Assembly (NCBI GenBank): GCA_017549505.1
Contig: JAFYUS010000063.1
Coordinates: forward strand, 1 to 50,545
Direction: 5' to 3'
Length of the DNA: 50,545 nucleotides
Source of the DNA: Bacteroidales bacterium
GTDB taxonomy: Bacteria > Bacteroidota > Bacteroidia > Bacteroidales > UBA932
Part shown: in pieces, positions 1 through 50,545 of the stretch
Position numbering within the stretch: position 1 is the first letter of the stretch
Layout of the letters: each line of letters opens with the position of its first letter
The notes under the pieces: generated by a model
What the model was told of the DNA's origin: nothing
The model's input: the letters and a program-made list of their open reading frames with translations, nothing else
Database searches by the model: none
Position numbers and translations under genes: made by a program

Positions 1-63
1 CGTGTCGACAACTTTATCAAATGGTACTTATACTTTAACGATGAAAAGAAAGCAAAGAAATAG
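1..63 (+). CDS. 3' end of an unidentified coding region (partial)
   Basis: The frame is open from the first base and closes at TAG 61-63, giving 20 visible residues that end in a lysine-rich tail (DEKKAKK). The segment holds several aromatic residues (FIKWYLYF). This is too short to assign a family. It runs toward the convergent GH18 gene and is followed immediately by a perfect hairpin at 65-110. It could also be a chance open frame cut by the window edge. Confidence 0.5.
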   Translation, partial: RVDNFIKWYLYFNDEKKAKK

Positions 64-64
64 A

Positions 65-136
65 GACAAAAGTGGTTGGTGAAAGATGTCTTTCACCAAC
101 CACTTTTGTCATGATCACCAACCATTTTTGTCAATT
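65..136. repeat. Perfect hairpin plus a third tandem copy of its arm
   Basis: Positions 65-85 and 90-110 are perfect reverse complements (21 bp) around a 4-nt loop (ATGT). The right arm then recurs: the 22-bp unit at 93-114 is followed head-to-tail by a near copy at 115-136, with one mismatch in the shared core CACCAACCAyTTTTGTC. A terminator alone would need only the hairpin. The additional direct copy suggests a repeat family or protein-binding iterons. It sits between two convergent genes and may also terminate the left gene, although no clear T-run follows. The rest of 64-180 is AT-rich with nothing else recognizable. Confidence 0.75.
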
Positions 137-180
137 ATACCGATTTTAGCTATTATATTGAATATCAATTATTTAATATT

Positions 181-1182
181 CTAGAGAAGTTCGGTAGCGA
201 GAGTTTTCTGAAGGTCGCCGGCTTCATTGTCGCCTTCATAATCCCAATACATGGCACCGAGAAGTCCGTTTGCCTTGAGGTAGTCACATTTGATCTTGAG
301 CGACTTAGGATTATCGAAACCGAGCATGAGGGTTCCTTCTCCGTCTGCAAGATAAGGAGCCTGAGCCTTCTCATCCCACAGGATCACGTATTCTCCCTCC
401 TCCTTGATGTCCTTGTAGTCGCGTCCTCTCATGACAGCGCCGCCTCTTCCATAGAAAGGAACTCCAAGCACGAGCTTTTCAGCAGGTGCACCGGCTTCGA
501 TATGAGCCTTTACAGCTCCGTCTGCGCAGCCCTTTGTGTTTTCTGAAGCATACAGAGCCGCATGGTGGAAAGGAGCATCTGCCATGTCATATGTCATTAT
601 GTTGACAAAGTCAAGGTACTGGATGCATGAATGGAAGTCAATGTACTCTGCATAAGCTGAGCTTGCAAGGGTAAGGAACCTGTCCTCTCCAAGAACAGCA
701 CGAAGATCTCTCATAAGAAGATTGAAGTTCTCCCTGTCGGCTGGAGAAGAAGAAATACCTGCCAGATCGCTTGTAGGATATTCCCAGTCGATATCGATAC
801 CGTCAAGTCCGAATTCCTCCACTGCCTTGAGACAATCCTTGGCAAATGAGAGACGACGCTGATCGTCAGCAGCCATTTCACTGAAACGTCCGCTGCCCCA
901 TCCACCGACAGAGAGCATGACATTAAGTTCAGGATTCACCTTCTTAAGGGCTACAATGGAAGCAAGACGCTCCGGGTTGTCGATCCTGACACCATCGAAT
1001 GTATCATTCACATGACCGAAGGCATAGTTGATATGCGTCATTACGGTCGGATCAGGCATGACACCTGTCCATGAGGTCACGTATGCGATGATCACATGCT
1101 CCTTCTCTGCGGGTGCAGAAGCACACGAGGAGAGGAACAATGCAAGCAGAAGTGACGTAAAAATACTGTATACGTTTTTCAT
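181..1182 (-). CDS. GH18 chitinase-like lipoprotein
   Basis: A 333-residue protein predicted to hydrolyse beta-1,4-GlcNAc linkages. A lipoprotein signal ends at Cys20 (LFLSSC). The GH18 barrel shows the SVGGW strand at about 91-95 and the catalytic DxxDxDxE motif as DGIDIDWE at 127-134, with Glu134 the expected acid/base. The DWEYP form is typical of chitinase-type rather than endoglycosidase-type GH18 enzymes. The MTYD motif and a late MYWDYEGD segment (substrate-site Trp) are also present. No carbohydrate-binding module is visible. It is the last gene of the minus-strand polysaccharide locus, 34 bp downstream of the beta-propeller gene. The start is an ATG. The exact substrate (chitin oligomers, glycans, or other GlcNAc polymers) is not decided by sequence. 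Confidence 0.9.
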   Translation of the reverse strand: MKNVYSIFTSLLLALFLSSCASAPAEKEHVIIAYVTSWTGVMPDPTVMTHINYAFGHVNDTFDGVRIDNPERLASIVALKKVNPELNVMLSVGGWGSGRFSEMAADDQRRLSFAKDCLKAVEEFGLDGIDIDWEYPTSDLAGISSSPADRENFNLLMRDLRAVLGEDRFLTLASSAYAEYIDFHSCIQYLDFVNIMTYDMADAPFHHAALYASENTKGCADGAVKAHIEAGAPAEKLVLGVPFYGRGGAVMRGRDYKDIKEEGEYVILWDEKAQAPYLADGEGTLMLGFDNPKSLKIKCDYLKANGLLGAMYWDYEGDNEAGDLQKTLATELL

Positions 1183-1216
1183 ACTTTTGATTTGTTTAAG
1201 ATTTCAGATAATGCTT

Positions 1217-2056
1217 CTAGAACTGGAATTCAAACTTGTAGATCTTCGGGCTGCTTTCGTCGCTGCCGATCCAGACACAGTTTCTGTCGCGGTCAACGCA
1301 GATCGATTCTGCATTGCTGATGAAGCTGACATCGTATGTTGCAAGAAGTTTACCTGCAGTCGTGCAGATATAGAACTTCTTGTAGTTCGAGTCAACAACC
1401 CAAAGCCAATCACCTACAGGATCGTAGTCAAGACCTGCAATCTCATCTGCAAAACCGGAAAGCGAAATCTTGGAAACCTTGGTACCGTCGAGCTTATATA
1501 CCCAGAGGTTTGCTCCCCACTGAGTACCGACAAAGACAAGATCGTCCTTCCAATATGCAATACCCTCAACTCCACTGTTATTATACTCATTATCAATAGC
1601 CTCCTGCACATAAATGATGCTTGAATGCTTCTGATAGTCCGGAGCGGCTAGCTTATACACCTTCTGAGAGTACTCGATACCGATATAGAGATCATTGGTA
1701 CGAGGATCAAGAGCAATTGCCTCCATATCCGCGTCACGAGTCCATATAGTCTTGACACTCATATCATTAGGATTGATTTCCTTAAGAACACCCTGGTCGC
1801 CGCATGCAAGCAGCGCAGTCTTGTCCTTGTTAAGGCAGATGCCTGAAATTTCCTCGACATTCACGCTATAACGCTTATAAGCACCCATAACCGGCATTTT
1901 GACTGTCGTACCCTGATCGCTTCCATCTTCATTTCCAGCCTCTTCTTCCTTCTCCTCGGCAGCAACCTTATCCTCAAAGTCAGGTACAATGTCTGTTGAT
2001 CCGCAAGCCGAAGCGAGCAGCATCACTACGAGACAAAAATTGAATATAAGTTTCAT
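1217..2056 (-). CDS. SdiA-regulated/YjiK-like beta-propeller lipoprotein
   Basis: A 279-residue protein when started at the ATG at 2056. A longer frame to 2065 would use TTG and is less likely. The signal peptide ends at Cys18 (LLASAC), then comes an acidic Glu/Asp-rich linker. The remainder is a series of blade-like repeats (ISGICL..., MEAIALD..., VEGIAYW..., EIAGLDYD..., AESICVD...), each followed by a hydrophobic beta segment. This pattern matches SdiA-regulated (YjiK) proteins and resembles phytase-like propellers. No catalytic residues can be named. It lies 27 bp after a phosphatase-family gene and two genes after an alkaline phosphatase, so a phosphoester-related or ligand-binding role is possible but is inference only. 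Confidence 0.7.
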   Translation of the reverse strand: MKLIFNFCLVVMLLASACGSTDIVPDFEDKVAAEEKEEEAGNEDGSDQGTTVKMPVMGAYKRYSVNVEEISGICLNKDKTALLACGDQGVLKEINPNDMSVKTIWTRDADMEAIALDPRTNDLYIGIEYSQKVYKLAAPDYQKHSSIIYVQEAIDNEYNNSGVEGIAYWKDDLVFVGTQWGANLWVYKLDGTKVSKISLSGFADEIAGLDYDPVGDWLWVVDSNYKKFYICTTAGKLLATYDVSFISNAESICVDRDRNCVWIGSDESSPKIYKFEFQF

Positions 2057-2083
2057 GTCTGTCAATTTTATTTTAGTCCAGGA

Positions 2084-3244
2084 CTAGTCCACAAGCATCA
2101 GACGGCAGATGTCGTCCAGATCCTTCTGCGAAACGCCTATTTCAAGAAGATATGCCTCTACATTCTCCTTGAAAGTCGGCTTCTTATACCCCTTGATATG
2201 CTTGATTACAGCAACATAGGCGCTTGACTTTGCACGATGATATACGAACTTACCACCGTCGTTGGTGCTGATTCCGTCAGGTGCAAAATAAGTCAGCTCA
2301 TAATCCTTCGAGATATCACCCTCTGAAACGCCGAGAAGTCCAAGAACAAGAGCGGCAAATGTACCTGTCCTGTCTCGTCCGATAGCGCAATGGAAATAGA
2401 CAGGCTTGTTATCTCTCAGACACTGTGCAAGAAACTCAAACGATCCCTTCACGCCATTCTTATAGTTAGTGAGCATCTTCACATAACCGTCGGTAATATC
2501 TGCATTATAAAAGGCAATATCCTTACCGATATAAGACGATGTACTCATACTGCTTGAAGACTTCTCTCTCAAGTCGAGCTCAGCCTTGAGACCGGCGGCA
2601 CGGAATTCAGCCTTACCCGCGCTGTTGACATATCCGTTAATACGCATACCTCTATATATCTTGCGATATGCTACAGTCTTGCCGTCAAGCGTCTTCCAGC
2701 CTCCAAGGTCACGCGAATTGCGGGCCTTGTCTGCAAAGTACACCTGATGGATAGAACCTGCGGTACGGAAAGTACCCTCTGTAACGATATCGCCCGAGGT
2801 AGTGATGACCTTATAGTTATAACGCAACTTCGGAACAAGATTGAGAAGCTCCTGGCTTGTCGCACCGGCACCAAGAGAATATTCCCTGCTCCATTCCTTA
2901 TCCCATACGGTCAGGAGAAGCTTCTTGTCGGGGAACTTATTCTCCCACTCCAATGTGACTGTAGGCGGGATATCAGCCTCACCGGGACCACCACCATCAT
3001 AATCCAAGATCGACGTATAGTTGTAGTCATTGTCCCTATACTTCACCTCCTGCATGAAGGCCTGCACATATTCATTTGTCACCCAATACAAAGGATCATC
3101 GATATCATCCTCGATGTAATAGGATTCTGTATCAACTACTTCTTCTTCAGGAGCCGCTTCCGGAGGTGCGATTGTGCCCGGTCCCTCTTTTGATTCACAT
3201 CCAAAGAGGAACGCAAGCAGCATGAATAAAAATAAACGTTTCAT
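2084..3244 (-). CDS. Tyrosine/dual-specificity phosphatase-like lipoprotein
   Basis: A 386-residue protein with a lipoprotein signal ending at Cys16 (LFGC) and an acidic +2 residue (CES). Residues about 90-165 look like an Ig/fibronectin-type beta domain. The C-terminal half carries the RNSRDLGGW motif (175-183) and the CX5R active site HCAIGRDRTG with Cys286 and Arg292. Both are hallmarks of the Y_phosphatase3 family, which hydrolyses phosphate esters on proteins or sugars. Its ATG lies only 4 nt after the stop of the alkaline phosphatase gene, so the two are probably translationally coupled. An extracytoplasmic CX5R phosphatase inside a glycan locus suggests dephosphorylation of a phosphorylated glycan or other phosphoester; the substrate is not shown by sequence. 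Confidence 0.82.
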   Translation of the reverse strand: MKRLFLFMLLAFLFGCESKEGPGTIAPPEAAPEEEVVDTESYYIEDDIDDPLYWVTNEYVQAFMQEVKYRDNDYNYTSILDYDGGGPGEADIPPTVTLEWENKFPDKKLLLTVWDKEWSREYSLGAGATSQELLNLVPKLRYNYKVITTSGDIVTEGTFRTAGSIHQVYFADKARNSRDLGGWKTLDGKTVAYRKIYRGMRINGYVNSAGKAEFRAAGLKAELDLREKSSSSMSTSSYIGKDIAFYNADITDGYVKMLTNYKNGVKGSFEFLAQCLRDNKPVYFHCAIGRDRTGTFAALVLGLLGVSEGDISKDYELTYFAPDGISTNDGGKFVYHRAKSSAYVAVIKHIKGYKKPTFKENVEAYLLEIGVSQKDLDDICRLMLVD

Positions 3245-3248
3245 ATGA

Positions 3249-4421
3249 TTACTTCTTCATCAAGGCTTCAATCTTCTTAGGCACATCGGTATTCTTCATA
3301 AGACCGGCAAAGTTCTCTGCTCCCGGTCCGTATGCGAAGATAGGAACAACTGTTCCTGTATGGCCTGAAGTGCTGAAATTGAGCTTTACAGGACCTTCAT
3401 TACCTGGCTTATGGCCGTTGTAGTAAACACCTGTTCCACCGGTCTCATGGTCAGCAGTAACGACGAGAAGTGTCTCAGGATTATTGTTCACATAGTCGAT
3501 CATATTCTGAAGAGTACGGTTGAACTCCTTCATCTCGACGATCATACCGTCTGAATCGTTGTTATGGCCATATCCGTCGATGATTGCGCTCTCGATCATA
3601 AGGAAGAAACCGTCCTTGTTGTTGCGTGAGAGGATATCAAGGGCCTTTACTGTAGCCTTCTCAAGGTAAACTGTAGGCTCAGAAAGATGGGTTGTATTTA
3701 CATCTTCATTGAGTGATGCGAGCTGAGCTGCAAGGCATACTTCCTGGCCTTCTGCTGCACTTGCTGTACCGTTGTTCTCCTCTCTTCTATGGAGGTCATA
3801 GAGAGGAAGGATACCTACGAACTTCTCTGAATCTGTACCAAGCACAGTCTCCCAGTTAAGGAAAACATCATAACCCTTCTCGATAAGAGTTGCTGTAAGG
3901 TCGAGAGAGTCAGGACGGGCGATGAAATGGTCAAGACCGCCACCGATAGCCACGTCAACATTGCTTTCTGTAAACTGCTTTGCGATATCGAATACCATCT
4001 TACGGCTTGTCACACCAGCATAGAAAGAAGCAGGAGTAGCTTCTGTAAGAGTTGTGTTTACTACAATACCTGTCTTCTTGCCCATCTCCTGAGCCTTGCG
4101 AAGAACGCTTGTAAGCTGATTCCCTTCAGGATCTGCGCCCACAAAACCATTATTAGTACGTGTGCCTGTAGCAAGAGCGGTACCGCCGGCAGCCGAGTCA
4201 GTCACATAGTTGTTCGCCGAACATGTCTCCGAAAGTCCGATTACAGGAGCCTGTTCGAAACCTGTCACCTCGTCCTCAGAAAGAAGAAGTGATGTAACTG
4301 CACCGAATCCCATACCGTCACCGATAAGATAGATCACATTCTTGACCTTTGGCTCATTGCAGCATGAAGTCGCAAGCACGAGTGCGAGCATTGCAACTGA
4401 AAATAAAGAAGTCTTTCTCAT
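3249..4421 (-). CDS. Alkaline phosphatase, lipoprotein (copy 1)
   Basis: A 390-residue PhoA-family phosphomonoesterase. The signal ends at Cys20 (LATSC). Metal site residue Asp35 lies in GDGMG and the nucleophile Ser76 in VTDSAAGG. Further metal ligands are seen in MIESAIIDGYGH (275-286), TADHETGG (322-329) and the SGHTG histidine near 353. Length is normal for the family. It is distinct from the second copy at 16510: this one has a lipid anchor and DHETGG, the other a cleavable signal and DHATGG. The gene sits downstream of a terminator-like hairpin at 4453-4480 and a TAnnTTTG box at 4480-4487, so it may be transcribed partly apart from susCD. Likely role: release of phosphate from the target glycan or its fragments. 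Confidence 0.9.
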   Translation of the reverse strand: MRKTSLFSVAMLALVLATSCCNEPKVKNVIYLIGDGMGFGAVTSLLLSEDEVTGFEQAPVIGLSETCSANNYVTDSAAGGTALATGTRTNNGFVGADPEGNQLTSVLRKAQEMGKKTGIVVNTTLTEATPASFYAGVTSRKMVFDIAKQFTESNVDVAIGGGLDHFIARPDSLDLTATLIEKGYDVFLNWETVLGTDSEKFVGILPLYDLHRREENNGTASAAEGQEVCLAAQLASLNEDVNTTHLSEPTVYLEKATVKALDILSRNNKDGFFLMIESAIIDGYGHNNDSDGMIVEMKEFNRTLQNMIDYVNNNPETLLVVTADHETGGTGVYYNGHKPGNEGPVKLNFSTSGHTGTVVPIFAYGPGAENFAGLMKNTDVPKKIEALMKK

Positions 4422-4452
4422 GAGTTAGTCATTTATCTGTTTTTAAAGAAAA

Positions 4453-4480
4453 GCGGCAACCGGCAGAGGCCGGCTACCGC
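4453..4480 (-). terminator. Hairpin terminator after the fimbrillin-like gene
   Basis: On the minus strand an 11-bp stem (4480-4470 with 4463-4453, two G-U pairs) closes a 6-nt loop and is followed by a T-rich run (CTTTTCTTT). It lies 41 bp beyond the stop of the fimbrillin-like gene and would reduce read-through from susCD into the phosphatase genes. Confidence 0.65.
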
Positions 4481-4487
4481 AAAGATA
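4480..4487 (-). promoter_or_regulatory. Candidate -7 box (TATCTTTG) for the phosphatase/GH18 segment
   Basis: TATCTTTG on the minus strand fits TAnnTTTG. No TTG at 19-20 bp upstream is present. The box abuts the first arm of the terminator hairpin, so a transcript starting here would begin inside that arm and could not form it. Confidence 0.4.
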
Positions 4488-4521
4488 AATATATTATTAC
4501 AAACTAACCGGTTCAGGTTGA

Positions 4522-6375
4522 TTAGTTGACTGAGTCTACCTCGCAACGGATTGCCATTGCAGAACCCTTAGAATCGTATGATGTGCTCTTGCTGCTGATC
4601 TTGCTGTACTTAGCTACGCAGTAGTAACCGATCTCCTCATCTCTGATCTGGTGAGTTGAAGACCAGTAGAAACCATTATCAGCATCGCTTGAGCGGCTGC
4701 TGCTTGAATATTTCCAATATCCAGTGTATGGGAACCAGAAACCATTCGCTGTAATACCCTTATTGACATCATCAGCTTCTGCACCTTCTCCAAGGTCAGC
4801 AAAAAGAACCTGGCTTGAAGCGAATGACATAACCTTATATCCTGCTGGGCATGGGTCATAGATAGTCTTGGTTTCACCCCAAAGTCCAGCCTCTACAGTA
4901 AGGTCATCTGCCCAATGTCTATATCCATTATCCGGTGTATTTCCATAAAGGAATACTGTTGGATTAGCAATACCATACTCGATTGGCCAGTTTGTACCCT
5001 CAGCACTTCTTTCAACAGTAGTTGTTACGTCTGCCGGATAAGAAGTCATTGCAGTACCGGTATGAGTTCCGTCAAGACCCATTACAGGAGCGATACGGCC
5101 CCACTGCCAGAGAAGACCATAGTTAAGACCTGGCTTAGCCTTATCAGTTGTAAGGGCACCAAGGTTACGGTCCATGAACTGGTAACCGTCAACTTCGATA
5201 GTTCCGATCTTCTCCTCAACGAACCAGAGCATCCAGCTCCAGATGATAGTACCCTCAGCGTTCTTTACAGATACGAGAGCGTTACCGGCATGGAATGGAT
5301 CAGCAGCCTCAAAAACTACATAACCGTCCTCAAGAGCAACTGACTTTACAAGCGAGTTCTGAGTGACAGTCTCACTGTTACACCAAGTCTCCCAAGTAAC
5401 CTCAACAGATGCAGCGTCAAGACGTGCAGCACTGTCGTTACCCTTTACAGTCTCGAACTTATACTTACCTACTGCCTGAATCTGGTATGTGTTAGCATAT
5501 CCCTGAGCAGAGTTAAGGTTTACAGTCTGAGCTACAGGAACAACGTTCTGAGTCTCCATTGCAACTGTCTTACCAGCCTCTACAGTAAGGTTAGGGATAT
5601 TGATGTTTGCAAGAGGTGAGTTGTTTACGTCATAAAGAACCATCACACCACCTGTCTTGAAAGCACCTGCAGGAACCTCAACAGTGAAGTCAATTGCAGT
5701 TTCACCAAGCTCTACCTTCTCAGCAAGAACCATAGTAACCATGTTCTTTGAAGCAGCAGAGTTCTTGATAGCGAACTTTGTAGTCTTAGGGTTGTAAGTA
5801 ACGTTACCGTTAAGGATAGCCTTTGCATCATTGTCAGTAACCTCAACTTTAGCTACACCACCCTTACCTGTGAGAGGAATCTTCACAGCACCTGCAGCGC
5901 TCTTGAAAGTAAGGTTGGATGCATTCTCAGCATAAGCGAATACAGGAGCTGCCGCAGCCTGCTCTGCTTCCATTGTGTAAGCAAAAGTATTGTGCTGAGC
6001 GAAAGTCATGTCCTCATTGTAAGGATATGTTGCAAAATATCCTGTTGCATTGTCAGCAACTGCGCTTGCAGAAGGCACGAAAGTACCTGTCGCTGTGCCT
6101 GCACCTGCAGAAAGCACATATTTAGCAGCAACGTCAGCACCGTCAACGATAGCATATACGAGGATAGCGTCACCCTCTGCCCATACTGTCTTTACAGGAG
6201 AATTCTCGAGAGCAGCAGTGATAGTATCTACTGTACCACCTGTTGTCTCTCCACCTGGCTTCTGTTCCTCATTGCCGGTGTTTTCCTTGTTCTCTTCCTT
6301 TACAGGGTCCTTCTCACAAGACCATGAAAGCGTAAGAGCTGTCGCAATAGCGAGCATTGTAAACAATCTTTTCAT
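4522..6375 (-). CDS. Surface lipoprotein: fimbrillin-like domains plus C-terminal FISUMP domain
   Basis: A 617-residue protein in the position where SusE/SGBP glycan-binding lipoproteins usually lie, 45 bp after susD. The lipoprotein signal ends at Cys20 (LSWSC) and continues CEKDPVKEE, an acidic start compatible with surface export. Residues about 50-265 resemble Mfa/FimA-type fimbrillin domains (AEGDAILVYA, GYFATYPYN, and a VEVPAGAFKTGG strand). A second beta domain spans about 270-390. The C-terminal region (about 395-617) shows FISUMP features: FMDRNLGAL, LLWQWGR, YDPCPAGYKV, NGFYWSST and a final AIRCE. No enzyme motif is visible. Likely role is cell-surface glycan binding or adhesion for the adjacent SusCD transporter; the binding role is inferred from position. 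Confidence 0.75.
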   Translation of the reverse strand: MKRLFTMLAIATALTLSWSCEKDPVKEENKENTGNEEQKPGGETTGGTVDTITAALENSPVKTVWAEGDAILVYAIVDGADVAAKYVLSAGAGTATGTFVPSASAVADNATGYFATYPYNEDMTFAQHNTFAYTMEAEQAAAAPVFAYAENASNLTFKSAAGAVKIPLTGKGGVAKVEVTDNDAKAILNGNVTYNPKTTKFAIKNSAASKNMVTMVLAEKVELGETAIDFTVEVPAGAFKTGGVMVLYDVNNSPLANINIPNLTVEAGKTVAMETQNVVPVAQTVNLNSAQGYANTYQIQAVGKYKFETVKGNDSAARLDAASVEVTWETWCNSETVTQNSLVKSVALEDGYVVFEAADPFHAGNALVSVKNAEGTIIWSWMLWFVEEKIGTIEVDGYQFMDRNLGALTTDKAKPGLNYGLLWQWGRIAPVMGLDGTHTGTAMTSYPADVTTTVERSAEGTNWPIEYGIANPTVFLYGNTPDNGYRHWADDLTVEAGLWGETKTIYDPCPAGYKVMSFASSQVLFADLGEGAEADDVNKGITANGFWFPYTGYWKYSSSSRSSDADNGFYWSSTHQIRDEEIGYYCVAKYSKISSKSTSYDSKGSAMAIRCEVDSVN

Positions 6376-6420
6376 TTCTTTTTGGTTTTATGTGTTTAAT
6401 TAGTGTGTAAAATCTTTCGA

Positions 6421-8277
6421 TTACCAGTTTACAGTCTGAGTAAGGGTATATCCTCTCATCTTGTAATCGTCGATCTGCTGCTGACCGATAGGTCTCATGT
6501 ATGAACGGTCGAAGAATGTCTCTCTGTTCACAGCGTTGCGCACGCAGTAGAATCCTTCCATCTCCTCAGGGTTGTTGCCTCTGTATGTGAAGATGTTACC
6601 GTCAGCATCCTGAACCTTGAGGACGTTGATCTTATCCTTCATGAATGTAGGTTCCTCAACAGCGAAGTTCACCCATGGTCCGAGATACTTGTCAGGATTT
6701 GTATCATAGTCCATATAGTCGAGCTTGTACCAGCGACGGAGGTCCTTGATACGGTTTCCTTCGTGGAAGAGCTCCATACGACGCTCACGACGGATCTCCC
6801 ACATGAGGGCGCTTACGTCACCGTCACGGTCTGGGTCGTCAGGAATTGCATTAAGATAGAGAGGAGCAGTCTTCTTTACACCGTACTTGGTTGCGTCAGC
6901 GTTAAGAGGACGATTACGGATAGCATTGATAGATGCATCGATATCGTCCTGGCTTACTGTACCGTGTCCCATCTCAGCGAGAACAGCCTTAGCCTCGATC
7001 CAGTTGAGGACAACCTCACCAAGACGCATGATAGGAGCGTCGTTGACGTTGAACATACCGTTCCAGTCAGGGTGCTTCTGGTTTGTCTCGAAATAGTAAT
7101 CAAGAGCCTCTCTTGCAGCGAACTTGTTGCAATAGATCATTGAAGAAGAGTGCTTGCTTACTCTGTGATAGAATGAATCGAAGAAACGTGGGTCACGTGT
7201 CAAAGAGAGATTAGCCATGGTGAGTGCAGTAGGATCGTCTGGATCAGCTACTGAAGACAGCTTCATAGGCTTACCGTCATTACAGTTGAATGCCTTGATG
7301 AACTCAAGGTTTACACCTGTCTGGCTTTCGCTACCACCTGTGTATGAACCGATGCAGTGGGTGATGCTGAGACCTGCGTCATAGTGACGGTACATGAGAA
7401 CCTCTGGGTTGCCCTTAAGGTCTGTAGATGCGAAGAGAGACTTGTAGTCGCTTTCGAATTTGTACTTCTTGCTCTGGATTACAAGGTCACCAGCCTCGAC
7501 AGCCATCTCGAGATACTTCTTTGCGTGCTCGTCATCGCAGAAATCCTCATACTGCTGTGCATGGTAGTACTGCCATGTACCTTCGTTGAGCATCATGCGT
7601 GAGATGAAACCTGCTGCAACGTATCTGTTGAGAGTGTTCTCACCGTCGTCTGTACGCATGTTGTCGAGGATGTAACGACACATGTCATATACCTTATCCA
7701 TAACGAACTGACGGTCATCACGGTCCTTGTACATTGTATCAGGATCGTCGTCACGAACAGTTGTCTCGAAATAAGGAACAGCACCGAATACGTTCACGAG
7801 GTCATAGTACTCATAAGCCTTGAAGAAGTATGCAACTGAAAGCCAGTGAGCATATTCCTCTTCTGTAAGGTTCTCCTTACCGTAAGTGGTCACGCGGTCG
7901 ATGAAGATGTTGGCCTTACGTACGCGGCCGAATCCCCATGATGGTCCATACCACTCTGAAGAGCAGCTGCGGCTCTCCGAGCTTGAACCTGAAGATGAAG
8001 GCACCTTGTTTGTGAAGGCGCTCTGCTTGCCCTCTGATACGAAGTCATCAGAGAAACCTGTACCACCGCGGACAGGAGCATAAGCCTGATCCCAGCCTAC
8101 GCCGTATCCCTCGAAATACGACGGATAGAAGCCGTTGGCAAAAAGCCTGAAGTCAGCCTCATTTCTCCAGTAGCCGTTGTCCACGACTTTGGTAAGGGTC
8201 GGCCTGTCAAGCAGATCGCTGCACGAGCAAGCCAGTACGAGGGCGAGGGTGAAATATAATATCTTTTTCATAATCAT
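6421..8277 (-). CDS. susD: SusD/RagB family nutrient-binding lipoprotein
   Basis: A 618-residue outer-membrane-anchored glycan-binding partner of SusC. The signal peptide ends in ACSC, with Cys19 followed by SDLLDRP, the usual SusD start. TPR-like helices are seen through the sequence (YFFKAYEYYDLVNVFGAVPYF, then RYVAAGFISRMMLNEG). The C-terminal SusD region has LGEVVLNWIEAKA, IRRERRMELFHEGNR and DLRRW, the strongest family signature. The ATG at 8277 lies 4 bp after the susC stop; an in-frame ATG at 8271 is an alternative start (MKKILYF). Together with SusC it should form the lidded transporter that captures oligosaccharides released by the locus enzymes. Confidence 0.95.
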   Translation of the reverse strand: MIMKKILYFTLALVLACSCSDLLDRPTLTKVVDNGYWRNEADFRLFANGFYPSYFEGYGVGWDQAYAPVRGGTGFSDDFVSEGKQSAFTNKVPSSSGSSSESRSCSSEWYGPSWGFGRVRKANIFIDRVTTYGKENLTEEEYAHWLSVAYFFKAYEYYDLVNVFGAVPYFETTVRDDDPDTMYKDRDDRQFVMDKVYDMCRYILDNMRTDDGENTLNRYVAAGFISRMMLNEGTWQYYHAQQYEDFCDDEHAKKYLEMAVEAGDLVIQSKKYKFESDYKSLFASTDLKGNPEVLMYRHYDAGLSITHCIGSYTGGSESQTGVNLEFIKAFNCNDGKPMKLSSVADPDDPTALTMANLSLTRDPRFFDSFYHRVSKHSSSMIYCNKFAAREALDYYFETNQKHPDWNGMFNVNDAPIMRLGEVVLNWIEAKAVLAEMGHGTVSQDDIDASINAIRNRPLNADATKYGVKKTAPLYLNAIPDDPDRDGDVSALMWEIRRERRMELFHEGNRIKDLRRWYKLDYMDYDTNPDKYLGPWVNFAVEEPTFMKDKINVLKVQDADGNIFTYRGNNPEEMEGFYCVRNAVNRETFFDRSYMRPIGQQQIDDYKMRGYTLTQTVNW

Positions 8278-8281
8278 GTTT

Positions 8282-11200
8282 TTAGAATGTTGCCTGAATA
8301 CCTACTGATACAGTCTTGAACACAGGAGTATTCAGACCGGTACGTCCCTGCGCGTAGTTGCTACCCCACATTGACACACCTGTTACACACTCTGGGTCGA
8401 TAGGGAGTCCACGGAGCTTGTCGAAAGTAAGGAGGTTCTCACCTGTGAAGTAGATTCGGAGGTTCTGGATCTGAGCCTTCTTTGTCCACTTTTCAGGAAG
8501 AGTATAACCTACTGTAAGGTTCTTGAGTCTGAGGTATGCCATGTTGAGGATATAACGGTCGTTCACCATCACGTTGTAACCGTCATTGCTCTTACCCATA
8601 CCATAAGCTGCAGGATAGAATGCGTCAGTGTTCTCAGGAGTCCAGTAGTCAGCTGCGAATGCGTTAGCCATCGCACCGTCGCCTGTATCCCAACCTGGGA
8701 TTGCGAGAGGACCGTTACCCCACATTTCACGCTTACCTACACCCTGGAAGAATACTGAAACGTCAACACCATGCCAGTCAGCACCGAGACGGAATGAGTA
8801 CTCGTAACGTGGAGTCTCGTCACCGATGATAGACCAGTCACCGTGGTCGTCAGTCTGCTTTGAGCCATAGGTCAGCTTGCCGTCTCCGTTGACATCCTTG
8901 TACTTCACGTCACCAGGACCGAAGAGGAATGAACCACCCTGGAAGTAAGCCTGGTAAACCGGCTTCTCACCGTTAGGACCCTTCTTGAGGATGTATGCGA
9001 ACTTGCCTACACATGCAGGGTCATCTGTATCAGCCTCAGTAAGCTGACGATAGATGAGGTCACCGTTCTCTGTAAGTTCGAAGTCGTCGTACTGGTAGAG
9101 TCTGTCAACCTGGAATCCCCAGATCTCACCATATCTCTTACCTACATACCAGCTTGAAAGGCTCTTAGTGTCACCATACTTCATGATGGTAGACTTGGCG
9201 TCAGCGATCATGAATGTACCGTTGATACCGAGGCCGTTAGCGAAGCGGTAGTTACCGTCGATAGCGAGCTCCCAACCGTTTGTACGGAGCGAACCGTGGT
9301 TGGCCTTAGGAGCTGAAGCACCGAATGTAGTTGTATTCACACCGTCGGTAGGAACGATCATCTGGTCAGTATCACGCTGGAACCAGTCGAATGTAACACC
9401 TACCTGGCTGTTGAAGAAACGCGCGTCGAAACCTGCGTCGAGAGTCTCGATTCTCTGCCATGTGATACCTGCAGAGACAGTCGAAGGAGTTCCTGCGTAG
9501 TTTGCAAGAGTGTTGTTGGCTGTGATCCACTCGTTCTGACCTGTAGAGATTGTAGGGATATAGAGTGAAGATGAAACCGACTGGTCACCTACAGAACCCC
9601 ATGATACTCTGGCCTTGAGGGTAGACACGTAAGGCTTTGCAAACTCCATCCAAGGCTCCTCGATGATTCTCCAACCTGCAGAGAATGATGGGAACCAAGC
9701 CCACTGGAGCTGCTTAGGGAACTTAGAAGAACCGTCACGACGGATGTTGGCCTCGAAGAGGTATCTGTCCTTGAAGTTGTAGTTGAAACGGCCGAAGAAA
9801 CCGAGCTGGCTGTCCCAGCTTGCAGAACCACCACCGGTCCATACGCCTGTACCGAAGTTGAACTGAGGGTTCTCGTAGTCAGAAAGGTTCATGACCTTTG
9901 TCTCCTGACTTGTCATATCATAAGTAGAAAGGTTCATACCGGCCATTACCTTGAACTCGTGTGCATCAGCAAGCTTAAGTGTATAGTCTGTAAATGCATT
10001 GAATGTATGGCGGTAGAAATTCTCATGAGTTCTTGCGAAATATCTGTTGTCAGATGTCGGCGGATAAGGATCAGAATATGGGAAATGGTATGCTACCATC
10101 GCATCCGGATCGCTTGAAGGAACTACCTTTCCGTCCCAGTTTACATAAACCTGGTTTCCGTTCTTGTCAATCATCTCGGTAGGAGACTCACGATAGTTCG
10201 CTCCTGAGAACTCACAACCTGGAAGAGTCATGATATAGTCCTGGTTTGTGTAGCTGTAGTCAGCGACGATGTTCCAGTTCTTAAGCGGAGTGATTGTTGT
10301 TCCGAGGTTGATGTTGGTGTAGTTGTATCTACGTGTGGCAGTGTTTGCCTGACGTGCCTCTGAAACAGGAGATCTGAGTTCGTGACCCATCTCGTCATAA
10401 CCGTAAGGCATGAGAGGTGACCAACGGTAGAGGTAGAGCCATGGAGAGTAAGAAGTATCGTCTGTGATGAACGGATAGTTCTTCTGACGCTGCGAGTAAA
10501 GCATTCCGCCGCGTACTGTGAGCCAGTCATTTACCTGAGTCTCGAGCTTTACAGATGCGTTGTACTTCTGGTGGCTGTCATCCTTTGCAGTCTTCATCAT
10601 ACCTGACTCATCGAGGTAGCTGAGACCTACATTGAATGTGGTATTGCCCTGACGGCCTGAGATAGTGGCATTGTGAGACTGGGTTGGAGTCCACTCTGCA
10701 ACCATGTACTCATAGATATTGTAAGTACGGATACCGTAGATCACACCACCGCTGTAATACCAGTCACGACCGTATACCATAGGATCGTCAGGTCCGATAG
10801 TGCTGCCATACTTCTTCTGCCACTCGTATGAACGTGCAATGGCATCCTGGTCTGTTCTGATGTAAGAAGCCACATAGATTCCATCATACGAATAAGCATG
10901 AGGACCGATAGGAAGACCGTTGTCAGTTGCATTCTGAGGGCTGAACTTAGAACGTGCAGAAGCGTCGAGCATGTACTGGAGACCGTTCACGCTTGCCATG
11001 TCATAGTCCTTCGCCATGTTCTGGAAAGAAACGAGGCCGCTGTAAGTCACTGAAATATTGTCAGTCTTTGCTCCTTTCTTGGTAGTGATGAGGATCACAC
11101 CGAACGCACCCTTTGAACCGTAGATTGAAGTCGAAGCAGCGTCCTTGAGGACTGAGATACTCTCGACGTCGTTAGGGTTAACGACCTGGATAGAAGGGAT

Positions 11201-11773
11201 TTCCACATTATCGAGGAGGATAAGCGGGCTTGAACCACCTTCGATGGATGCGATTGCACCACGGATCTTCATCTTAGGATCCGAACCGACCTCGGCATCA
11301 GGAAGGGTTACTGAAAGACCCGGAGCAGAACCCTGGAGACCACGTCCAACGTCTGGAATCGAACGTCCCTGAAGGCTCTTGTTCACATCGACAGTAGCCA
11401 CAGCACCTGTAAGGTTTGCCCTTGACTGCACAGCGTATCCCACTACGACTGCATCGTCGATCAGAGTTGTGTCATCTTCAAGAACGACATTGACAACCTG
11501 ACCAGGCTTTACTGTGATCGTCTTGGTCTTGTAACCAAGAGACGAGATGACGATGTTCTTTGTGGTAGGCTCAAGAGAGAAGTAACCTTCCTCATCTGTT
11601 GTCGCGAAGGCCTTCATGTCTTCGTCTGTGACAACAGCTCCGGCTACCGGTGCTCCATTGGCATCCTTGACGGTACCCTTGACTGCGTCAGCAGGTCCGC
11701 CAGCCGCCAATGCCATAGCAGCTGAAGCCACTACAAGCACCATCGTCAGGAAAAATTTAGAAATTCGTTTCAT
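8282..11773 (-). CDS. susC: SusC/RagA family TonB-dependent outer-membrane transporter
   Basis: A 1163-residue TonB-dependent importer. A signal peptide of about 24 residues (ALA-AGG) is followed by a carboxypeptidase-regulatory-like beta domain (about 30-100). The TonB-box region DDAVVVGY lies at 107-114, then the plug (about 115-235, with ISVLKDAAST and GVILITTKKG, the SusC plug signature) and a large 22-strand barrel to the C terminus (ending VGIQATF). Length and order are standard for SusC. It is transcribed after the GH2 gene with a 55-bp gap and directly before susD. It imports oligosaccharides into the periplasm using TonB/ExbBD energy. The oligosaccharide identity is inferred only from neighbouring enzymes (amino-sugar glycan). 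Confidence 0.96.
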   Translation of the reverse strand: MKRISKFFLTMVLVVASAAMALAAGGPADAVKGTVKDANGAPVAGAVVTDEDMKAFATTDEEGYFSLEPTTKNIVISSLGYKTKTITVKPGQVVNVVLEDDTTLIDDAVVVGYAVQSRANLTGAVATVDVNKSLQGRSIPDVGRGLQGSAPGLSVTLPDAEVGSDPKMKIRGAIASIEGGSSPLILLDNVEIPSIQVVNPNDVESISVLKDAASTSIYGSKGAFGVILITTKKGAKTDNISVTYSGLVSFQNMAKDYDMASVNGLQYMLDASARSKFSPQNATDNGLPIGPHAYSYDGIYVASYIRTDQDAIARSYEWQKKYGSTIGPDDPMVYGRDWYYSGGVIYGIRTYNIYEYMVAEWTPTQSHNATISGRQGNTTFNVGLSYLDESGMMKTAKDDSHQKYNASVKLETQVNDWLTVRGGMLYSQRQKNYPFITDDTSYSPWLYLYRWSPLMPYGYDEMGHELRSPVSEARQANTATRRYNYTNINLGTTITPLKNWNIVADYSYTNQDYIMTLPGCEFSGANYRESPTEMIDKNGNQVYVNWDGKVVPSSDPDAMVAYHFPYSDPYPPTSDNRYFARTHENFYRHTFNAFTDYTLKLADAHEFKVMAGMNLSTYDMTSQETKVMNLSDYENPQFNFGTGVWTGGGSASWDSQLGFFGRFNYNFKDRYLFEANIRRDGSSKFPKQLQWAWFPSFSAGWRIIEEPWMEFAKPYVSTLKARVSWGSVGDQSVSSSLYIPTISTGQNEWITANNTLANYAGTPSTVSAGITWQRIETLDAGFDARFFNSQVGVTFDWFQRDTDQMIVPTDGVNTTTFGASAPKANHGSLRTNGWELAIDGNYRFANGLGINGTFMIADAKSTIMKYGDTKSLSSWYVGKRYGEIWGFQVDRLYQYDDFELTENGDLIYRQLTEADTDDPACVGKFAYILKKGPNGEKPVYQAYFQGGSFLFGPGDVKYKDVNGDGKLTYGSKQTDDHGDWSIIGDETPRYEYSFRLGADWHGVDVSVFFQGVGKREMWGNGPLAIPGWDTGDGAMANAFAADYWTPENTDAFYPAAYGMGKSNDGYNVMVNDRYILNMAYLRLKNLTVGYTLPEKWTKKAQIQNLRIYFTGENLLTFDKLRGLPIDPECVTGVSMWGSNYAQGRTGLNTPVFKTVSVGIQATF

Positions 11774-11828
11774 TGATTTTTCTAGTTTGGTTAATAATTA
11801 TAAGGTATAGAAGTTTTTCTTGTGTTTC

Positions 11829-14357
11829 TTATTTATCGCCACATCCGCCGTCAACTTCGATCTTCACACCCTTGACACCGGCTGCGCAGCAGGTAACGGT
11901 CTTGGTCTGACCTGGGAAGAGAGGGAAGAAGTTGTCGCTCCAGTATGCAGGTACGACGAGGTTGCCGGCTGCATCCTTTGCCTTGAGGATGTTCATGAAT
12001 GAAATCACATCAGAATTGTTCACGAGAGTAACGGTGTACTTGCCATCCTTCTCCTCTACTGTCATCTGTACGTCTGCCTCAGGCTGAGCGAATGCGAAGC
12101 TGAGGTCAGTGTAATCTGTGATGAGAGTGTTGTACCATGTGAATTCCTTCCAGTCATATACGTTCGGCTTTGCTCCGATGCAGTAGAAGTTATCTGCCAC
12201 GAAGTTTCCTTCAGCATCCTTTACCTCAAGGGAGATGAAGTGTGAAACTCCCTGGAACCTGTTGAGGTCGAACGCCTTAGCGGTCTTACGGTATGAAGAT
12301 GCAAGAGTGCATGTGTCTTCGTAGAGAAGAGCTGACTTGCCGTCGTACACCTTTACTGAAACCTCATAGTTCTCCGCATCGAGACCTTCATTCACAAGGT
12401 AAACCATGTGGTCCTTGTAGTTGTAGATGAGCTGTACAGGCTCGCAAGCCTTTCTTGTTCCATAATATGCTGCACACGGAACTCCGTACCAGTCATACTG
12501 CTGCCAGTAGATTGAAGGCCAAGCTGAGTTGAGCATCCACTGGACGATACCTGTAGATACAGGAGTGTTCACACGGAATGCCTCGAACATTGCGCGGGTA
12601 GCGTCATAGTCAACGGCGTGTCCTTTTCTCACATAGTCGTTAAGGCACTCTGCCTCACCATAGACAGCGTTGATTGTCTTGGTGAGTTCATCCATCGAGT
12701 TCATTGCTGAACCGGAAGTTGTACAGTGACGGTCCCAATATTCGTTGATCGGCCAGAGCTTGTCCTCAGGAATCATCTTCTTGAGAGATTCGAGCTGAGG
12801 GATGTTTGCTCCGATACCTGTCTCCGTGTTGAATCCGAAGGCACCACCGTTGTCAGTATCAAGATACCAGTAGTCTGGTCCTACATATTCGTATGGTCCT
12901 GCCATCTTGCTGCCTGACCAGCCTGTGAGCTTGCTCTCAAGGCTCTTTGCAGAGCTGATGTACGGACGATAGTCGTACTTGGCATAAGTGTCGAGATAAC
13001 GCTGCTCAAGCTCTGGAGTAGGCACACAGTCGCTACCCGTCATCCAAGCGATTACAGAAGCGTGGTTGTGGAGTCTGATCACCTGATCCTCGAAATATCT
13101 TGCAGCAAGGTTGATTTCCTTAGGCTGGATGATACAGCCTACATGCTCTACTTCCGGAAGACCGCAGTAGTTCTCCCACTCCCACTGGCAGCTCCATCCT
13201 ACGAGAGCGAGCACACCGTGCCTGTCGCAAAGGTCATAGATGGTATCATCCTTACCCCAGATATTCTCGAAACGGATAAGGTTCATGTTCATATGCTTCA
13301 CGTACTCGACCTGTCTCTCAAGATCTGCCGGCTTGTCTCTGAGGAAGATGTCATCTGTCCAACCAGCTCCCTTGAGAAGGATATCCTTGCCGTTGAGGGT
13401 GAACTGTCTGTAGCCATATTCGTTAAGGTGGCTCTCGATCTTACGGATACCGAAAGTCACGTCCTTGACGTCAGAAACCTTTCCTTCAGAAGCGACCTGT
13501 ACATTGAGGTCGTAGAGCTCAGGAGTTCCGAGCTCCCAGCTCCACCATACGCGAGGGTTCTTCACATGGAGGTTTGCAGCCTGCTCAGGAGTAAGCACCA
13601 CTGTCTTTCTCTCGTTTGCCGCAAGCTCTACAGGAACTGTGCATGTCTCACCATCCTGGATAGCAAGAACGATATCAGCACAAACAGGAGCTGACGCCCT
13701 GTTCTTAAGGTCCACGCGTACTTCAAGGTCAGCCTCAGCGAAAGTCTCGACATCAAGATCAGGAATCACATATACATCCTCGATCGACACTGCATCGGAA
13801 GCGCAGAGCTTTACTGTCTGAGTTATACCCATGCTCTCGTCGAGAGGTCTTGGATTCCAGTCCACGAAACCGATGTTGAGGTCGCCCTTCTGAGCTCTAC
13901 GGATCCTTACTTCCACTTCATTCTTCTTCTGAAGAAGTCCGGTAACATCGTATGCTCTCTTGATGAACACGCCGTAGGTTGTATCCGAAGTCGCGATGCA
14001 TTCACCGTTGACAAAGATATCGGCATAGTAGTTCAGACCATTGAACACCAGCTCATAACGCTGTCCGTCAACCTTGTCAAGATTGAATGATGTCTTATAG
14101 ATCCATGTCTTGTCGAAGATGCTCTTGTCAACATCAAAATAGTTGAGACTGTTAAGAAGGTCTTCTCCAAGAACTCCCTGGTCACAGAGGACACCTGCAA
14201 CTGTAGAAGGAACCTCGACGTCATAATATGTCTCGGTACCTTCCTGATTGAGGGTCCATCTGTCAAGCGAATACTCGTCGCCGTTGTTCAGTACAACGGT
14301 CTGGGTGCAGGCGCAAAGGAGGCCTGCTGCCATGATCAGGTTAAAAGTTTTTTTCAT
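11829..14357 (-). CDS. GH2 exo-beta-D-glucosaminidase-like lipoprotein
   Basis: An 842-residue glycoside hydrolase. The signal ends at Cys17 (LLCAC). Sugar-binding and Ig-like GH2 domains fill about 45-310, the TIM barrel about 315-620 and further beta domains follow. The acid/base position reads GSD (441-443, Asp443) rather than the usual GNE. The nucleophile is expected at Glu512 in FNTETG. The Asp-to-Glu spacing of 69 and the GSD signature match CsxA-type exo-beta-D-glucosaminidases (catalytic Asp469 and Glu541), not beta-mannosidase or beta-galactosidase. Predicted reaction: removal of terminal GlcN from chitosan-like or deacetylated amino-sugar chains. It follows the ROK kinase by 10 bp and precedes susC, so it belongs to the core operon. 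Confidence 0.85.
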   Translation of the reverse strand: MKKTFNLIMAAGLLCACTQTVVLNNGDEYSLDRWTLNQEGTETYYDVEVPSTVAGVLCDQGVLGEDLLNSLNYFDVDKSIFDKTWIYKTSFNLDKVDGQRYELVFNGLNYYADIFVNGECIATSDTTYGVFIKRAYDVTGLLQKKNEVEVRIRRAQKGDLNIGFVDWNPRPLDESMGITQTVKLCASDAVSIEDVYVIPDLDVETFAEADLEVRVDLKNRASAPVCADIVLAIQDGETCTVPVELAANERKTVVLTPEQAANLHVKNPRVWWSWELGTPELYDLNVQVASEGKVSDVKDVTFGIRKIESHLNEYGYRQFTLNGKDILLKGAGWTDDIFLRDKPADLERQVEYVKHMNMNLIRFENIWGKDDTIYDLCDRHGVLALVGWSCQWEWENYCGLPEVEHVGCIIQPKEINLAARYFEDQVIRLHNHASVIAWMTGSDCVPTPELEQRYLDTYAKYDYRPYISSAKSLESKLTGWSGSKMAGPYEYVGPDYWYLDTDNGGAFGFNTETGIGANIPQLESLKKMIPEDKLWPINEYWDRHCTTSGSAMNSMDELTKTINAVYGEAECLNDYVRKGHAVDYDATRAMFEAFRVNTPVSTGIVQWMLNSAWPSIYWQQYDWYGVPCAAYYGTRKACEPVQLIYNYKDHMVYLVNEGLDAENYEVSVKVYDGKSALLYEDTCTLASSYRKTAKAFDLNRFQGVSHFISLEVKDAEGNFVADNFYCIGAKPNVYDWKEFTWYNTLITDYTDLSFAFAQPEADVQMTVEEKDGKYTVTLVNNSDVISFMNILKAKDAAGNLVVPAYWSDNFFPLFPGQTKTVTCCAAGVKGVKIEVDGGCGDK

Positions 14358-14367
14358 TATATAGAAG

Positions 14368-15195
14368 TTAGATTAAAGATGCACCTATGATCGGGATTTC
14401 ACCGCTGGTACGTATATCGACCTGAAGCCTGTCGAAATTGCTTCTGAACGGGAATTTACTCTTTATATATTCCTCCATGGTACCACGGAAAAGAGGCAAG
14501 GCGTTGGCGATACCACCTCCGAATACAATATGGCTTGGATCGTATGCATACATCAGGATCATGATGGCATGACCGAGATTTTTACCGAATTCATTGAAGA
14601 TTCCGATGGCCTCCGCATCACCTTCATTTGCTGCTGCAGCTACTTCATGAGCCTTTACTCCAAGCTTGTCGAAATACTGTCGGCTGCAGTATTCCTCCAG
14701 ACAGCCATCCTTATAATCGAGGTAACCGAGTTCTCCGGCTCCGCAGTTGACGCCACAGATAAGACGACCATGGTCCACAACACCGATACCGATACCTGTT
14801 CCAAGAGTCACGGTAACCAGGGTCTCCGGCTTTGCATCAGCCGGATACGTACCGTATGCACCCATGGCATAACAGTTAGCATCGTTATTTACATCTGCAG
14901 GAACGCCAAAACGCTCTTCAAGAAAAGCCTTAAGATGGACTTCCTTCCAAGAAGGAATGTTTGCGGCATCATAGACGATACCTTTATTCACGTCCACAAC
15001 CGAAGGGACGCCTATTCCGATTTTTGTCACCTCTGGTGACATGAGATTCGAAATCTGCTCTGCCAGATATTCAAGGGTTTCTTCCATTGTTGCGGAAGGG
15101 GCGAATGACGGAACCGAAACAGTCTTTACGACAACACCGTTGTCGACCAGACCTATACAGAGGTTGGTTCCTCCAAGATCTACTCCGAGTATCAT
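14368..15195 (-). CDS. ROK-family sugar kinase
   Basis: A 275-residue cytoplasmic kinase with ATP-binding DLGGTN (6-11), the catalytic aspartate in NNDAN (Asp105), and GTGIGIG (132-138). ROK family members phosphorylate glucose, GlcNAc, GlcN, mannose or fructose. The usual EXGH motif reads ELGY (155-158) and the CXCGXXGC zinc cluster is reduced to a single GC (164-165), so the structural zinc site appears lost. Given GH18, GH2 glucosaminidase and GH20 in the same locus, GlcNAc or GlcN is the most plausible substrate (inference). It is the first gene of the main operon, with its ATG about 20 nt from the predicted transcript start. Confidence 0.88.
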   Translation of the reverse strand: MILGVDLGGTNLCIGLVDNGVVVKTVSVPSFAPSATMEETLEYLAEQISNLMSPEVTKIGIGVPSVVDVNKGIVYDAANIPSWKEVHLKAFLEERFGVPADVNNDANCYAMGAYGTYPADAKPETLVTVTLGTGIGIGVVDHGRLICGVNCGAGELGYLDYKDGCLEEYCSRQYFDKLGVKAHEVAAAANEGDAEAIGIFNEFGKNLGHAIMILMYAYDPSHIVFGGGIANALPLFRGTMEEYIKSKFPFRSNFDRLQVDIRTSGEIPIIGASLI

Positions 15196-15220
15196 TTTTA
15201 GGTTATCAAACTAGTTTATG

Positions 15221-15228
15221 CAAAAGTA
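15221..15228 (-). promoter_or_regulatory. -7 promoter box (TACTTTTG) of the kinase-GH2-susCD operon
   Basis: TACTTTTG on the minus strand fits TAnnTTTG, 25 bp upstream of the ROK start codon. There is no TTG at the usual -33 distance, as expected for an activator-dependent promoter. The direct-repeat operator starts exactly 28 bp upstream of this box (15257). Confidence 0.7.
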
Positions 15229-15256
15229 TTAATTATAACAGCCTAGGAGATATTGA

Positions 15257-15283
15257 TTTGCGTATTTGTATACGCCATTTGCG
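15257..15283. promoter_or_regulatory. Operator 1: direct repeat TTTGCG with 21-bp period
   Basis: TTTGCG occurs at 15257-15262 and 15278-15283, one 21-bp period apart. Between the repeats this site shares further bases with operator 2 at 19832-19858, including ATTT immediately after the first half-site. A 21-bp direct repeat is the classical spacing for AraC/XylR-type regulators, and the XylR-like gene is adjacent. Confidence 0.7.
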
Positions 15284-15344
15284 CAGAACGATAAACCGTT
15301 TATATTTTTTTTAGATATTTGCCTTCAGAACTACATAAAAGTCT

Positions 15345-16508
15345 ATGCTTAAGCTTCTTTTCATATCAGAATTCTCCGAGTCCTTTACAAACAAAGTTCT
15401 GAAAGGCATCGTAAATTACTCCAGCCATAGAGGCCAATGGTCCATATGCCGGATGCCTTCCCACTACAAGAACACTGTGGGAATCGAAGGCGTTCTCAAA
15501 TGGGCGAAAGGCTGGGGAACCAATGCTGTCATCGGAACATTCGAAAACAAGGATGAGGTATGTGCGCTCAAGAACGAAGGCATAGCTGTCGTCGCTCAGG
15601 ACTACAAGAAAAGATTTGACAACGTTCCTAACCTTACAGCAGATTACATAGGTACCGGACGCATGGCGGCCAGTTATTTCATCGACAGAGGATTCCAGAA
15701 TTTCGCTTTCTTCGGTCTTAACGACGTATGCTGGTCAGACGAAAGATGCGAGGGTTTCAGAAAGGAAGTGGAGGAAAACGGCTTCGGCAGGACATTCTTT
15801 GAATACATACTTCAGGACATCAATCACTTTTGGTTCTATGAAGCCAAAAGCCTTTCAGAATGGCTCAAAGGCCTTCCGAAACCTATTGGTATCATGACTT
15901 GCGATGACAATCAGGGCAGCCTTCTGATCGAGGCTTGCCGATCTGCGGGAATTCACATTCCTTCTGAAGTATCCATAATCGGAGTAGACAATGATGAACT
16001 TATCTGCAACCTAGGTACAACCACCTTGTCAAGCATCGCGATCAACATCGAAGAAGGCGGTTACCAGACTGCACAGATGATCGAAAGGATGGTAAAGGAT
16101 CCTGATTTTGTAGCGAAAGACATCGTTCTGAGACCGATCAAGATAGTGGAGAGAATTTCTACTGCCGCTTTTGCTACCACAGACAAGGAAATACAGAAGG
16201 CGGTCATGTATATACACCATAACCGCCATAAGAAGATTTCTGTAAAGGATGTCGTTGCAAGTGTGGCTCTTTCACGCAGACTTCTGGAAGTCCGCTTCAA
16301 GGATGTCACCGGACAGAGCATCTATCAGTACATCGCAGACCTCAAGATAAGGACTTTTGCCGAGATGCTTCTCGAAACAGATGACCAGGTCATCAATATA
16401 GCCTTGTCCCTCGGAGAAAACGATGCTAAAAGCATCTCCAAGAGATTCAAGGCTACATATGGCTGCTCCCCTAACGAATGGAGGAGCAGACATGCGAAAA
16501 AGGACTGA
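15345..16508 (+). CDS. XylR-like transcriptional regulator (LacI-type sensor plus AraC HTH)
   Basis: A 387-residue cytoplasmic regulator with no signal or membrane segment. Residues about 1-270 form a periplasmic-binding-protein-like sensor (LLFISEF at the N terminus, IGTGRMAASYFIDRGF, IMTCDDNQG, SEVSIIGVDND). Residues about 285-383 form an AraC-type double HTH ending in FKATYGCSPNEWRS. Size and layout match E. coli XylR. It is transcribed divergently from the ROK operon and overlaps no gene. Its 3' end lies one base from the convergent alkaline phosphatase gene. Likely role is activation of the two minus-strand units in response to an amino sugar. The binding sites are proposed at 15257-15283 and 19832-19858. 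Confidence 0.9.
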   Translation: MLKLLFISEFSESFTNKVLKGIVNYSSHRGQWSICRMPSHYKNTVGIEGVLKWAKGWGTNAVIGTFENKDEVCALKNEGIAVVAQDYKKRFDNVPNLTADYIGTGRMAASYFIDRGFQNFAFFGLNDVCWSDERCEGFRKEVEENGFGRTFFEYILQDINHFWFYEAKSLSEWLKGLPKPIGIMTCDDNQGSLLIEACRSAGIHIPSEVSIIGVDNDELICNLGTTTLSSIAINIEEGGYQTAQMIERMVKDPDFVAKDIVLRPIKIVERISTAAFATTDKEIQKAVMYIHHNRHKKISVKDVVASVALSRRLLEVRFKDVTGQSIYQYIADLKIRTFAEMLLETDDQVINIALSLGENDAKSISKRFKATYGCSPNEWRSRHAKKD

Positions 16509-16509
16509 T

Positions 16510-17667
16510 TTATTTTATCAGCGCTCTGATCTTATCTGAAAGTTCAGTATTCTCGTATACTCCCACAAAGTCCTCTGAGTGAGGTCCCCATGCGAATACC
16601 GGGAGAGCTATACCGTTATGTCCTGTGGTCGAGAAGTTCACACGTATCCTCTTCTCATCTATACCACCGCTCAGGAGTGTCATTCCGCCTGTAGCGTGGT
16701 CACCTGTAACGACTACCAGAGTCTCACCGTCTTTTGCTGCCCATTCGAGGACCAGACCTATGGTCTTGTCAAAATCGAAGATCTCCTCCATTGTATGGCC
16801 AGCTTTGTTGTCATGTCCACCGTCATCGATCATCGAGCCTTCTACCATGAGGAAGAATCCCTTCTTATTGTCAAGAAGTTCAAGAGCCTTTGTCACGGAA
16901 GCAGGGAGAATGTCGCCACGGTCGAGAGAAGGCTTGAGTTCATAACTGTCCATGAGAGCGATTACCGGTCCTTCCTCAACAGCCATGAGGTCTTCCTTGG
17001 TCCTTACATATGTATAGCCGTCTGCCTTGACTTCCTCAGCAATGTTTCTTCCGTCCTCTCTTTCTTCCCAGAACTTTGTACCGCCACCTGAAAGGAAATA
17101 GACTCCGCTGGAAGCCATCTGAGCAACTATATCTTCCTGATTCTTACGGGTTTCCGAGTGGCTGAAGAAGACGGCTGGAGTTGCATCGTTGACACGGCAG
17201 GTCACGGCAGCGCCTGCTCTCTTGCCCTTCTCCATAGCCTCTTCCGCGAGAGTCTTTACAGCAACTGTATCTGCATTCATACCCACCATGCCGTTATTGG
17301 TCTTATGGCCGGTCGAGAGCGCCGTACCTGCTGCAGCAGAGTCTGTCACAAGCTTGTTTGCAGAATAAGTTCTCTGAATACCTACCTTCGAGAAATTATC
17401 AAGATTAAGCTTGCCGCCGTTGCATACCCATGCAGCACTGATCTGTTCCAGACCCATACCGTCACCGATCATGAAGATGATGTTCTTTACCTTCTTTCCC
17501 TTCGGCTCCTGTACTGATACAGTCTCGTAAGGATTAAGCATAGTGTACTTGTCGTCTTCCGCGAAGTTGTTCACCGCGTACTTCGACCTGTCTCTATCCA
17601 CAACCTGGGCATTTGCAAGATATGCAAAGCCCAGGAGGATAGCCATTATTGTCAATGACTTTTTCAT
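16510..17667 (-). CDS. Alkaline phosphatase, periplasmic (copy 2)
   Basis: A 385-residue PhoA-family phosphatase with a cleavable signal (ANA-QVVD, cut near residue 20) instead of a lipid anchor. The metal-site aspartate lies in MIGDGMG (66-72). The nucleophile is Ser110 in VTDSAAAG. Later metal ligands lie in MVEGSMIDDGGHDN, TGDHATGG and the TGHNG segment. It has an N-terminal extension of about 55 residues before the core compared with copy 1. It follows the GH20 gene by 17 bp in the same transcript. Its stop is one base from the convergent XylR-like gene. It probably removes phosphate from glycan fragments in the periplasm. Confidence 0.9.
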   Translation of the reverse strand: MKKSLTIMAILLGFAYLANAQVVDRDRSKYAVNNFAEDDKYTMLNPYETVSVQEPKGKKVKNIIFMIGDGMGLEQISAAWVCNGGKLNLDNFSKVGIQRTYSANKLVTDSAAAGTALSTGHKTNNGMVGMNADTVAVKTLAEEAMEKGKRAGAAVTCRVNDATPAVFFSHSETRKNQEDIVAQMASSGVYFLSGGGTKFWEEREDGRNIAEEVKADGYTYVRTKEDLMAVEEGPVIALMDSYELKPSLDRGDILPASVTKALELLDNKKGFFLMVEGSMIDDGGHDNKAGHTMEEIFDFDKTIGLVLEWAAKDGETLVVVTGDHATGGMTLLSGGIDEKRIRVNFSTTGHNGIALPVFAWGPHSEDFVGVYENTELSDKIRALIK

Positions 17668-17684
17668 AATAACATTACTGATTA

Positions 17685-19766
17685 TTAATTCTTTCTCTGA
17701 CGATATACCACGCCTTCAGCCTCATAGTAAGGCATCTCGTGGTCTACTACTGTGCTGTAGTACCTGTCAAGCTCGGTCATGAAAGCAGGATCGTCGGCAA
17801 CTGTTGTTCCTTCCCATGAAGGACTTGCATTCCATGCCCTTTCAAACACGCCGCAGACCTTAGGGAATACATAAGAAGTCACATGGTCAAAAGATCTTAC
17901 CGTCTCCGTCCAAAGCTGAGCCTGAACACCTATGATGTTCTGCTTTGCCACGAGAGGGGTCTTGCCCTCAGGAAGTTTTTCAATGTTACGGATTCTACCC
18001 TTGTCGTCCCAACGTACTGAACGGTAGATATCAAAAGGAAGTAGCGAGAAGCTGCGGCGTTCGTCCACGAATCCTCCCCATGAAAGACCACGCTCCGTCT
18101 TGTCAGGGGTATATGCAAAGTCAACGTATGTGTTGGTCATGTTAGAAAGCACTGCAGGTACACCGTCGTTCGCATACTTGTATGGGAACTCTTCATTTCC
18201 TGTACCTGTGTGCCAGAAGTTTACAGAATAGAGGTTCTTCTTCATCCTCTCATATACATGGTCCTCGAGGTCCATCACGAGTTCCTGCCATCCTGAGATC
18301 TTCACGCCTCTTGATTCAGCTATATCAAGTACGTTCTCGATATAGTATGACTTGAGAAGCTCGATGTTGTCCCATCCGCGCTCAGCCATGATCTTCTGGC
18401 AAGGCTCAGAACCCACCCATGCACCATGCGGAACCTCGTCACCACCAACGTGGATCGCAGGAATCGGAGCACCTGCTTCCTTGTGGTAAGCGATAAGCTG
18501 GTCGAATACGACCTCGATGAACTTATATGTGGAAGGAAGAGCCACGTTAAGAGCATTGTCCTTGTAATACTGTACAGAGCAGTACTCGGACTTGTCTTCA
18601 GGATCGCTGAGAAGGTAGCTGTTGTCACCTGTGCGCTCAGCGTATGCCTGCATTGCCTTGATGGCGGCACGTGAGTGGCCTGGAGTATCGAACTCAGGGA
18701 TGACTGTGATACGACGCTCCCACGCATATTTCACGATCTCCACATATTCGGCAGCTGTAAGATGACCGTTAGCGGAAGAGGTCAGATCCTTCGGATCGAC
18801 ACTTCCGTTGTATGAAGGAAGAAGATAATTTGTCTCGGTATAGTTTCCGTTCTCGTCCTTGTATGGGAACTCATGGTATGCTCCGTAGGTCGTGAGCTCA
18901 GGGAACTGCGGGATCTCGACTCTCCAGCCTTCGTCGTCGCCGAAGTGGAGATGGAATACGCTTGCCTTGTAGTGGGCAAGGAGATCGATGAACTTGAGGA
19001 TATTGTCCTTGTTGGTGAAGTTTCTTGAGATGTCGAGCATGAAGCCTCTGTAACCGAAGTCAGGCCAGTCCTCGATGACGAGGTTAGGAAGTTCGTTTCC
19101 ACCTGCGTTTCTCTTGAGGTTCTCAAGAGTCACCTTAGCGTACTGTGCTCCGTCCTCATCAGCAGCCTGAACCTTGCACTCTCCGTCAAGGACGATCTTG
19201 TACCAGCCGGCCTTGCATGAAGGTACGATCTCAACCTCAGGCATCTGAGCCACAGTTGTGGTTCCCTCTGCAGGAGTTACGCTCTTAAGAGAAGGTATCA
19301 TATCCCATACCTCAGTCTTTACATGATTGTAAGGAAAGTCAGGAATGGATTCCGAAGGTAGGAATTCAAACTCGGCATCAAGAGCGACAACCTTACCGTC
19401 TTTTTCGACAGCAAAACCTTCAGGTGCCCAGCAATGGCGCTGAAGAGGCCTGTCGGTATATCTGATGACAAGATCCTTTCCCTCACGCTCCATCGGAGTA
19501 ACCTTATAGTAACATCCATGGAAAAGTTCGATGGAACCTTCGGCATCAACCAGCTTTCCTGGAGTTATATGGTTTGAAGTAAGCCACAGGGTCCAGTCGG
19601 TTCCTTCAGGAGCATTCAGTACAGTAAGAGTATGTACGGCCAGGCCAGTCTCAGGATCTGTTTCACCCTCAGTCCAGACAACGCTAGGCTTATTTGCACA
19701 GCTTACAGTAAAAAGAAGGCCGAAAATCAGGCAGAATGTCTGCAAAAGAAATGGTTTTCCTTTCAT
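17685..19766 (-). CDS. GH20 beta-N-acetylhexosaminidase lipoprotein
   Basis: A 693-residue enzyme. The signal ends at Cys23 (FTVSC). An N-terminal beta region (about 28-235) precedes the GH20 barrel, which starts with YRGFMLDISRNF. FHLHFGDDEGW (271-281), PEFDTPGHS (357-365) and the catalytic pair Asp443-Glu444 in HVGGDEVPHGAW are all present. Late aromatic substrate residues follow (ISGWQE, AQLWTETVR). It releases terminal GlcNAc/GalNAc by substrate-assisted catalysis. It is the first gene of the GH20-phosphatase unit. Its promoter carries the same operator arrangement as the kinase operon, implying co-regulation with susCD. Confidence 0.95.
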   Translation of the reverse strand: MKGKPFLLQTFCLIFGLLFTVSCANKPSVVWTEGETDPETGLAVHTLTVLNAPEGTDWTLWLTSNHITPGKLVDAEGSIELFHGCYYKVTPMEREGKDLVIRYTDRPLQRHCWAPEGFAVEKDGKVVALDAEFEFLPSESIPDFPYNHVKTEVWDMIPSLKSVTPAEGTTTVAQMPEVEIVPSCKAGWYKIVLDGECKVQAADEDGAQYAKVTLENLKRNAGGNELPNLVIEDWPDFGYRGFMLDISRNFTNKDNILKFIDLLAHYKASVFHLHFGDDEGWRVEIPQFPELTTYGAYHEFPYKDENGNYTETNYLLPSYNGSVDPKDLTSSANGHLTAAEYVEIVKYAWERRITVIPEFDTPGHSRAAIKAMQAYAERTGDNSYLLSDPEDKSEYCSVQYYKDNALNVALPSTYKFIEVVFDQLIAYHKEAGAPIPAIHVGGDEVPHGAWVGSEPCQKIMAERGWDNIELLKSYYIENVLDIAESRGVKISGWQELVMDLEDHVYERMKKNLYSVNFWHTGTGNEEFPYKYANDGVPAVLSNMTNTYVDFAYTPDKTERGLSWGGFVDERRSFSLLPFDIYRSVRWDDKGRIRNIEKLPEGKTPLVAKQNIIGVQAQLWTETVRSFDHVTSYVFPKVCGVFERAWNASPSWEGTTVADDPAFMTELDRYYSTVVDHEMPYYEAEGVVYRQRKN

Positions 19767-19795
19767 AAGTGGTCAGTATTTAATAAGTGCTGTCG

Positions 19796-19803
19796 CAAAA
19801 ATA
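19796..19803 (-). promoter_or_regulatory. -7 promoter box (TATTTTTG) of GH20-phosphatase unit
   Basis: TATTTTTG on the minus strand fits TAnnTTTG and lies 29 bp upstream of the GH20 start. No -33 TTG is present. The operator begins exactly 28 bp upstream (19832), the same distance as in the kinase operon promoter. Confidence 0.7.
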
Positions 19804-19831
19804 ACATTTTGCCCTGAAACACACATAGTAT

Positions 19832-19858
19832 TTTGCGCATTTAAACACCTTATTTGCG
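19832..19858. promoter_or_regulatory. Operator 2: direct repeat TTTGCG with 21-bp period
   Basis: TTTGCG at 19832-19837 and 19853-19858, 21 bp apart. The orientation relative to the downstream gene is the same as in operator 1 at 15257-15283. Both half-sites match exactly, and intervening bases ATTT and A-C at the centre also agree. Confidence 0.7.
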
Positions 19859-19862
19859 AAAT

Positions 19863-19888
19863 AAAAACGGCGCCCTGATGGACGCCGT
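19863..19888 (-). terminator. pheS terminator
   Basis: On the minus strand ACGGCG (19888-19883) pairs with CGCCGT (19872-19867), with an inner CC/GG pairing, followed by a T-run (19867-19863). It lies 22 bp past the pheS stop. Confidence 0.75.
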
Positions 19889-19910
19889 CATTTATCTGTG
19901 TCAGAATGGA

Positions 19911-20936
19911 TTAAAGGGATGTCTCGAACTCCTTGAGGAAACGGAGGTCGTTCTCGAAGTAGTTGCGCAGGTCGCGTACCTGCCACTTGAGCATCGCGAT
20001 ACGCTCTACTCCCATTCCGAAAGCGAATCCGCTGTACTTCTTGCTGTCGATTCCCGAAGCTTCAAGGACATTAGGGTCCACCATACCGCAGCCCATGATC
20101 TCGAGCCAGCCTGTACCCTTACAGATGTTGCAGCCCTTTCCGCCGCAGATGTTACAGCTTACGTCGACCTCAGCCGAAGGCTCTGTGAACGGGAAGTATG
20201 ACGGGCGCATACGGATCTGCGTCTGTGCTCCGAACATCTCGCGGGCGAAGAGAAGGATGGCCTGCTTCATGTCGGCGAAGGTCACATTCTCGTCGATGTA
20301 GAGACCTTCCACCTGGTGGAAGATACAGTGTGCACGGGCAGAGATCGCCTCGTTACGGAACACGCGGCCCGGGCATACGATACGGATAGGAAGCGGCATC
20401 TTCTCCATCGCACGTACCTGCACTGAGGAAGTATGGGTACGGAGGAGGACAGGATTGTCGCTGTCCTTGATGAAGAATGTGTCCTGCATCTCACGTGCAG
20501 GGTGCTCAGGCGGGAAGTTGAGAGCTTCGAATACATGCCAGTCATCCTCAACCTCAGGACCTTCGGCCACATCGTAGCCGAACTTGCGGAAGATGCTTAC
20601 GATCTCCTCGCGGGCGATTGACACCGGGTGGCGCGATCCGAGGGACACAGGATCGCCTGGCATTGTGTAGTCAAATGCCGGAGCTCCTGTCGCCGGAGAT
20701 TCTGCAGCAGCTTCCTTAAGAGCTTCTATCTTTGCAGCAGCAGCGTTCTTAAGGATATTGAGTTTCTGTCCGTATACTCTTTTAAGTTCCGGAGCTACTG
20801 TCCTGAACTCTTCGAAAAGCGCTGTAACCGAACCCTTCTTTCCTAGAAGGCGCACACGCGCCTCTTCTATTTCCTGCTCTGTCTTGCACGACAGAGCCTC
20901 GATTTCTGCCATAAGGGCATCTATTCTTTCCTGCAT
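19911..20936 (-). CDS. pheS: Phenylalanyl-tRNA synthetase alpha subunit
   Basis: A 341-residue class II aminoacyl-tRNA synthetase subunit that charges tRNA-Phe with PheT. The N-terminal coiled coil spans about 1-80. Motif 1 region is SLGSRHPVS, motif 2 is FRNEAISARAHCIFHQVEG, and motif 3 is GMGVERIAML near residue 313. A cysteine cluster (CNICGGKGCNIC) sits before motif 3. Length is normal. The start is ATG at 20936, 39 bp after the nitroreductase stop, and a strong terminator follows at 19863-19888. PheT is not in this window. Confidence 0.97.
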   Translation of the reverse strand: MQERIDALMAEIEALSCKTEQEIEEARVRLLGKKGSVTALFEEFRTVAPELKRVYGQKLNILKNAAAAKIEALKEAAAESPATGAPAFDYTMPGDPVSLGSRHPVSIAREEIVSIFRKFGYDVAEGPEVEDDWHVFEALNFPPEHPAREMQDTFFIKDSDNPVLLRTHTSSVQVRAMEKMPLPIRIVCPGRVFRNEAISARAHCIFHQVEGLYIDENVTFADMKQAILLFAREMFGAQTQIRMRPSYFPFTEPSAEVDVSCNICGGKGCNICKGTGWLEIMGCGMVDPNVLEASGIDSKKYSGFAFGMGVERIAMLKWQVRDLRNYFENDLRFLKEFETSL

Positions 20937-20975
20937 GATATTTATCTGTTTCTTTATTTCACTTTATAAGATTCA

Positions 20976-21455
20976 TTACTCCTCGACCGGGTAGCCGATG
21001 GCGATCACGCAATACGGACGAAGGCCGTCCTTGATGCCGAGAAGCTCGGTAACGTAATCTTCTGCCTTAGCTCCGTCCGGTTCTGCCTTCAGACGAGGGC
21101 GTCCGTTGCAATGAACCCAGCAGCTTACAAGGTCCATGGCTGTCACGGCAAGCTGGATGAAAGTTGCAGAAATCGCACAGTTGTCCACCCAAAGGTCGGT
21201 CTTTGTCTCGTCTCCCATGACCACGATCGCTGCCTGAGCTCCGGAAAGAAGACCCGAGCCATAGTCACGCATCTGCGAAAGAGCATCGAGGGTATCTCTG
21301 TCCTCAACGATCATGAATGCCGAACTCTTGCTGTTTCTTGACGAAGGTGCTGTCTGGGCAACCTTTACTATCGCATCAAGTATCTCTTTTTCAACAGGCC
21401 TGTCGGAATACTTCCTGACACTATGCCTTTTCTCTATTACCTCTAAAAAATCCAT
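20976..21455 (-). CDS. Nitroreductase-family flavoprotein
   Basis: A 159-residue cytoplasmic oxidoreductase, starting at the ATG at 21455 because the preceding bases carry a purine-rich AAGGAAGG site and any longer frame would run into the upstream gene. Family features: EVIEKRHSVRKYSDRPV at the N terminus (FMN-binding Arg/Ser), TAPSSRNSKS, a central FIQLAVTAMDLVSCW helix and PYCVIAIGYP near the C terminus. It is expected to bind FMN and reduce nitro- or quinone-type substrates with NAD(P)H; the natural substrate is unknown. It is 14 bp after the small helical protein gene and shares its transcript with pheS. Confidence 0.88.
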   Translation of the reverse strand: MDFLEVIEKRHSVRKYSDRPVEKEILDAIVKVAQTAPSSRNSKSSAFMIVEDRDTLDALSQMRDYGSGLLSGAQAAIVVMGDETKTDLWVDNCAISATFIQLAVTAMDLVSCWVHCNGRPRLKAEPDGAKAEDYVTELLGIKDGLRPYCVIAIGYPVEE

Positions 21456-21469
21456 GGTTCCTTCCTTGT

Positions 21470-21880
21470 TTATTTTCCCTCCGCTTTCGCCTTGCGTTTT
21501 TCGCGTGCCTTGATCAGCTTGCCGGCACCTGACTTCAGGTATGCGGCCCACTGCTTCTCTGTGAATATCCTCTTGTAAGTGGCGTCTATCTGGTCCATCC
21601 ACTTGTCCTGTACGGCCTGATACATTGATGTATTGGTGACCTTCGACGACTGAAGCTTCTCATAATCGGCCATCATTGCGGTAAAGTCATGCATCAATGT
21701 GGAATCCACATAGAACGCCTGCCAGTCCTCCAGCTCGAGAACTCTCTGAAGTCTGTCTGTCTCGGTCTGCACCTGCTCGTAGAGATCAGGCCCCTGGGCC
21801 TGCTGGGCAGAAGCGGAAACATTGAAACACATCAATGCCAGAACCGCAAAAGACGACAGAACAATCAATTTCAATTTCAT
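21470..21880 (-). CDS. Small periplasmic helical protein, function unknown
   Basis: A 136-residue protein with a clear signal peptide (cleavage near SASA-QQ, residue 25). The mature part is predicted mostly alpha-helical and charged, with a lysine-rich C terminus (KAREKRKAKAEGK). It contains YKRIFTEKQWAAYLKSGAGK, a pattern reminiscent of Spy/LTXXQ-like periplasmic proteins, but I cannot assign it firmly. It is the first gene of the operon that continues to the nitroreductase and pheS. A consensus promoter lies at 21929-21958. Confidence 0.75.
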   Translation of the reverse strand: MKLKLIVLSSFAVLALMCFNVSASAQQAQGPDLYEQVQTETDRLQRVLELEDWQAFYVDSTLMHDFTAMMADYEKLQSSKVTNTSMYQAVQDKWMDQIDATYKRIFTEKQWAAYLKSGAGKLIKAREKRKAKAEGK

Positions 21881-21898
21881 AACTACCGAAAATTTTTA

Positions 21899-21906
21899 TA
21901 GTTTTG
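21899..21906 (+). promoter_or_regulatory. Candidate -7 box (TAGTTTTG) for the C69 peptidase gene
   Basis: TAGTTTTG fits TAnnTTTG and lies 53 bp upstream of the ATG at 21960. No -33 TTG at the standard spacing. A moderate candidate. Confidence 0.4.
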
Positions 21907-21928
21907 CATAATATCGCAAAAAACGTCA

Positions 21929-21958
21929 CAAAAGTAATTAATTATAATAAAAGTACAA
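21929..21958 (-). promoter_or_regulatory. Consensus Bacteroidota promoter for the 21880-19911 operon
   Basis: TTG (21958-21956), 19 bp, then TACTTTTG (21936-21929) on the minus strand matches the -33/-7 consensus exactly. Its -33 element lies directly before the ATG (21960) of the divergent peptidase gene, so the two signals overlap. Confidence 0.8.
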
Positions 21959-21959
21959 A

Positions 21960-23723
21960 ATGAGAAGACTTTCTACAGCAATCCTCTTTTCGGTCATGGC
22001 GTTCATCGGCTTTGCAAGCCATGAGAGCCATGCCTGCACCAATGTGCTCGTGACCAAGGGAGCCAGCACCGACGGCTCCAACATGGTTTCGTACGCAGCT
22101 GATTCGCATCAGCTTTACGGCGAGCTCTACTACGCCCCTGCCGGCGTATGGCAGAGCGGCGACATGCGCCAGATCAACGAATGGGACACAGGCAAGTTCC
22201 TCGGCTACATCCCGCAGGTTCCGAGAACATACCAGAGGGTCGGCAACATGAACGAGCACCAGCTCATCATCGCCGAGACCACATACGGCGGTCGTCCGGA
22301 GCTCGAAGATCCGAAGGGAATCATGGACTATGGTTCGCTCATCTATGTAGCCCTCGAAAGGGCTAAGACCGCACGCGAGGCGATCGAAGTGATCGTCGAG
22401 CTTGCGAATACCTACGGATACTACTCGAGCGGAGAATCATTCTCCCTTGCAGACAAGGACGAAGTATGGGTGATGGACCTCATCGGAAAGGGTCCGGACA
22501 ACAAGGGAATCGTATGGGTGGCACGCCGCGTTCCTGACGGATACATCTGCGCCCACGCAAACCAGGCCCGCATCAGCACCTTCCCTCTGAATGATCCGGA
22601 AAACTGCATGTATGCACCCGACGTGATTTCATTCGCACGCGAGAAGGGTTATTTCAGCGGCGAAGACAAGGAATTCAGCTTCTGCGACGCATATGCACCG
22701 CTCGATTTCAGCGGCATGAGAGGCTGCGAGGCTCGTGCATGGGCCGCATTCAACATCCTCTGCGACGGAAAATTCACATTCGAGGATGAGAACGGAAATG
22801 TGGTAACAAAGGATGCATATGACTACATCGACTACGCGATGGGATGGGACAAGACAAAGAGATTCCCTCTCTTCGTGAAACCTTCACGCAAGATCAGCGT
22901 GAAGAACGTCGCGGATGTAATGCGCGACCACTATGAAGGCACTCCTATGGATATGACACAGGATATCGGAGCAGGCGGAAACGCACTCCCTTACCGTTGG
23001 AGACCTATGGGATTCGAAGTGGACGGAAAGGAATATGTGAACGAAAGGGCCATCGCTACCCAGCAGACAGGCTTCTGGTTCGTGGGACAGTCACGCGGAT
23101 GGCTTCCTGACGAGATCGGAGGCGTGAACTGGTTCGGATGCGACGACGCCGCCACATCATACCTCACTCCAATCTATACATCGACTTATGAAGTACCTGA
23201 GTGCTTCCGCGTAGGAAACGGAAACATGATCACATATTCCCCTACTTCGGCATTCTGGATGACAAACCGCGTTGCCAACGCATGTTACAAGGCATACAAC
23301 ATCATGTTCCCGACTGTCGATGCAGAGATCGACGCATGGGAAAACGCCATGATGGAGGCTGTAGCCAAAGCCGATGAGGAAGCCCTTGCAATCTACAAGG
23401 AGGCGGACAAGAAGCCTCGCAAGCAGATCCGCCGCAACGACAAGGCACGCAAGACAGTGGACCCATATGCTCCTGTACGTACTTATCTTACTGAATTCTC
23501 TGTCGATAACGCACAGAAGATCTTCGACAAGTGGGTTGCTCTCGAGCAGCTTCTTCTCGTGAAATATATCGACGGCAACGTGAAGGCGCAGAACGAGGAT
23601 GGCACATTCGTTACCAACGAGCACACAGACTGCATCCCTGCGAAGATCACCCAGCCAGGCTACACAGACACATGGAAGGCTGTCGTTGCTGAAAAACATG
23701 GTAAGACAATAGAAGTAAGATAA
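21960..23723 (+). CDS. C69-family dipeptidase (Ntn hydrolase)
   Basis: A 587-residue peptidase. The signal peptide leads to ESHA-CTN, so Cys26 is exposed as the N-terminal nucleophile after cleavage, as in the C69 family. The region after it is typical (MVSYAADSHQLYGELY, IAETTYGGRPELEDPKGIMDYGSLIYVALERAKTAREAI has been seen in PepD homologs in pattern; I quote only these landmarks). It probably hydrolyses dipeptides in the periplasm. The next gene starts one base after its stop, which suggests coupled translation with the membrane ferredoxin. Confidence 0.9.
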   Translation: MRRLSTAILFSVMAFIGFASHESHACTNVLVTKGASTDGSNMVSYAADSHQLYGELYYAPAGVWQSGDMRQINEWDTGKFLGYIPQVPRTYQRVGNMNEHQLIIAETTYGGRPELEDPKGIMDYGSLIYVALERAKTAREAIEVIVELANTYGYYSSGESFSLADKDEVWVMDLIGKGPDNKGIVWVARRVPDGYICAHANQARISTFPLNDPENCMYAPDVISFAREKGYFSGEDKEFSFCDAYAPLDFSGMRGCEARAWAAFNILCDGKFTFEDENGNVVTKDAYDYIDYAMGWDKTKRFPLFVKPSRKISVKNVADVMRDHYEGTPMDMTQDIGAGGNALPYRWRPMGFEVDGKEYVNERAIATQQTGFWFVGQSRGWLPDEIGGVNWFGCDDAATSYLTPIYTSTYEVPECFRVGNGNMITYSPTSAFWMTNRVANACYKAYNIMFPTVDAEIDAWENAMMEAVAKADEEALAIYKEADKKPRKQIRRNDKARKTVDPYAPVRTYLTEFSVDNAQKIFDKWVALEQLLLVKYIDGNVKAQNEDGTFVTNEHTDCIPAKITQPGYTDTWKAVVAEKHGKTIEVR

Positions 23724-23724
23724 T

Positions 23725-25740
23725 ATGGCCAGGAAGTCATTGATAAGAAAGAACTGGCCGAAGTATCTCCTCCAGTGGGGAGTGCTTGCGGCCCTTATCC
23801 TGTTCCTTACAGGACTGATTCCGTCAAAGGAAGCTGCAGATCCTGAAACATATTGTCCTCTGGGAGGTCTTCAGGCCCTTGCAACATATCTGGCTCAGGG
23901 TTCACTCCCTTGCAGCATGTCGTCAGTACAGGTCATGATGGGTATCGCTCTCGTTGCGGCCGTAGTGCTTTTCAGCAAGCTCTTCTGTGCTTACATATGC
24001 CCGGTCGGCACCGTCCAGGACCTGCTCGCCAAGGCTCGCAGGGCAATGCGTGTAAAGGAGGTGAAGGTTCGTAACGGTTCTACCCTCGACAAGGTGCTCC
24101 GCATAGCGAAGTATGCGCTCGTATTCTGGATATTCTACATGACCGTAGAGGCAAGCGAGCTCTTCTGCAAGAACCTTGACCCCTATTATGCGGTTGCTAC
24201 AGGATTCAAGGGAGAGATCACTCTCTGGATGTCGCTCGTAACCATCGGACTTGTGGTGCTGGGAAGTTTCATTATCGATATGTTCTGGTGCCGTTACCTC
24301 TGCCCGCTGGGAGCGATTTCAAACTCGCTCAAGTTCTGGGCATGGATCGGAGTTCTCTTCGGTGTATATTTCATCGCAGACGTACTCGGCGCAGACATCC
24401 CATGGGCCGTCCTTCTCGGAGCATTCTGCATCCTCGGATACCTTCTCGAGGTATTCCACGCAAAGCCTAAGATGCAGCTGCTTTATGTGATGAAGGACAA
24501 TACCGCATGTAACAACTGCGGCCTCTGTGTAAAGAAATGTCCATACCATATCGACATCAAGTCATGCGAAAACGGACGTGTGGAATCCGTTGACTGTACC
24601 CTCTGCGGAGAATGTGTGGCCGCATGTACTACAGGCGTACTCAAGATCGGAGCTAACCGCACCAAGCAGGCCAAGGGATGGAAATATGTACCTGCAGTTC
24701 TGGCTGTCGTTCTCATAGCCTTCGGAATGTGGGCCGGAGGAAGATTCGAACTTCCTACCATCGATATGAAATGGGGCATCGAGAATGTAGCAGAAGACGG
24801 TACCGTGACTCAGCTTGTCGATCCTTCGACTTTGAAGACATTTACAGTCGAGGGTCTCCGTTCTGTGAAATGTTACGGAAGTTCGATGACATTCAAGGCA
24901 AAGCTTGAGAAGGTACCTGGGGTGCACGGAGTAAGGACTTACGTCAACAGACATTCTGCAGACATCCTTTATGACCCGGCGAAGACATCGGAGGAAAAGA
25001 TCCAGGAAGCAATCTACCAGCCTACCAAGTTCAGGGTTGCAACTCCTGACCATAAGGCAGTCGAGACACTCAAGGTGGTGACCATCCGTACGGAGAAGAT
25101 GTACGACAAGATGGACATCAACTACCTCGGTATGCAGATGAGGCTCAGCGGCAAGAAGATCTACGGCCTCGAGAGCGAGTTTGCTTGTCCGCTTATCGTG
25201 CGTGTGTACATGGATCCTTCGGAAGACCTTTCTGAAGACTGGTTCGAGGAGATTGTCGAGATGAAGACCATCCAGATGCCTGTCCATGGCGGCGGCGTGA
25301 AGGAGATAGAAGTGGATTATGAGTTTGTGGAACTTGAGGAAGGATCCTCTACCGTAAGCACCGCTGATTTCATCCAGGGTATGTTCTCTGCTTTCAACGT
25401 ACAGTGGAAAAGCAGGGTCGAGGCAGCTTCCGGAAAGAAGCAGTACATCTACGAGATTGTGGATTCCAACTACGAGAAGCCTATCATCCTTCGCAATATG
25501 CCTTATCTGAGCAACCATCTTTCAAAGCATGAGGGAGTAATCGGAGTATACCTTACTCTCAACGATGACCTCCAGCCTTGCATCAGAATCAGATATGCTG
25601 AGCCTATGACATCAGAGAAGCTTTGGGAGCTGATGACCATGGAGACATGGACCATCACTTATAAGGCTGATGATGTACGTGAAGAAGGGGCTAAGATTTC
25701 CTTCAAGACTCCTGGAAAGGTTTATCCTTATAATCTATAA
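23725..25740 (+). CDS. NapH-like membrane ferredoxin with HMA-like C-terminal domain
   Basis: A 671-residue inner-membrane protein with about five or six membrane segments (about 14-31, 70-92, 128-142, 167-186, 205-240, 322-337). It has two CxxxCP motifs (FCAYICP 87-93, WCRYLCP 188-194) as in NapH/CcoG proteins, and two 4Fe-4S ferredoxin motifs (CNNCGLCVKKCP 262-273; CTLCGECVAAC 291-301). After a final membrane segment, residues about 370-435 resemble a heavy-metal-associated domain (FTVEGLRSVKCYGSS), but only one cysteine (Cys383) stands in the metal loop. More beta-alpha repeats follow to the end. Electron transfer at the membrane is likely; redox partner and metal role are unknown. The stop is followed at once by a long inverted repeat. 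Confidence 0.8.
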   Translation: MARKSLIRKNWPKYLLQWGVLAALILFLTGLIPSKEAADPETYCPLGGLQALATYLAQGSLPCSMSSVQVMMGIALVAAVVLFSKLFCAYICPVGTVQDLLAKARRAMRVKEVKVRNGSTLDKVLRIAKYALVFWIFYMTVEASELFCKNLDPYYAVATGFKGEITLWMSLVTIGLVVLGSFIIDMFWCRYLCPLGAISNSLKFWAWIGVLFGVYFIADVLGADIPWAVLLGAFCILGYLLEVFHAKPKMQLLYVMKDNTACNNCGLCVKKCPYHIDIKSCENGRVESVDCTLCGECVAACTTGVLKIGANRTKQAKGWKYVPAVLAVVLIAFGMWAGGRFELPTIDMKWGIENVAEDGTVTQLVDPSTLKTFTVEGLRSVKCYGSSMTFKAKLEKVPGVHGVRTYVNRHSADILYDPAKTSEEKIQEAIYQPTKFRVATPDHKAVETLKVVTIRTEKMYDKMDINYLGMQMRLSGKKIYGLESEFACPLIVRVYMDPSEDLSEDWFEEIVEMKTIQMPVHGGGVKEIEVDYEFVELEEGSSTVSTADFIQGMFSAFNVQWKSRVEAASGKKQYIYEIVDSNYEKPIILRNMPYLSNHLSKHEGVIGVYLTLNDDLQPCIRIRYAEPMTSEKLWELMTMETWTITYKADDVREEGAKISFKTPGKVYPYNL

Positions 25741-25741
25741 T

Positions 25742-25850
25742 CCATTGCCATCCTGTTCCGAAAACTAAATCCCTCCCACGCCTTTGGCGCGGGCCCCTCC
25801 CACTCACGAGGCCGTGGGCGGCCACGGTTTTCGAAACAGGACGGCAATGG
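25742..25850. repeat. 109-bp element bounded by 24-bp inverted repeats
   Basis: Arms 25742-25765 and 25827-25850 are reverse complements with 2 mismatches in 24. The 61-bp centre is GC-rich, contains CCCTCCCAC twice, and has its own hairpin (CCGTGG GCGG CCACGG). No coding sequence. It looks like a MITE-like or REP-like element lying between two genes. Confidence 0.7.
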
Positions 25851-25902
25851 CTGAATGATACATTTAAACTTATGGCCTTTAGGCTGTGATTTAAATGAAG
25901 TA

Positions 25903-25918
25903 AATCTTTTAAAAGATT
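25903..25918. promoter_or_regulatory. Perfect 16-bp palindrome upstream of the S46 peptidase
   Basis: AATCTTTTAAAAGATT is fully self-complementary and ends 9 bp before the ATG at 25928. A separate stem pairs CATTTAAA (25861-25868) with TTTAAATG (25890-25897). The palindrome could be an operator or a structure that hides the start codon. Confidence 0.5.
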
Positions 25919-25927
25919 ATTGCGGCT

Positions 25928-28075
25928 ATGAAACTTAAATTTATAATTGCTGTAGCAGTTGGCTCTCTTTTGTGGATTGGAGGCAGCATTGTAGCAAAGG
26001 CGGATGAGGGTATGTGGATGATCAATGCCATCGATGCTGCGCTGGAGAAGAAGATGGTCGAGAGAGGACTTGAGCTGTCTGCCGGAGAGATATACAATGC
26101 GGATGCGCCGGGTTCCTCGGTGGCGGATGCAGTCGTTTCGATGGCATTCGGCTGTACAGGAAGCATGATCTCGGACCAAGGCCTTCTGATAACCAACCAC
26201 CATTGCGCATACAGCGATGTCCACGGACTCAGCACTCCTGAGCACAACTATCTGGAAGAAGGATTCTGGGCCATGAGGTCTGACGAGGAGGTCAATATAA
26301 AAGACAAGCAGGTATATTTTCTCAAGATAGTGCTGGATGTGACAGATGAAGTAAAGAAACTTCAAGCTGATCTCGAGGCGGAAGGCAAGCCTGCCGGAAG
26401 CCGCAGGCTGAGCCATCTGATGGAACAGAAATACAGCAAGCAGACAGGACTCGATGCATGGCTCTCATCGATGTGGAGAGGCTCGAAGTATTATCTTGCT
26501 CTATATGAGGTATATAGCGATGTGCGTCTCGTTGCTGCACCTCCGGTTTCATCTGCAGCTTTCGGAGGAGACATCGACAACTGGGAGTGGCCTCAGCACA
26601 AGTGCGACTTTGCGCTTTACCGTGTGTATACGGCACCGGATGGTTCACCGGCCGGATATTCGAAGGACAATGTCCCTATGAAACCGACCCGAAAACTTTC
26701 GATTTCCCTCGACGGCTACAAGGCGGGAGACTACACCATGATCATCGGATATCCGGGAAGCACTAACCGTTACTGCAGCTCTTTCGAGACTGATTTCAAG
26801 GAAACATTGAGACATCCTGTGAACAACGCGATCCGCGGCGACCAGATGGCCATCATCAAAGGCTGGATGGACAAGGATCCTGACATCCGTCTGAAATACT
26901 CCGATTATTTCTTCAGTCTGAGCAACATGCAGGAATGCTTCAGCGGAGAGCAGGAATGCTTTGAGCGTTTTGATGTAGTCGAGCAGAAGGAAGAACTGGA
27001 GAAGGAACTCATGGCCTGGATCGAGGCTTCGCCTGAACGTCTTGAGAAGTGGGGCGGTCTGCTTGACGCCCTGAAGTCGGGATACAACGCCATCCGCGAT
27101 GTCGAAAGACATCAGAGCTACTACCGCGAAACCATGATACGAGGATCTCAGCTGGCACTTATAATGCGCAGGGCACATAACCCTCGCAACACTGCAGGAA
27201 CCGGAGAAAAGATGCTGGAGAAGTATGCCTCTCTTGATCTTCGTGTGGAGAGAGACCTGCTGGAATATGCAGTAGATGTATTTGTAAAGAACCTTGACCC
27301 TTCTTACATGACTGATTGGCACAAGGAACTCATCGATTCATTCAGCAAGGACGGAGTCTGCGACACCAAAGCGCTTTCTGATGCTCTCTGGACTAGCAGT
27401 ATATTTACTTCCGAGGAAGGAATAGCACGTCTTGGACGTAGGGAAGTTCCTTCGGAGGAGATCGTTTCCGACTCTCTCTGCAGATTTGTCATGGACATCA
27501 AGTCTACAGACTTTACAGAAGCAAAGGAAGCGGCAGAGGGCACCCCTAACCTGCTGTCTCTCAACAGAGAGTACACTCATGCTCTTTATCAGATGAGACT
27601 TGAAAAGGGTATCGTGCAGTATCCTGATGCAAACTCTACAATGAGAATGACATACGGAACAGTCGGAGGCTTCGAGCCTCGCGACGGTGTCGTATGCGAC
27701 TGGAAGACCACTCCTTCCGGTATCCTGGAAAAGTATAAGCCGGGAGATTTCGACTTTACTCTGAACGACCGTCAGTATCTGCTTTACAGGGCAGAAGACT
27801 GGGGCAGATGGGGTTTCGGACCCGACGGAAAGACAATGTATGTGAACTTCCTTACAGACAACGACATCACCGGCGGAAACTCAGGCAGCCCTGTCCTCAA
27901 CTCTAAGGGCGAACTGATCGGACTAGCTTTTGACGGTAACAAGGAGTCCCTCGCCAGCGATGCATGGTGGACAGAAGGATACAACAAATGCGTATGCGTA
28001 GACATACGCTTCATCCTCTGGACCCTCGACCGCTACGCCGGCATGACCCGCATCATCGACGAACTTGGATTGTAA
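25928..28075 (+). CDS. dpp7: S46 dipeptidyl peptidase, DPP7-type
   Basis: A 715-residue periplasmic exopeptidase with a signal peptide ending near AKA-DEG (residue 26). Catalytic His92 lies in TNHHC, Asp227 in HKCDFALYR and Ser652 in GGNSGSPV. The residue that decides specificity in this family falls in FDGN (Gly670), as in DPP7 (hydrophobic P1), whereas DPP11 has Arg there (acidic P1). NWEWPQH and the HEGMWM-like start are also S46 features. It releases dipeptides from peptide N termini for peptide-based growth. Upstream stands the 109-bp element; downstream is the convergent repeat-rich region before clpB. Confidence 0.92.
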   Translation: MKLKFIIAVAVGSLLWIGGSIVAKADEGMWMINAIDAALEKKMVERGLELSAGEIYNADAPGSSVADAVVSMAFGCTGSMISDQGLLITNHHCAYSDVHGLSTPEHNYLEEGFWAMRSDEEVNIKDKQVYFLKIVLDVTDEVKKLQADLEAEGKPAGSRRLSHLMEQKYSKQTGLDAWLSSMWRGSKYYLALYEVYSDVRLVAAPPVSSAAFGGDIDNWEWPQHKCDFALYRVYTAPDGSPAGYSKDNVPMKPTRKLSISLDGYKAGDYTMIIGYPGSTNRYCSSFETDFKETLRHPVNNAIRGDQMAIIKGWMDKDPDIRLKYSDYFFSLSNMQECFSGEQECFERFDVVEQKEELEKELMAWIEASPERLEKWGGLLDALKSGYNAIRDVERHQSYYRETMIRGSQLALIMRRAHNPRNTAGTGEKMLEKYASLDLRVERDLLEYAVDVFVKNLDPSYMTDWHKELIDSFSKDGVCDTKALSDALWTSSIFTSEEGIARLGRREVPSEEIVSDSLCRFVMDIKSTDFTEAKEAAEGTPNLLSLNREYTHALYQMRLEKGIVQYPDANSTMRMTYGTVGGFEPRDGVVCDWKTTPSGILEKYKPGDFDFTLNDRQYLLYRAEDWGRWGFGPDGKTMYVNFLTDNDITGGNSGSPVLNSKGELIGLAFDGNKESLASDAWWTEGYNKCVCVDIRFILWTLDRYAGMTRIIDELGL

Positions 28076-28145
28076 ACCTTGCTTGTTGTCCATAAAACCA
28101 GAGGCCGCCGAATTGCTGTTCACGCAAACATCTCGGCGTCTAAAT

Positions 28146-28199
28146 AATTATTATACAATAAGTTACCACATTTAAGGTCGGCGTTTTTACCGACCTTAA
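28146..28199 (-). repeat. REP-like hairpin element, copy A
   Basis: Stem 28172-28181 / 28190-28199 (10 bp perfect) around an 8-nt loop. Read on the minus strand it has GGTCGG, TAAAAACG, CCGACC and then a tail with AACTTATTG (28164-28156). The same order of hairpin, loop and tail occurs at 40925-40975 and 42077-42120, on either side of the RAYT gene. Confidence 0.75.
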
Positions 28200-28320
28200 T
28201 TTCATTAAACACTTATAAGTCAACATATTAAATAACTCCTTAAAAAGTATCCATTCTTGGTTCGGCAGATTAGTGCAGCGCAACACATAATCAGTTACCA
28301 ATCAGCATCTTGCTAAAACC

Positions 28321-28344
28321 GCGTGCTCCCTTTTGGCGGCACGC
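28321..28344. repeat. Hairpin with conserved loop, copy 1
   Basis: GCGTGC (28321-28326) pairs with GCACGC (28339-28344). The 12-nt loop TCCCTTTTGGCG matches the loop of the floA terminator hairpin (TCCCCATTGGCG on the minus strand, 45836-45847) at 10 of 12 positions. A short T-rich stretch follows, so it may terminate transcription, but the loop conservation suggests a repeated element. Confidence 0.6.
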
Positions 28345-28385
28345 ATTTTACGTAACTTCCTAACCTTCATTATTTTACAAAATAC

Positions 28386-28459
28386 ACCAAACCCCGAAGG
28401 TGCGCGAGCGGAGCATATTCCTATGCTCCTGCGGAGCGAGTGCACCTTCGGGGTTTGGT
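28386..28459. repeat. Long GC-rich inverted repeat (18-bp arms)
   Basis: Arms 28386-28403 and 28442-28459 are perfect complements. The 38-bp centre has a nested hairpin (GGAGCAT/ATGCTCC, 28410-28429). It lies in the 428-bp gap between the convergent S46 and clpB genes and may act as a bidirectional terminator or a REP-like element. The rest of the gap holds REP copy A and the conserved-loop hairpin; no gene is seen. Confidence 0.7.
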
Positions 28460-28503
28460 ATGTATCAGGGATGCCTGATCGGGTCGGGCATGACGTAGAC
28501 GGG

Positions 28504-30687
28504 TTATTTGTCACTGACGGTGATCTGGCCGTCACGGACGTCGACGAGGATTACCGAGTCGCGACGGACGTGACCGTCCAGGATGGACTTGGCGAGGAGG
28601 TTTATGAGTTCCTTCTGCATGAGGCGCTTGATAGGGCGGGCTCCGTATTGAGGCTCATAACCCTTAGTGCTCATGTAATCCTCAAAGTCTTCAGTAAACT
28701 CGACAGAGACTCCGTTTTCAGCAAGTTTATCCTGAAGGTCACGGATCTGCATCTTCAGGATCTCGCGGATATCTGTCTGCGACAGAGGTTCGAACATTAT
28801 GACCTCATCGATACGGTTCAGGAACTCCGGACGTACAGTCCTCTTCAGCACCTCCAGCACTTCTTCACGGCACTCCGCCAGCACCCTTTCTCTTGGAGAG
28901 ATTGCCACGTCAGACTCCGTCCTATTCGCAATGACGTCACTCGATTCGAGAGGAAGATGTTCCATGTACCTCTGGATGATGTCGGCACCGACATTGGAGG
29001 TCATGATGAGGATGGTATTCTTGAAATCGACTGTGCGGCCCTTGTTGTCGGTCAGACGTCCGTCATCAAGCACCTGAAGAAGGGTGTTGAAGACATCATG
29101 ATGAGCCTTTTCAATCTCATCAAGAAGGATGACCGAATATGGTTTGCGACGCACAGCCTCAGTAAGCTGACCGCCTTCATCATAACCGACATAACCCGGA
29201 GGCGCACCTACCAGACGACTGACAGAATGACGCTCCTGGTACTCGCTCATGTCGATACGTGTCATCATGTTCTCGTCGTTGAAAAGGAACTCGGCCAAAG
29301 CTTTGGCCAGTTCCGTCTTGCCGACGCCGGTCGTTCCCATGAAAAGGAACGAGCCTATCGGCCTCTTTTCATTCTGAAGACCGGCTCGTGAACGACGCAC
29401 CGCGTCAGAGACGGCCTCGATGGCCTGGTTCTGTCCAACCACCCTCTTATGAAGCTCCGCTTCCATACGGAGAAGCTTCTCCCTCTCGCTTTCCAGCATC
29501 CTATGTACCGGTATACCTGTCCATTTGGCCACAACTTCCGCAATATCCTCCGGGGTGACGGCTTCAGTAATGATCGGATTCTTTATTGAAGCCTGACGGG
29601 CGGTCAGTTCATCAATACGGGCCTGAGCCTGGGTCATGCGTCCATAGCGGATTTCCGCAACCTTTCCATAGTCTCCGGCTCTTTCGGCATTATGGGCCTC
29701 TATCTTATAATCCTCCATCTTCTGCCTCTGCTCCTGAAGCTCTGACAGGATGGCCTTTTCCTCTTCCCAACGCTTGTAAAGCACTTCCCTTTCCTGGGAA
29801 AGGACCTTCAGTTCTTCCTTTATCTTATCCATCTTGAGAGAGACACCTTCACGACGTATAGCCTCTCGTTCTATCTCCAGCTGACGGATGCGGCTGTCAA
29901 GCTCCGCAATAGGTTCCGGTACTGAATTCATCTCCAGGCGAAGCTTCGAGGCCGCTTCATCGACAAGGTCTATCGCCTTGTCCGGAAGGAAGCGGTTGGT
30001 GATGTATCGGTGCGAAAGTTCGACGGCAGCTATGAGGGCGTCGTCCTCTATGCGTACCTTGTGGTGGTTCTCGTAACGTTCCTTAAGACCTCTCATGATG
30101 GAAATTGAAGCCGCTGGGGACGGTTCATCCACAATCACCATCTGGAATCTTCTCTCCAGCGCCTTGTCGGTCTCGAAATATTTCTGATATTCATCAAGGG
30201 TCGTCGATCCTATGGTACGAAGCTCTCCACGGGCAAGGGCAGGCTTAAGGATATTGGAGGCATCCATTGCTCCCGAAGTACGTCCGGCACCGACCAGCGT
30301 ATGGATTTCGTCTATAAAGAGGATTACTTCTCCGTCACTGTCAACAACCTCCTTTACAACACCCTTCAGGCGCTCCTCAAACTCTCCCTGATACTTTGCT
30401 CCTGCTATGAGCGCACCAAGATCAAGAGAATAAATCTTCCTGCTCTTGAGGTTTTCCGGCACATCGCCATCAACTATCTTCTGCGCGATACCCTCTGAAA
30501 TCGCAGTCTTGCCTACTCCCGGCTCACCGACCAGAATAGGATTATTCTTTGTTCTTCTGCTGAGTATCTGCAGAACTCTTCTTATCTCTTCATCTCTTCC
30601 TATAACAGGATCGAGCTTTCCTTGCGCTGCCCTTTCGTTTAGATTGACAGCGAACCTGCTTAGATTTTCAAACTTGTTTTCTGCCAT
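28504..30687 (-). CDS. clpB: ClpB disaggregase lacking the N-terminal domain
   Basis: A 727-residue AAA+ chaperone when started at the ATG at 30687; an ATG at 30714 would add nine residues but lies inside a hairpin. The protein starts directly at the linker before NBD1 (ENLSRFAVNLNERAAQGKLDPVIGRD), so the usual N-terminal domain of about 140 residues is absent. Walker A1 is GEPGVGKT (54-61) and Walker B1 FIDEIHT. The coiled-coil M-domain spans about 262-370. Walker A2 is GTTGVGKT (451-458) and the pore loop GYVGYDEGG (498-506). It rescues aggregated proteins with DnaK. The last gene before the repeat-rich convergent region. Confidence 0.93.
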   Translation of the reverse strand: MAENKFENLSRFAVNLNERAAQGKLDPVIGRDEEIRRVLQILSRRTKNNPILVGEPGVGKTAISEGIAQKIVDGDVPENLKSRKIYSLDLGALIAGAKYQGEFEERLKGVVKEVVDSDGEVILFIDEIHTLVGAGRTSGAMDASNILKPALARGELRTIGSTTLDEYQKYFETDKALERRFQMVIVDEPSPAASISIMRGLKERYENHHKVRIEDDALIAAVELSHRYITNRFLPDKAIDLVDEAASKLRLEMNSVPEPIAELDSRIRQLEIEREAIRREGVSLKMDKIKEELKVLSQEREVLYKRWEEEKAILSELQEQRQKMEDYKIEAHNAERAGDYGKVAEIRYGRMTQAQARIDELTARQASIKNPIITEAVTPEDIAEVVAKWTGIPVHRMLESEREKLLRMEAELHKRVVGQNQAIEAVSDAVRRSRAGLQNEKRPIGSFLFMGTTGVGKTELAKALAEFLFNDENMMTRIDMSEYQERHSVSRLVGAPPGYVGYDEGGQLTEAVRRKPYSVILLDEIEKAHHDVFNTLLQVLDDGRLTDNKGRTVDFKNTILIMTSNVGADIIQRYMEHLPLESSDVIANRTESDVAISPRERVLAECREEVLEVLKRTVRPEFLNRIDEVIMFEPLSQTDIREILKMQIRDLQDKLAENGVSVEFTEDFEDYMSTKGYEPQYGARPIKRLMQKELINLLAKSILDGHVRRDSVILVDVRDGQITVSDK

Positions 30688-30713
30688 GGTTTTGTCTTTT
30701 ACACAATGCAACA

Positions 30714-30745
30714 TTAGCCGTCTGTTCTGGCGAACAAACGGCTAA
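30714..30745. promoter_or_regulatory. TTAGC...GCTAA palindrome upstream of clpB
   Basis: TTAGCCGT and ACGGCTAA arms (30714-30721, 30738-30745) enclose an inner GTTC-TGGC-GAAC hairpin. The outer bases resemble the heat-shock CIRCE element (TTAGCACTC-N9-GAGTGCTAA), but the arms and spacing differ. It could regulate clpB or simply fold in the leader. Confidence 0.45.
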
Positions 30746-30765
30746 AAGTCAAATTATATTCCAAA

Positions 30766-30794
30766 CCCGATTTTCTGACAAAATGTCAGACGGG
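30766..30794 (-). terminator. Possible secG terminator hairpin
   Basis: CCCG/CGGG outer pairs (30766-30769, 30791-30794) and TCTGACA/TGTCAGA inner stem (30774-30780, 30784-30790) with a 4-nt bulge. Only a short T-run follows on the minus strand, so termination may be weak. Confidence 0.45.
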
Positions 30795-30805
30795 AGAAAA
30801 CTCAA

Positions 30806-31135
30806 TTAGTTTGCAGGAACCTCTGCAGTAGGGATTTCAGCTGGGAACTCAGGAGCGGCCTCTGTCATCTCGATCTTCTCAGTATAGTCAACAGCCTTTC
30901 CGCCATTGTTGAGAGTGAAAGTAGAAACGATAGAAACGACGAAGATGAAAGCTACGAGACCCCAAGTGATCTTTTCGAGGATATCAGTAGTCTGACGTAC
31001 GCCGAAAGTCTGGTTACCTGCTACGAAGTTGCTGGCAAGTCCGCCACCCTTTCCGTTCTGAAGCAAAACGATGAGAGTGATGAGTACGCTTGCGATAAGT
31101 ACAAGCACTGTCAATACAGTAAAAAGTGCGTTCAT
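30806..31135 (-). CDS. secG: Preprotein translocase subunit SecG
   Basis: A 109-residue inner-membrane protein with two membrane segments (about 5-25 and 55-75). Between them is the SecG signature LLQNGKGGGLAS and RQTTDILEKITW. An acidic, proline-rich C-terminal tail follows. SecG assists SecYE/SecA protein export. It ends the series activator, LptE, TPR protein, SecG; it begins 12 bp after the TPR stop. Confidence 0.93.
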   Translation of the reverse strand: MNALFTVLTVLVLIASVLITLIVLLQNGKGGGLASNFVAGNQTFGVRQTTDILEKITWGLVAFIFVVSIVSTFTLNNGGKAVDYTEKIEMTEAAPEFPAEIPTAEVPAN

Positions 31136-31147
31136 ATTGTATTACAA

Positions 31148-31738
31148 CTAATTTAATTCGTCAATTTTTTGAATAAGGGCTGCAAAGTAAGCATTTTTTT
31201 CTGGATTAGCCAAAATAAGTTTTGAATAAATGTGCTTTGCCTGCTCCGGATAGCCCTGCTCCAGATATATCTGTGCCAAAGTTTCTGTATAAAGGTCGAA
31301 ATCAGTCTCACGAGGCTCCACATACGATCTGTCCTGCTTCGCCTTTGCCGCGTATCTTGAAAAGACTCCGTCATCCGACCTGCGGACCCTGTCATAATCA
31401 TCCTGAGAGAAATAGTCTCCGCCGACCACATGAACCCTTCTCTGTTGAGGCTCCGCCTCTTCAACAGTTTCATTTTCCGACAGGAACGACTTCAGCAGCT
31501 TCTCCACATCAGCATCCGTCCAGTCCTGACTGGCGGATGATCTGACCATCTCGGCCATCCTGCCACGGGATGCCACATACATGGCCGCATCTGCATACTG
31601 GGATTCGCTGAGACCGTCTCCACCGATCTTGCGCATGCGCTGACAAAGCTCCATCCTGGCTCCTCCGAACCAAGGATAGACATTGACGACACCGACAAGC
31701 TCGTCAAGAGTGAGTTTCCTTATATCTATATATCCCAT
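31148..31738 (-). CDS. TPR-containing protein of the lptE-secG cluster, function unknown
   Basis: A 196-residue soluble protein, starting at ATG 31738, which lies 4 bp after the lptE stop; a longer frame to 31765 would overlap lptE. The N terminus begins MGYIDIRKLT. A C-terminal TPR-like segment is clear (LYTETLAQIYLEQGYPEQAKHIYSKLILANPEKNAYFAALI). No enzyme motif. Its coupling to lptE suggests a role in envelope assembly, which is inference. Confidence 0.8.
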   Translation of the reverse strand: MGYIDIRKLTLDELVGVVNVYPWFGGARMELCQRMRKIGGDGLSESQYADAAMYVASRGRMAEMVRSSASQDWTDADVEKLLKSFLSENETVEEAEPQQRRVHVVGGDYFSQDDYDRVRRSDDGVFSRYAAKAKQDRSYVEPRETDFDLYTETLAQIYLEQGYPEQAKHIYSKLILANPEKNAYFAALIQKIDELN

Positions 31739-31742
31739 ATGA

Positions 31743-32276
31743 TTACCAGTTAGCGACTGTCGCATTGAACATATCGTCGCAAAGCTGTTCGATTATCTCC
31801 TCGCAAAGCGACGACTCGACTGCATCCAGAGACTGCATCGCATCAAAATCAGCATATGCAGAGAAGGATTTGCTGTCAAAATCATCCTCAGGATATTTCC
31901 TGTTGACGAAGCTTATCTTCACAGTAACGGTAAGCCTGTTCTGAGCAGCCTGCTCGTTGGCAGTGATCGACGTCGCCTTGACATCGTAGCCGGTAACGGC
32001 TCCCGTAATCTCCAGATCTCCGTCCATATCCACCTGCTCGAGCTTCGTCAGCTTGAGAAACTTGTCCTGGAGAGCAGTCGTCAGGTCATTGCTCAAAGAG
32101 GGGTTAACCTTCAGTGCCTGATATTCGAAGTAATTGATTGTGACCGTCTTGACATCCGGCTGGATGGATGTACCCGTAAACGAGTAGATGCCGCACGAAT
32201 GCACGATGAACATCGTGGCGACAAGCGCCACGACAACACCGAGAGTCGAAAATAATGTTCTTGTCTTCTTCATCAT
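31743..32276 (-). CDS. lptE: LPS-assembly lipoprotein LptE
   Basis: A 177-residue lipoprotein (Cys at 28 in IVHSC) with the common Bacteroidota LptE opening GIYSFTGTSIQPDVKTVTI and a mixed alpha-beta body. LptE plugs LptD in the outer membrane and helps insert LPS. Its ATG overlaps the stop of the sigma-54-type activator gene (ATGA arrangement at 32273-32276), which indicates translational coupling. A second ATG at 32273 is an alternative start. Confidence 0.9.
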   Translation of the reverse strand: MMKKTRTLFSTLGVVVALVATMFIVHSCGIYSFTGTSIQPDVKTVTINYFEYQALKVNPSLSNDLTTALQDKFLKLTKLEQVDMDGDLEITGAVTGYDVKATSITANEQAAQNRLTVTVKISFVNRKYPEDDFDSKSFSAYADFDAMQSLDAVESSLCEEIIEQLCDDMFNATVANW

Positions 32277-33493
32277 TTATCTGTCATCTGCTTTATCTTG
32301 CGGTAAAGCGTCCTTTCCGAAATGCCAAGTTCGGCAGCTGCCGCCTTCCTGTTTCCACCATGTTTACGAAGAACCTTCTCTATGAGTTCCAGACTTGCCG
32401 TCCTGATGGACATGTCCTCCGGTTCGCTTTCCTGAAAATCCTGTTCTTCGGGATCATCCTCAACATCAGTCATATCGTGTACAGGAGGCATCTGCATATC
32501 TTCCGGAGCCGATATGGCGGGTACGGAAGCTCTTCCCAACCCGGCTTTTGCAACTACATCCTTCAGATAGTCCACATCCTGCTTGAGCTGGAGAAGCATC
32601 CTGATTATCGCCTCTCTTTCTCCAGCACTCTCCTGAGAATCCTGATATGAAGAGGATTTTGCCGGCAGAAGGTTAGGCTCCTCCTTAGGAATGTACCGGG
32701 ACAGCACGTCCATATCGATGACACATTTGTCAGATCCCGGACTGATCTTTCCGGATTCGAGGGCAGATACCGCTTCGGCCACATTCTTCAGTTGTCGTAT
32801 GTTACCAGGCCATCTGTATCTTCGCAGCATGATCGAGGCGTCCTCAGTCAGAGAAACCTTGCTCATGCCATACTTGGCCGAAAAATCCGACGCAAACTTA
32901 CGGAAAAGCAGGTTTATATCATCTTTTCTGTCGCGAAGGGCAGGCATCGTAACGGATACCGCACTCAATCTGTAATACAGGTCCTCGCGGAACTTACCCT
33001 TGGATACGGCATGCATGAGGTCCACATTTGTAGCGGCTATCACTCTGACATCAGTCTTGAGAACCTTGGAAGATCCCACTCTGATGAACTCACCGGACTG
33101 GAGCACCCTGAGGAGTTTCGCCTGGGATGAAAGTGGAAGTTCGCCTATTTCATCGAGGAAAAGAGTTCCGCCGTCAGCTTCCTCGAAGTATCCGCGCCTC
33201 ATTTCATTGGCGCCTGTAAACGATCCCTTCTCGTGTCCGAAAAGTTCCGAATCAATCGTTCCTTCAGGAATCGCACCGCAGTTTATCGCAAAGTACTTGC
33301 CGTTCTTGCGACGGCTGTTCTGGTGGATTATGCGGGGAATGTTCTCCTTGCCGACACCGCTCTCTCCCATGACAAGGACGGTAATGTCGGTCGGCGCGAC
33401 AGCAACGGCAATCTCCAGCGCCCTGTTAAGCGCCGGATCGTTTCCGATGATGTCGAACTTATTCTTTAAGGTCTGTAATTCCTGATTTGTCAT
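32273..33493 (-). CDS. Sigma-54-type AAA+ transcriptional activator without receiver domain
   Basis: A 406-residue regulator that starts directly with the AAA+ domain. It has Walker A GESGVGKE (43-50), the sigma-54 contact loop as GSFTGA (90-95, usually GAFTGA), Walker B TLFLDE (110-115) and WPGNIRQLKN. After a variable linker the C terminus carries a FIS-type HTH (GGNRKAAAAELGISERTLYRKI). No phosphorylation domain is present, so input may come from a partner protein. It is first in the lptE-secG transcript. Confidence 0.9.
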   Translation of the reverse strand: MTNQELQTLKNKFDIIGNDPALNRALEIAVAVAPTDITVLVMGESGVGKENIPRIIHQNSRRKNGKYFAINCGAIPEGTIDSELFGHEKGSFTGANEMRRGYFEEADGGTLFLDEIGELPLSSQAKLLRVLQSGEFIRVGSSKVLKTDVRVIAATNVDLMHAVSKGKFREDLYYRLSAVSVTMPALRDRKDDINLLFRKFASDFSAKYGMSKVSLTEDASIMLRRYRWPGNIRQLKNVAEAVSALESGKISPGSDKCVIDMDVLSRYIPKEEPNLLPAKSSSYQDSQESAGEREAIIRMLLQLKQDVDYLKDVVAKAGLGRASVPAISAPEDMQMPPVHDMTDVEDDPEEQDFQESEPEDMSIRTASLELIEKVLRKHGGNRKAAAAELGISERTLYRKIKQMTDK

Positions 33494-33500
33494 AATCCTG

Positions 33501-33528
33501 CAAAGTTAAGAAAATATGATTATATTTG
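33501..33528. promoter_or_regulatory. Divergent -7 boxes for activator (minus) and TPR lipoprotein (plus)
   Basis: Minus strand: TAACTTTG at 33508-33501, only 7 bp before the activator ATG, so the mRNA may be nearly leaderless. Plus strand: TATATTTG at 33521-33528, 32 bp before the ATG at 33561. The boxes are 12 bp apart. No -33 TTG fits either. Confidence 0.5.
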
Positions 33529-33560
33529 CCGGATATTACAATAAAAACAAAACCATTGCT

Positions 33561-35195
33561 ATGAAGAAGATTATAAAATCACTCTTTGCCGTTACGGTTG
33601 CTCTTGCAGCTGCAGCCTGCAGCTCACCGGAGAAAATGACAGAAATGGCAGAGGACCTTACCGTAGGATGCGAGCCAGCTGTACTCGAAGTGGTCGGCGG
33701 AAAGATTGACGCAGACGTTACAGTAACCTACCCTGCTGATTATTTCCATCCTAAGGCCATCCTCGAGGTAACCCCTGTCATCGTATACGAGGGAGGAGAG
33801 GTTAAGATGGAGCCATTCATGTTCCAGGGTGAAAAGGTAAAGGACAACTACCAGACCATACCATCCAAGGGTGCTACAGTCACCAAGAAAGTAAGCTTCG
33901 ATTACGCTCCCGGCATGGAAAAAAGCTATCTCGAGCTTCGCGGTACCGTAAAGTACAAGACCGCCGCTACAAACCTTCCTTCAAAGAAGGTAGCTGACGG
34001 AGCGAATACAACGTACATGCTCGTATGCAAGAAAGGTAGCCTTGATTACAAGGCCGACAACTATCAGGATGTGATTGCACAGAAGGCCGAAGGTCAGATA
34101 TTATACAACATCAACAGCTCTGAAGTAAGAAACAATCAGCTTTCTTCAAAGTCCATCAAAGACTTCCAGGCTGCAATCGACGCAATCAAGGCGAATGACA
34201 GAATGAACATCGTAAGCACAGATGTCGTTGCATATGCATCGCCTGACGGAGAGGAAGACAAGAACGCAACGCTTTCAGACAACCGCTCAAAGAGTGCAGA
34301 AAAGGCATTCGGAGCCGTTACAAAGAAGCACGCGGTAGATGCACCGGTAAATGTAAAGAGCATCGCTGAGGACTGGGAAGGTTTCCAGGAACTCGTTGCC
34401 GCTTCCGATATGGAAGACAAGAATCTCATCATCAGGGTTCTTTCAATGTACAGCGACCCTGCAGTCCGTGAGAAGGAGATCAGAAACCTCTCTGCAGTAT
34501 ATAAGACTCTCGCCCAGGAAGTTCTTCCTGAGCTCCGCCGCGCAAGATTCATCGCAAACGTAGAGTTCACAAACTACACCAGCGAAGAGCTTCTCGAGCT
34601 CATCGACAGCAACATCGACATCCTTGACGAGGAAGCTCTCCTTCGCGCTGCAACTCTCGTAGAAGACAACGAAGGCAAGCTCGCCATCTATAGAAAGGCT
34701 GTGGACAAGTACGACAGCCAGAGGGCACAGTACAACATCGCCGTGACATACATCAACATGAACGAACTCGGAAGAGCAAAGAACGCGCTTTCAAAGGTTG
34801 CTGAAGACGGTGACGTATACAACGCTCTCGGAGTGATCGCCCTTCGTGAAGACGACATCAACGCAGCAGCAGAATACTTCGCATACGCAAACAGCAAGGC
34901 CGGTGTAGAGAATGCAGCTATCATCGACATCATCGATGGAGAATATGAAGCGGCAGCTCAGAAGCTTGCTGACACCAAGAGCTTCAATGCAGCGCTTGCA
35001 CAGCTCCTCATCGGAAACAACATCCCTGCAGCTGCATTCGAGCAGGACTGCGAGAAGTCAGCATATCTCCGTGCAGTAGCGGCAGCCCGCATGGGTAAGA
35101 CCGAAAAGGTGAAGGCTGAGCTTGAAAAGGCGTCAAAGAACGAGAAGCTCGCTGCAAAGGCAGCCAAGGACGTTGAGTTCGCACAGTTCAGGTAA
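33561..35195 (+). CDS. TPR lipoprotein with OmpA-like segment
   Basis: A 544-residue protein from the ATG at 33561; the earlier in-frame ATG at 33516 overlaps the promoter and would disrupt the signal. The lipoprotein signal ends at Cys20 (ALAAAAC). Beta-rich N-terminal half (about 30-150), then a segment with VVAYASPDGEEDKN...LSDNRSKSAEKAF (about 210-250) that resembles an OmpA peptidoglycan-binding core. TPR-like helices follow (about 350-540: YNIAVTYINMNELGRAKNAL, YNALGVIALREDDINAAAEYF). Probably an envelope structural protein. It stands divergent from the activator gene. Confidence 0.82.
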   Translation: MKKIIKSLFAVTVALAAAACSSPEKMTEMAEDLTVGCEPAVLEVVGGKIDADVTVTYPADYFHPKAILEVTPVIVYEGGEVKMEPFMFQGEKVKDNYQTIPSKGATVTKKVSFDYAPGMEKSYLELRGTVKYKTAATNLPSKKVADGANTTYMLVCKKGSLDYKADNYQDVIAQKAEGQILYNINSSEVRNNQLSSKSIKDFQAAIDAIKANDRMNIVSTDVVAYASPDGEEDKNATLSDNRSKSAEKAFGAVTKKHAVDAPVNVKSIAEDWEGFQELVAASDMEDKNLIIRVLSMYSDPAVREKEIRNLSAVYKTLAQEVLPELRRARFIANVEFTNYTSEELLELIDSNIDILDEEALLRAATLVEDNEGKLAIYRKAVDKYDSQRAQYNIAVTYINMNELGRAKNALSKVAEDGDVYNALGVIALREDDINAAAEYFAYANSKAGVENAAIIDIIDGEYEAAAQKLADTKSFNAALAQLLIGNNIPAAAFEQDCEKSAYLRAVAAARMGKTEKVKAELEKASKNEKLAAKAAKDVEFAQFR

Positions 35196-35208
35196 CAAGA
35201 ACTGACCG

Positions 35209-35406
35209 TCATTTACGAAGTTCCTTTACAATAGAGAACACACGGACAGCAGCCCATGCCATGAGGATTATATAGAGACCCAGATACATTTTCGACATCT
35301 GGGTCTCTATTCCTGTACGTATATGAAGAACCATAAACACGGTCAGCGTCACGAAAGCCAGTACCATTACCGCAAGATGAAATATCTTCATTATCTTGTT
35401 TCCCAT
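35209..35406 (-). CDS. Small two-TM membrane protein, function unknown
   Basis: A 65-residue protein with two hydrophobic segments (about 8-28, 41-58) separated by a short charged loop and a basic C terminus (VKELRK). Start at 35406 or the ATG at 35391. A near-consensus TATCTTTA lies upstream. It is convergent with the TPR lipoprotein and behind the acyl-CoA ligase gene (41-bp gap). I do not recognise a family. Confidence 0.6.
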   Translation of the reverse strand: MGNKIMKIFHLAVMVLAFVTLTVFMVLHIRTGIETQMSKMYLGLYIILMAWAAVRVFSIVKELRK

Positions 35407-35447
35407 ACTATATGTGTTTTGTTTTGAGCACGTAAAGATAGGAAAAT

Positions 35448-37130
35448 TTATTTGTTCTTCATTTCCTCTTCGACAGTCGGAGCGGATTCCTTGTACTTGA
35501 ACCTGCGGATCTTCTGGGTTGCGGTCTTCTCGAACGGCTCCTTCATGACCTCTACAGAGCTGACCTGTGACGATCTGTTCACACTTCTGTTGGTTATGCT
35601 GAGAATCTTCTTTTTCCAGCTGTCGAGTTTCTCATACAGTTTGTCTTCGCTTTCGTTGTCCCAATCAATGTAGTTATCCATCGGCTGGACAAGAGCCACC
35701 AGACGTCCGTCGCGTTCCACGACGATAGACTCGCTCACGCCTTCTACATTATTCAGTACATTCTCTATCTCCTCCGGATAGATATTCTCTCCGGAAGGTC
35801 CCAGAATCATATTGCTGTTGCGGCCTTTGATGTAGAAACGACCTTTCTCATCCTGCACGGCGATATCGCTGGTACGGAACCAGCCGTCTTCCGTGAAGAC
35901 GCTCCTGGTTCTTTCCGGATCCTTGTAATATCCGAGCATGACATTCGGACCTTTGGCGACGATCTCTCCCTCTCCGGTCTCCGGATTCACATTATGGAGC
36001 TTGAGCTGGACATTATACACCGGGTATCCCATGACTCCGACACCTCTCCATCCGTGCATCGCATAACCGAGCAGCGGAGCGGTCTCGGTCAGGCCATAGC
36101 CGATTGCGTAAGGGAACTTCGCCTTGAGAAGGAAGGATTCCACTTCCGGATCAAGCTTGGCACCGCCGATTCCGTAGAATGTGACACAGCCTCCGAATGT
36201 CTTCTTAAGCTTCATTCCGATGATTCGGCACATAAGCCCGTTCATATGCTCGTTCATCCATGTCAGCGTACGACTCTTCTGTATTGTCGGCAGGACACTG
36301 CCTTTGTATACCTTCTCGATGATCATAGGCACAGTGAGCATGGTCGTCGGCTTGACGATCTTCATCGCTTTCATCAGAAGAGATGCTACAGGCGGTTTAG
36401 GAAGGTAGTAGACAGTAGATCCTGTGTACATAGGATAGAGCATTCCGAGAGTCATCTCAAGGGTATGCGACATCGGAAGTATCGACAGCCATCTGTCCTT
36501 TTCATCCCTCTTGCATGAATGGTAACATGTAATCACATTGGAAGTGAGGTTCCTATGACTCAGCACAACTCCTTTTGCACTTCCGGTAGTGCCTGATGTA
36601 TAGATGATTGTAGCGATATCCTCCGGGGTAGGAGTCGAAGTCCTTCCGTCACAGGTGAACTTTTCGTCATCGGCCTTGATGACTTCGAAAGTATCCATCT
36701 CCACGACCAGGGTCATCCTGTCCATTATATCCTGACTTATCTTTCCTGCAAGTCTTTTGGAGACAAAGATCACCTTGCTCTCGGAATGATTGATTATGTT
36801 GGTGACTTCATTTTCGGAGCTGTCAGGAAGAATAGGGATCGAGATCCTGCCGAAAGAAACGGTTGCGAAAAAGGCCACCGACCAGTTCGGCATACTCTGG
36901 GAAAGTATGGCAACCTTGTCCGAGGCACCTATTCCATATTGGGTAAGCAATTTGGATATATTGTCACAACTTGTCTTGAAAGAGCCGTATGTATAGCCGC
37001 CTTCCTTGGTGTCATACCACTGCGTATACTGCTTCTTCGAATAAACCGTAGTGGCATATTCATATAGTTTCGCGAGGGTGTCGACATATTTCTCCCTCAT
37101 CTTCTTCATTCTTTTGTAAACCTGTAACAT
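35448..37130 (-). CDS. AMP-dependent synthetase, long-chain acyl-CoA ligase type
   Basis: A 560-residue adenylate-forming enzyme. It has the AMP-binding motif YTSGTTGSAKG (177-187), GYGLTETAPL and the later GEGEIVAKGPNVMLGYYKDPE, GWFRTSDIA and KGRNSNMILGPSGENIYPEEIE. It ends with a lysine-containing KTATQKIRRFKY segment that holds the catalytic Lys. It should activate a fatty acid with ATP and transfer it to CoA or a related thiol. It is the second gene after the 32-residue membrane peptide (7-bp gap). In-frame ATGs at 37109 and 37100 are alternative starts. Confidence 0.92.
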   Translation of the reverse strand: MLQVYKRMKKMREKYVDTLAKLYEYATTVYSKKQYTQWYDTKEGGYTYGSFKTSCDNISKLLTQYGIGASDKVAILSQSMPNWSVAFFATVSFGRISIPILPDSSENEVTNIINHSESKVIFVSKRLAGKISQDIMDRMTLVVEMDTFEVIKADDEKFTCDGRTSTPTPEDIATIIYTSGTTGSAKGVVLSHRNLTSNVITCYHSCKRDEKDRWLSILPMSHTLEMTLGMLYPMYTGSTVYYLPKPPVASLLMKAMKIVKPTTMLTVPMIIEKVYKGSVLPTIQKSRTLTWMNEHMNGLMCRIIGMKLKKTFGGCVTFYGIGGAKLDPEVESFLLKAKFPYAIGYGLTETAPLLGYAMHGWRGVGVMGYPVYNVQLKLHNVNPETGEGEIVAKGPNVMLGYYKDPERTRSVFTEDGWFRTSDIAVQDEKGRFYIKGRNSNMILGPSGENIYPEEIENVLNNVEGVSESIVVERDGRLVALVQPMDNYIDWDNESEDKLYEKLDSWKKKILSITNRSVNRSSQVSSVEVMKEPFEKTATQKIRRFKYKESAPTVEEEMKNK

Positions 37131-37137
37131 CGTCTGA

Positions 37138-37236
37138 TCATTTAGTGGATGATTTCTTGACCTTTCCGATACAATAGGCCAGAATTGTCAGTGCTATCAT
37201 TGTAAACATAGCCATTATAAAGTAATGTAATATCAT
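37138..37236 (-). CDS. 32-residue membrane micropeptide, first gene of the acyl-CoA ligase transcript
   Basis: ATG at 37236 to TGA at 37138. The peptide is a single hydrophobic helix rich in Met, Ile and Leu (about residues 2-23, MILHYF... to ILAYC) ending in a basic tail (KVKKSSTK). It lies between a perfect promoter (37259-37288) and the ligase gene, starting about 17 nt after the predicted transcript start. The frame is too short for standard gene calling. A single-pass membrane role is likely; partner or function unknown. Confidence 0.7.
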   Translation of the reverse strand: MILHYFIMAMFTMIALTILAYCIGKVKKSSTK

Positions 37237-37258
37237 AATGTGATTTTGATTTCAGCCA

Positions 37259-37288
37259 CAAAATTACTCCGGCTCCGGGGAAGGTCAA
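37259..37288 (-). promoter_or_regulatory. Consensus promoter for micropeptide and acyl-CoA ligase
   Basis: TTG (37288-37286), 19 bp, then TAATTTTG (37266-37259) on the minus strand. Exact Bacteroidota -33/-7 form. Confidence 0.8.
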
Positions 37289-37330
37289 TAATTATGTCAT
37301 AGGGACAAACAGATAGTGGGAAATGACAGC

Positions 37331-37385
37331 ATTTAGGGATAAAACCGCATATTTAGGGATGTTTGACAAAATGTTTATATATTTG
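37331..37385 (+). promoter_or_regulatory. Direct repeats and -7 box of the LytTR gene
   Basis: ATTTAGGGAT at 37331-37340 and 37351-37360 (20-bp period), followed by a TATATTTG box at 37378-37385. The proximal copy covers the -33 region, as expected for an activator site. LytTR proteins bind pairs of roughly 9-10 bp repeats about two helical turns apart, so autoregulation is plausible. Confidence 0.55.
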
Positions 37386-37407
37386 TCCCTACAAAAACAG
37401 AGGTAAA

Positions 37408-38214
37408 ATGAATAAGGCAATCAACAAGATAATATCGGGAGCGGGTACAATAATCCACTCGCTGGTCATCCCGTTGTTCGTCCTGGTCTTCACGATATAT
37501 TACAAGCCTGCCGGACCATACGAATTCCTCAACATGGACAACGCATCGTACGGATTCAACGTAACCATGCTGTTCTGCATCATCCTGGTCTCGCTTTCAA
37601 TAACAAGAGGATGGCTGTATCTGATAGGCAAGTACAAAGGTCTGTCGGCTATGATCTATATATTATGGTGCGCTGCCGAAATACTTGTAGCATCCTTGTT
37701 CTGTTCTCTGTACATTGTACTTATGTCCAAGGAGACTCTTCCTTTCTTTGAAGTTGCAGGTTCGGCATATATATACCTTCTTGCTACAGTAATTTATCCA
37801 TATGGATTCCTCAGCCTGGGCTTCGAACTGTACTCACGGAACAAGGAAGGTGAAAACCCGGTCGATGAAAATTCCCTTATCCGTTTTTATGACGAATACA
37901 AGAAGCTGCGCTTCGTGATTGCTCCTGAAGCGGTCATCTACATCAAATCTGAAGAAAACTACGTACAGATCCACTACCTTGACAGGAATCGTATAAAGAA
38001 ATTCATCCTGCGTTCTTCGATGAGAGCTCTTGAGGAAGACCTTTCCAAACACGGTCTTGTGCGTTGCCACAGGTCATACTTCATCAATCCGCCTTTCATA
38101 CGGATTGTACACAGAGATGATTCGGGACAGATTGTCGCCAGATTGAAGCAGGAAGGATCGGAAAGCATACCGATCTCGCGTAAATATCAGGACGAGATAT
38201 CAAGGCTGCTATAA
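37408..38214 (+). CDS. LytTR-domain membrane transcriptional regulator
   Basis: A 268-residue protein from the ATG at 37408, preceded by an AGAGG purine run; the upstream TTG-initiated frame is unlikely. Four hydrophobic segments (about 14-31, 50-70, 84-106, 119-141) anchor it in the inner membrane. The C-terminal part (about 167-268) is a LytTR DNA-binding domain: VIYIKSEENYVQIHY, LRSSMRALEEDL, LVRCHRSYFIN. No histidine kinase or receiver domain is present, so it may sense a membrane signal directly. Confidence 0.88.
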   Translation: MNKAINKIISGAGTIIHSLVIPLFVLVFTIYYKPAGPYEFLNMDNASYGFNVTMLFCIILVSLSITRGWLYLIGKYKGLSAMIYILWCAAEILVASLFCSLYIVLMSKETLPFFEVAGSAYIYLLATVIYPYGFLSLGFELYSRNKEGENPVDENSLIRFYDEYKKLRFVIAPEAVIYIKSEENYVQIHYLDRNRIKKFILRSSMRALEEDLSKHGLVRCHRSYFINPPFIRIVHRDDSGQIVARLKQEGSESIPISRKYQDEISRLL

Positions 38215-38227
38215 TTCAGAGACTACA

Positions 38228-38306
38228 TAAAAAAGAAAGAGACTTCGCCGCTCACGCGGGGAGGCCTCAATAACCACATAATTAATAACACTAAAACTAA
38301 TAACCG
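38228..38306 (-). ncRNA. Candidate small RNA with own promoter and terminator (about 78 nt)
   Basis: A perfect promoter at 38311-38340 on the minus strand is followed by about 78 nt that end in a 13-bp hairpin (38239-38251 with 38256-38268) and a T-run. No gene follows on that strand before 37236. A possible 18-codon frame (38279-38223) with a C-terminal SFFFM runs through the hairpin, so a leader peptide is an alternative reading. Confidence 0.6.
38239..38268 (-). terminator. Terminator of the small RNA (and of the upstream OMP gene)
   Basis: 13-bp stem with two mismatches and one G-U pair, tetraloop GTGA on the minus strand, then TTTCTTTTTT. Confidence 0.75.
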
Positions 38307-38310
38307 GGTG

Positions 38311-38340
38311 CAAAGGTAGGGAGATTTTCACACCCGTCAA
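38311..38340 (-). promoter_or_regulatory. Consensus promoter of the small RNA candidate
   Basis: TTG (38340-38338), 19 bp, then TACCTTTG (38318-38311). Both elements and spacing match the Bacteroidota consensus. Confidence 0.75.
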
Positions 38341-38395
38341 TAGTTTCAGTGTTAAATAATTGTTAATTACGACTCAAGGCAGTTCAAGAAGCGGA

Positions 38396-39580
38396 TCAGA
38401 AGGTAAATCCGGCAGCATATTCGAGACAGTACGACCTGTCGAAGTGGTGCGCTCTCATTGAAAATCCCAAGAACATCTGTCCGTAATCGAACGAAGGCAG
38501 ATGGTAACGGAATCCTATACGCTGGAAGGTCTTGCCGATATCTTCCACCAGACCGGTCTTCTTGAATGTATACAGACCCAGAGCTAAATTTACCGAAAAA
38601 TTCGAATAGTGCAGATTCTGGACCACATGTACGGAAGTATAATAAGGAGAATAACCTTTCGAATCCTCCATTCCGGCAAGCTGCAGATCGATCTCCCTAT
38701 GTATGTTCTCTGCATAATTTCCCTCAATACCTAGACCTGTCGAAAGTGTCCTGCAGTATCTCCACTCAACCTCAGCGCCTACTATCGCTCTGAGGCGGAA
38801 GTTGACAGGATAGGCTTCAGGACCCTTGGCAATCAGCTCCCAGTCACAGCTATGGCCACCGAAGGCTGTATACACGTTCCATTTCAGACCTTTCGGGAAA
38901 TCCGGTTTCTCCAATGCAATCCTCTTGTCTGTCTCCTGAGGCGCCAGATAGTATTTTAGTTTTGCTCCTACTGCAGCCTGATTTGTTCCCCAGTTCGGTG
39001 ATTTTATCATTCCGTTTGAGTGATGGACAAGATAACCGGTCATAGCCAACTCCCACTGAGGCAGGAAACGAAACGAAGCTTCAATTCCTCCAGCCAGATT
39101 AGCCAACACCTTCGAACCTATGAATCTGTTGACCAGATTACGTTGAGGATTATATTTTTCAGTTGTAAAAGAAACACCCAGTTCCAGAACAGGACCAATG
39201 GAAAAGATTCCGGCTCTCAATACATCCAATTCTGTAGCAAGGTAGAAGTTATAGAAGTCTCCAAAGTGAGCACCGGGCTTTTCCTTCAGAAAACCTGTAT
39301 TGTCGTACGAGAAGCCTAAGGAAATACTTGGATAGTTATATGCATTGGACCACCAGCTACTGTCTGATGGATGGGTATCAAAACCGACCTGAACCCCGGC
39401 AAGAACAGATCCATAACTATCCAACAGATTGTTATACATATTGGAATCGTATATCATATGCTGATAACGACTATGGACAGAAACATTCAGATGGTCCTTA
39501 TCGAACATGGAGGCCCTGGTCCTGGAAAAGACAGGGGACGAAACAAGCAAGGCAATAACTATGAAAGTTAACCTTTTCAT
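38396..39580 (-). CDS. Acyloxyacyl hydrolase, PagL-like lipid A deacylase
   Basis: A 394-residue outer-membrane protein with a signal peptide (cleavage near VFS-RTR) and amphipathic beta strands throughout, ending in an aromatic-terminated strand (YAAGFTF). The PagL-type HxSN active-site motif is seen as HHSNG (186-190), followed by KSPNWGTN. PagL removes the 3-O acyl chain of lipid A; family resemblance suggests lipid A remodelling here. The position matching the third PagL residue (Glu140) is Asn200, so activity is not certain. A TAGATTTG box lies upstream at 39628-39621. Confidence 0.72.
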   Translation of the reverse strand: MKRLTFIVIALLVSSPVFSRTRASMFDKDHLNVSVHSRYQHMIYDSNMYNNLLDSYGSVLAGVQVGFDTHPSDSSWWSNAYNYPSISLGFSYDNTGFLKEKPGAHFGDFYNFYLATELDVLRAGIFSIGPVLELGVSFTTEKYNPQRNLVNRFIGSKVLANLAGGIEASFRFLPQWELAMTGYLVHHSNGMIKSPNWGTNQAAVGAKLKYYLAPQETDKRIALEKPDFPKGLKWNVYTAFGGHSCDWELIAKGPEAYPVNFRLRAIVGAEVEWRYCRTLSTGLGIEGNYAENIHREIDLQLAGMEDSKGYSPYYTSVHVVQNLHYSNFSVNLALGLYTFKKTGLVEDIGKTFQRIGFRYHLPSFDYGQMFLGFSMRAHHFDRSYCLEYAAGFTF

Positions 39581-39620
39581 TATTTATCGGTTTAGGTTAC
39601 GGTTACGTGGTTTCAGTACA

Positions 39621-39628
39621 CAAATCTA
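39621..39628 (-). promoter_or_regulatory. Candidate -7 box (TAGATTTG) for the PagL-like gene
   Basis: Fits TAnnTTTG, 40 bp upstream of the start codon at 39580. No TTG at -33 spacing. Confidence 0.45.
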
Positions 39629-39707
39629 ACAAATTTTCATGAAACCGGCACTATTCTCTCAAATGGATTTGTAACTTTACAGAAACATCTGGATTTATTT
39701 TGAAAGC

Positions 39708-40604
39708 ATGGTCGGCAGAGAAAAAGAAATAAGGAGAATAACGGTAATCGGAGCCATAGTAAACATCATCCTTACCGTGTTCAAGATAATAGCCGGGATA
39801 TTTGGACGAAGCGCCGCCATGGTTGCCGATGGTATCCACTCCCTTTCCGACCTGCTGAGTGATATTGTAGTCATAGTCTTCACACACATATCATCAAAGG
39901 AAAAAGACAGGAACCATTCGTTTGGCCACGGTAAATTCGAGACCCTTGCAACTCTCATCGTAAGTGTAATATTAGTTGCAGTCGGAGCCAGGCTGATGAC
40001 CAATGGAGTAAAATACATTATCAGCATCCTGAATGGAAACACATTCCCTTCTCCCGGAAGCATTGCTTTGTGGGCAGCTGCCATATCCATCATATTAAAG
40101 GAAGTCCTGTATCATGTCACAATACATACAGCAAGAAAAGTCAACAGTCCTGTTTTGTCAGCCAATGCCTGGCATCACAGAAGCGATGCATTTTCATCCA
40201 TAGGAGCACTCGTCGGCATTGGTGGAGCAATGATTCTTGGTGAAAGATGGACAATACTCGACCCTATTGCATCATGCTGCATCAGTATTGCAATCATTGT
40301 AGTTGCAGTCAGAATGGCTGCACCTTGTCTGGCGGAACTCCTTGAGACATCTTTACCGGATGAGACAGAACAAGAGATAATGGCTACAGCCATCTCTATT
40401 CAAGGTGTAGAAAACATACACGAACTGAAGACCCGCCGCAACGGTATTTCATACATAATAGATGCTCACATTGTAGTCAACCCACATATTTCAGTTACGG
40501 TAGCACACAACATCGCAACCGATGTAGAAAATGCCCTACGTGCAAAATACGGCAACGAGACTCAGATCAACATCCACATAGAACCTGATAAGGAATCACT
40601 ATAG
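39708..40604 (+). CDS. Cation diffusion facilitator (FieF/ZitB-like)
   Basis: A 298-residue inner-membrane metal exporter with about six membrane helices (about 12-33, 40-58, 84-103, 120-138, 160-178, 185-203) and a cytoplasmic C-terminal domain. Metal-site motifs: DGIHSLSDLLSD (41-52) in helix 2 and HHRSD (156-160) in helix 5. This matches the Asp/His sites of Zn/Fe-exporting CDF proteins. It probably exports Zn2+ or Fe2+ by proton antiport. A bidirectional terminator follows at 40654-40683. Confidence 0.92.
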   Translation: MVGREKEIRRITVIGAIVNIILTVFKIIAGIFGRSAAMVADGIHSLSDLLSDIVVIVFTHISSKEKDRNHSFGHGKFETLATLIVSVILVAVGARLMTNGVKYIISILNGNTFPSPGSIALWAAAISIILKEVLYHVTIHTARKVNSPVLSANAWHHRSDAFSSIGALVGIGGAMILGERWTILDPIASCCISIAIIVVAVRMAAPCLAELLETSLPDETEQEIMATAISIQGVENIHELKTRRNGISYIIDAHIVVNPHISVTVAHNIATDVENALRAKYGNETQINIHIEPDKESL

Positions 40605-40653
40605 CAACTTCGTCGATGACGAACCCAGGGGTTCTCATCCCTCTCACTAACAC

Positions 40654-40683
40654 AAAAAAGGAAGTCTTGCGACTTCCTTTTTT
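40654..40683. terminator. Bidirectional terminator between CDF gene and tRNA-Ser
   Basis: Perfect 13-bp stem (40654-40666 with 40671-40683), loop TTGC, with A-run and T-run at either side, so it works on both strands. A smaller hairpin (GAACC/GGTTC, 40621-40634) lies just before it. Confidence 0.85.
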
Positions 40684-40684
40684 G

Positions 40685-40771
40685 CGGTGAGAGCGGGATT
40701 CGAACCCGCGGTACGGTTACCCGTACGTCAGTTTAGCAAACTGGTGGTTTCAGCCACTCACCCATCTCACC
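40685..40771 (-). tRNA. tRNA-Ser, anticodon GCU (codons AGC/AGU)
   Basis: An 87-nt class II tRNA with a 7-bp acceptor stem (GGTGAGA / TCTCACC), anticodon GCT at 40737-40735, a long variable arm and GTTCGAATC T-loop. The discriminator is G, normal for Ser. CCA is not encoded. Confidence 0.95.
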
Positions 40772-41128
40772 AAAACTGACCCGTTCTCATTAACGGGATT
40801 GCAAAGATATAAATAAATTTGGTGAAACGCCAAATAAATATTTAAAATATGGATTTTTCAAAATTTTGCTCATATTGTACCGGATCACTTAATATATTGA
40901 CAATTAAAGGATTACAATATTTACGGTAGGTAAAAACAACGACCTTAAAACCTACAACTTATTGAACAACAATATTTTAGGTATCCACCAACCTGACCAA
41001 TCAAGATAGAAAGTACTCACCTTAAGACAAACCTTATCGGATTTTCGTCACAAAAATCGCAGGATTCGTCACCTTTTTCTTTTCTTTATCATGAAATGGA
41101 TTCGTTTATATGATATTTGGAGTAAAAA
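40772..41128. other. 357-bp AT-rich intergenic region upstream of RAYT
   Basis: Holds REP copy B (40925-40975) and two TTCGTCAC direct repeats (about 41045 and 41066). No gene, clear promoter or terminator seen. Confidence 0.6.
40925..40975 (+). repeat. REP-like hairpin element, copy B (degenerate stem)
   Basis: GGTAGG-TAAAAACA-ACGACC followed by TTAAAACC and AACTTATTG (40956-40964). Two stem mismatches, but loop and tail agree with copies A and C. About 155 bp upstream of the RAYT start. Confidence 0.65.
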
Positions 41129-42046
41129 ATGAAAAGAAGATTCTCTCCAGACAGCACCATGCATGTCTACCAAAGATCAATGTCCGGATTCAACATCTTT
41201 TACTCGCTTGATGACTTTCTTGTATTCTACACCATTGTTGCAGTGCAGGCTCGGAAATATGGAATAACATTATTGGGACTATGTCTGATGATCGACCATA
41301 TACATCTTCTGATGTCTGCCACAACATTGTCTGCAATGAGCAGATTCATATCTTCATACACTTCAATCTTCGTAAGGGAATTCAACCAAAGGACTGGAAG
41401 GAAAGGTCCTTTATTCAAGTCCGCATATGGCAGCGCAGTAAAACAGGAACTTAAGAAAATACGCTCCGCTATAGCATACCTGTTCAACAATCCTGTCGAA
41501 AAGCTGCTTTGCTCAAGAGCGGAAGCTTACAGGTGGAACTTTCTGGCATACCATATGTCGGCGAATCCATTTTCAAAACCGATCGGATCTCCTTCACGAA
41601 AACTCAAGATGTCAATGAAAATAGTTGACGAATCAGTCAAAAACTGCAGATATTTGAAATATGCCTTGATTGAAACCATCTACAAAGGACTGGACCACAA
41701 CGAAAAGGAGTATCTTACAGATTACATTATATGCGCTTATTTCCCTTTTGACAGTAGCAGACTTATCAGTCATTTCAGATCCTATGAAGACATGATCACC
41801 GCCATCAATTCCAACACCGGAAACGAGTACGAAATATCTGAAAGACATTATTGCAAGAGCGACACTGCCTATCGTGAAATCATAAATTGCTTAAGAAAAC
41901 ATGGCATACAAGACATGAAAGACTGTATAACCTTTCCGATTGAAAAGAAGATCCACTATACCGGGATCCTGAAAACAAAAACATCCGCATCCTATACACA
42001 GATACGGAAATTCCTACATATTCCTAAGGAAAAGCAAAATACCTAA
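41129..42046 (+). CDS. RAYT-type Y1 transposase
   Basis: A 305-residue protein of the REP-associated tyrosine transposase (Y1) type. The HUH metal-binding motif is DHIHLL (His57, His59). The catalytic tyrosine is probably Tyr117 in AYLFNNPV, the RAYT counterpart of the YxxxNPV motif. The C-terminal part (about 160-305) is a family-variable domain. RAYTs are usually single-copy domesticated transposases flanked by REP hairpins; copies B and C flank this gene, and copy A stands 13 kb away. Confidence 0.85.
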   Translation: MKRRFSPDSTMHVYQRSMSGFNIFYSLDDFLVFYTIVAVQARKYGITLLGLCLMIDHIHLLMSATTLSAMSRFISSYTSIFVREFNQRTGRKGPLFKSAYGSAVKQELKKIRSAIAYLFNNPVEKLLCSRAEAYRWNFLAYHMSANPFSKPIGSPSRKLKMSMKIVDESVKNCRYLKYALIETIYKGLDHNEKEYLTDYIICAYFPFDSSRLISHFRSYEDMITAINSNTGNEYEISERHYCKSDTAYREIINCLRKHGIQDMKDCITFPIEKKIHYTGILKTKTSASYTQIRKFLHIPKEKQNT

Positions 42047-42076
42047 ACATTTATTATTCAGTTAATTACACAAACA

Positions 42077-42120
42077 AGGGTCGGCAAAAACACCGACCCT
42101 AAAACATATAACTAATTAAT
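42077..42120 (+). repeat. REP-like hairpin element, copy C
   Basis: AGGGTCGG (42077-42084) pairs with CCGACCCT (42093-42100) around CAAAAACA, followed by AAAACATATAACTAATT. It begins 30 bp after the RAYT stop. Confidence 0.75.
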
Positions 42121-42140
42121 ATACAATTAATTAAGTACCC

Positions 42141-44219
42141 TTACAGTTCATACTCAGGAAGCACATCAAGGTCTGGGGTCTCGTAGTTTGTAATGTTGAT
42201 CCTGACTTTACTGAGTTCCTCAAAGGTATACTGAGGAGCGCTGCAGTCTTCCGGTATAGGCATGTTAGAGAATGTCTGGAAATATACCATCGTAGCATCT
42301 CTCCACCAGAGTGCGTCCTTTGCCTGACGAATGAGCTTGACATTGACTTCATTCCATCTCTGCTCGTCCACGAACTTGCGGACATCCGCCCATGTATCTA
42401 TGTATCCTGCAGCTGCATCGATTCCCTGCTGGAATGTATGGCACAATGTATCCCAAAGTGTTTCTCCGGACTTCATCTTGTAGTCCCATGGCAGGTGGTG
42501 GAACCAGAGGATGAGTTCTTCCGGACAAGTCTCAAGATTTCCATACAGCGATGCAAGAGGCTCATGGTATTGTCCTACATTTCCGCTTCCGTTCATGGTG
42601 CGGTCGAATCCGACTCCGTCGGGACCGGCCTTATGGTAGTACTTCGGTGACCAGTCAGGACGTATGCTGCCTTCCCATGGACCCGGACCATAATGTCCCT
42701 CCGACGAGAATGTATGGTGCAGACCCATCGGCATTTCATAACGTACAGTGTTCTCTCTCGACTCGAGCATCAACGCCTTGATAGGATCTACAAAGTCCTT
42801 GTCATCAGTAAAGGTCTGCTTTATCCATTCGTCTGCTATGTCTTCAGATGAAAGTTCTGGATCCCACGCCATACGTCCGAAGGCGTACCAGTTAGCCTGG
42901 GCGAAGTGGTGGCCACACCAGTTGGTGCTGTCTCCGATATTTGCAACTCCGGCAATCGCATTAAGCGGACGGCCATGAAGTTTTCCTGTCGTGATATCAC
43001 GGACAGTCGACCCCTCTCCTTTCTGATATGTATCTGCATCAAGACATTCCTTCCACATAGGGTGAAGATATACGAGATGGTTCGAATGGCCGAGATATTC
43101 CTGGGTAATCTGCATTTCAGCCATCACAGTCGTGTTCTCAAGCTGTCCGAAGAGCGGGCTGAAAGGTTCGCGCGGCTGGAAGTCGATCGGTCCGTTCTTG
43201 ATCTGGACAATCACATTGTCATCGAACTTTCCGTCGAAAGGTACGAATTCAAGGCTTGCCTGCATAGCTCTGTCAGGAGCCTGCGGATCATAGACGAATG
43301 CACGCCACATCACGATACCGCCGAAAGGCTTGACAGCCTTGGCCAGCATATTCGCTCCGTCTGCATGGGTACGGCCGTAATCCTGAGGACCGGACTGACC
43401 TTCAGAGTTTGCCTTTACAAGGAAGCCTCCGAAGTCCGGTATGACTGAATAAATCTCAGCCGCCTTTTTGTTCCACCATTCCGCAACGTCCTTGTCAAGA
43501 GGATCGGATGTCTTGAGGCCTCCGATATGCTTAGGTGATGCGAAGTTGATGGAAAGGAAGACCTTGAGTCCGTATGGTCGGAAGATATCTGCGAGGACCT
43601 TGACTTTCTGCAGATATTCAGGCGTCAGTATCACAGGGTCTGCATTAACGTTGTTGAGGACAGTGCAGTTGATGCCGAGTGATGCATTCGCTCTTGCATA
43701 TTCTTCATATACAGGGAGTACTGTCTCAGGAAGAGTTTCCCATTTCCAGAGGGACTGTCCGGCATAACCGCGTTCCACGGTAAGATCCGGGTTGTCCCAA
43801 TGGTTCAATACACGGTACTGGTATGCAGGGACTTCTGTAACTGTACCTTCTTTAAGAACCTTACCGGTCTCCTGTCTGCGCAGAAGGTCGTATGTTCCAT
43901 ACAATATACCTGTTTCTGTATTTGCATCAACAGCAACTGCATCCTTTCCAAAGACCAGGCGATAGCCCTCCGGTCCGAGAACATCATCCTTGGTCTCAAG
44001 CACATTGAACAGGACAGCCTGTTCTCCATGCCAATACTCCCTGACCTCGTTTGCCGCGATGGCCATTGTCGTCTTTTCCTCGGAAAGATTCATGCCATCC
44101 TGGTCCATAGAGTAGAACCACAGCTGGTGGCCATCATTGCATTCAGGCTTTGCTGTACCATTGCATGAAGCCAGTACTGCTGTCATTGACGCTAAAAGCA
44201 GAATTTTGAAGAGTCTCAT
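42141..44219 (-). CDS. aguA: GH67 alpha-glucuronidase lipoprotein
   Basis: A 692-residue enzyme. The lipoprotein signal ends at Cys19 (VLASC). Catalytic residues in order: acid Glu273 in NSEGQSG, then Asp346 and Glu374 in GPIDFQPRE and MAEMQITQEYLG. The spacings 73 and 28 equal those of the Cellvibrio enzyme GlcA67A (Glu292, Asp365, Glu393). It removes 4-O-methyl-glucuronic acid from the ends of xylo-oligosaccharides. No xylanase or SusCD pair lies beside it, so it stands alone in this window. A promoter (TTG-N20-TATTTTTG) lies at 44252-44282. Confidence 0.95.
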   Translation of the reverse strand: MRLFKILLLASMTAVLASCNGTAKPECNDGHQLWFYSMDQDGMNLSEEKTTMAIAANEVREYWHGEQAVLFNVLETKDDVLGPEGYRLVFGKDAVAVDANTETGILYGTYDLLRRQETGKVLKEGTVTEVPAYQYRVLNHWDNPDLTVERGYAGQSLWKWETLPETVLPVYEEYARANASLGINCTVLNNVNADPVILTPEYLQKVKVLADIFRPYGLKVFLSINFASPKHIGGLKTSDPLDKDVAEWWNKKAAEIYSVIPDFGGFLVKANSEGQSGPQDYGRTHADGANMLAKAVKPFGGIVMWRAFVYDPQAPDRAMQASLEFVPFDGKFDDNVIVQIKNGPIDFQPREPFSPLFGQLENTTVMAEMQITQEYLGHSNHLVYLHPMWKECLDADTYQKGEGSTVRDITTGKLHGRPLNAIAGVANIGDSTNWCGHHFAQANWYAFGRMAWDPELSSEDIADEWIKQTFTDDKDFVDPIKALMLESRENTVRYEMPMGLHHTFSSEGHYGPGPWEGSIRPDWSPKYYHKAGPDGVGFDRTMNGSGNVGQYHEPLASLYGNLETCPEELILWFHHLPWDYKMKSGETLWDTLCHTFQQGIDAAAGYIDTWADVRKFVDEQRWNEVNVKLIRQAKDALWWRDATMVYFQTFSNMPIPEDCSAPQYTFEELSKVRINITNYETPDLDVLPEYEL

Positions 44220-44251
44220 GATATCGGTTATTGTTTATTATGGTTATTTCA

Positions 44252-44282
44252 CAAAAATATTGATATTTATCGACCTGTGCAA
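44252..44282 (-). promoter_or_regulatory. Promoter of the GH67 gene
   Basis: TTG (44282-44280), 20 bp, then TATTTTTG (44259-44252) on the minus strand. Close to consensus. Confidence 0.65.
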
Positions 44283-44304
44283 GTCAGTTGAGAGATAAAA
44301 ATAT

Positions 44305-44312
44305 TATCTTTG
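44305..44312 (+). promoter_or_regulatory. Candidate -7 box (TATCTTTG) of the nfeD-floA unit
   Basis: Fits TAnnTTTG, 27 bp before the nfeD ATG at 44340. No TTG at 19-20 bp. Confidence 0.45.
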
Positions 44313-44339
44313 TTGTTCTTGTGTATTAATCTGAAAGAT

Positions 44340-44801
44340 ATGGGATTTGTAATCACTCTTATACTTGTAGGACTCGTCCTCGTTTTTGCAGAGATTCTTC
44401 TTATTCCGGGAGTCGGCATTGCCGGAGTATTGGGCATTCTTTCATTAGGAGGCTCATGCTATTACGCATTTGCCCAGATGAGTACGACGGCAGGAGTCAT
44501 CGTCACATCTGTCAATATAGTTCTGATTGTGGCTCTTACAGTCTGGGTACTCAGGGCAAAGACATGGAAGAAGATGACTCTTGAGACAAACATCGAGTCA
44601 AAGGCAGTATCTTCGGAATCAGCTGTGCTGGCAGTCGGCGACAGAGGAAAGACAATAACAAGGCTGGCGCCTATGGGAACAGTCCGTTTCGGAGAGAATG
44701 CCGTCGAAGTGAAGGCGCTTGAAGGACTCGTGGATCCGGGAACCGACGTAGAGGTTGTCCTCATTGAAGACAACAGGATATATGTAAGACCTTTGTTTTA
44801 A
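44340..44801 (+). CDS. NfeD-like membrane protein
   Basis: A 153-residue protein from the ATG at 44340 (an upstream TTG frame is unlikely). Hydrophobic segments at about 2-20, 25-45 and 50-72 are followed by a soluble C-terminal OB-fold-like domain (VGDRGKTITRLAPMGTVRFGENAVEVKALEG pattern quoted in parts). NfeD proteins pair with flotillin-like proteins; floA follows 25 bp downstream. Confidence 0.88.
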   Translation: MGFVITLILVGLVLVFAEILLIPGVGIAGVLGILSLGGSCYYAFAQMSTTAGVIVTSVNIVLIVALTVWVLRAKTWKKMTLETNIESKAVSSESAVLAVGDRGKTITRLAPMGTVRFGENAVEVKALEGLVDPGTDVEVVLIEDNRIYVRPLF

Positions 44802-44826
44802 CAGAAATTTCTAAATTCATATCTAT

Positions 44827-45780
44827 ATGGACGCAATGATTATCGTATGGATCGCGGTCGCAATAGTCGGCCTCGTGATCTTCCTCTGGTTCTTCCCTGT
44901 AACCTTGTGGTTCCAGGCATTGATTTCCGGAGTCCGCATCTCCCTCATCCAGCTCGTGCTCATGCGTTGGAGAGGAGTTTCTCCGAACACAATCGTGATG
45001 GCGATGGTGACCGGAACCAAGGCAGGACTTACCCTTTATGCAAACGAGCTTGAAGCCCACTATCTTGCAAAAGGTAATGTACCTAAAGTGGTGAATGCCC
45101 TGATCTCCGCAGACAAGGCCAACATCTCCCTTGACTTCAAGATGGCAGCTGCCATCGATCTTGCAGGTCGCGACGTATTCGAGGCCGTACAGATGTCGGT
45201 AAACCCTAAGGTCATCAACACCCCTCCTGTAACAGCAGTTGCAAAGGACGGTATCCAGCTTATCGCAAAGGCTCGAGTGACCGTACGCGCAAACATCAAG
45301 CAGCTCGTCGGAGGTGCCGGAGAAGAGACAGTTCTCGCACGTGTCGGCGAGGGTATCGTATCGTCGATCGGTTCGGCAGAGAGCCACAAGCTTGTGCTCG
45401 AGAATCCTGACAGCATCTCAAAGGTGGTCCTCAACAAGGGACTTGATGCAGGAACAGCATTCGAGATCCTCTCTATCGACATCGCAGACATCGACATCGG
45501 AAAGAACATCGGTGCAGTCCTCCAGATGGACCAGGCAGAGGCCGACAAGAACATCGCCCAGGCCCGCGCGGAGGAACGCCGCGCGATGGCGGTAGCCCTC
45601 GAACAGGAAATGAAGGCAAAGGCTCAGGAAGCGCGTGCACGCGTGATCGAAGCCGAGGCTGAAGTACCTCTCGCTATGGCTGAAGCATTCCGCAACGGCA
45701 ATCTCGGCATCATGGACTACTACAAGATGAAGAACATCCAGGCTGACACTGAAATGCGCGAGAATATCGCCAAGCAGTAA
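44827..45780 (+). CDS. floA: Flotillin-like protein FloA
   Basis: A 317-residue inner-membrane scaffold protein. An N-terminal hydrophobic segment (about 4-24) and a second (about 30-48) are followed by the PHB/SPFH region and a long charged coiled coil ([39 protein letters not shown]), then a short C-terminal helix. FloA organizes membrane microdomains. It partners with the NfeD-like protein upstream. Its transcript probably ends at 45823-45860. Confidence 0.92.
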
Positions 45781-45822
45781 TCCGCCTTGCAACAGATAAC
45801 ATTTTATCAATCAATACTTTAC

Positions 45823-45860
45823 AAAAACTGCGTGCCGCCAATGGGGAGCACGCAGTTTTT
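45823..45860 (+). terminator. floA terminator; conserved-loop hairpin copy 2
   Basis: 13-bp stem (45823-45835 with 45848-45860), 12-nt loop, then T-run. The loop on the minus strand (TCCCCATTGGCG) resembles that of the hairpin at 28321-28344. Confidence 0.85.
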
Positions 45861-45896
45861 GTATAATATTGTTATTCAATTGGTTACAGAATACGC

Positions 45897-47750
45897 TTAT
45901 TGAGGGATTTCCACACATGAGGCTGAAGAGGTGCCCATGGCACGGATGAAACCGGCCAGATTTTCTGCAACTTCCTTGTCAGCGAACGGTCCGATGACAT
46001 AGACCTTCGTACCGTCCGGATTCTCTACACGGGCCAGATCCTTGCCAGGAGCCTGCTGACGGATGCCCCCTGCAATGGTCATATCAAGCTCACCTGTACC
46101 GGTATCGATCCTGACTTCGTAGAACGACGGCTTCTTATTGAGTTCAGTCTCAAGAGCCCTGGCCTTTGAGACAGTAAGCTCCTTGCCATCATTGAATGCC
46201 ACGATGAATGCATTTCTGAATCCGACTCTCTTGACTGAATTAAGATTGGCAAGGACGTCAGCATATGTACGGAATACTCCTACCCTGTAGGTATATCTGC
46301 CGTTTGAACTCCTGCTCTCGAAAACCGGACTTAATCCCTTGAGTTTAGCAACTGTCGTCTGAGTTGTTGAATTGAACATCTGTATCTGATAGACAAGACC
46401 TTCCGGCAATGTATTATCCTCCGCAAACTGACCTTCCTCAAGAATCTTGAACGAGTAGTCAAATTCCGGCTCCGGATCCATCATATTCAAGGCAAGAGGT
46501 TCACCGAAATCCATCTTCGTGAAGACATAATCAACATTCTTGCTTACGATTTCCCGGTCTGCCTCAGCAAGAAGCTTGTCCGGATCTATCACGACTCCGC
46601 TGAAAAGGAACTCCATCTCTATCTCCTGAAGGATTCTGGACGCACGATCAAGCGAATCGCGTAAAGCTATAAGGGCAAGCTCACCATCAAGGACAGCTTC
46701 CTCATCATTATCGAAGCGCGCTTCCTCCACTTCCGTTCCAAGACGGTCTATAGAATCACGGAGGTGACGCACTTCAGACATCTTCAGCATATATCTGCGG
46801 GTATCCACATTTTCAGGAATATCTGTCTCGACAGCAGTCTCCTTATTATCTGAACGCATGGTCGCAGGATCAAGCGACGCGATTGCACGCAGTTCTTCCG
46901 GATCATCCACTGCACGTCTCACCGGCATGTCGTCATACGCCAGCACATAGACCCATACACTGTCCTTCGAACAATCCCTGTTCGAAGCGAAGACAGAATA
47001 TCTGCCATCTTCGGTATTCACATACAGAAAGTCGTCAGCCGGAGAAGAGTATGGGAATCCCATATTTACAGGAACAGACCAGTCACCAGTGCCCTCATCC
47101 CACTCCGATACATAAATATCATAACCGCCGACTCCATAAAGACCGGCAGAAGAGAAGAACATTTTCTTTCCATCGGGAGAAAGCATCGGATATATTTCAT
47201 CCGAAGCGGATGTCATGTGTTCATTAAGAAGCGTCGGCACTGACCATATGGTATCCTGATAGACAGAATGATATATATTCCTTATACCTGCCTTGTCTAC
47301 TGCAGACCAGTAGATATCGTTCTTTCCGTCAATGACGTATGAAGCCTTTGAGAATTCATGAGGGATGCTGTCCAGTTGGGACGGAACTGCCCTCCATGCC
47401 CCTTCAGCCAAAGGATAATAGAGGAAGAACTCGCTCGTCGGGAACTTATGCCTTGCCACGACGTCAGGCACATACACGAAATCCATCATGCTTATACCGT
47501 TCTCCGCCATCAGAAGGCGGTCGCTGATATCAAGTTTCAGAAGAGAATCGTCAGCCGTCAGAAGAGAGTCTGCAAACATTGCAGACGCGGCCAGATATGC
47601 TTCGGAAGCGGCCTTGAAGCTGTACTGCTCACGCAGGGAATCACCACGCTGCATCTCTTTCAAAGCCTTTGCCGTCTGCGCGGGAAGACACACCGTATGC
47701 AGAAGCACTGCTAAAAATATGAATATATATCCGACCTGTTTCATTTTCAT
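45897..47750 (-). CDS. Periplasmic PD40/SPOR-like repeat protein
   Basis: A 617-residue exported protein with a signal peptide (cleavage near PAQ, residue 25). The N-terminal part is helical (TPR-like, about 27-65). PD40-type beta-propeller repeats follow (LSPDGKKMFFSSAGLYGVGGYDIYVSEWD). A coiled coil spans about 320-385. SPOR-like repeats lie in about 455-535 (YRVGVFRTYADVLANL) and 575-617 (VYVIGPFADKEVAENLAGFI). SPOR domains bind septal peptidoglycan, so a cell-division or envelope role is possible. The stop is TGA/TAA near 45897; function is not otherwise known. Confidence 0.75.
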   Translation of the reverse strand: MKMKQVGYIFIFLAVLLHTVCLPAQTAKALKEMQRGDSLREQYSFKAASEAYLAASAMFADSLLTADDSLLKLDISDRLLMAENGISMMDFVYVPDVVARHKFPTSEFFLYYPLAEGAWRAVPSQLDSIPHEFSKASYVIDGKNDIYWSAVDKAGIRNIYHSVYQDTIWSVPTLLNEHMTSASDEIYPMLSPDGKKMFFSSAGLYGVGGYDIYVSEWDEGTGDWSVPVNMGFPYSSPADDFLYVNTEDGRYSVFASNRDCSKDSVWVYVLAYDDMPVRRAVDDPEELRAIASLDPATMRSDNKETAVETDIPENVDTRRYMLKMSEVRHLRDSIDRLGTEVEEARFDNDEEAVLDGELALIALRDSLDRASRILQEIEMEFLFSGVVIDPDKLLAEADREIVSKNVDYVFTKMDFGEPLALNMMDPEPEFDYSFKILEEGQFAEDNTLPEGLVYQIQMFNSTTQTTVAKLKGLSPVFESRSSNGRYTYRVGVFRTYADVLANLNSVKRVGFRNAFIVAFNDGKELTVSKARALETELNKKPSFYEVRIDTGTGELDMTIAGGIRQQAPGKDLARVENPDGTKVYVIGPFADKEVAENLAGFIRAMGTSSASCVEIPQ

Positions 47751-47754
47751 CCTA

Positions 47755-47762
47755 CAAAAATA
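47755..47762 (-). promoter_or_regulatory. -7 box (TATTTTTG) 4 bp before the PD40/SPOR start
   Basis: TATTTTTG ends 4 bp before the ATG at 47750, suggesting a leaderless or almost leaderless mRNA. No -33 TTG. Confidence 0.45.
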
Positions 47763-47825
47763 GCAAATAATTACATAAAAAGACGATAAAACAATGTAGT
47801 TTCTTCATTTATAAGAAAAAAATCG

Positions 47826-47833
47826 TAAATTTG
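47826..47833 (+). promoter_or_regulatory. Candidate -7 box (TAAATTTG) for secDF
   Basis: Fits TAnnTTTG, 85 bp before the secDF ATG at 47919, leaving a leader of about 80 nt with a small ATGCG/CGCAT hairpin near 47855. No -33 TTG. Confidence 0.4.
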
Positions 47834-47918
47834 TGCCCTATTTTGCAATACGTATGCGTAACCGCATGCCCAAACGCAGAAAAGAGACAATAAATATCAT
47901 TAAAACAATAAAATCATT

Positions 47919-50545
47919 ATGCAAAGTAAAGGTGCAATCAGATTTGTAGCGATCCTGCTCATGCTCGCATCTATCTGGCAGCTCTCATTCACTCTTGTTA
48001 CAAACAGACAGGAGAGCAAGGCAGAGAAGTATGCAGAGGCTAAGGCAGAGGCTGCAATGCAGACAGCCGCTTTCGGCAAGGTAGCCGAGGGTGACAGAGC
48101 CTTCTACCTCGATTCCATCAGAAAGGACGAGAACAGAAGGTACATCGATTCTATCTCATCAGAGAAGATCTATTTCGGATACACTTACAAGGACGTAAAG
48201 GCAAAGGCTATCAACCTTGGTCTCGACCTTAAGGGTGGTATGAACGTAATGCTTCAGGTGCAGCTCAAGGACCTCGTGAAGGCTCTTGCAGGCGGCAACG
48301 AGGCTCCGGAGTTCACACAGGCTCTCGCACTCGCACAGGAGCGCAGCGTAAACTCACGTCAGGACTTCATCACCCTTTTCGCTGAGGCTTGGGAGGAGAC
48401 TTCAAACGGAATGCCTCTCGCACAGATCTTCGGTACATACGAAATGAGGGACAAGATCGGCCCTGAGTCTACAGACGCAGAGGTTATCGAGGTAATCAGA
48501 GGTGAGTCAGAGAGCGCAATCTCCAACTCATTCAACGTCCTCAGAAACCGTATCGACCGTTTCGGTGTGACACAGCCAAACATCCAGAAGCTCGGTAACA
48601 GCGGACGTATCCTCGTGGAACTCCCAGGCGTGAAAGAGCCTGAGCGTGTAAGAAAGCTCCTCCAGGGAACTGCATCACTCGAGTTCTGGGCAACATACGA
48701 CAACGCTGAGATCGAGATGTACCTCGCTGAGGCTAACGCCACTCTCGCAAACCTCCTCGCTGACACTGACGAGGTTGCAGCAGAGGAAACTGCAGCCGAG
48801 GGAGAGGATCTTCTCGCACAGGAGCTCCAGCAGGCAGAGAACGATGCAGCGGCAGATGCTGCTTACAGAAAGCAGAACCCTCTCTTCTCTGTACTCCAGC
48901 CTTCAGGCGCAAGAGGATATGCATGCATCGGTTACGCACACTATGCTGATACAGCTCTCGTGAACAAGTATCTCGCTATGCCACAGGTAAAGCAGATGTT
49001 CCCACCTGAATTCAAGGCAATGTGGTCTGTAAAGGCTTCTGCAATGGACCCTAACCAGAACATCTTCGAGCTCGTAGCAATCAAGGCGACTTCACGTGAC
49101 GGAAAGGCACCTCTCGACGGTGGCGTAGTTACAGACGCACGCGTACAGTATGGTAATACAGGCGGAAACCCAGAGGTTTCAATGTCTATGAACGCTGAAG
49201 GTGCAAACATCTGGGCACGCATGACCAAGGAGAACATCGGAAAGCAGATCGCCATCGTTCTCGACGGAATGGTTTACTCATATCCTACTGTAAACGGTGA
49301 GATCTCTGGCGGTAGCTCACAGATCACAGGTAACTTCACCCTCGAAGAGGCTGAGGACCTTGCAAACGTACTCAAGTCAGGTAAGCTCCCTGCACCTGCA
49401 ACCATCATCCAGGAGCAGGTTGTAGGACCTTCACTCGGAGCAGAGTCAATCAACGCAGGTCTCATCTCGTTCATCATCGCATTCGTACTTGTACTCCTTT
49501 ATATGATACTCTTCTATCAGGGTGCAGGTCTCGTTGCTGACGTAGCACTTCTTTGCAACGTCGTGCTCCTCTTCGGAACACTCGTTTCATTCGGTGCTGT
49601 CCTCACACTCCCTGGTATCGCCGGTCTCGTATTGACCCTCGGTATGGCAGTGGACGCTAACGTGATCATCTATGAGCGTATCAAGGAAGAGCTTCGCGCA
49701 GGCAAGGGTCTGAGCAAGGCGATCGCTGACGGTTATTCAAACGCTTACTCAGCTATCATCGACGGTCAGTTCACTACATTCCTTACCGGTGTCGTTCTCT
49801 TCATGTTCGGTTCAGGTCCTGTACAGGGATTCGCAACAACCCTCATCATCGGTATCATCACTTCTGTCCTTACATCAGTATTCATCACAAGAATCATCTT
49901 CGATGACAGAGTGACCAAGGGTAAGAACATCACATTCGACAACAAGCTTACAAGAAACTTCCTCCAGAATACAAAGGTTGACTTCATCGGAAAGAAGAAG
50001 ATCGCATACATCGTTTCAGGAGCACTCATCCTCATCTCACTTGTATCTATCTTCACAAAGGGCTTCACATACGGTGTAGACTTCACCGGTGGACGTACTT
50101 ATGTAGTAAGATTCGACAAGCCTGTAACAGCTGAGGAAGTACGTGCTGCAGCAATCGTTGAGTTCGACGGCGCAGTTGAAGTAAAGCAGTTCGGTGGCGA
50201 GAGCCAGATGAAGATCACTACCCAGTACCTCGTTGAGAACGAGTCAACAGAGGCTGACGCTGAGGTAGAGGCAAAACTTTACAACGCACTCAAGGGCTTC
50301 TTCGCAAGCGAGCTCACTTTCGCAGAGTTCACATCAACTCTTGACAACCCTAACGGTATCATCAGCTCTGATAAGGTAGGTCCTACCATCGCGAACGACA
50401 TCACAAGAAACGCAATCATCGCTGTGATCATCGCTCTCTTCGTGATCTTCGCATACATCGCTGTACGATTCAAGGGTTGGACATGGGGTCTCGGTGGTGT
50501 TGTAGGTCTTGCACACACAGCACTCATCGTGATCGGATTCTTCTC
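47919..50545 (+). CDS. secDF: Fused protein-export membrane protein SecDF (5' part, partial)
   Basis: Starts at ATG 47919 (MQSKGAIRFV) and runs in frame to the window end without a stop, 875 codons. The first membrane helix (about 8-27) is followed by the SecD D1 segment (NLGLDLKGGMNV), the large P1 periplasmic domain, a cluster of membrane helices (from about residue 510) and the GMAVDANVIIYERIKEEL motif (about 577). The SecF part begins near 50050 (YGVDFTGGRTY). The C-terminal SecF helices lie outside. SecDF uses the proton gradient to help complete protein export. SecD and SecF are joined in one chain, as usual in Bacteroidota. Confidence 0.95.
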   Translation, partial: MQSKGAIRFVAILLMLASIWQLSFTLVTNRQESKAEKYAEAKAEAAMQTAAFGKVAEGDRAFYLDSIRKDENRRYIDSISSEKIYFGYTYKDVKAKAINLGLDLKGGMNVMLQVQLKDLVKALAGGNEAPEFTQALALAQERSVNSRQDFITLFAEAWEETSNGMPLAQIFGTYEMRDKIGPESTDAEVIEVIRGESESAISNSFNVLRNRIDRFGVTQPNIQKLGNSGRILVELPGVKEPERVRKLLQGTASLEFWATYDNAEIEMYLAEANATLANLLADTDEVAAEETAAEGEDLLAQELQQAENDAAADAAYRKQNPLFSVLQPSGARGYACIGYAHYADTALVNKYLAMPQVKQMFPPEFKAMWSVKASAMDPNQNIFELVAIKATSRDGKAPLDGGVVTDARVQYGNTGGNPEVSMSMNAEGANIWARMTKENIGKQIAIVLDGMVYSYPTVNGEISGGSSQITGNFTLEEAEDLANVLKSGKLPAPATIIQEQVVGPSLGAESINAGLISFIIAFVLVLLYMILFYQGAGLVADVALLCNVVLLFGTLVSFGAVLTLPGIAGLVLTLGMAVDANVIIYERIKEELRAGKGLSKAIADGYSNAYSAIIDGQFTTFLTGVVLFMFGSGPVQGFATTLIIGIITSVLTSVFITRIIFDDRVTKGKNITFDNKLTRNFLQNTKVDFIGKKKIAYIVSGALILISLVSIFTKGFTYGVDFTGGRTYVVRFDKPVTAEEVRAAAIVEFDGAVEVKQFGGESQMKITTQYLVENESTEADAEVEAKLYNALKGFFASELTFAEFTSTLDNPNGIISSDKVGPTIANDITRNAIIAVIIALFVIFAYIAVRFKGWTWGLGGVVGLAHTALIVIGFF

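Follow-up and report, generated by a model that had tools for sequence, protein, structure and literature searches.

Two operators of 21-bp period before amino-sugar genes of a Bacteroidales bacterium are very probably sites of an adjoining XylR-type regulator

Control of a sugar locus by an XylR-type protein has a described precedent in Vibrio, where the XylR-type activator XylRA acts on a whole polysaccharide locus via direct-repeat sites and both EMSA and ITC are reported (PMC12125979). For amino sugars in Bacteroides, the ROK-family protein NanR, linked to sialic acid and GlcNAc, is presented as a predicted regulator of GlcNAc-related catabolism (PMC3878776). The present study analyzes a stretch of 50,545 nucleotides from a Bacteroidales bacterium (contig JAFYUS010000063.1, assembly GCA_017549505.1), here called the window. 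Patterns detected are consistent with two paired repeats in it being operators of an XylR-type activator (15345–16508) that would switch on an amino-sugar regulon, with the proximal half-site replacing the -33 promoter element; we put the probability of this reading at roughly 0.84. The housekeeping promoters of Bacteroidota have a TAnnTTTG -7 box and a TTG -33 box about 19–21 bp upstream, and class II activators of the AraC family contact sigma from a proximal half-site that reaches into the -35/-33 region. To our knowledge, activator positioning at TAnnTTTG promoters is still poorly understood.

Direct reading of the window finds TTTGCG at 15257 and 15278 and again at 19832 and 19853, so that TTTGCG-N15-TTTGCG occurs in two exact copies, 15257–15283 and 19832–19858. 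Read on the minus strand, each is a pair of CGCAAA half-sites 21 bp apart, the first upstream of a ROK gene (start 15195) and of a kind kept near related regulators, the second upstream of a GH20 gene (start 19766). A -7 box follows each in the same minus-strand orientation, TACTTTTG at 15221–15228 for the ROK promoter and TATTTTTG at 19796–19803 for the GH20 promoter, and the gap between operator and box is exactly 28 bases in both cases (15229–15256 and 19804–19831). The sequence-only reading had proposed that the two promoters share a TTTGCG pair of 21-bp period, that TAnnTTTG stands exactly 28 bp away in the same orientation to the gene, and that neither promoter has a -33 TTG; all three points are borne out, the last by 28-bp spacers that contain no TTG. 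Both sites thus agree with the housekeeping consensus in the -7 box and depart from it in the -33 box. The fuller motif common to relatives, about TGCGCAAATTGnGAGTATAAATACGCAAATT in the ROK direction, is longer than the motif first proposed, and GH20-linked operators are present also in two relatives' loci (L113 and L180).

An origin by chance or background was considered and rejected on the grounds of low expectation, the assembly search, the model E-values and the spacing histogram in relatives. With up to one mismatch allowed, 0.11 matches are expected in the window, and two exact ones were found. The 2.13-Mb assembly (78% complete) holds no further exact copy; its total of ten matches consists of the two exact ones and eight with one mismatch, and a reversed-pattern control gave six. 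A 65-position model spanning operator, spacer and box, which had both window sites in its training set, scored these at 3e-11 and 6e-10, with the next best hit in the assembly at 0.33.

Conservation was followed in a sample of 400 genomes, the regulator copies counted coming from same-genus genomes at one genome per species; the relatives were drawn from a genome search, a regulator-protein scan of a contig database having given none. Of the 93 readable regulator copies (same-genus genomes plus the window), 86 have an operator with its box at 27–29 bp no more than 3 kb away; the other seven have not even a weak boxed operator inside 3 kb. The pattern, which had been expected to fail in homologous loci if the idea was wrong, is therefore kept in them. 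Among 114 non-overlapping operator matches (score at least 18, in 94 sequences) the box stood at 28 bp in 85, at 29 bp in 19 and at 27 bp in four, with no box in six; over the offset range 0–62 only three boxes lay elsewhere. The 12 training sites of the model had been selected for a 28-bp spacer and were mostly linked to the regulator; with these removed the counts at 28, 29 and 27 bp and without a box were 73, 19, 4 and 6 of 102, i.e. 96/102 at 27–29 bp. A TTG 19–21 bp from the box occurred in just one of the 108 boxed sites; the nine gaps of 10–18 bp held 37.

At the level of genomes, a strong site (model E <= 1e-4) was present in 74 of 400, and 71 of these 74 carry the regulator (called at E <= 1e-95) compared with 92/400 overall, 305 genomes having neither, although such co-occurrence counts are inflated by synteny and shared ancestry. 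No strong hit was seen in 21 of the 92 regulator genomes, and in six no hit at E <= 0.05. At that loose threshold the model matched 155/400 genomes, of which 69 do not carry the regulator, whereas the nominal E-value predicts about 20; such weak hits were inspected singly only where they fell inside fetched loci. In 46 of the 114 sites, moreover, the stop codon of the regulator gene falls within the operator, and part of the conservation there could be coding. That the repeats as a whole arose by chance, or are kept merely through the coding of the regulator's C-terminus or as part of a syntenic block, is nevertheless most improbable given the low chance rate in the window, the 68 sites that do not include the stop codon, and the position of both window operators outside the regulator gene. 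In addition, 12 of 16 stretches with sites far from the regulator, or from genomes without it, keep sequence and box at 27–29 bp, and 11 of those 12 precede homologues of genes in the window locus. Such remote or unlinked sites precede GH20, ROK, GH2 and SusCD homologues, and one of them stands before a GH20-phosphatase unit with 77% and 85% identity to that of the window.

The candidate reader of these sites is encoded on the plus strand at 15345–16508. It is a single chain of 387 aa with an N-terminal LacI/PBP sensor (PF13377, residues 110–273) and a C-terminal AraC HTH (PF12833, residues 305–382; also PF00165), and only PBP and HTH families were matched in it, with no histidine kinase or receiver domain found. 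E. coli XylR structures 4fe4 and 4fe7 match it at E of about 5e-38 (4fe4 4.7e-38) over residues 12–382, which agrees with the earlier suggestion of an XylR-like gene beside one site, and by sequence it belongs to the XylR-type one-component regulators (LacI-PBP plus AraC HTH). Its linkage suggests that it is not E. coli XylR proper, as the neighbors and predicted targets are amino-sugar genes with no xylose genes among them. The predicted operator has the 21-bp direct repeat expected of XylR-type regulators. This spacing had been put forward as typical of AraC/XylR proteins, and in the E. coli xylA-xylF intergenic region 21 bp was indeed the best direct-repeat period of 17–25 (12/17 matches; next 25 bp, 11/17).

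Once the sensor is corrected for, operators diverge in step with the DNA-binding domain (partial r 0.37, reached by 0 of 500 permutations). Within SRRLLEVRF (residues 310–318, taken as the first recognition helix) eight of nine residues are 90–100% conserved and V316 49%; the whole DNA-binding domain and the sensor are equally conserved (both 0.66). A rival view is that the XylR-like gene has no part in this and that the repeats are bound by a different protein of AraC type, for instance a hybrid two-component system (HTCS); the tracking of the DNA-binding domain, and the regulator's presence in nearly all strong-site genomes, speak against it. The motifs predicted for HTCS are direct repeats as well, a mean of 21 bp apart (PMC3878776), and among strong repeats close to HTCS-type genes of the same genus 21 bp was the most frequent period: in 20 stretches around HTCS-type sensor genes it occurred at 7/65 intergenic TAnnTTTG boxes (at least 10/14 matches), two of the seven being one place on opposite strands, compared with 0–2 at 14 other periods. 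No fixed distance between repeat and box was found in those 20 stretches. The window's own genome has just two matches to Y_Y_Y (HTCS-type sensor), both on other contigs. Three of the 74 strong-site genomes lack the regulator at the threshold used, one of them having a 40%-identical homologue adjoining the site. Taken together, a bystander role for the XylR-like gene is very unlikely. Because related species repeat the pattern before chitin-type and amino-sugar genes, it is very probable that the adjoining XylR-like sugar switch binds at the paired tag.

In the favored activator mechanism, a regulator dimer would bind the two CGCAAA boxes, which face the same way and are offset by 21 bp, two turns of the helix. 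The box nearer the promoter lies upstream of TAnnTTTG with 28 bp in between, and the second HTH would thus cover the usual place of the -33 element; with an amino sugar in the LacI-type sensor, be it GlcN, GlcNAc or a short chito-oligomer, the regulator may substitute for this missing contact and recruit RNA polymerase. The geometry appears compatible with AraC-family class II activators. Alternatively, the regulator could bind the same sites but mainly repress, or activate one promoter and repress its own, with release by sugar. The LacI-type sensor would suit this, as would 29 divergent loci where the one operator is directed toward the GH20-regulator genes as well; in 24 of these [TC]AnnTTTG lies exactly 31 bp away, making autorepression plausible. 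But a repressor needs no fixed distance, and spacing of 27–29 bp in 108/114 sites, upstream placement and the near lack of a -33 TTG fit an activator, the role also described for E. coli XylR and Vibrio XylRA (PMC12125979). We regard repression as unlikely.

The regulon turned on by such an activator would provide capture, hydrolysis and phosphorylation of a GlcNAc/GlcN polymer. Putative unit 1, on the minus strand, begins with the ROK-family sugar kinase (14368–15195) and continues with a GH2 exo-beta-D-glucosaminidase-like enzyme (11829–14357; PF18368; 2vzs at 1.5e-118), a SusC-like TonB-dependent transporter (8282–11773; TIGR04056), a SusD-like lipoprotein (6421–8277; PF07980) and a 617-aa protein (4522–6375) that neither Pfam nor NCBIfam matches at E <= 0.001 and whose position hints at a surface glycan-binding role. 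On the same strand follow an alkaline phosphatase (3249–4421; PF00245), a tyrosine-phosphatase-type protein (2084–3244; PF13350), an SdiA-regulated/phytase-like protein (1217–2065; PF06977, PF13449) and a GH18 chitinase-like enzyme (181–1182; PF00704; 5gzu at 1.2e-87). Putative unit 2, also on the minus strand, consists of a GH20 chitobiase-like beta-hexosaminidase (17685–19766; PF00728; 9joq 2.8e-86, 1qba 7.7e-67) followed by an alkaline phosphatase (16510–17667; PF00245). A NagB/PIG-L gene lies downstream of a site in two relatives examined; no homologue was found in the window's own assembly (78% complete) by a search lacking a positive control. These sites, with the remote GH20, ROK, GH2 and SusCD homologues, support the prediction of one amino-sugar regulon, apparently of chitin/chitosan type. 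GH18, GH20 and SusCD, with an exo-glucosaminidase for chitosan, appear to fit SusCD-type chitin/chitosan utilization. Since GH18, GH20 and GH2 occur together, N-glycan degradation was considered; it is less favored because exo-glucosaminidase (1.5e-118) is a far better match to the GH2 than is beta-mannosidase (1.4e-28) and the best GH18 matches are chitinases, so that chitin or chitosan is the preferred substrate.

At the loci of ten more distant XylR-like homologues (31–38% identical) the boxed operator was absent in all ten, and a simple repeat search at the loci of ten such homologues gave three hits, none of period 21; the evidence falls short of a universal 21-bp/28-bp rule across regulators. 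More tentatively, promoters that combine the 21-bp repeat and the 28-bp spacer with TAnnTTTG but lack a -33 box could make up a class strictly dependent on an activator, the -33 element being physically replaced by a dimer of AraC fold. In many species of the genus one operator would be read both ways, toward ROK/SusCD at 28 bp and toward GH20-regulator through a weaker CAnnTTTG at 31 bp, so that production of the regulator itself would be coupled to the switch it operates; we hold this whole reading to be less likely than not. What the locus offers is a probable regulator-operator pair whose exact geometry recurs in dozens of same-genus genomes, and a natural series for studying how an activator replaces the -33 element at TAnnTTTG promoters. 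These SusCD-bearing bacteria may start amino-sugar (chitin-type) scavenging by a one-component switch, without a membrane sensor kinase.

The kind of system is already known, while no regulon of this make-up was described in the literature searched. E. coli XylR has the same two-domain build, and the 21-bp xylA-xylF repeat, which may be its site, resembles the window period; unlike E. coli XylR, which serves xylose genes, the window regulator would target amino-sugar genes through a CGCAAA half-site and a TAnnTTTG promoter without -33. Vibrio XylRA is likewise an XylR-type regulator of a polysaccharide locus with direct-repeat sites, the likeness here being at the level of sequence, but it is described for xylose/xylan in Gammaproteobacteria, where uptake is by ABC/MFS transport instead of SusCD (PMC12125979). 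The Flavobacterium johnsoniae chitin locus resembles the window in GH18, GH20 and SusCD-type genes, whereas its control is attributed to the two-component pair CusS/CusR (PMC5127042); neither "glucosaminidase" (at word start) nor "AraC" occurs in the main text of that article. Bacteroides HTCS share the AraC-type HTH, predicted direct repeats and association with polysaccharide loci (PMC3878776) but carry a membrane sensor kinase, in contrast to the PBP and HTH of the window regulator. Compared with Bacteroides NanR, the window regulator is of a different protein family, and the ROK protein of the window is kinase-like and a predicted target of regulation rather than a regulator.

On the plus strand, TTTGCG occurs as two pairs, 15257/15278 and 19832/19853, each forming a putative operator of paired CGCAAA half-sites 21 bp apart. 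Read on the minus strand in gene direction, exactly 28 bases separate the first operator (15257-15283) from a downstream TACTTTTG (15228-15221) and the second (19832-19858) from a downstream TATTTTTG (19803-19796); the boxes lie ahead of genes for a ROK kinase (start 15195) and a GH20 hexosaminidase (start 19766), respectively. The TTTGCG pairs, 28-bp distance, TAnnTTTG boxes and shared orientation claimed for both promoters in the sequence-only reading agree with these positions. The operator pattern with up to one mismatch was expected 0.11 times in the window, against two exact occurrences observed. No further exact copy was found in the whole assembly (2,127,352 bases in 69 contigs, 78% complete), where allowing one mismatch gave 10 matches in all, compared with 6 for a reversed-pattern control.

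Two minus-strand units flank the regulator gene (15345-16508, plus strand), whose 387-aa product combines a LacI-type sensor domain with an AraC-type HTH and matches E. coli XylR (4fe4, E 4.7e-38) along residues 12-382. The first unit runs ROK, GH2, SusC, SusD, a 617-aa protein, alkaline phosphatase, a tyrosine-phosphatase-type protein, a phytase-like protein and GH18, and the second GH20 and alkaline phosphatase; judging from the short gaps between genes, each is probably a single operon. For the GH2 enzyme the best match is an exo-beta-D-glucosaminidase (2vzs, 1.5e-118, versus 1.4e-28 for beta-mannosidase). GH18 most resembles chitinases (5gzu); the nearest entries for GH20 are 9joq and the chitobiase 1qba. 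By homology, we read this as a putative locus for utilization of a GlcNAc/GlcN polymer of chitin or chitosan type. The locus is also rich in phosphatases, with two alkaline phosphatases, the tyrosine-phosphatase type and the phytase-like protein (1217-4421 and 16510-17667), and a histidine-phosphatase fusion occurs at a related locus in another genome (L036, 10194-12125). Use of a phosphorylated glycan, or the harvesting of phosphate, may account for this abundance at an amino-sugar locus.

Counting the window's own genome in each set, 23 of 101 genomes carried the regulator at E <= 1e-60, and 92 of 400 same-genus genomes did so at the stricter E <= 1e-95 (95 copies). The surroundings of the copies from the larger set provided 93 loci for comparison besides the window. 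ROK or GH2 homologues adjoin the regulator in 13 of 15 of these loci (L036-L050), in variable gene order, while in L040 and L041 it sits between a GH18 homologue and PheS instead. Exact TTTGCG-N15-TTTGCG was found in 6 of the 15, with degenerate versions in more. The window layout of operator-GH20-phosphatase, regulator and operator-ROK-GH2-SusC recurs at least in one relative (L113), with spacings of 29 and 28. Twelve sites, including both from the window and all picked for 28-bp spacing, were used to train a 31-bp operator-only weight matrix and a 65-position model of operator, spacer and box.

The arrangement to be sought in relatives according to the sequence-only reading, operator, 28 bp and TAnnTTTG, was recovered at most sites. 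The operator-only matrix at a score of at least 18 gave 114 non-overlapping matches in 94 sequences totalling 1.49 Mb (the window plus the 93 loci). The box stood at 28 bp in 85, 29 bp in 19 and 27 bp in 4; six had no box between 20 and 36 bp, and the remaining offsets in the 0-62 range held three boxes in total. Without the training sites (n=102) the corresponding counts were 73, 19 and 4, with 6 boxless. Because the spacer sequence was hardly conserved among the 12 training sites while operator and box were, the feature kept in the spacer is its length. TTG, whose usual -33 position lies 19-21 bp before the box, was present at that gap in 1 of the 108 sites with a box; across the nine gaps of 10-18 it was counted 37 times. 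In two stretches (L183 and L185), GH18 and the tyrosine-phosphatase-type protein share one 709-aa frame, with an operator match lacking TAnnTTTG upstream.

Operator and regulator tend to occur together. Leaving out one copy with an internal stop and one short match, 86 of 93 regulator copies lay no more than 3 kb from an operator scoring at least 13 and carrying its box at 27-29 bp; the other 7 did not. The 65-position model at E <= 1e-4 matched 74 of 400 genomes, with the regulator in 71 and absent from 3; 21 genomes had a regulator and no such match, and 305 had neither. At E <= 0.05 it matched 155 genomes; 86 of these have the regulator and 69 lack it (none at E <= 1e-95), against about 20 nominally allowed by E-values that are themselves rough. 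The matches in these 69 genomes, strong in 3 and weak in the others, may belong to other AraC-type regulators or may reflect poor calibration. Shared ancestry inflates the co-occurrence, as does the use of linked sites in training; three lines of evidence are less open to this objection. First, in 16 stretches chosen for model sites far from the regulator (on another contig or 25-30 kb off) or in genomes lacking it, 12 had a site with a box at 27-29 bp, a spacing that is not independent, being part of the model. Homologues of window-locus genes lay downstream in 11 of the 12, the twelfth running off its contig. These included the GH20-phosphatase unit (77% and 85% identity), ROK-phosphatase, ROK-GH2-phosphatase, SusCD, SusC and a ROK/GH2 pair; in five of the 11 they were just relatives of the 617-aa protein (32-42% identical in the best stretches), three with a phytase-like domain too. 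Secondly, none of 10 loci of XylR-like homologues 31-38% identical to the regulator had an operator match with box. Thirdly, operator distance correlates with distance in the DNA-binding domain after correction for sensor-domain distance (partial r 0.37, reached in 0 of 500 permutations). Regulator residues 310-318 (SRRLLEVRF) are 90-100% conserved except V316 (49%), although conservation over the entire DNA-binding domain does not exceed that of the sensor. Second regulator copies, 43-44% identical, accompany a different repeat upstream of ROK in L042 (14125-14245) and L050 (3375-3495); it contains TGCAAGTnATTAATCCGCAAATTGC, with half-sites by eye apparently 22 bp apart.

With a downstream gene defined as one on the same strand within 700 bp, the nearest recognised gene behind the 114 sites was ROK in 62, GH2 in 16, GH18 (p333) in 8, SusC in 8 and GH20 in 3, and other or none in 17. 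The prediction of one amino-sugar regulon gains support because operators precede a glucosamine-6-phosphate deaminase/PIG-L fusion gene in the two relatives checked (L036 and L102), 4-5 kb from the regulator, the L036 operator being a training site. A second deaminase gene follows in L036; the search for a NagB/PIG-L homologue in the assembly that holds the window gave none.

A dimer could bind the two half-sites, which face the same way and are separated by two helical turns, and the near-fixed distance to the -7 box with no -33 element would suit an activator that covers the -33 position or sits beside it. Taking TAnnTTTG to start some 12 bp upstream of the start point, and an AraC-type half-site to span 17 bp, the proximal CGCAAA would lie near -46 to -41 and its half-site would extend to about -30. 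We infer an activating role for the regulator, with GlcN/GlcNAc or a chito-oligomer as its signal. In relatives, the regulator's stop codon falls inside the operator in 46 of the 114 sites, most often 17 bases in (35 of 46; e.g. L045 9282-9312, L047 4212-4242), and its last residues (LRKLGV and alike) are therefore encoded by the next gene's operator. In the 29 divergent GH20-regulator loci (e.g. L036 6795-6935), 24 have a [TC]AnnTTTG box, mostly CATCTTTG or CATATTTG, on the operator's far side at a distance of exactly 31 bp; upstream of the regulator, the window has just GATATTTG, at roughly 30 bp from its operator.

Among the papers listed by literature searches, no title or opening of an abstract described this regulon. 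In PMC3878776, the Bacteroides GlcNAc regulator is NanR, a ROK protein, and the "XylR" named there belongs to the NrtR family. In the same paper, the sites of Bacteroides hybrid two-component systems are predicted to be direct repeats with a mean spacing of 21 bp. A Vibrio XylR homologue is described as using direct repeats to activate a xylan locus in response to its effector xylose (PMC12125979). Upstream of intergenic TAnnTTTG near same-genus genes for such hybrid sensors (L197-L216), the strongest direct-repeat period is also 21 bp. In the E. coli xylA-xylF intergenic region, comparison of periods 17-25 gave the strongest repeat at 21 bp (12/17) and the next at 25 bp (11/17). The kind of system is already known; the putative regulon described here is a new example of it, with unusually clean geometry.
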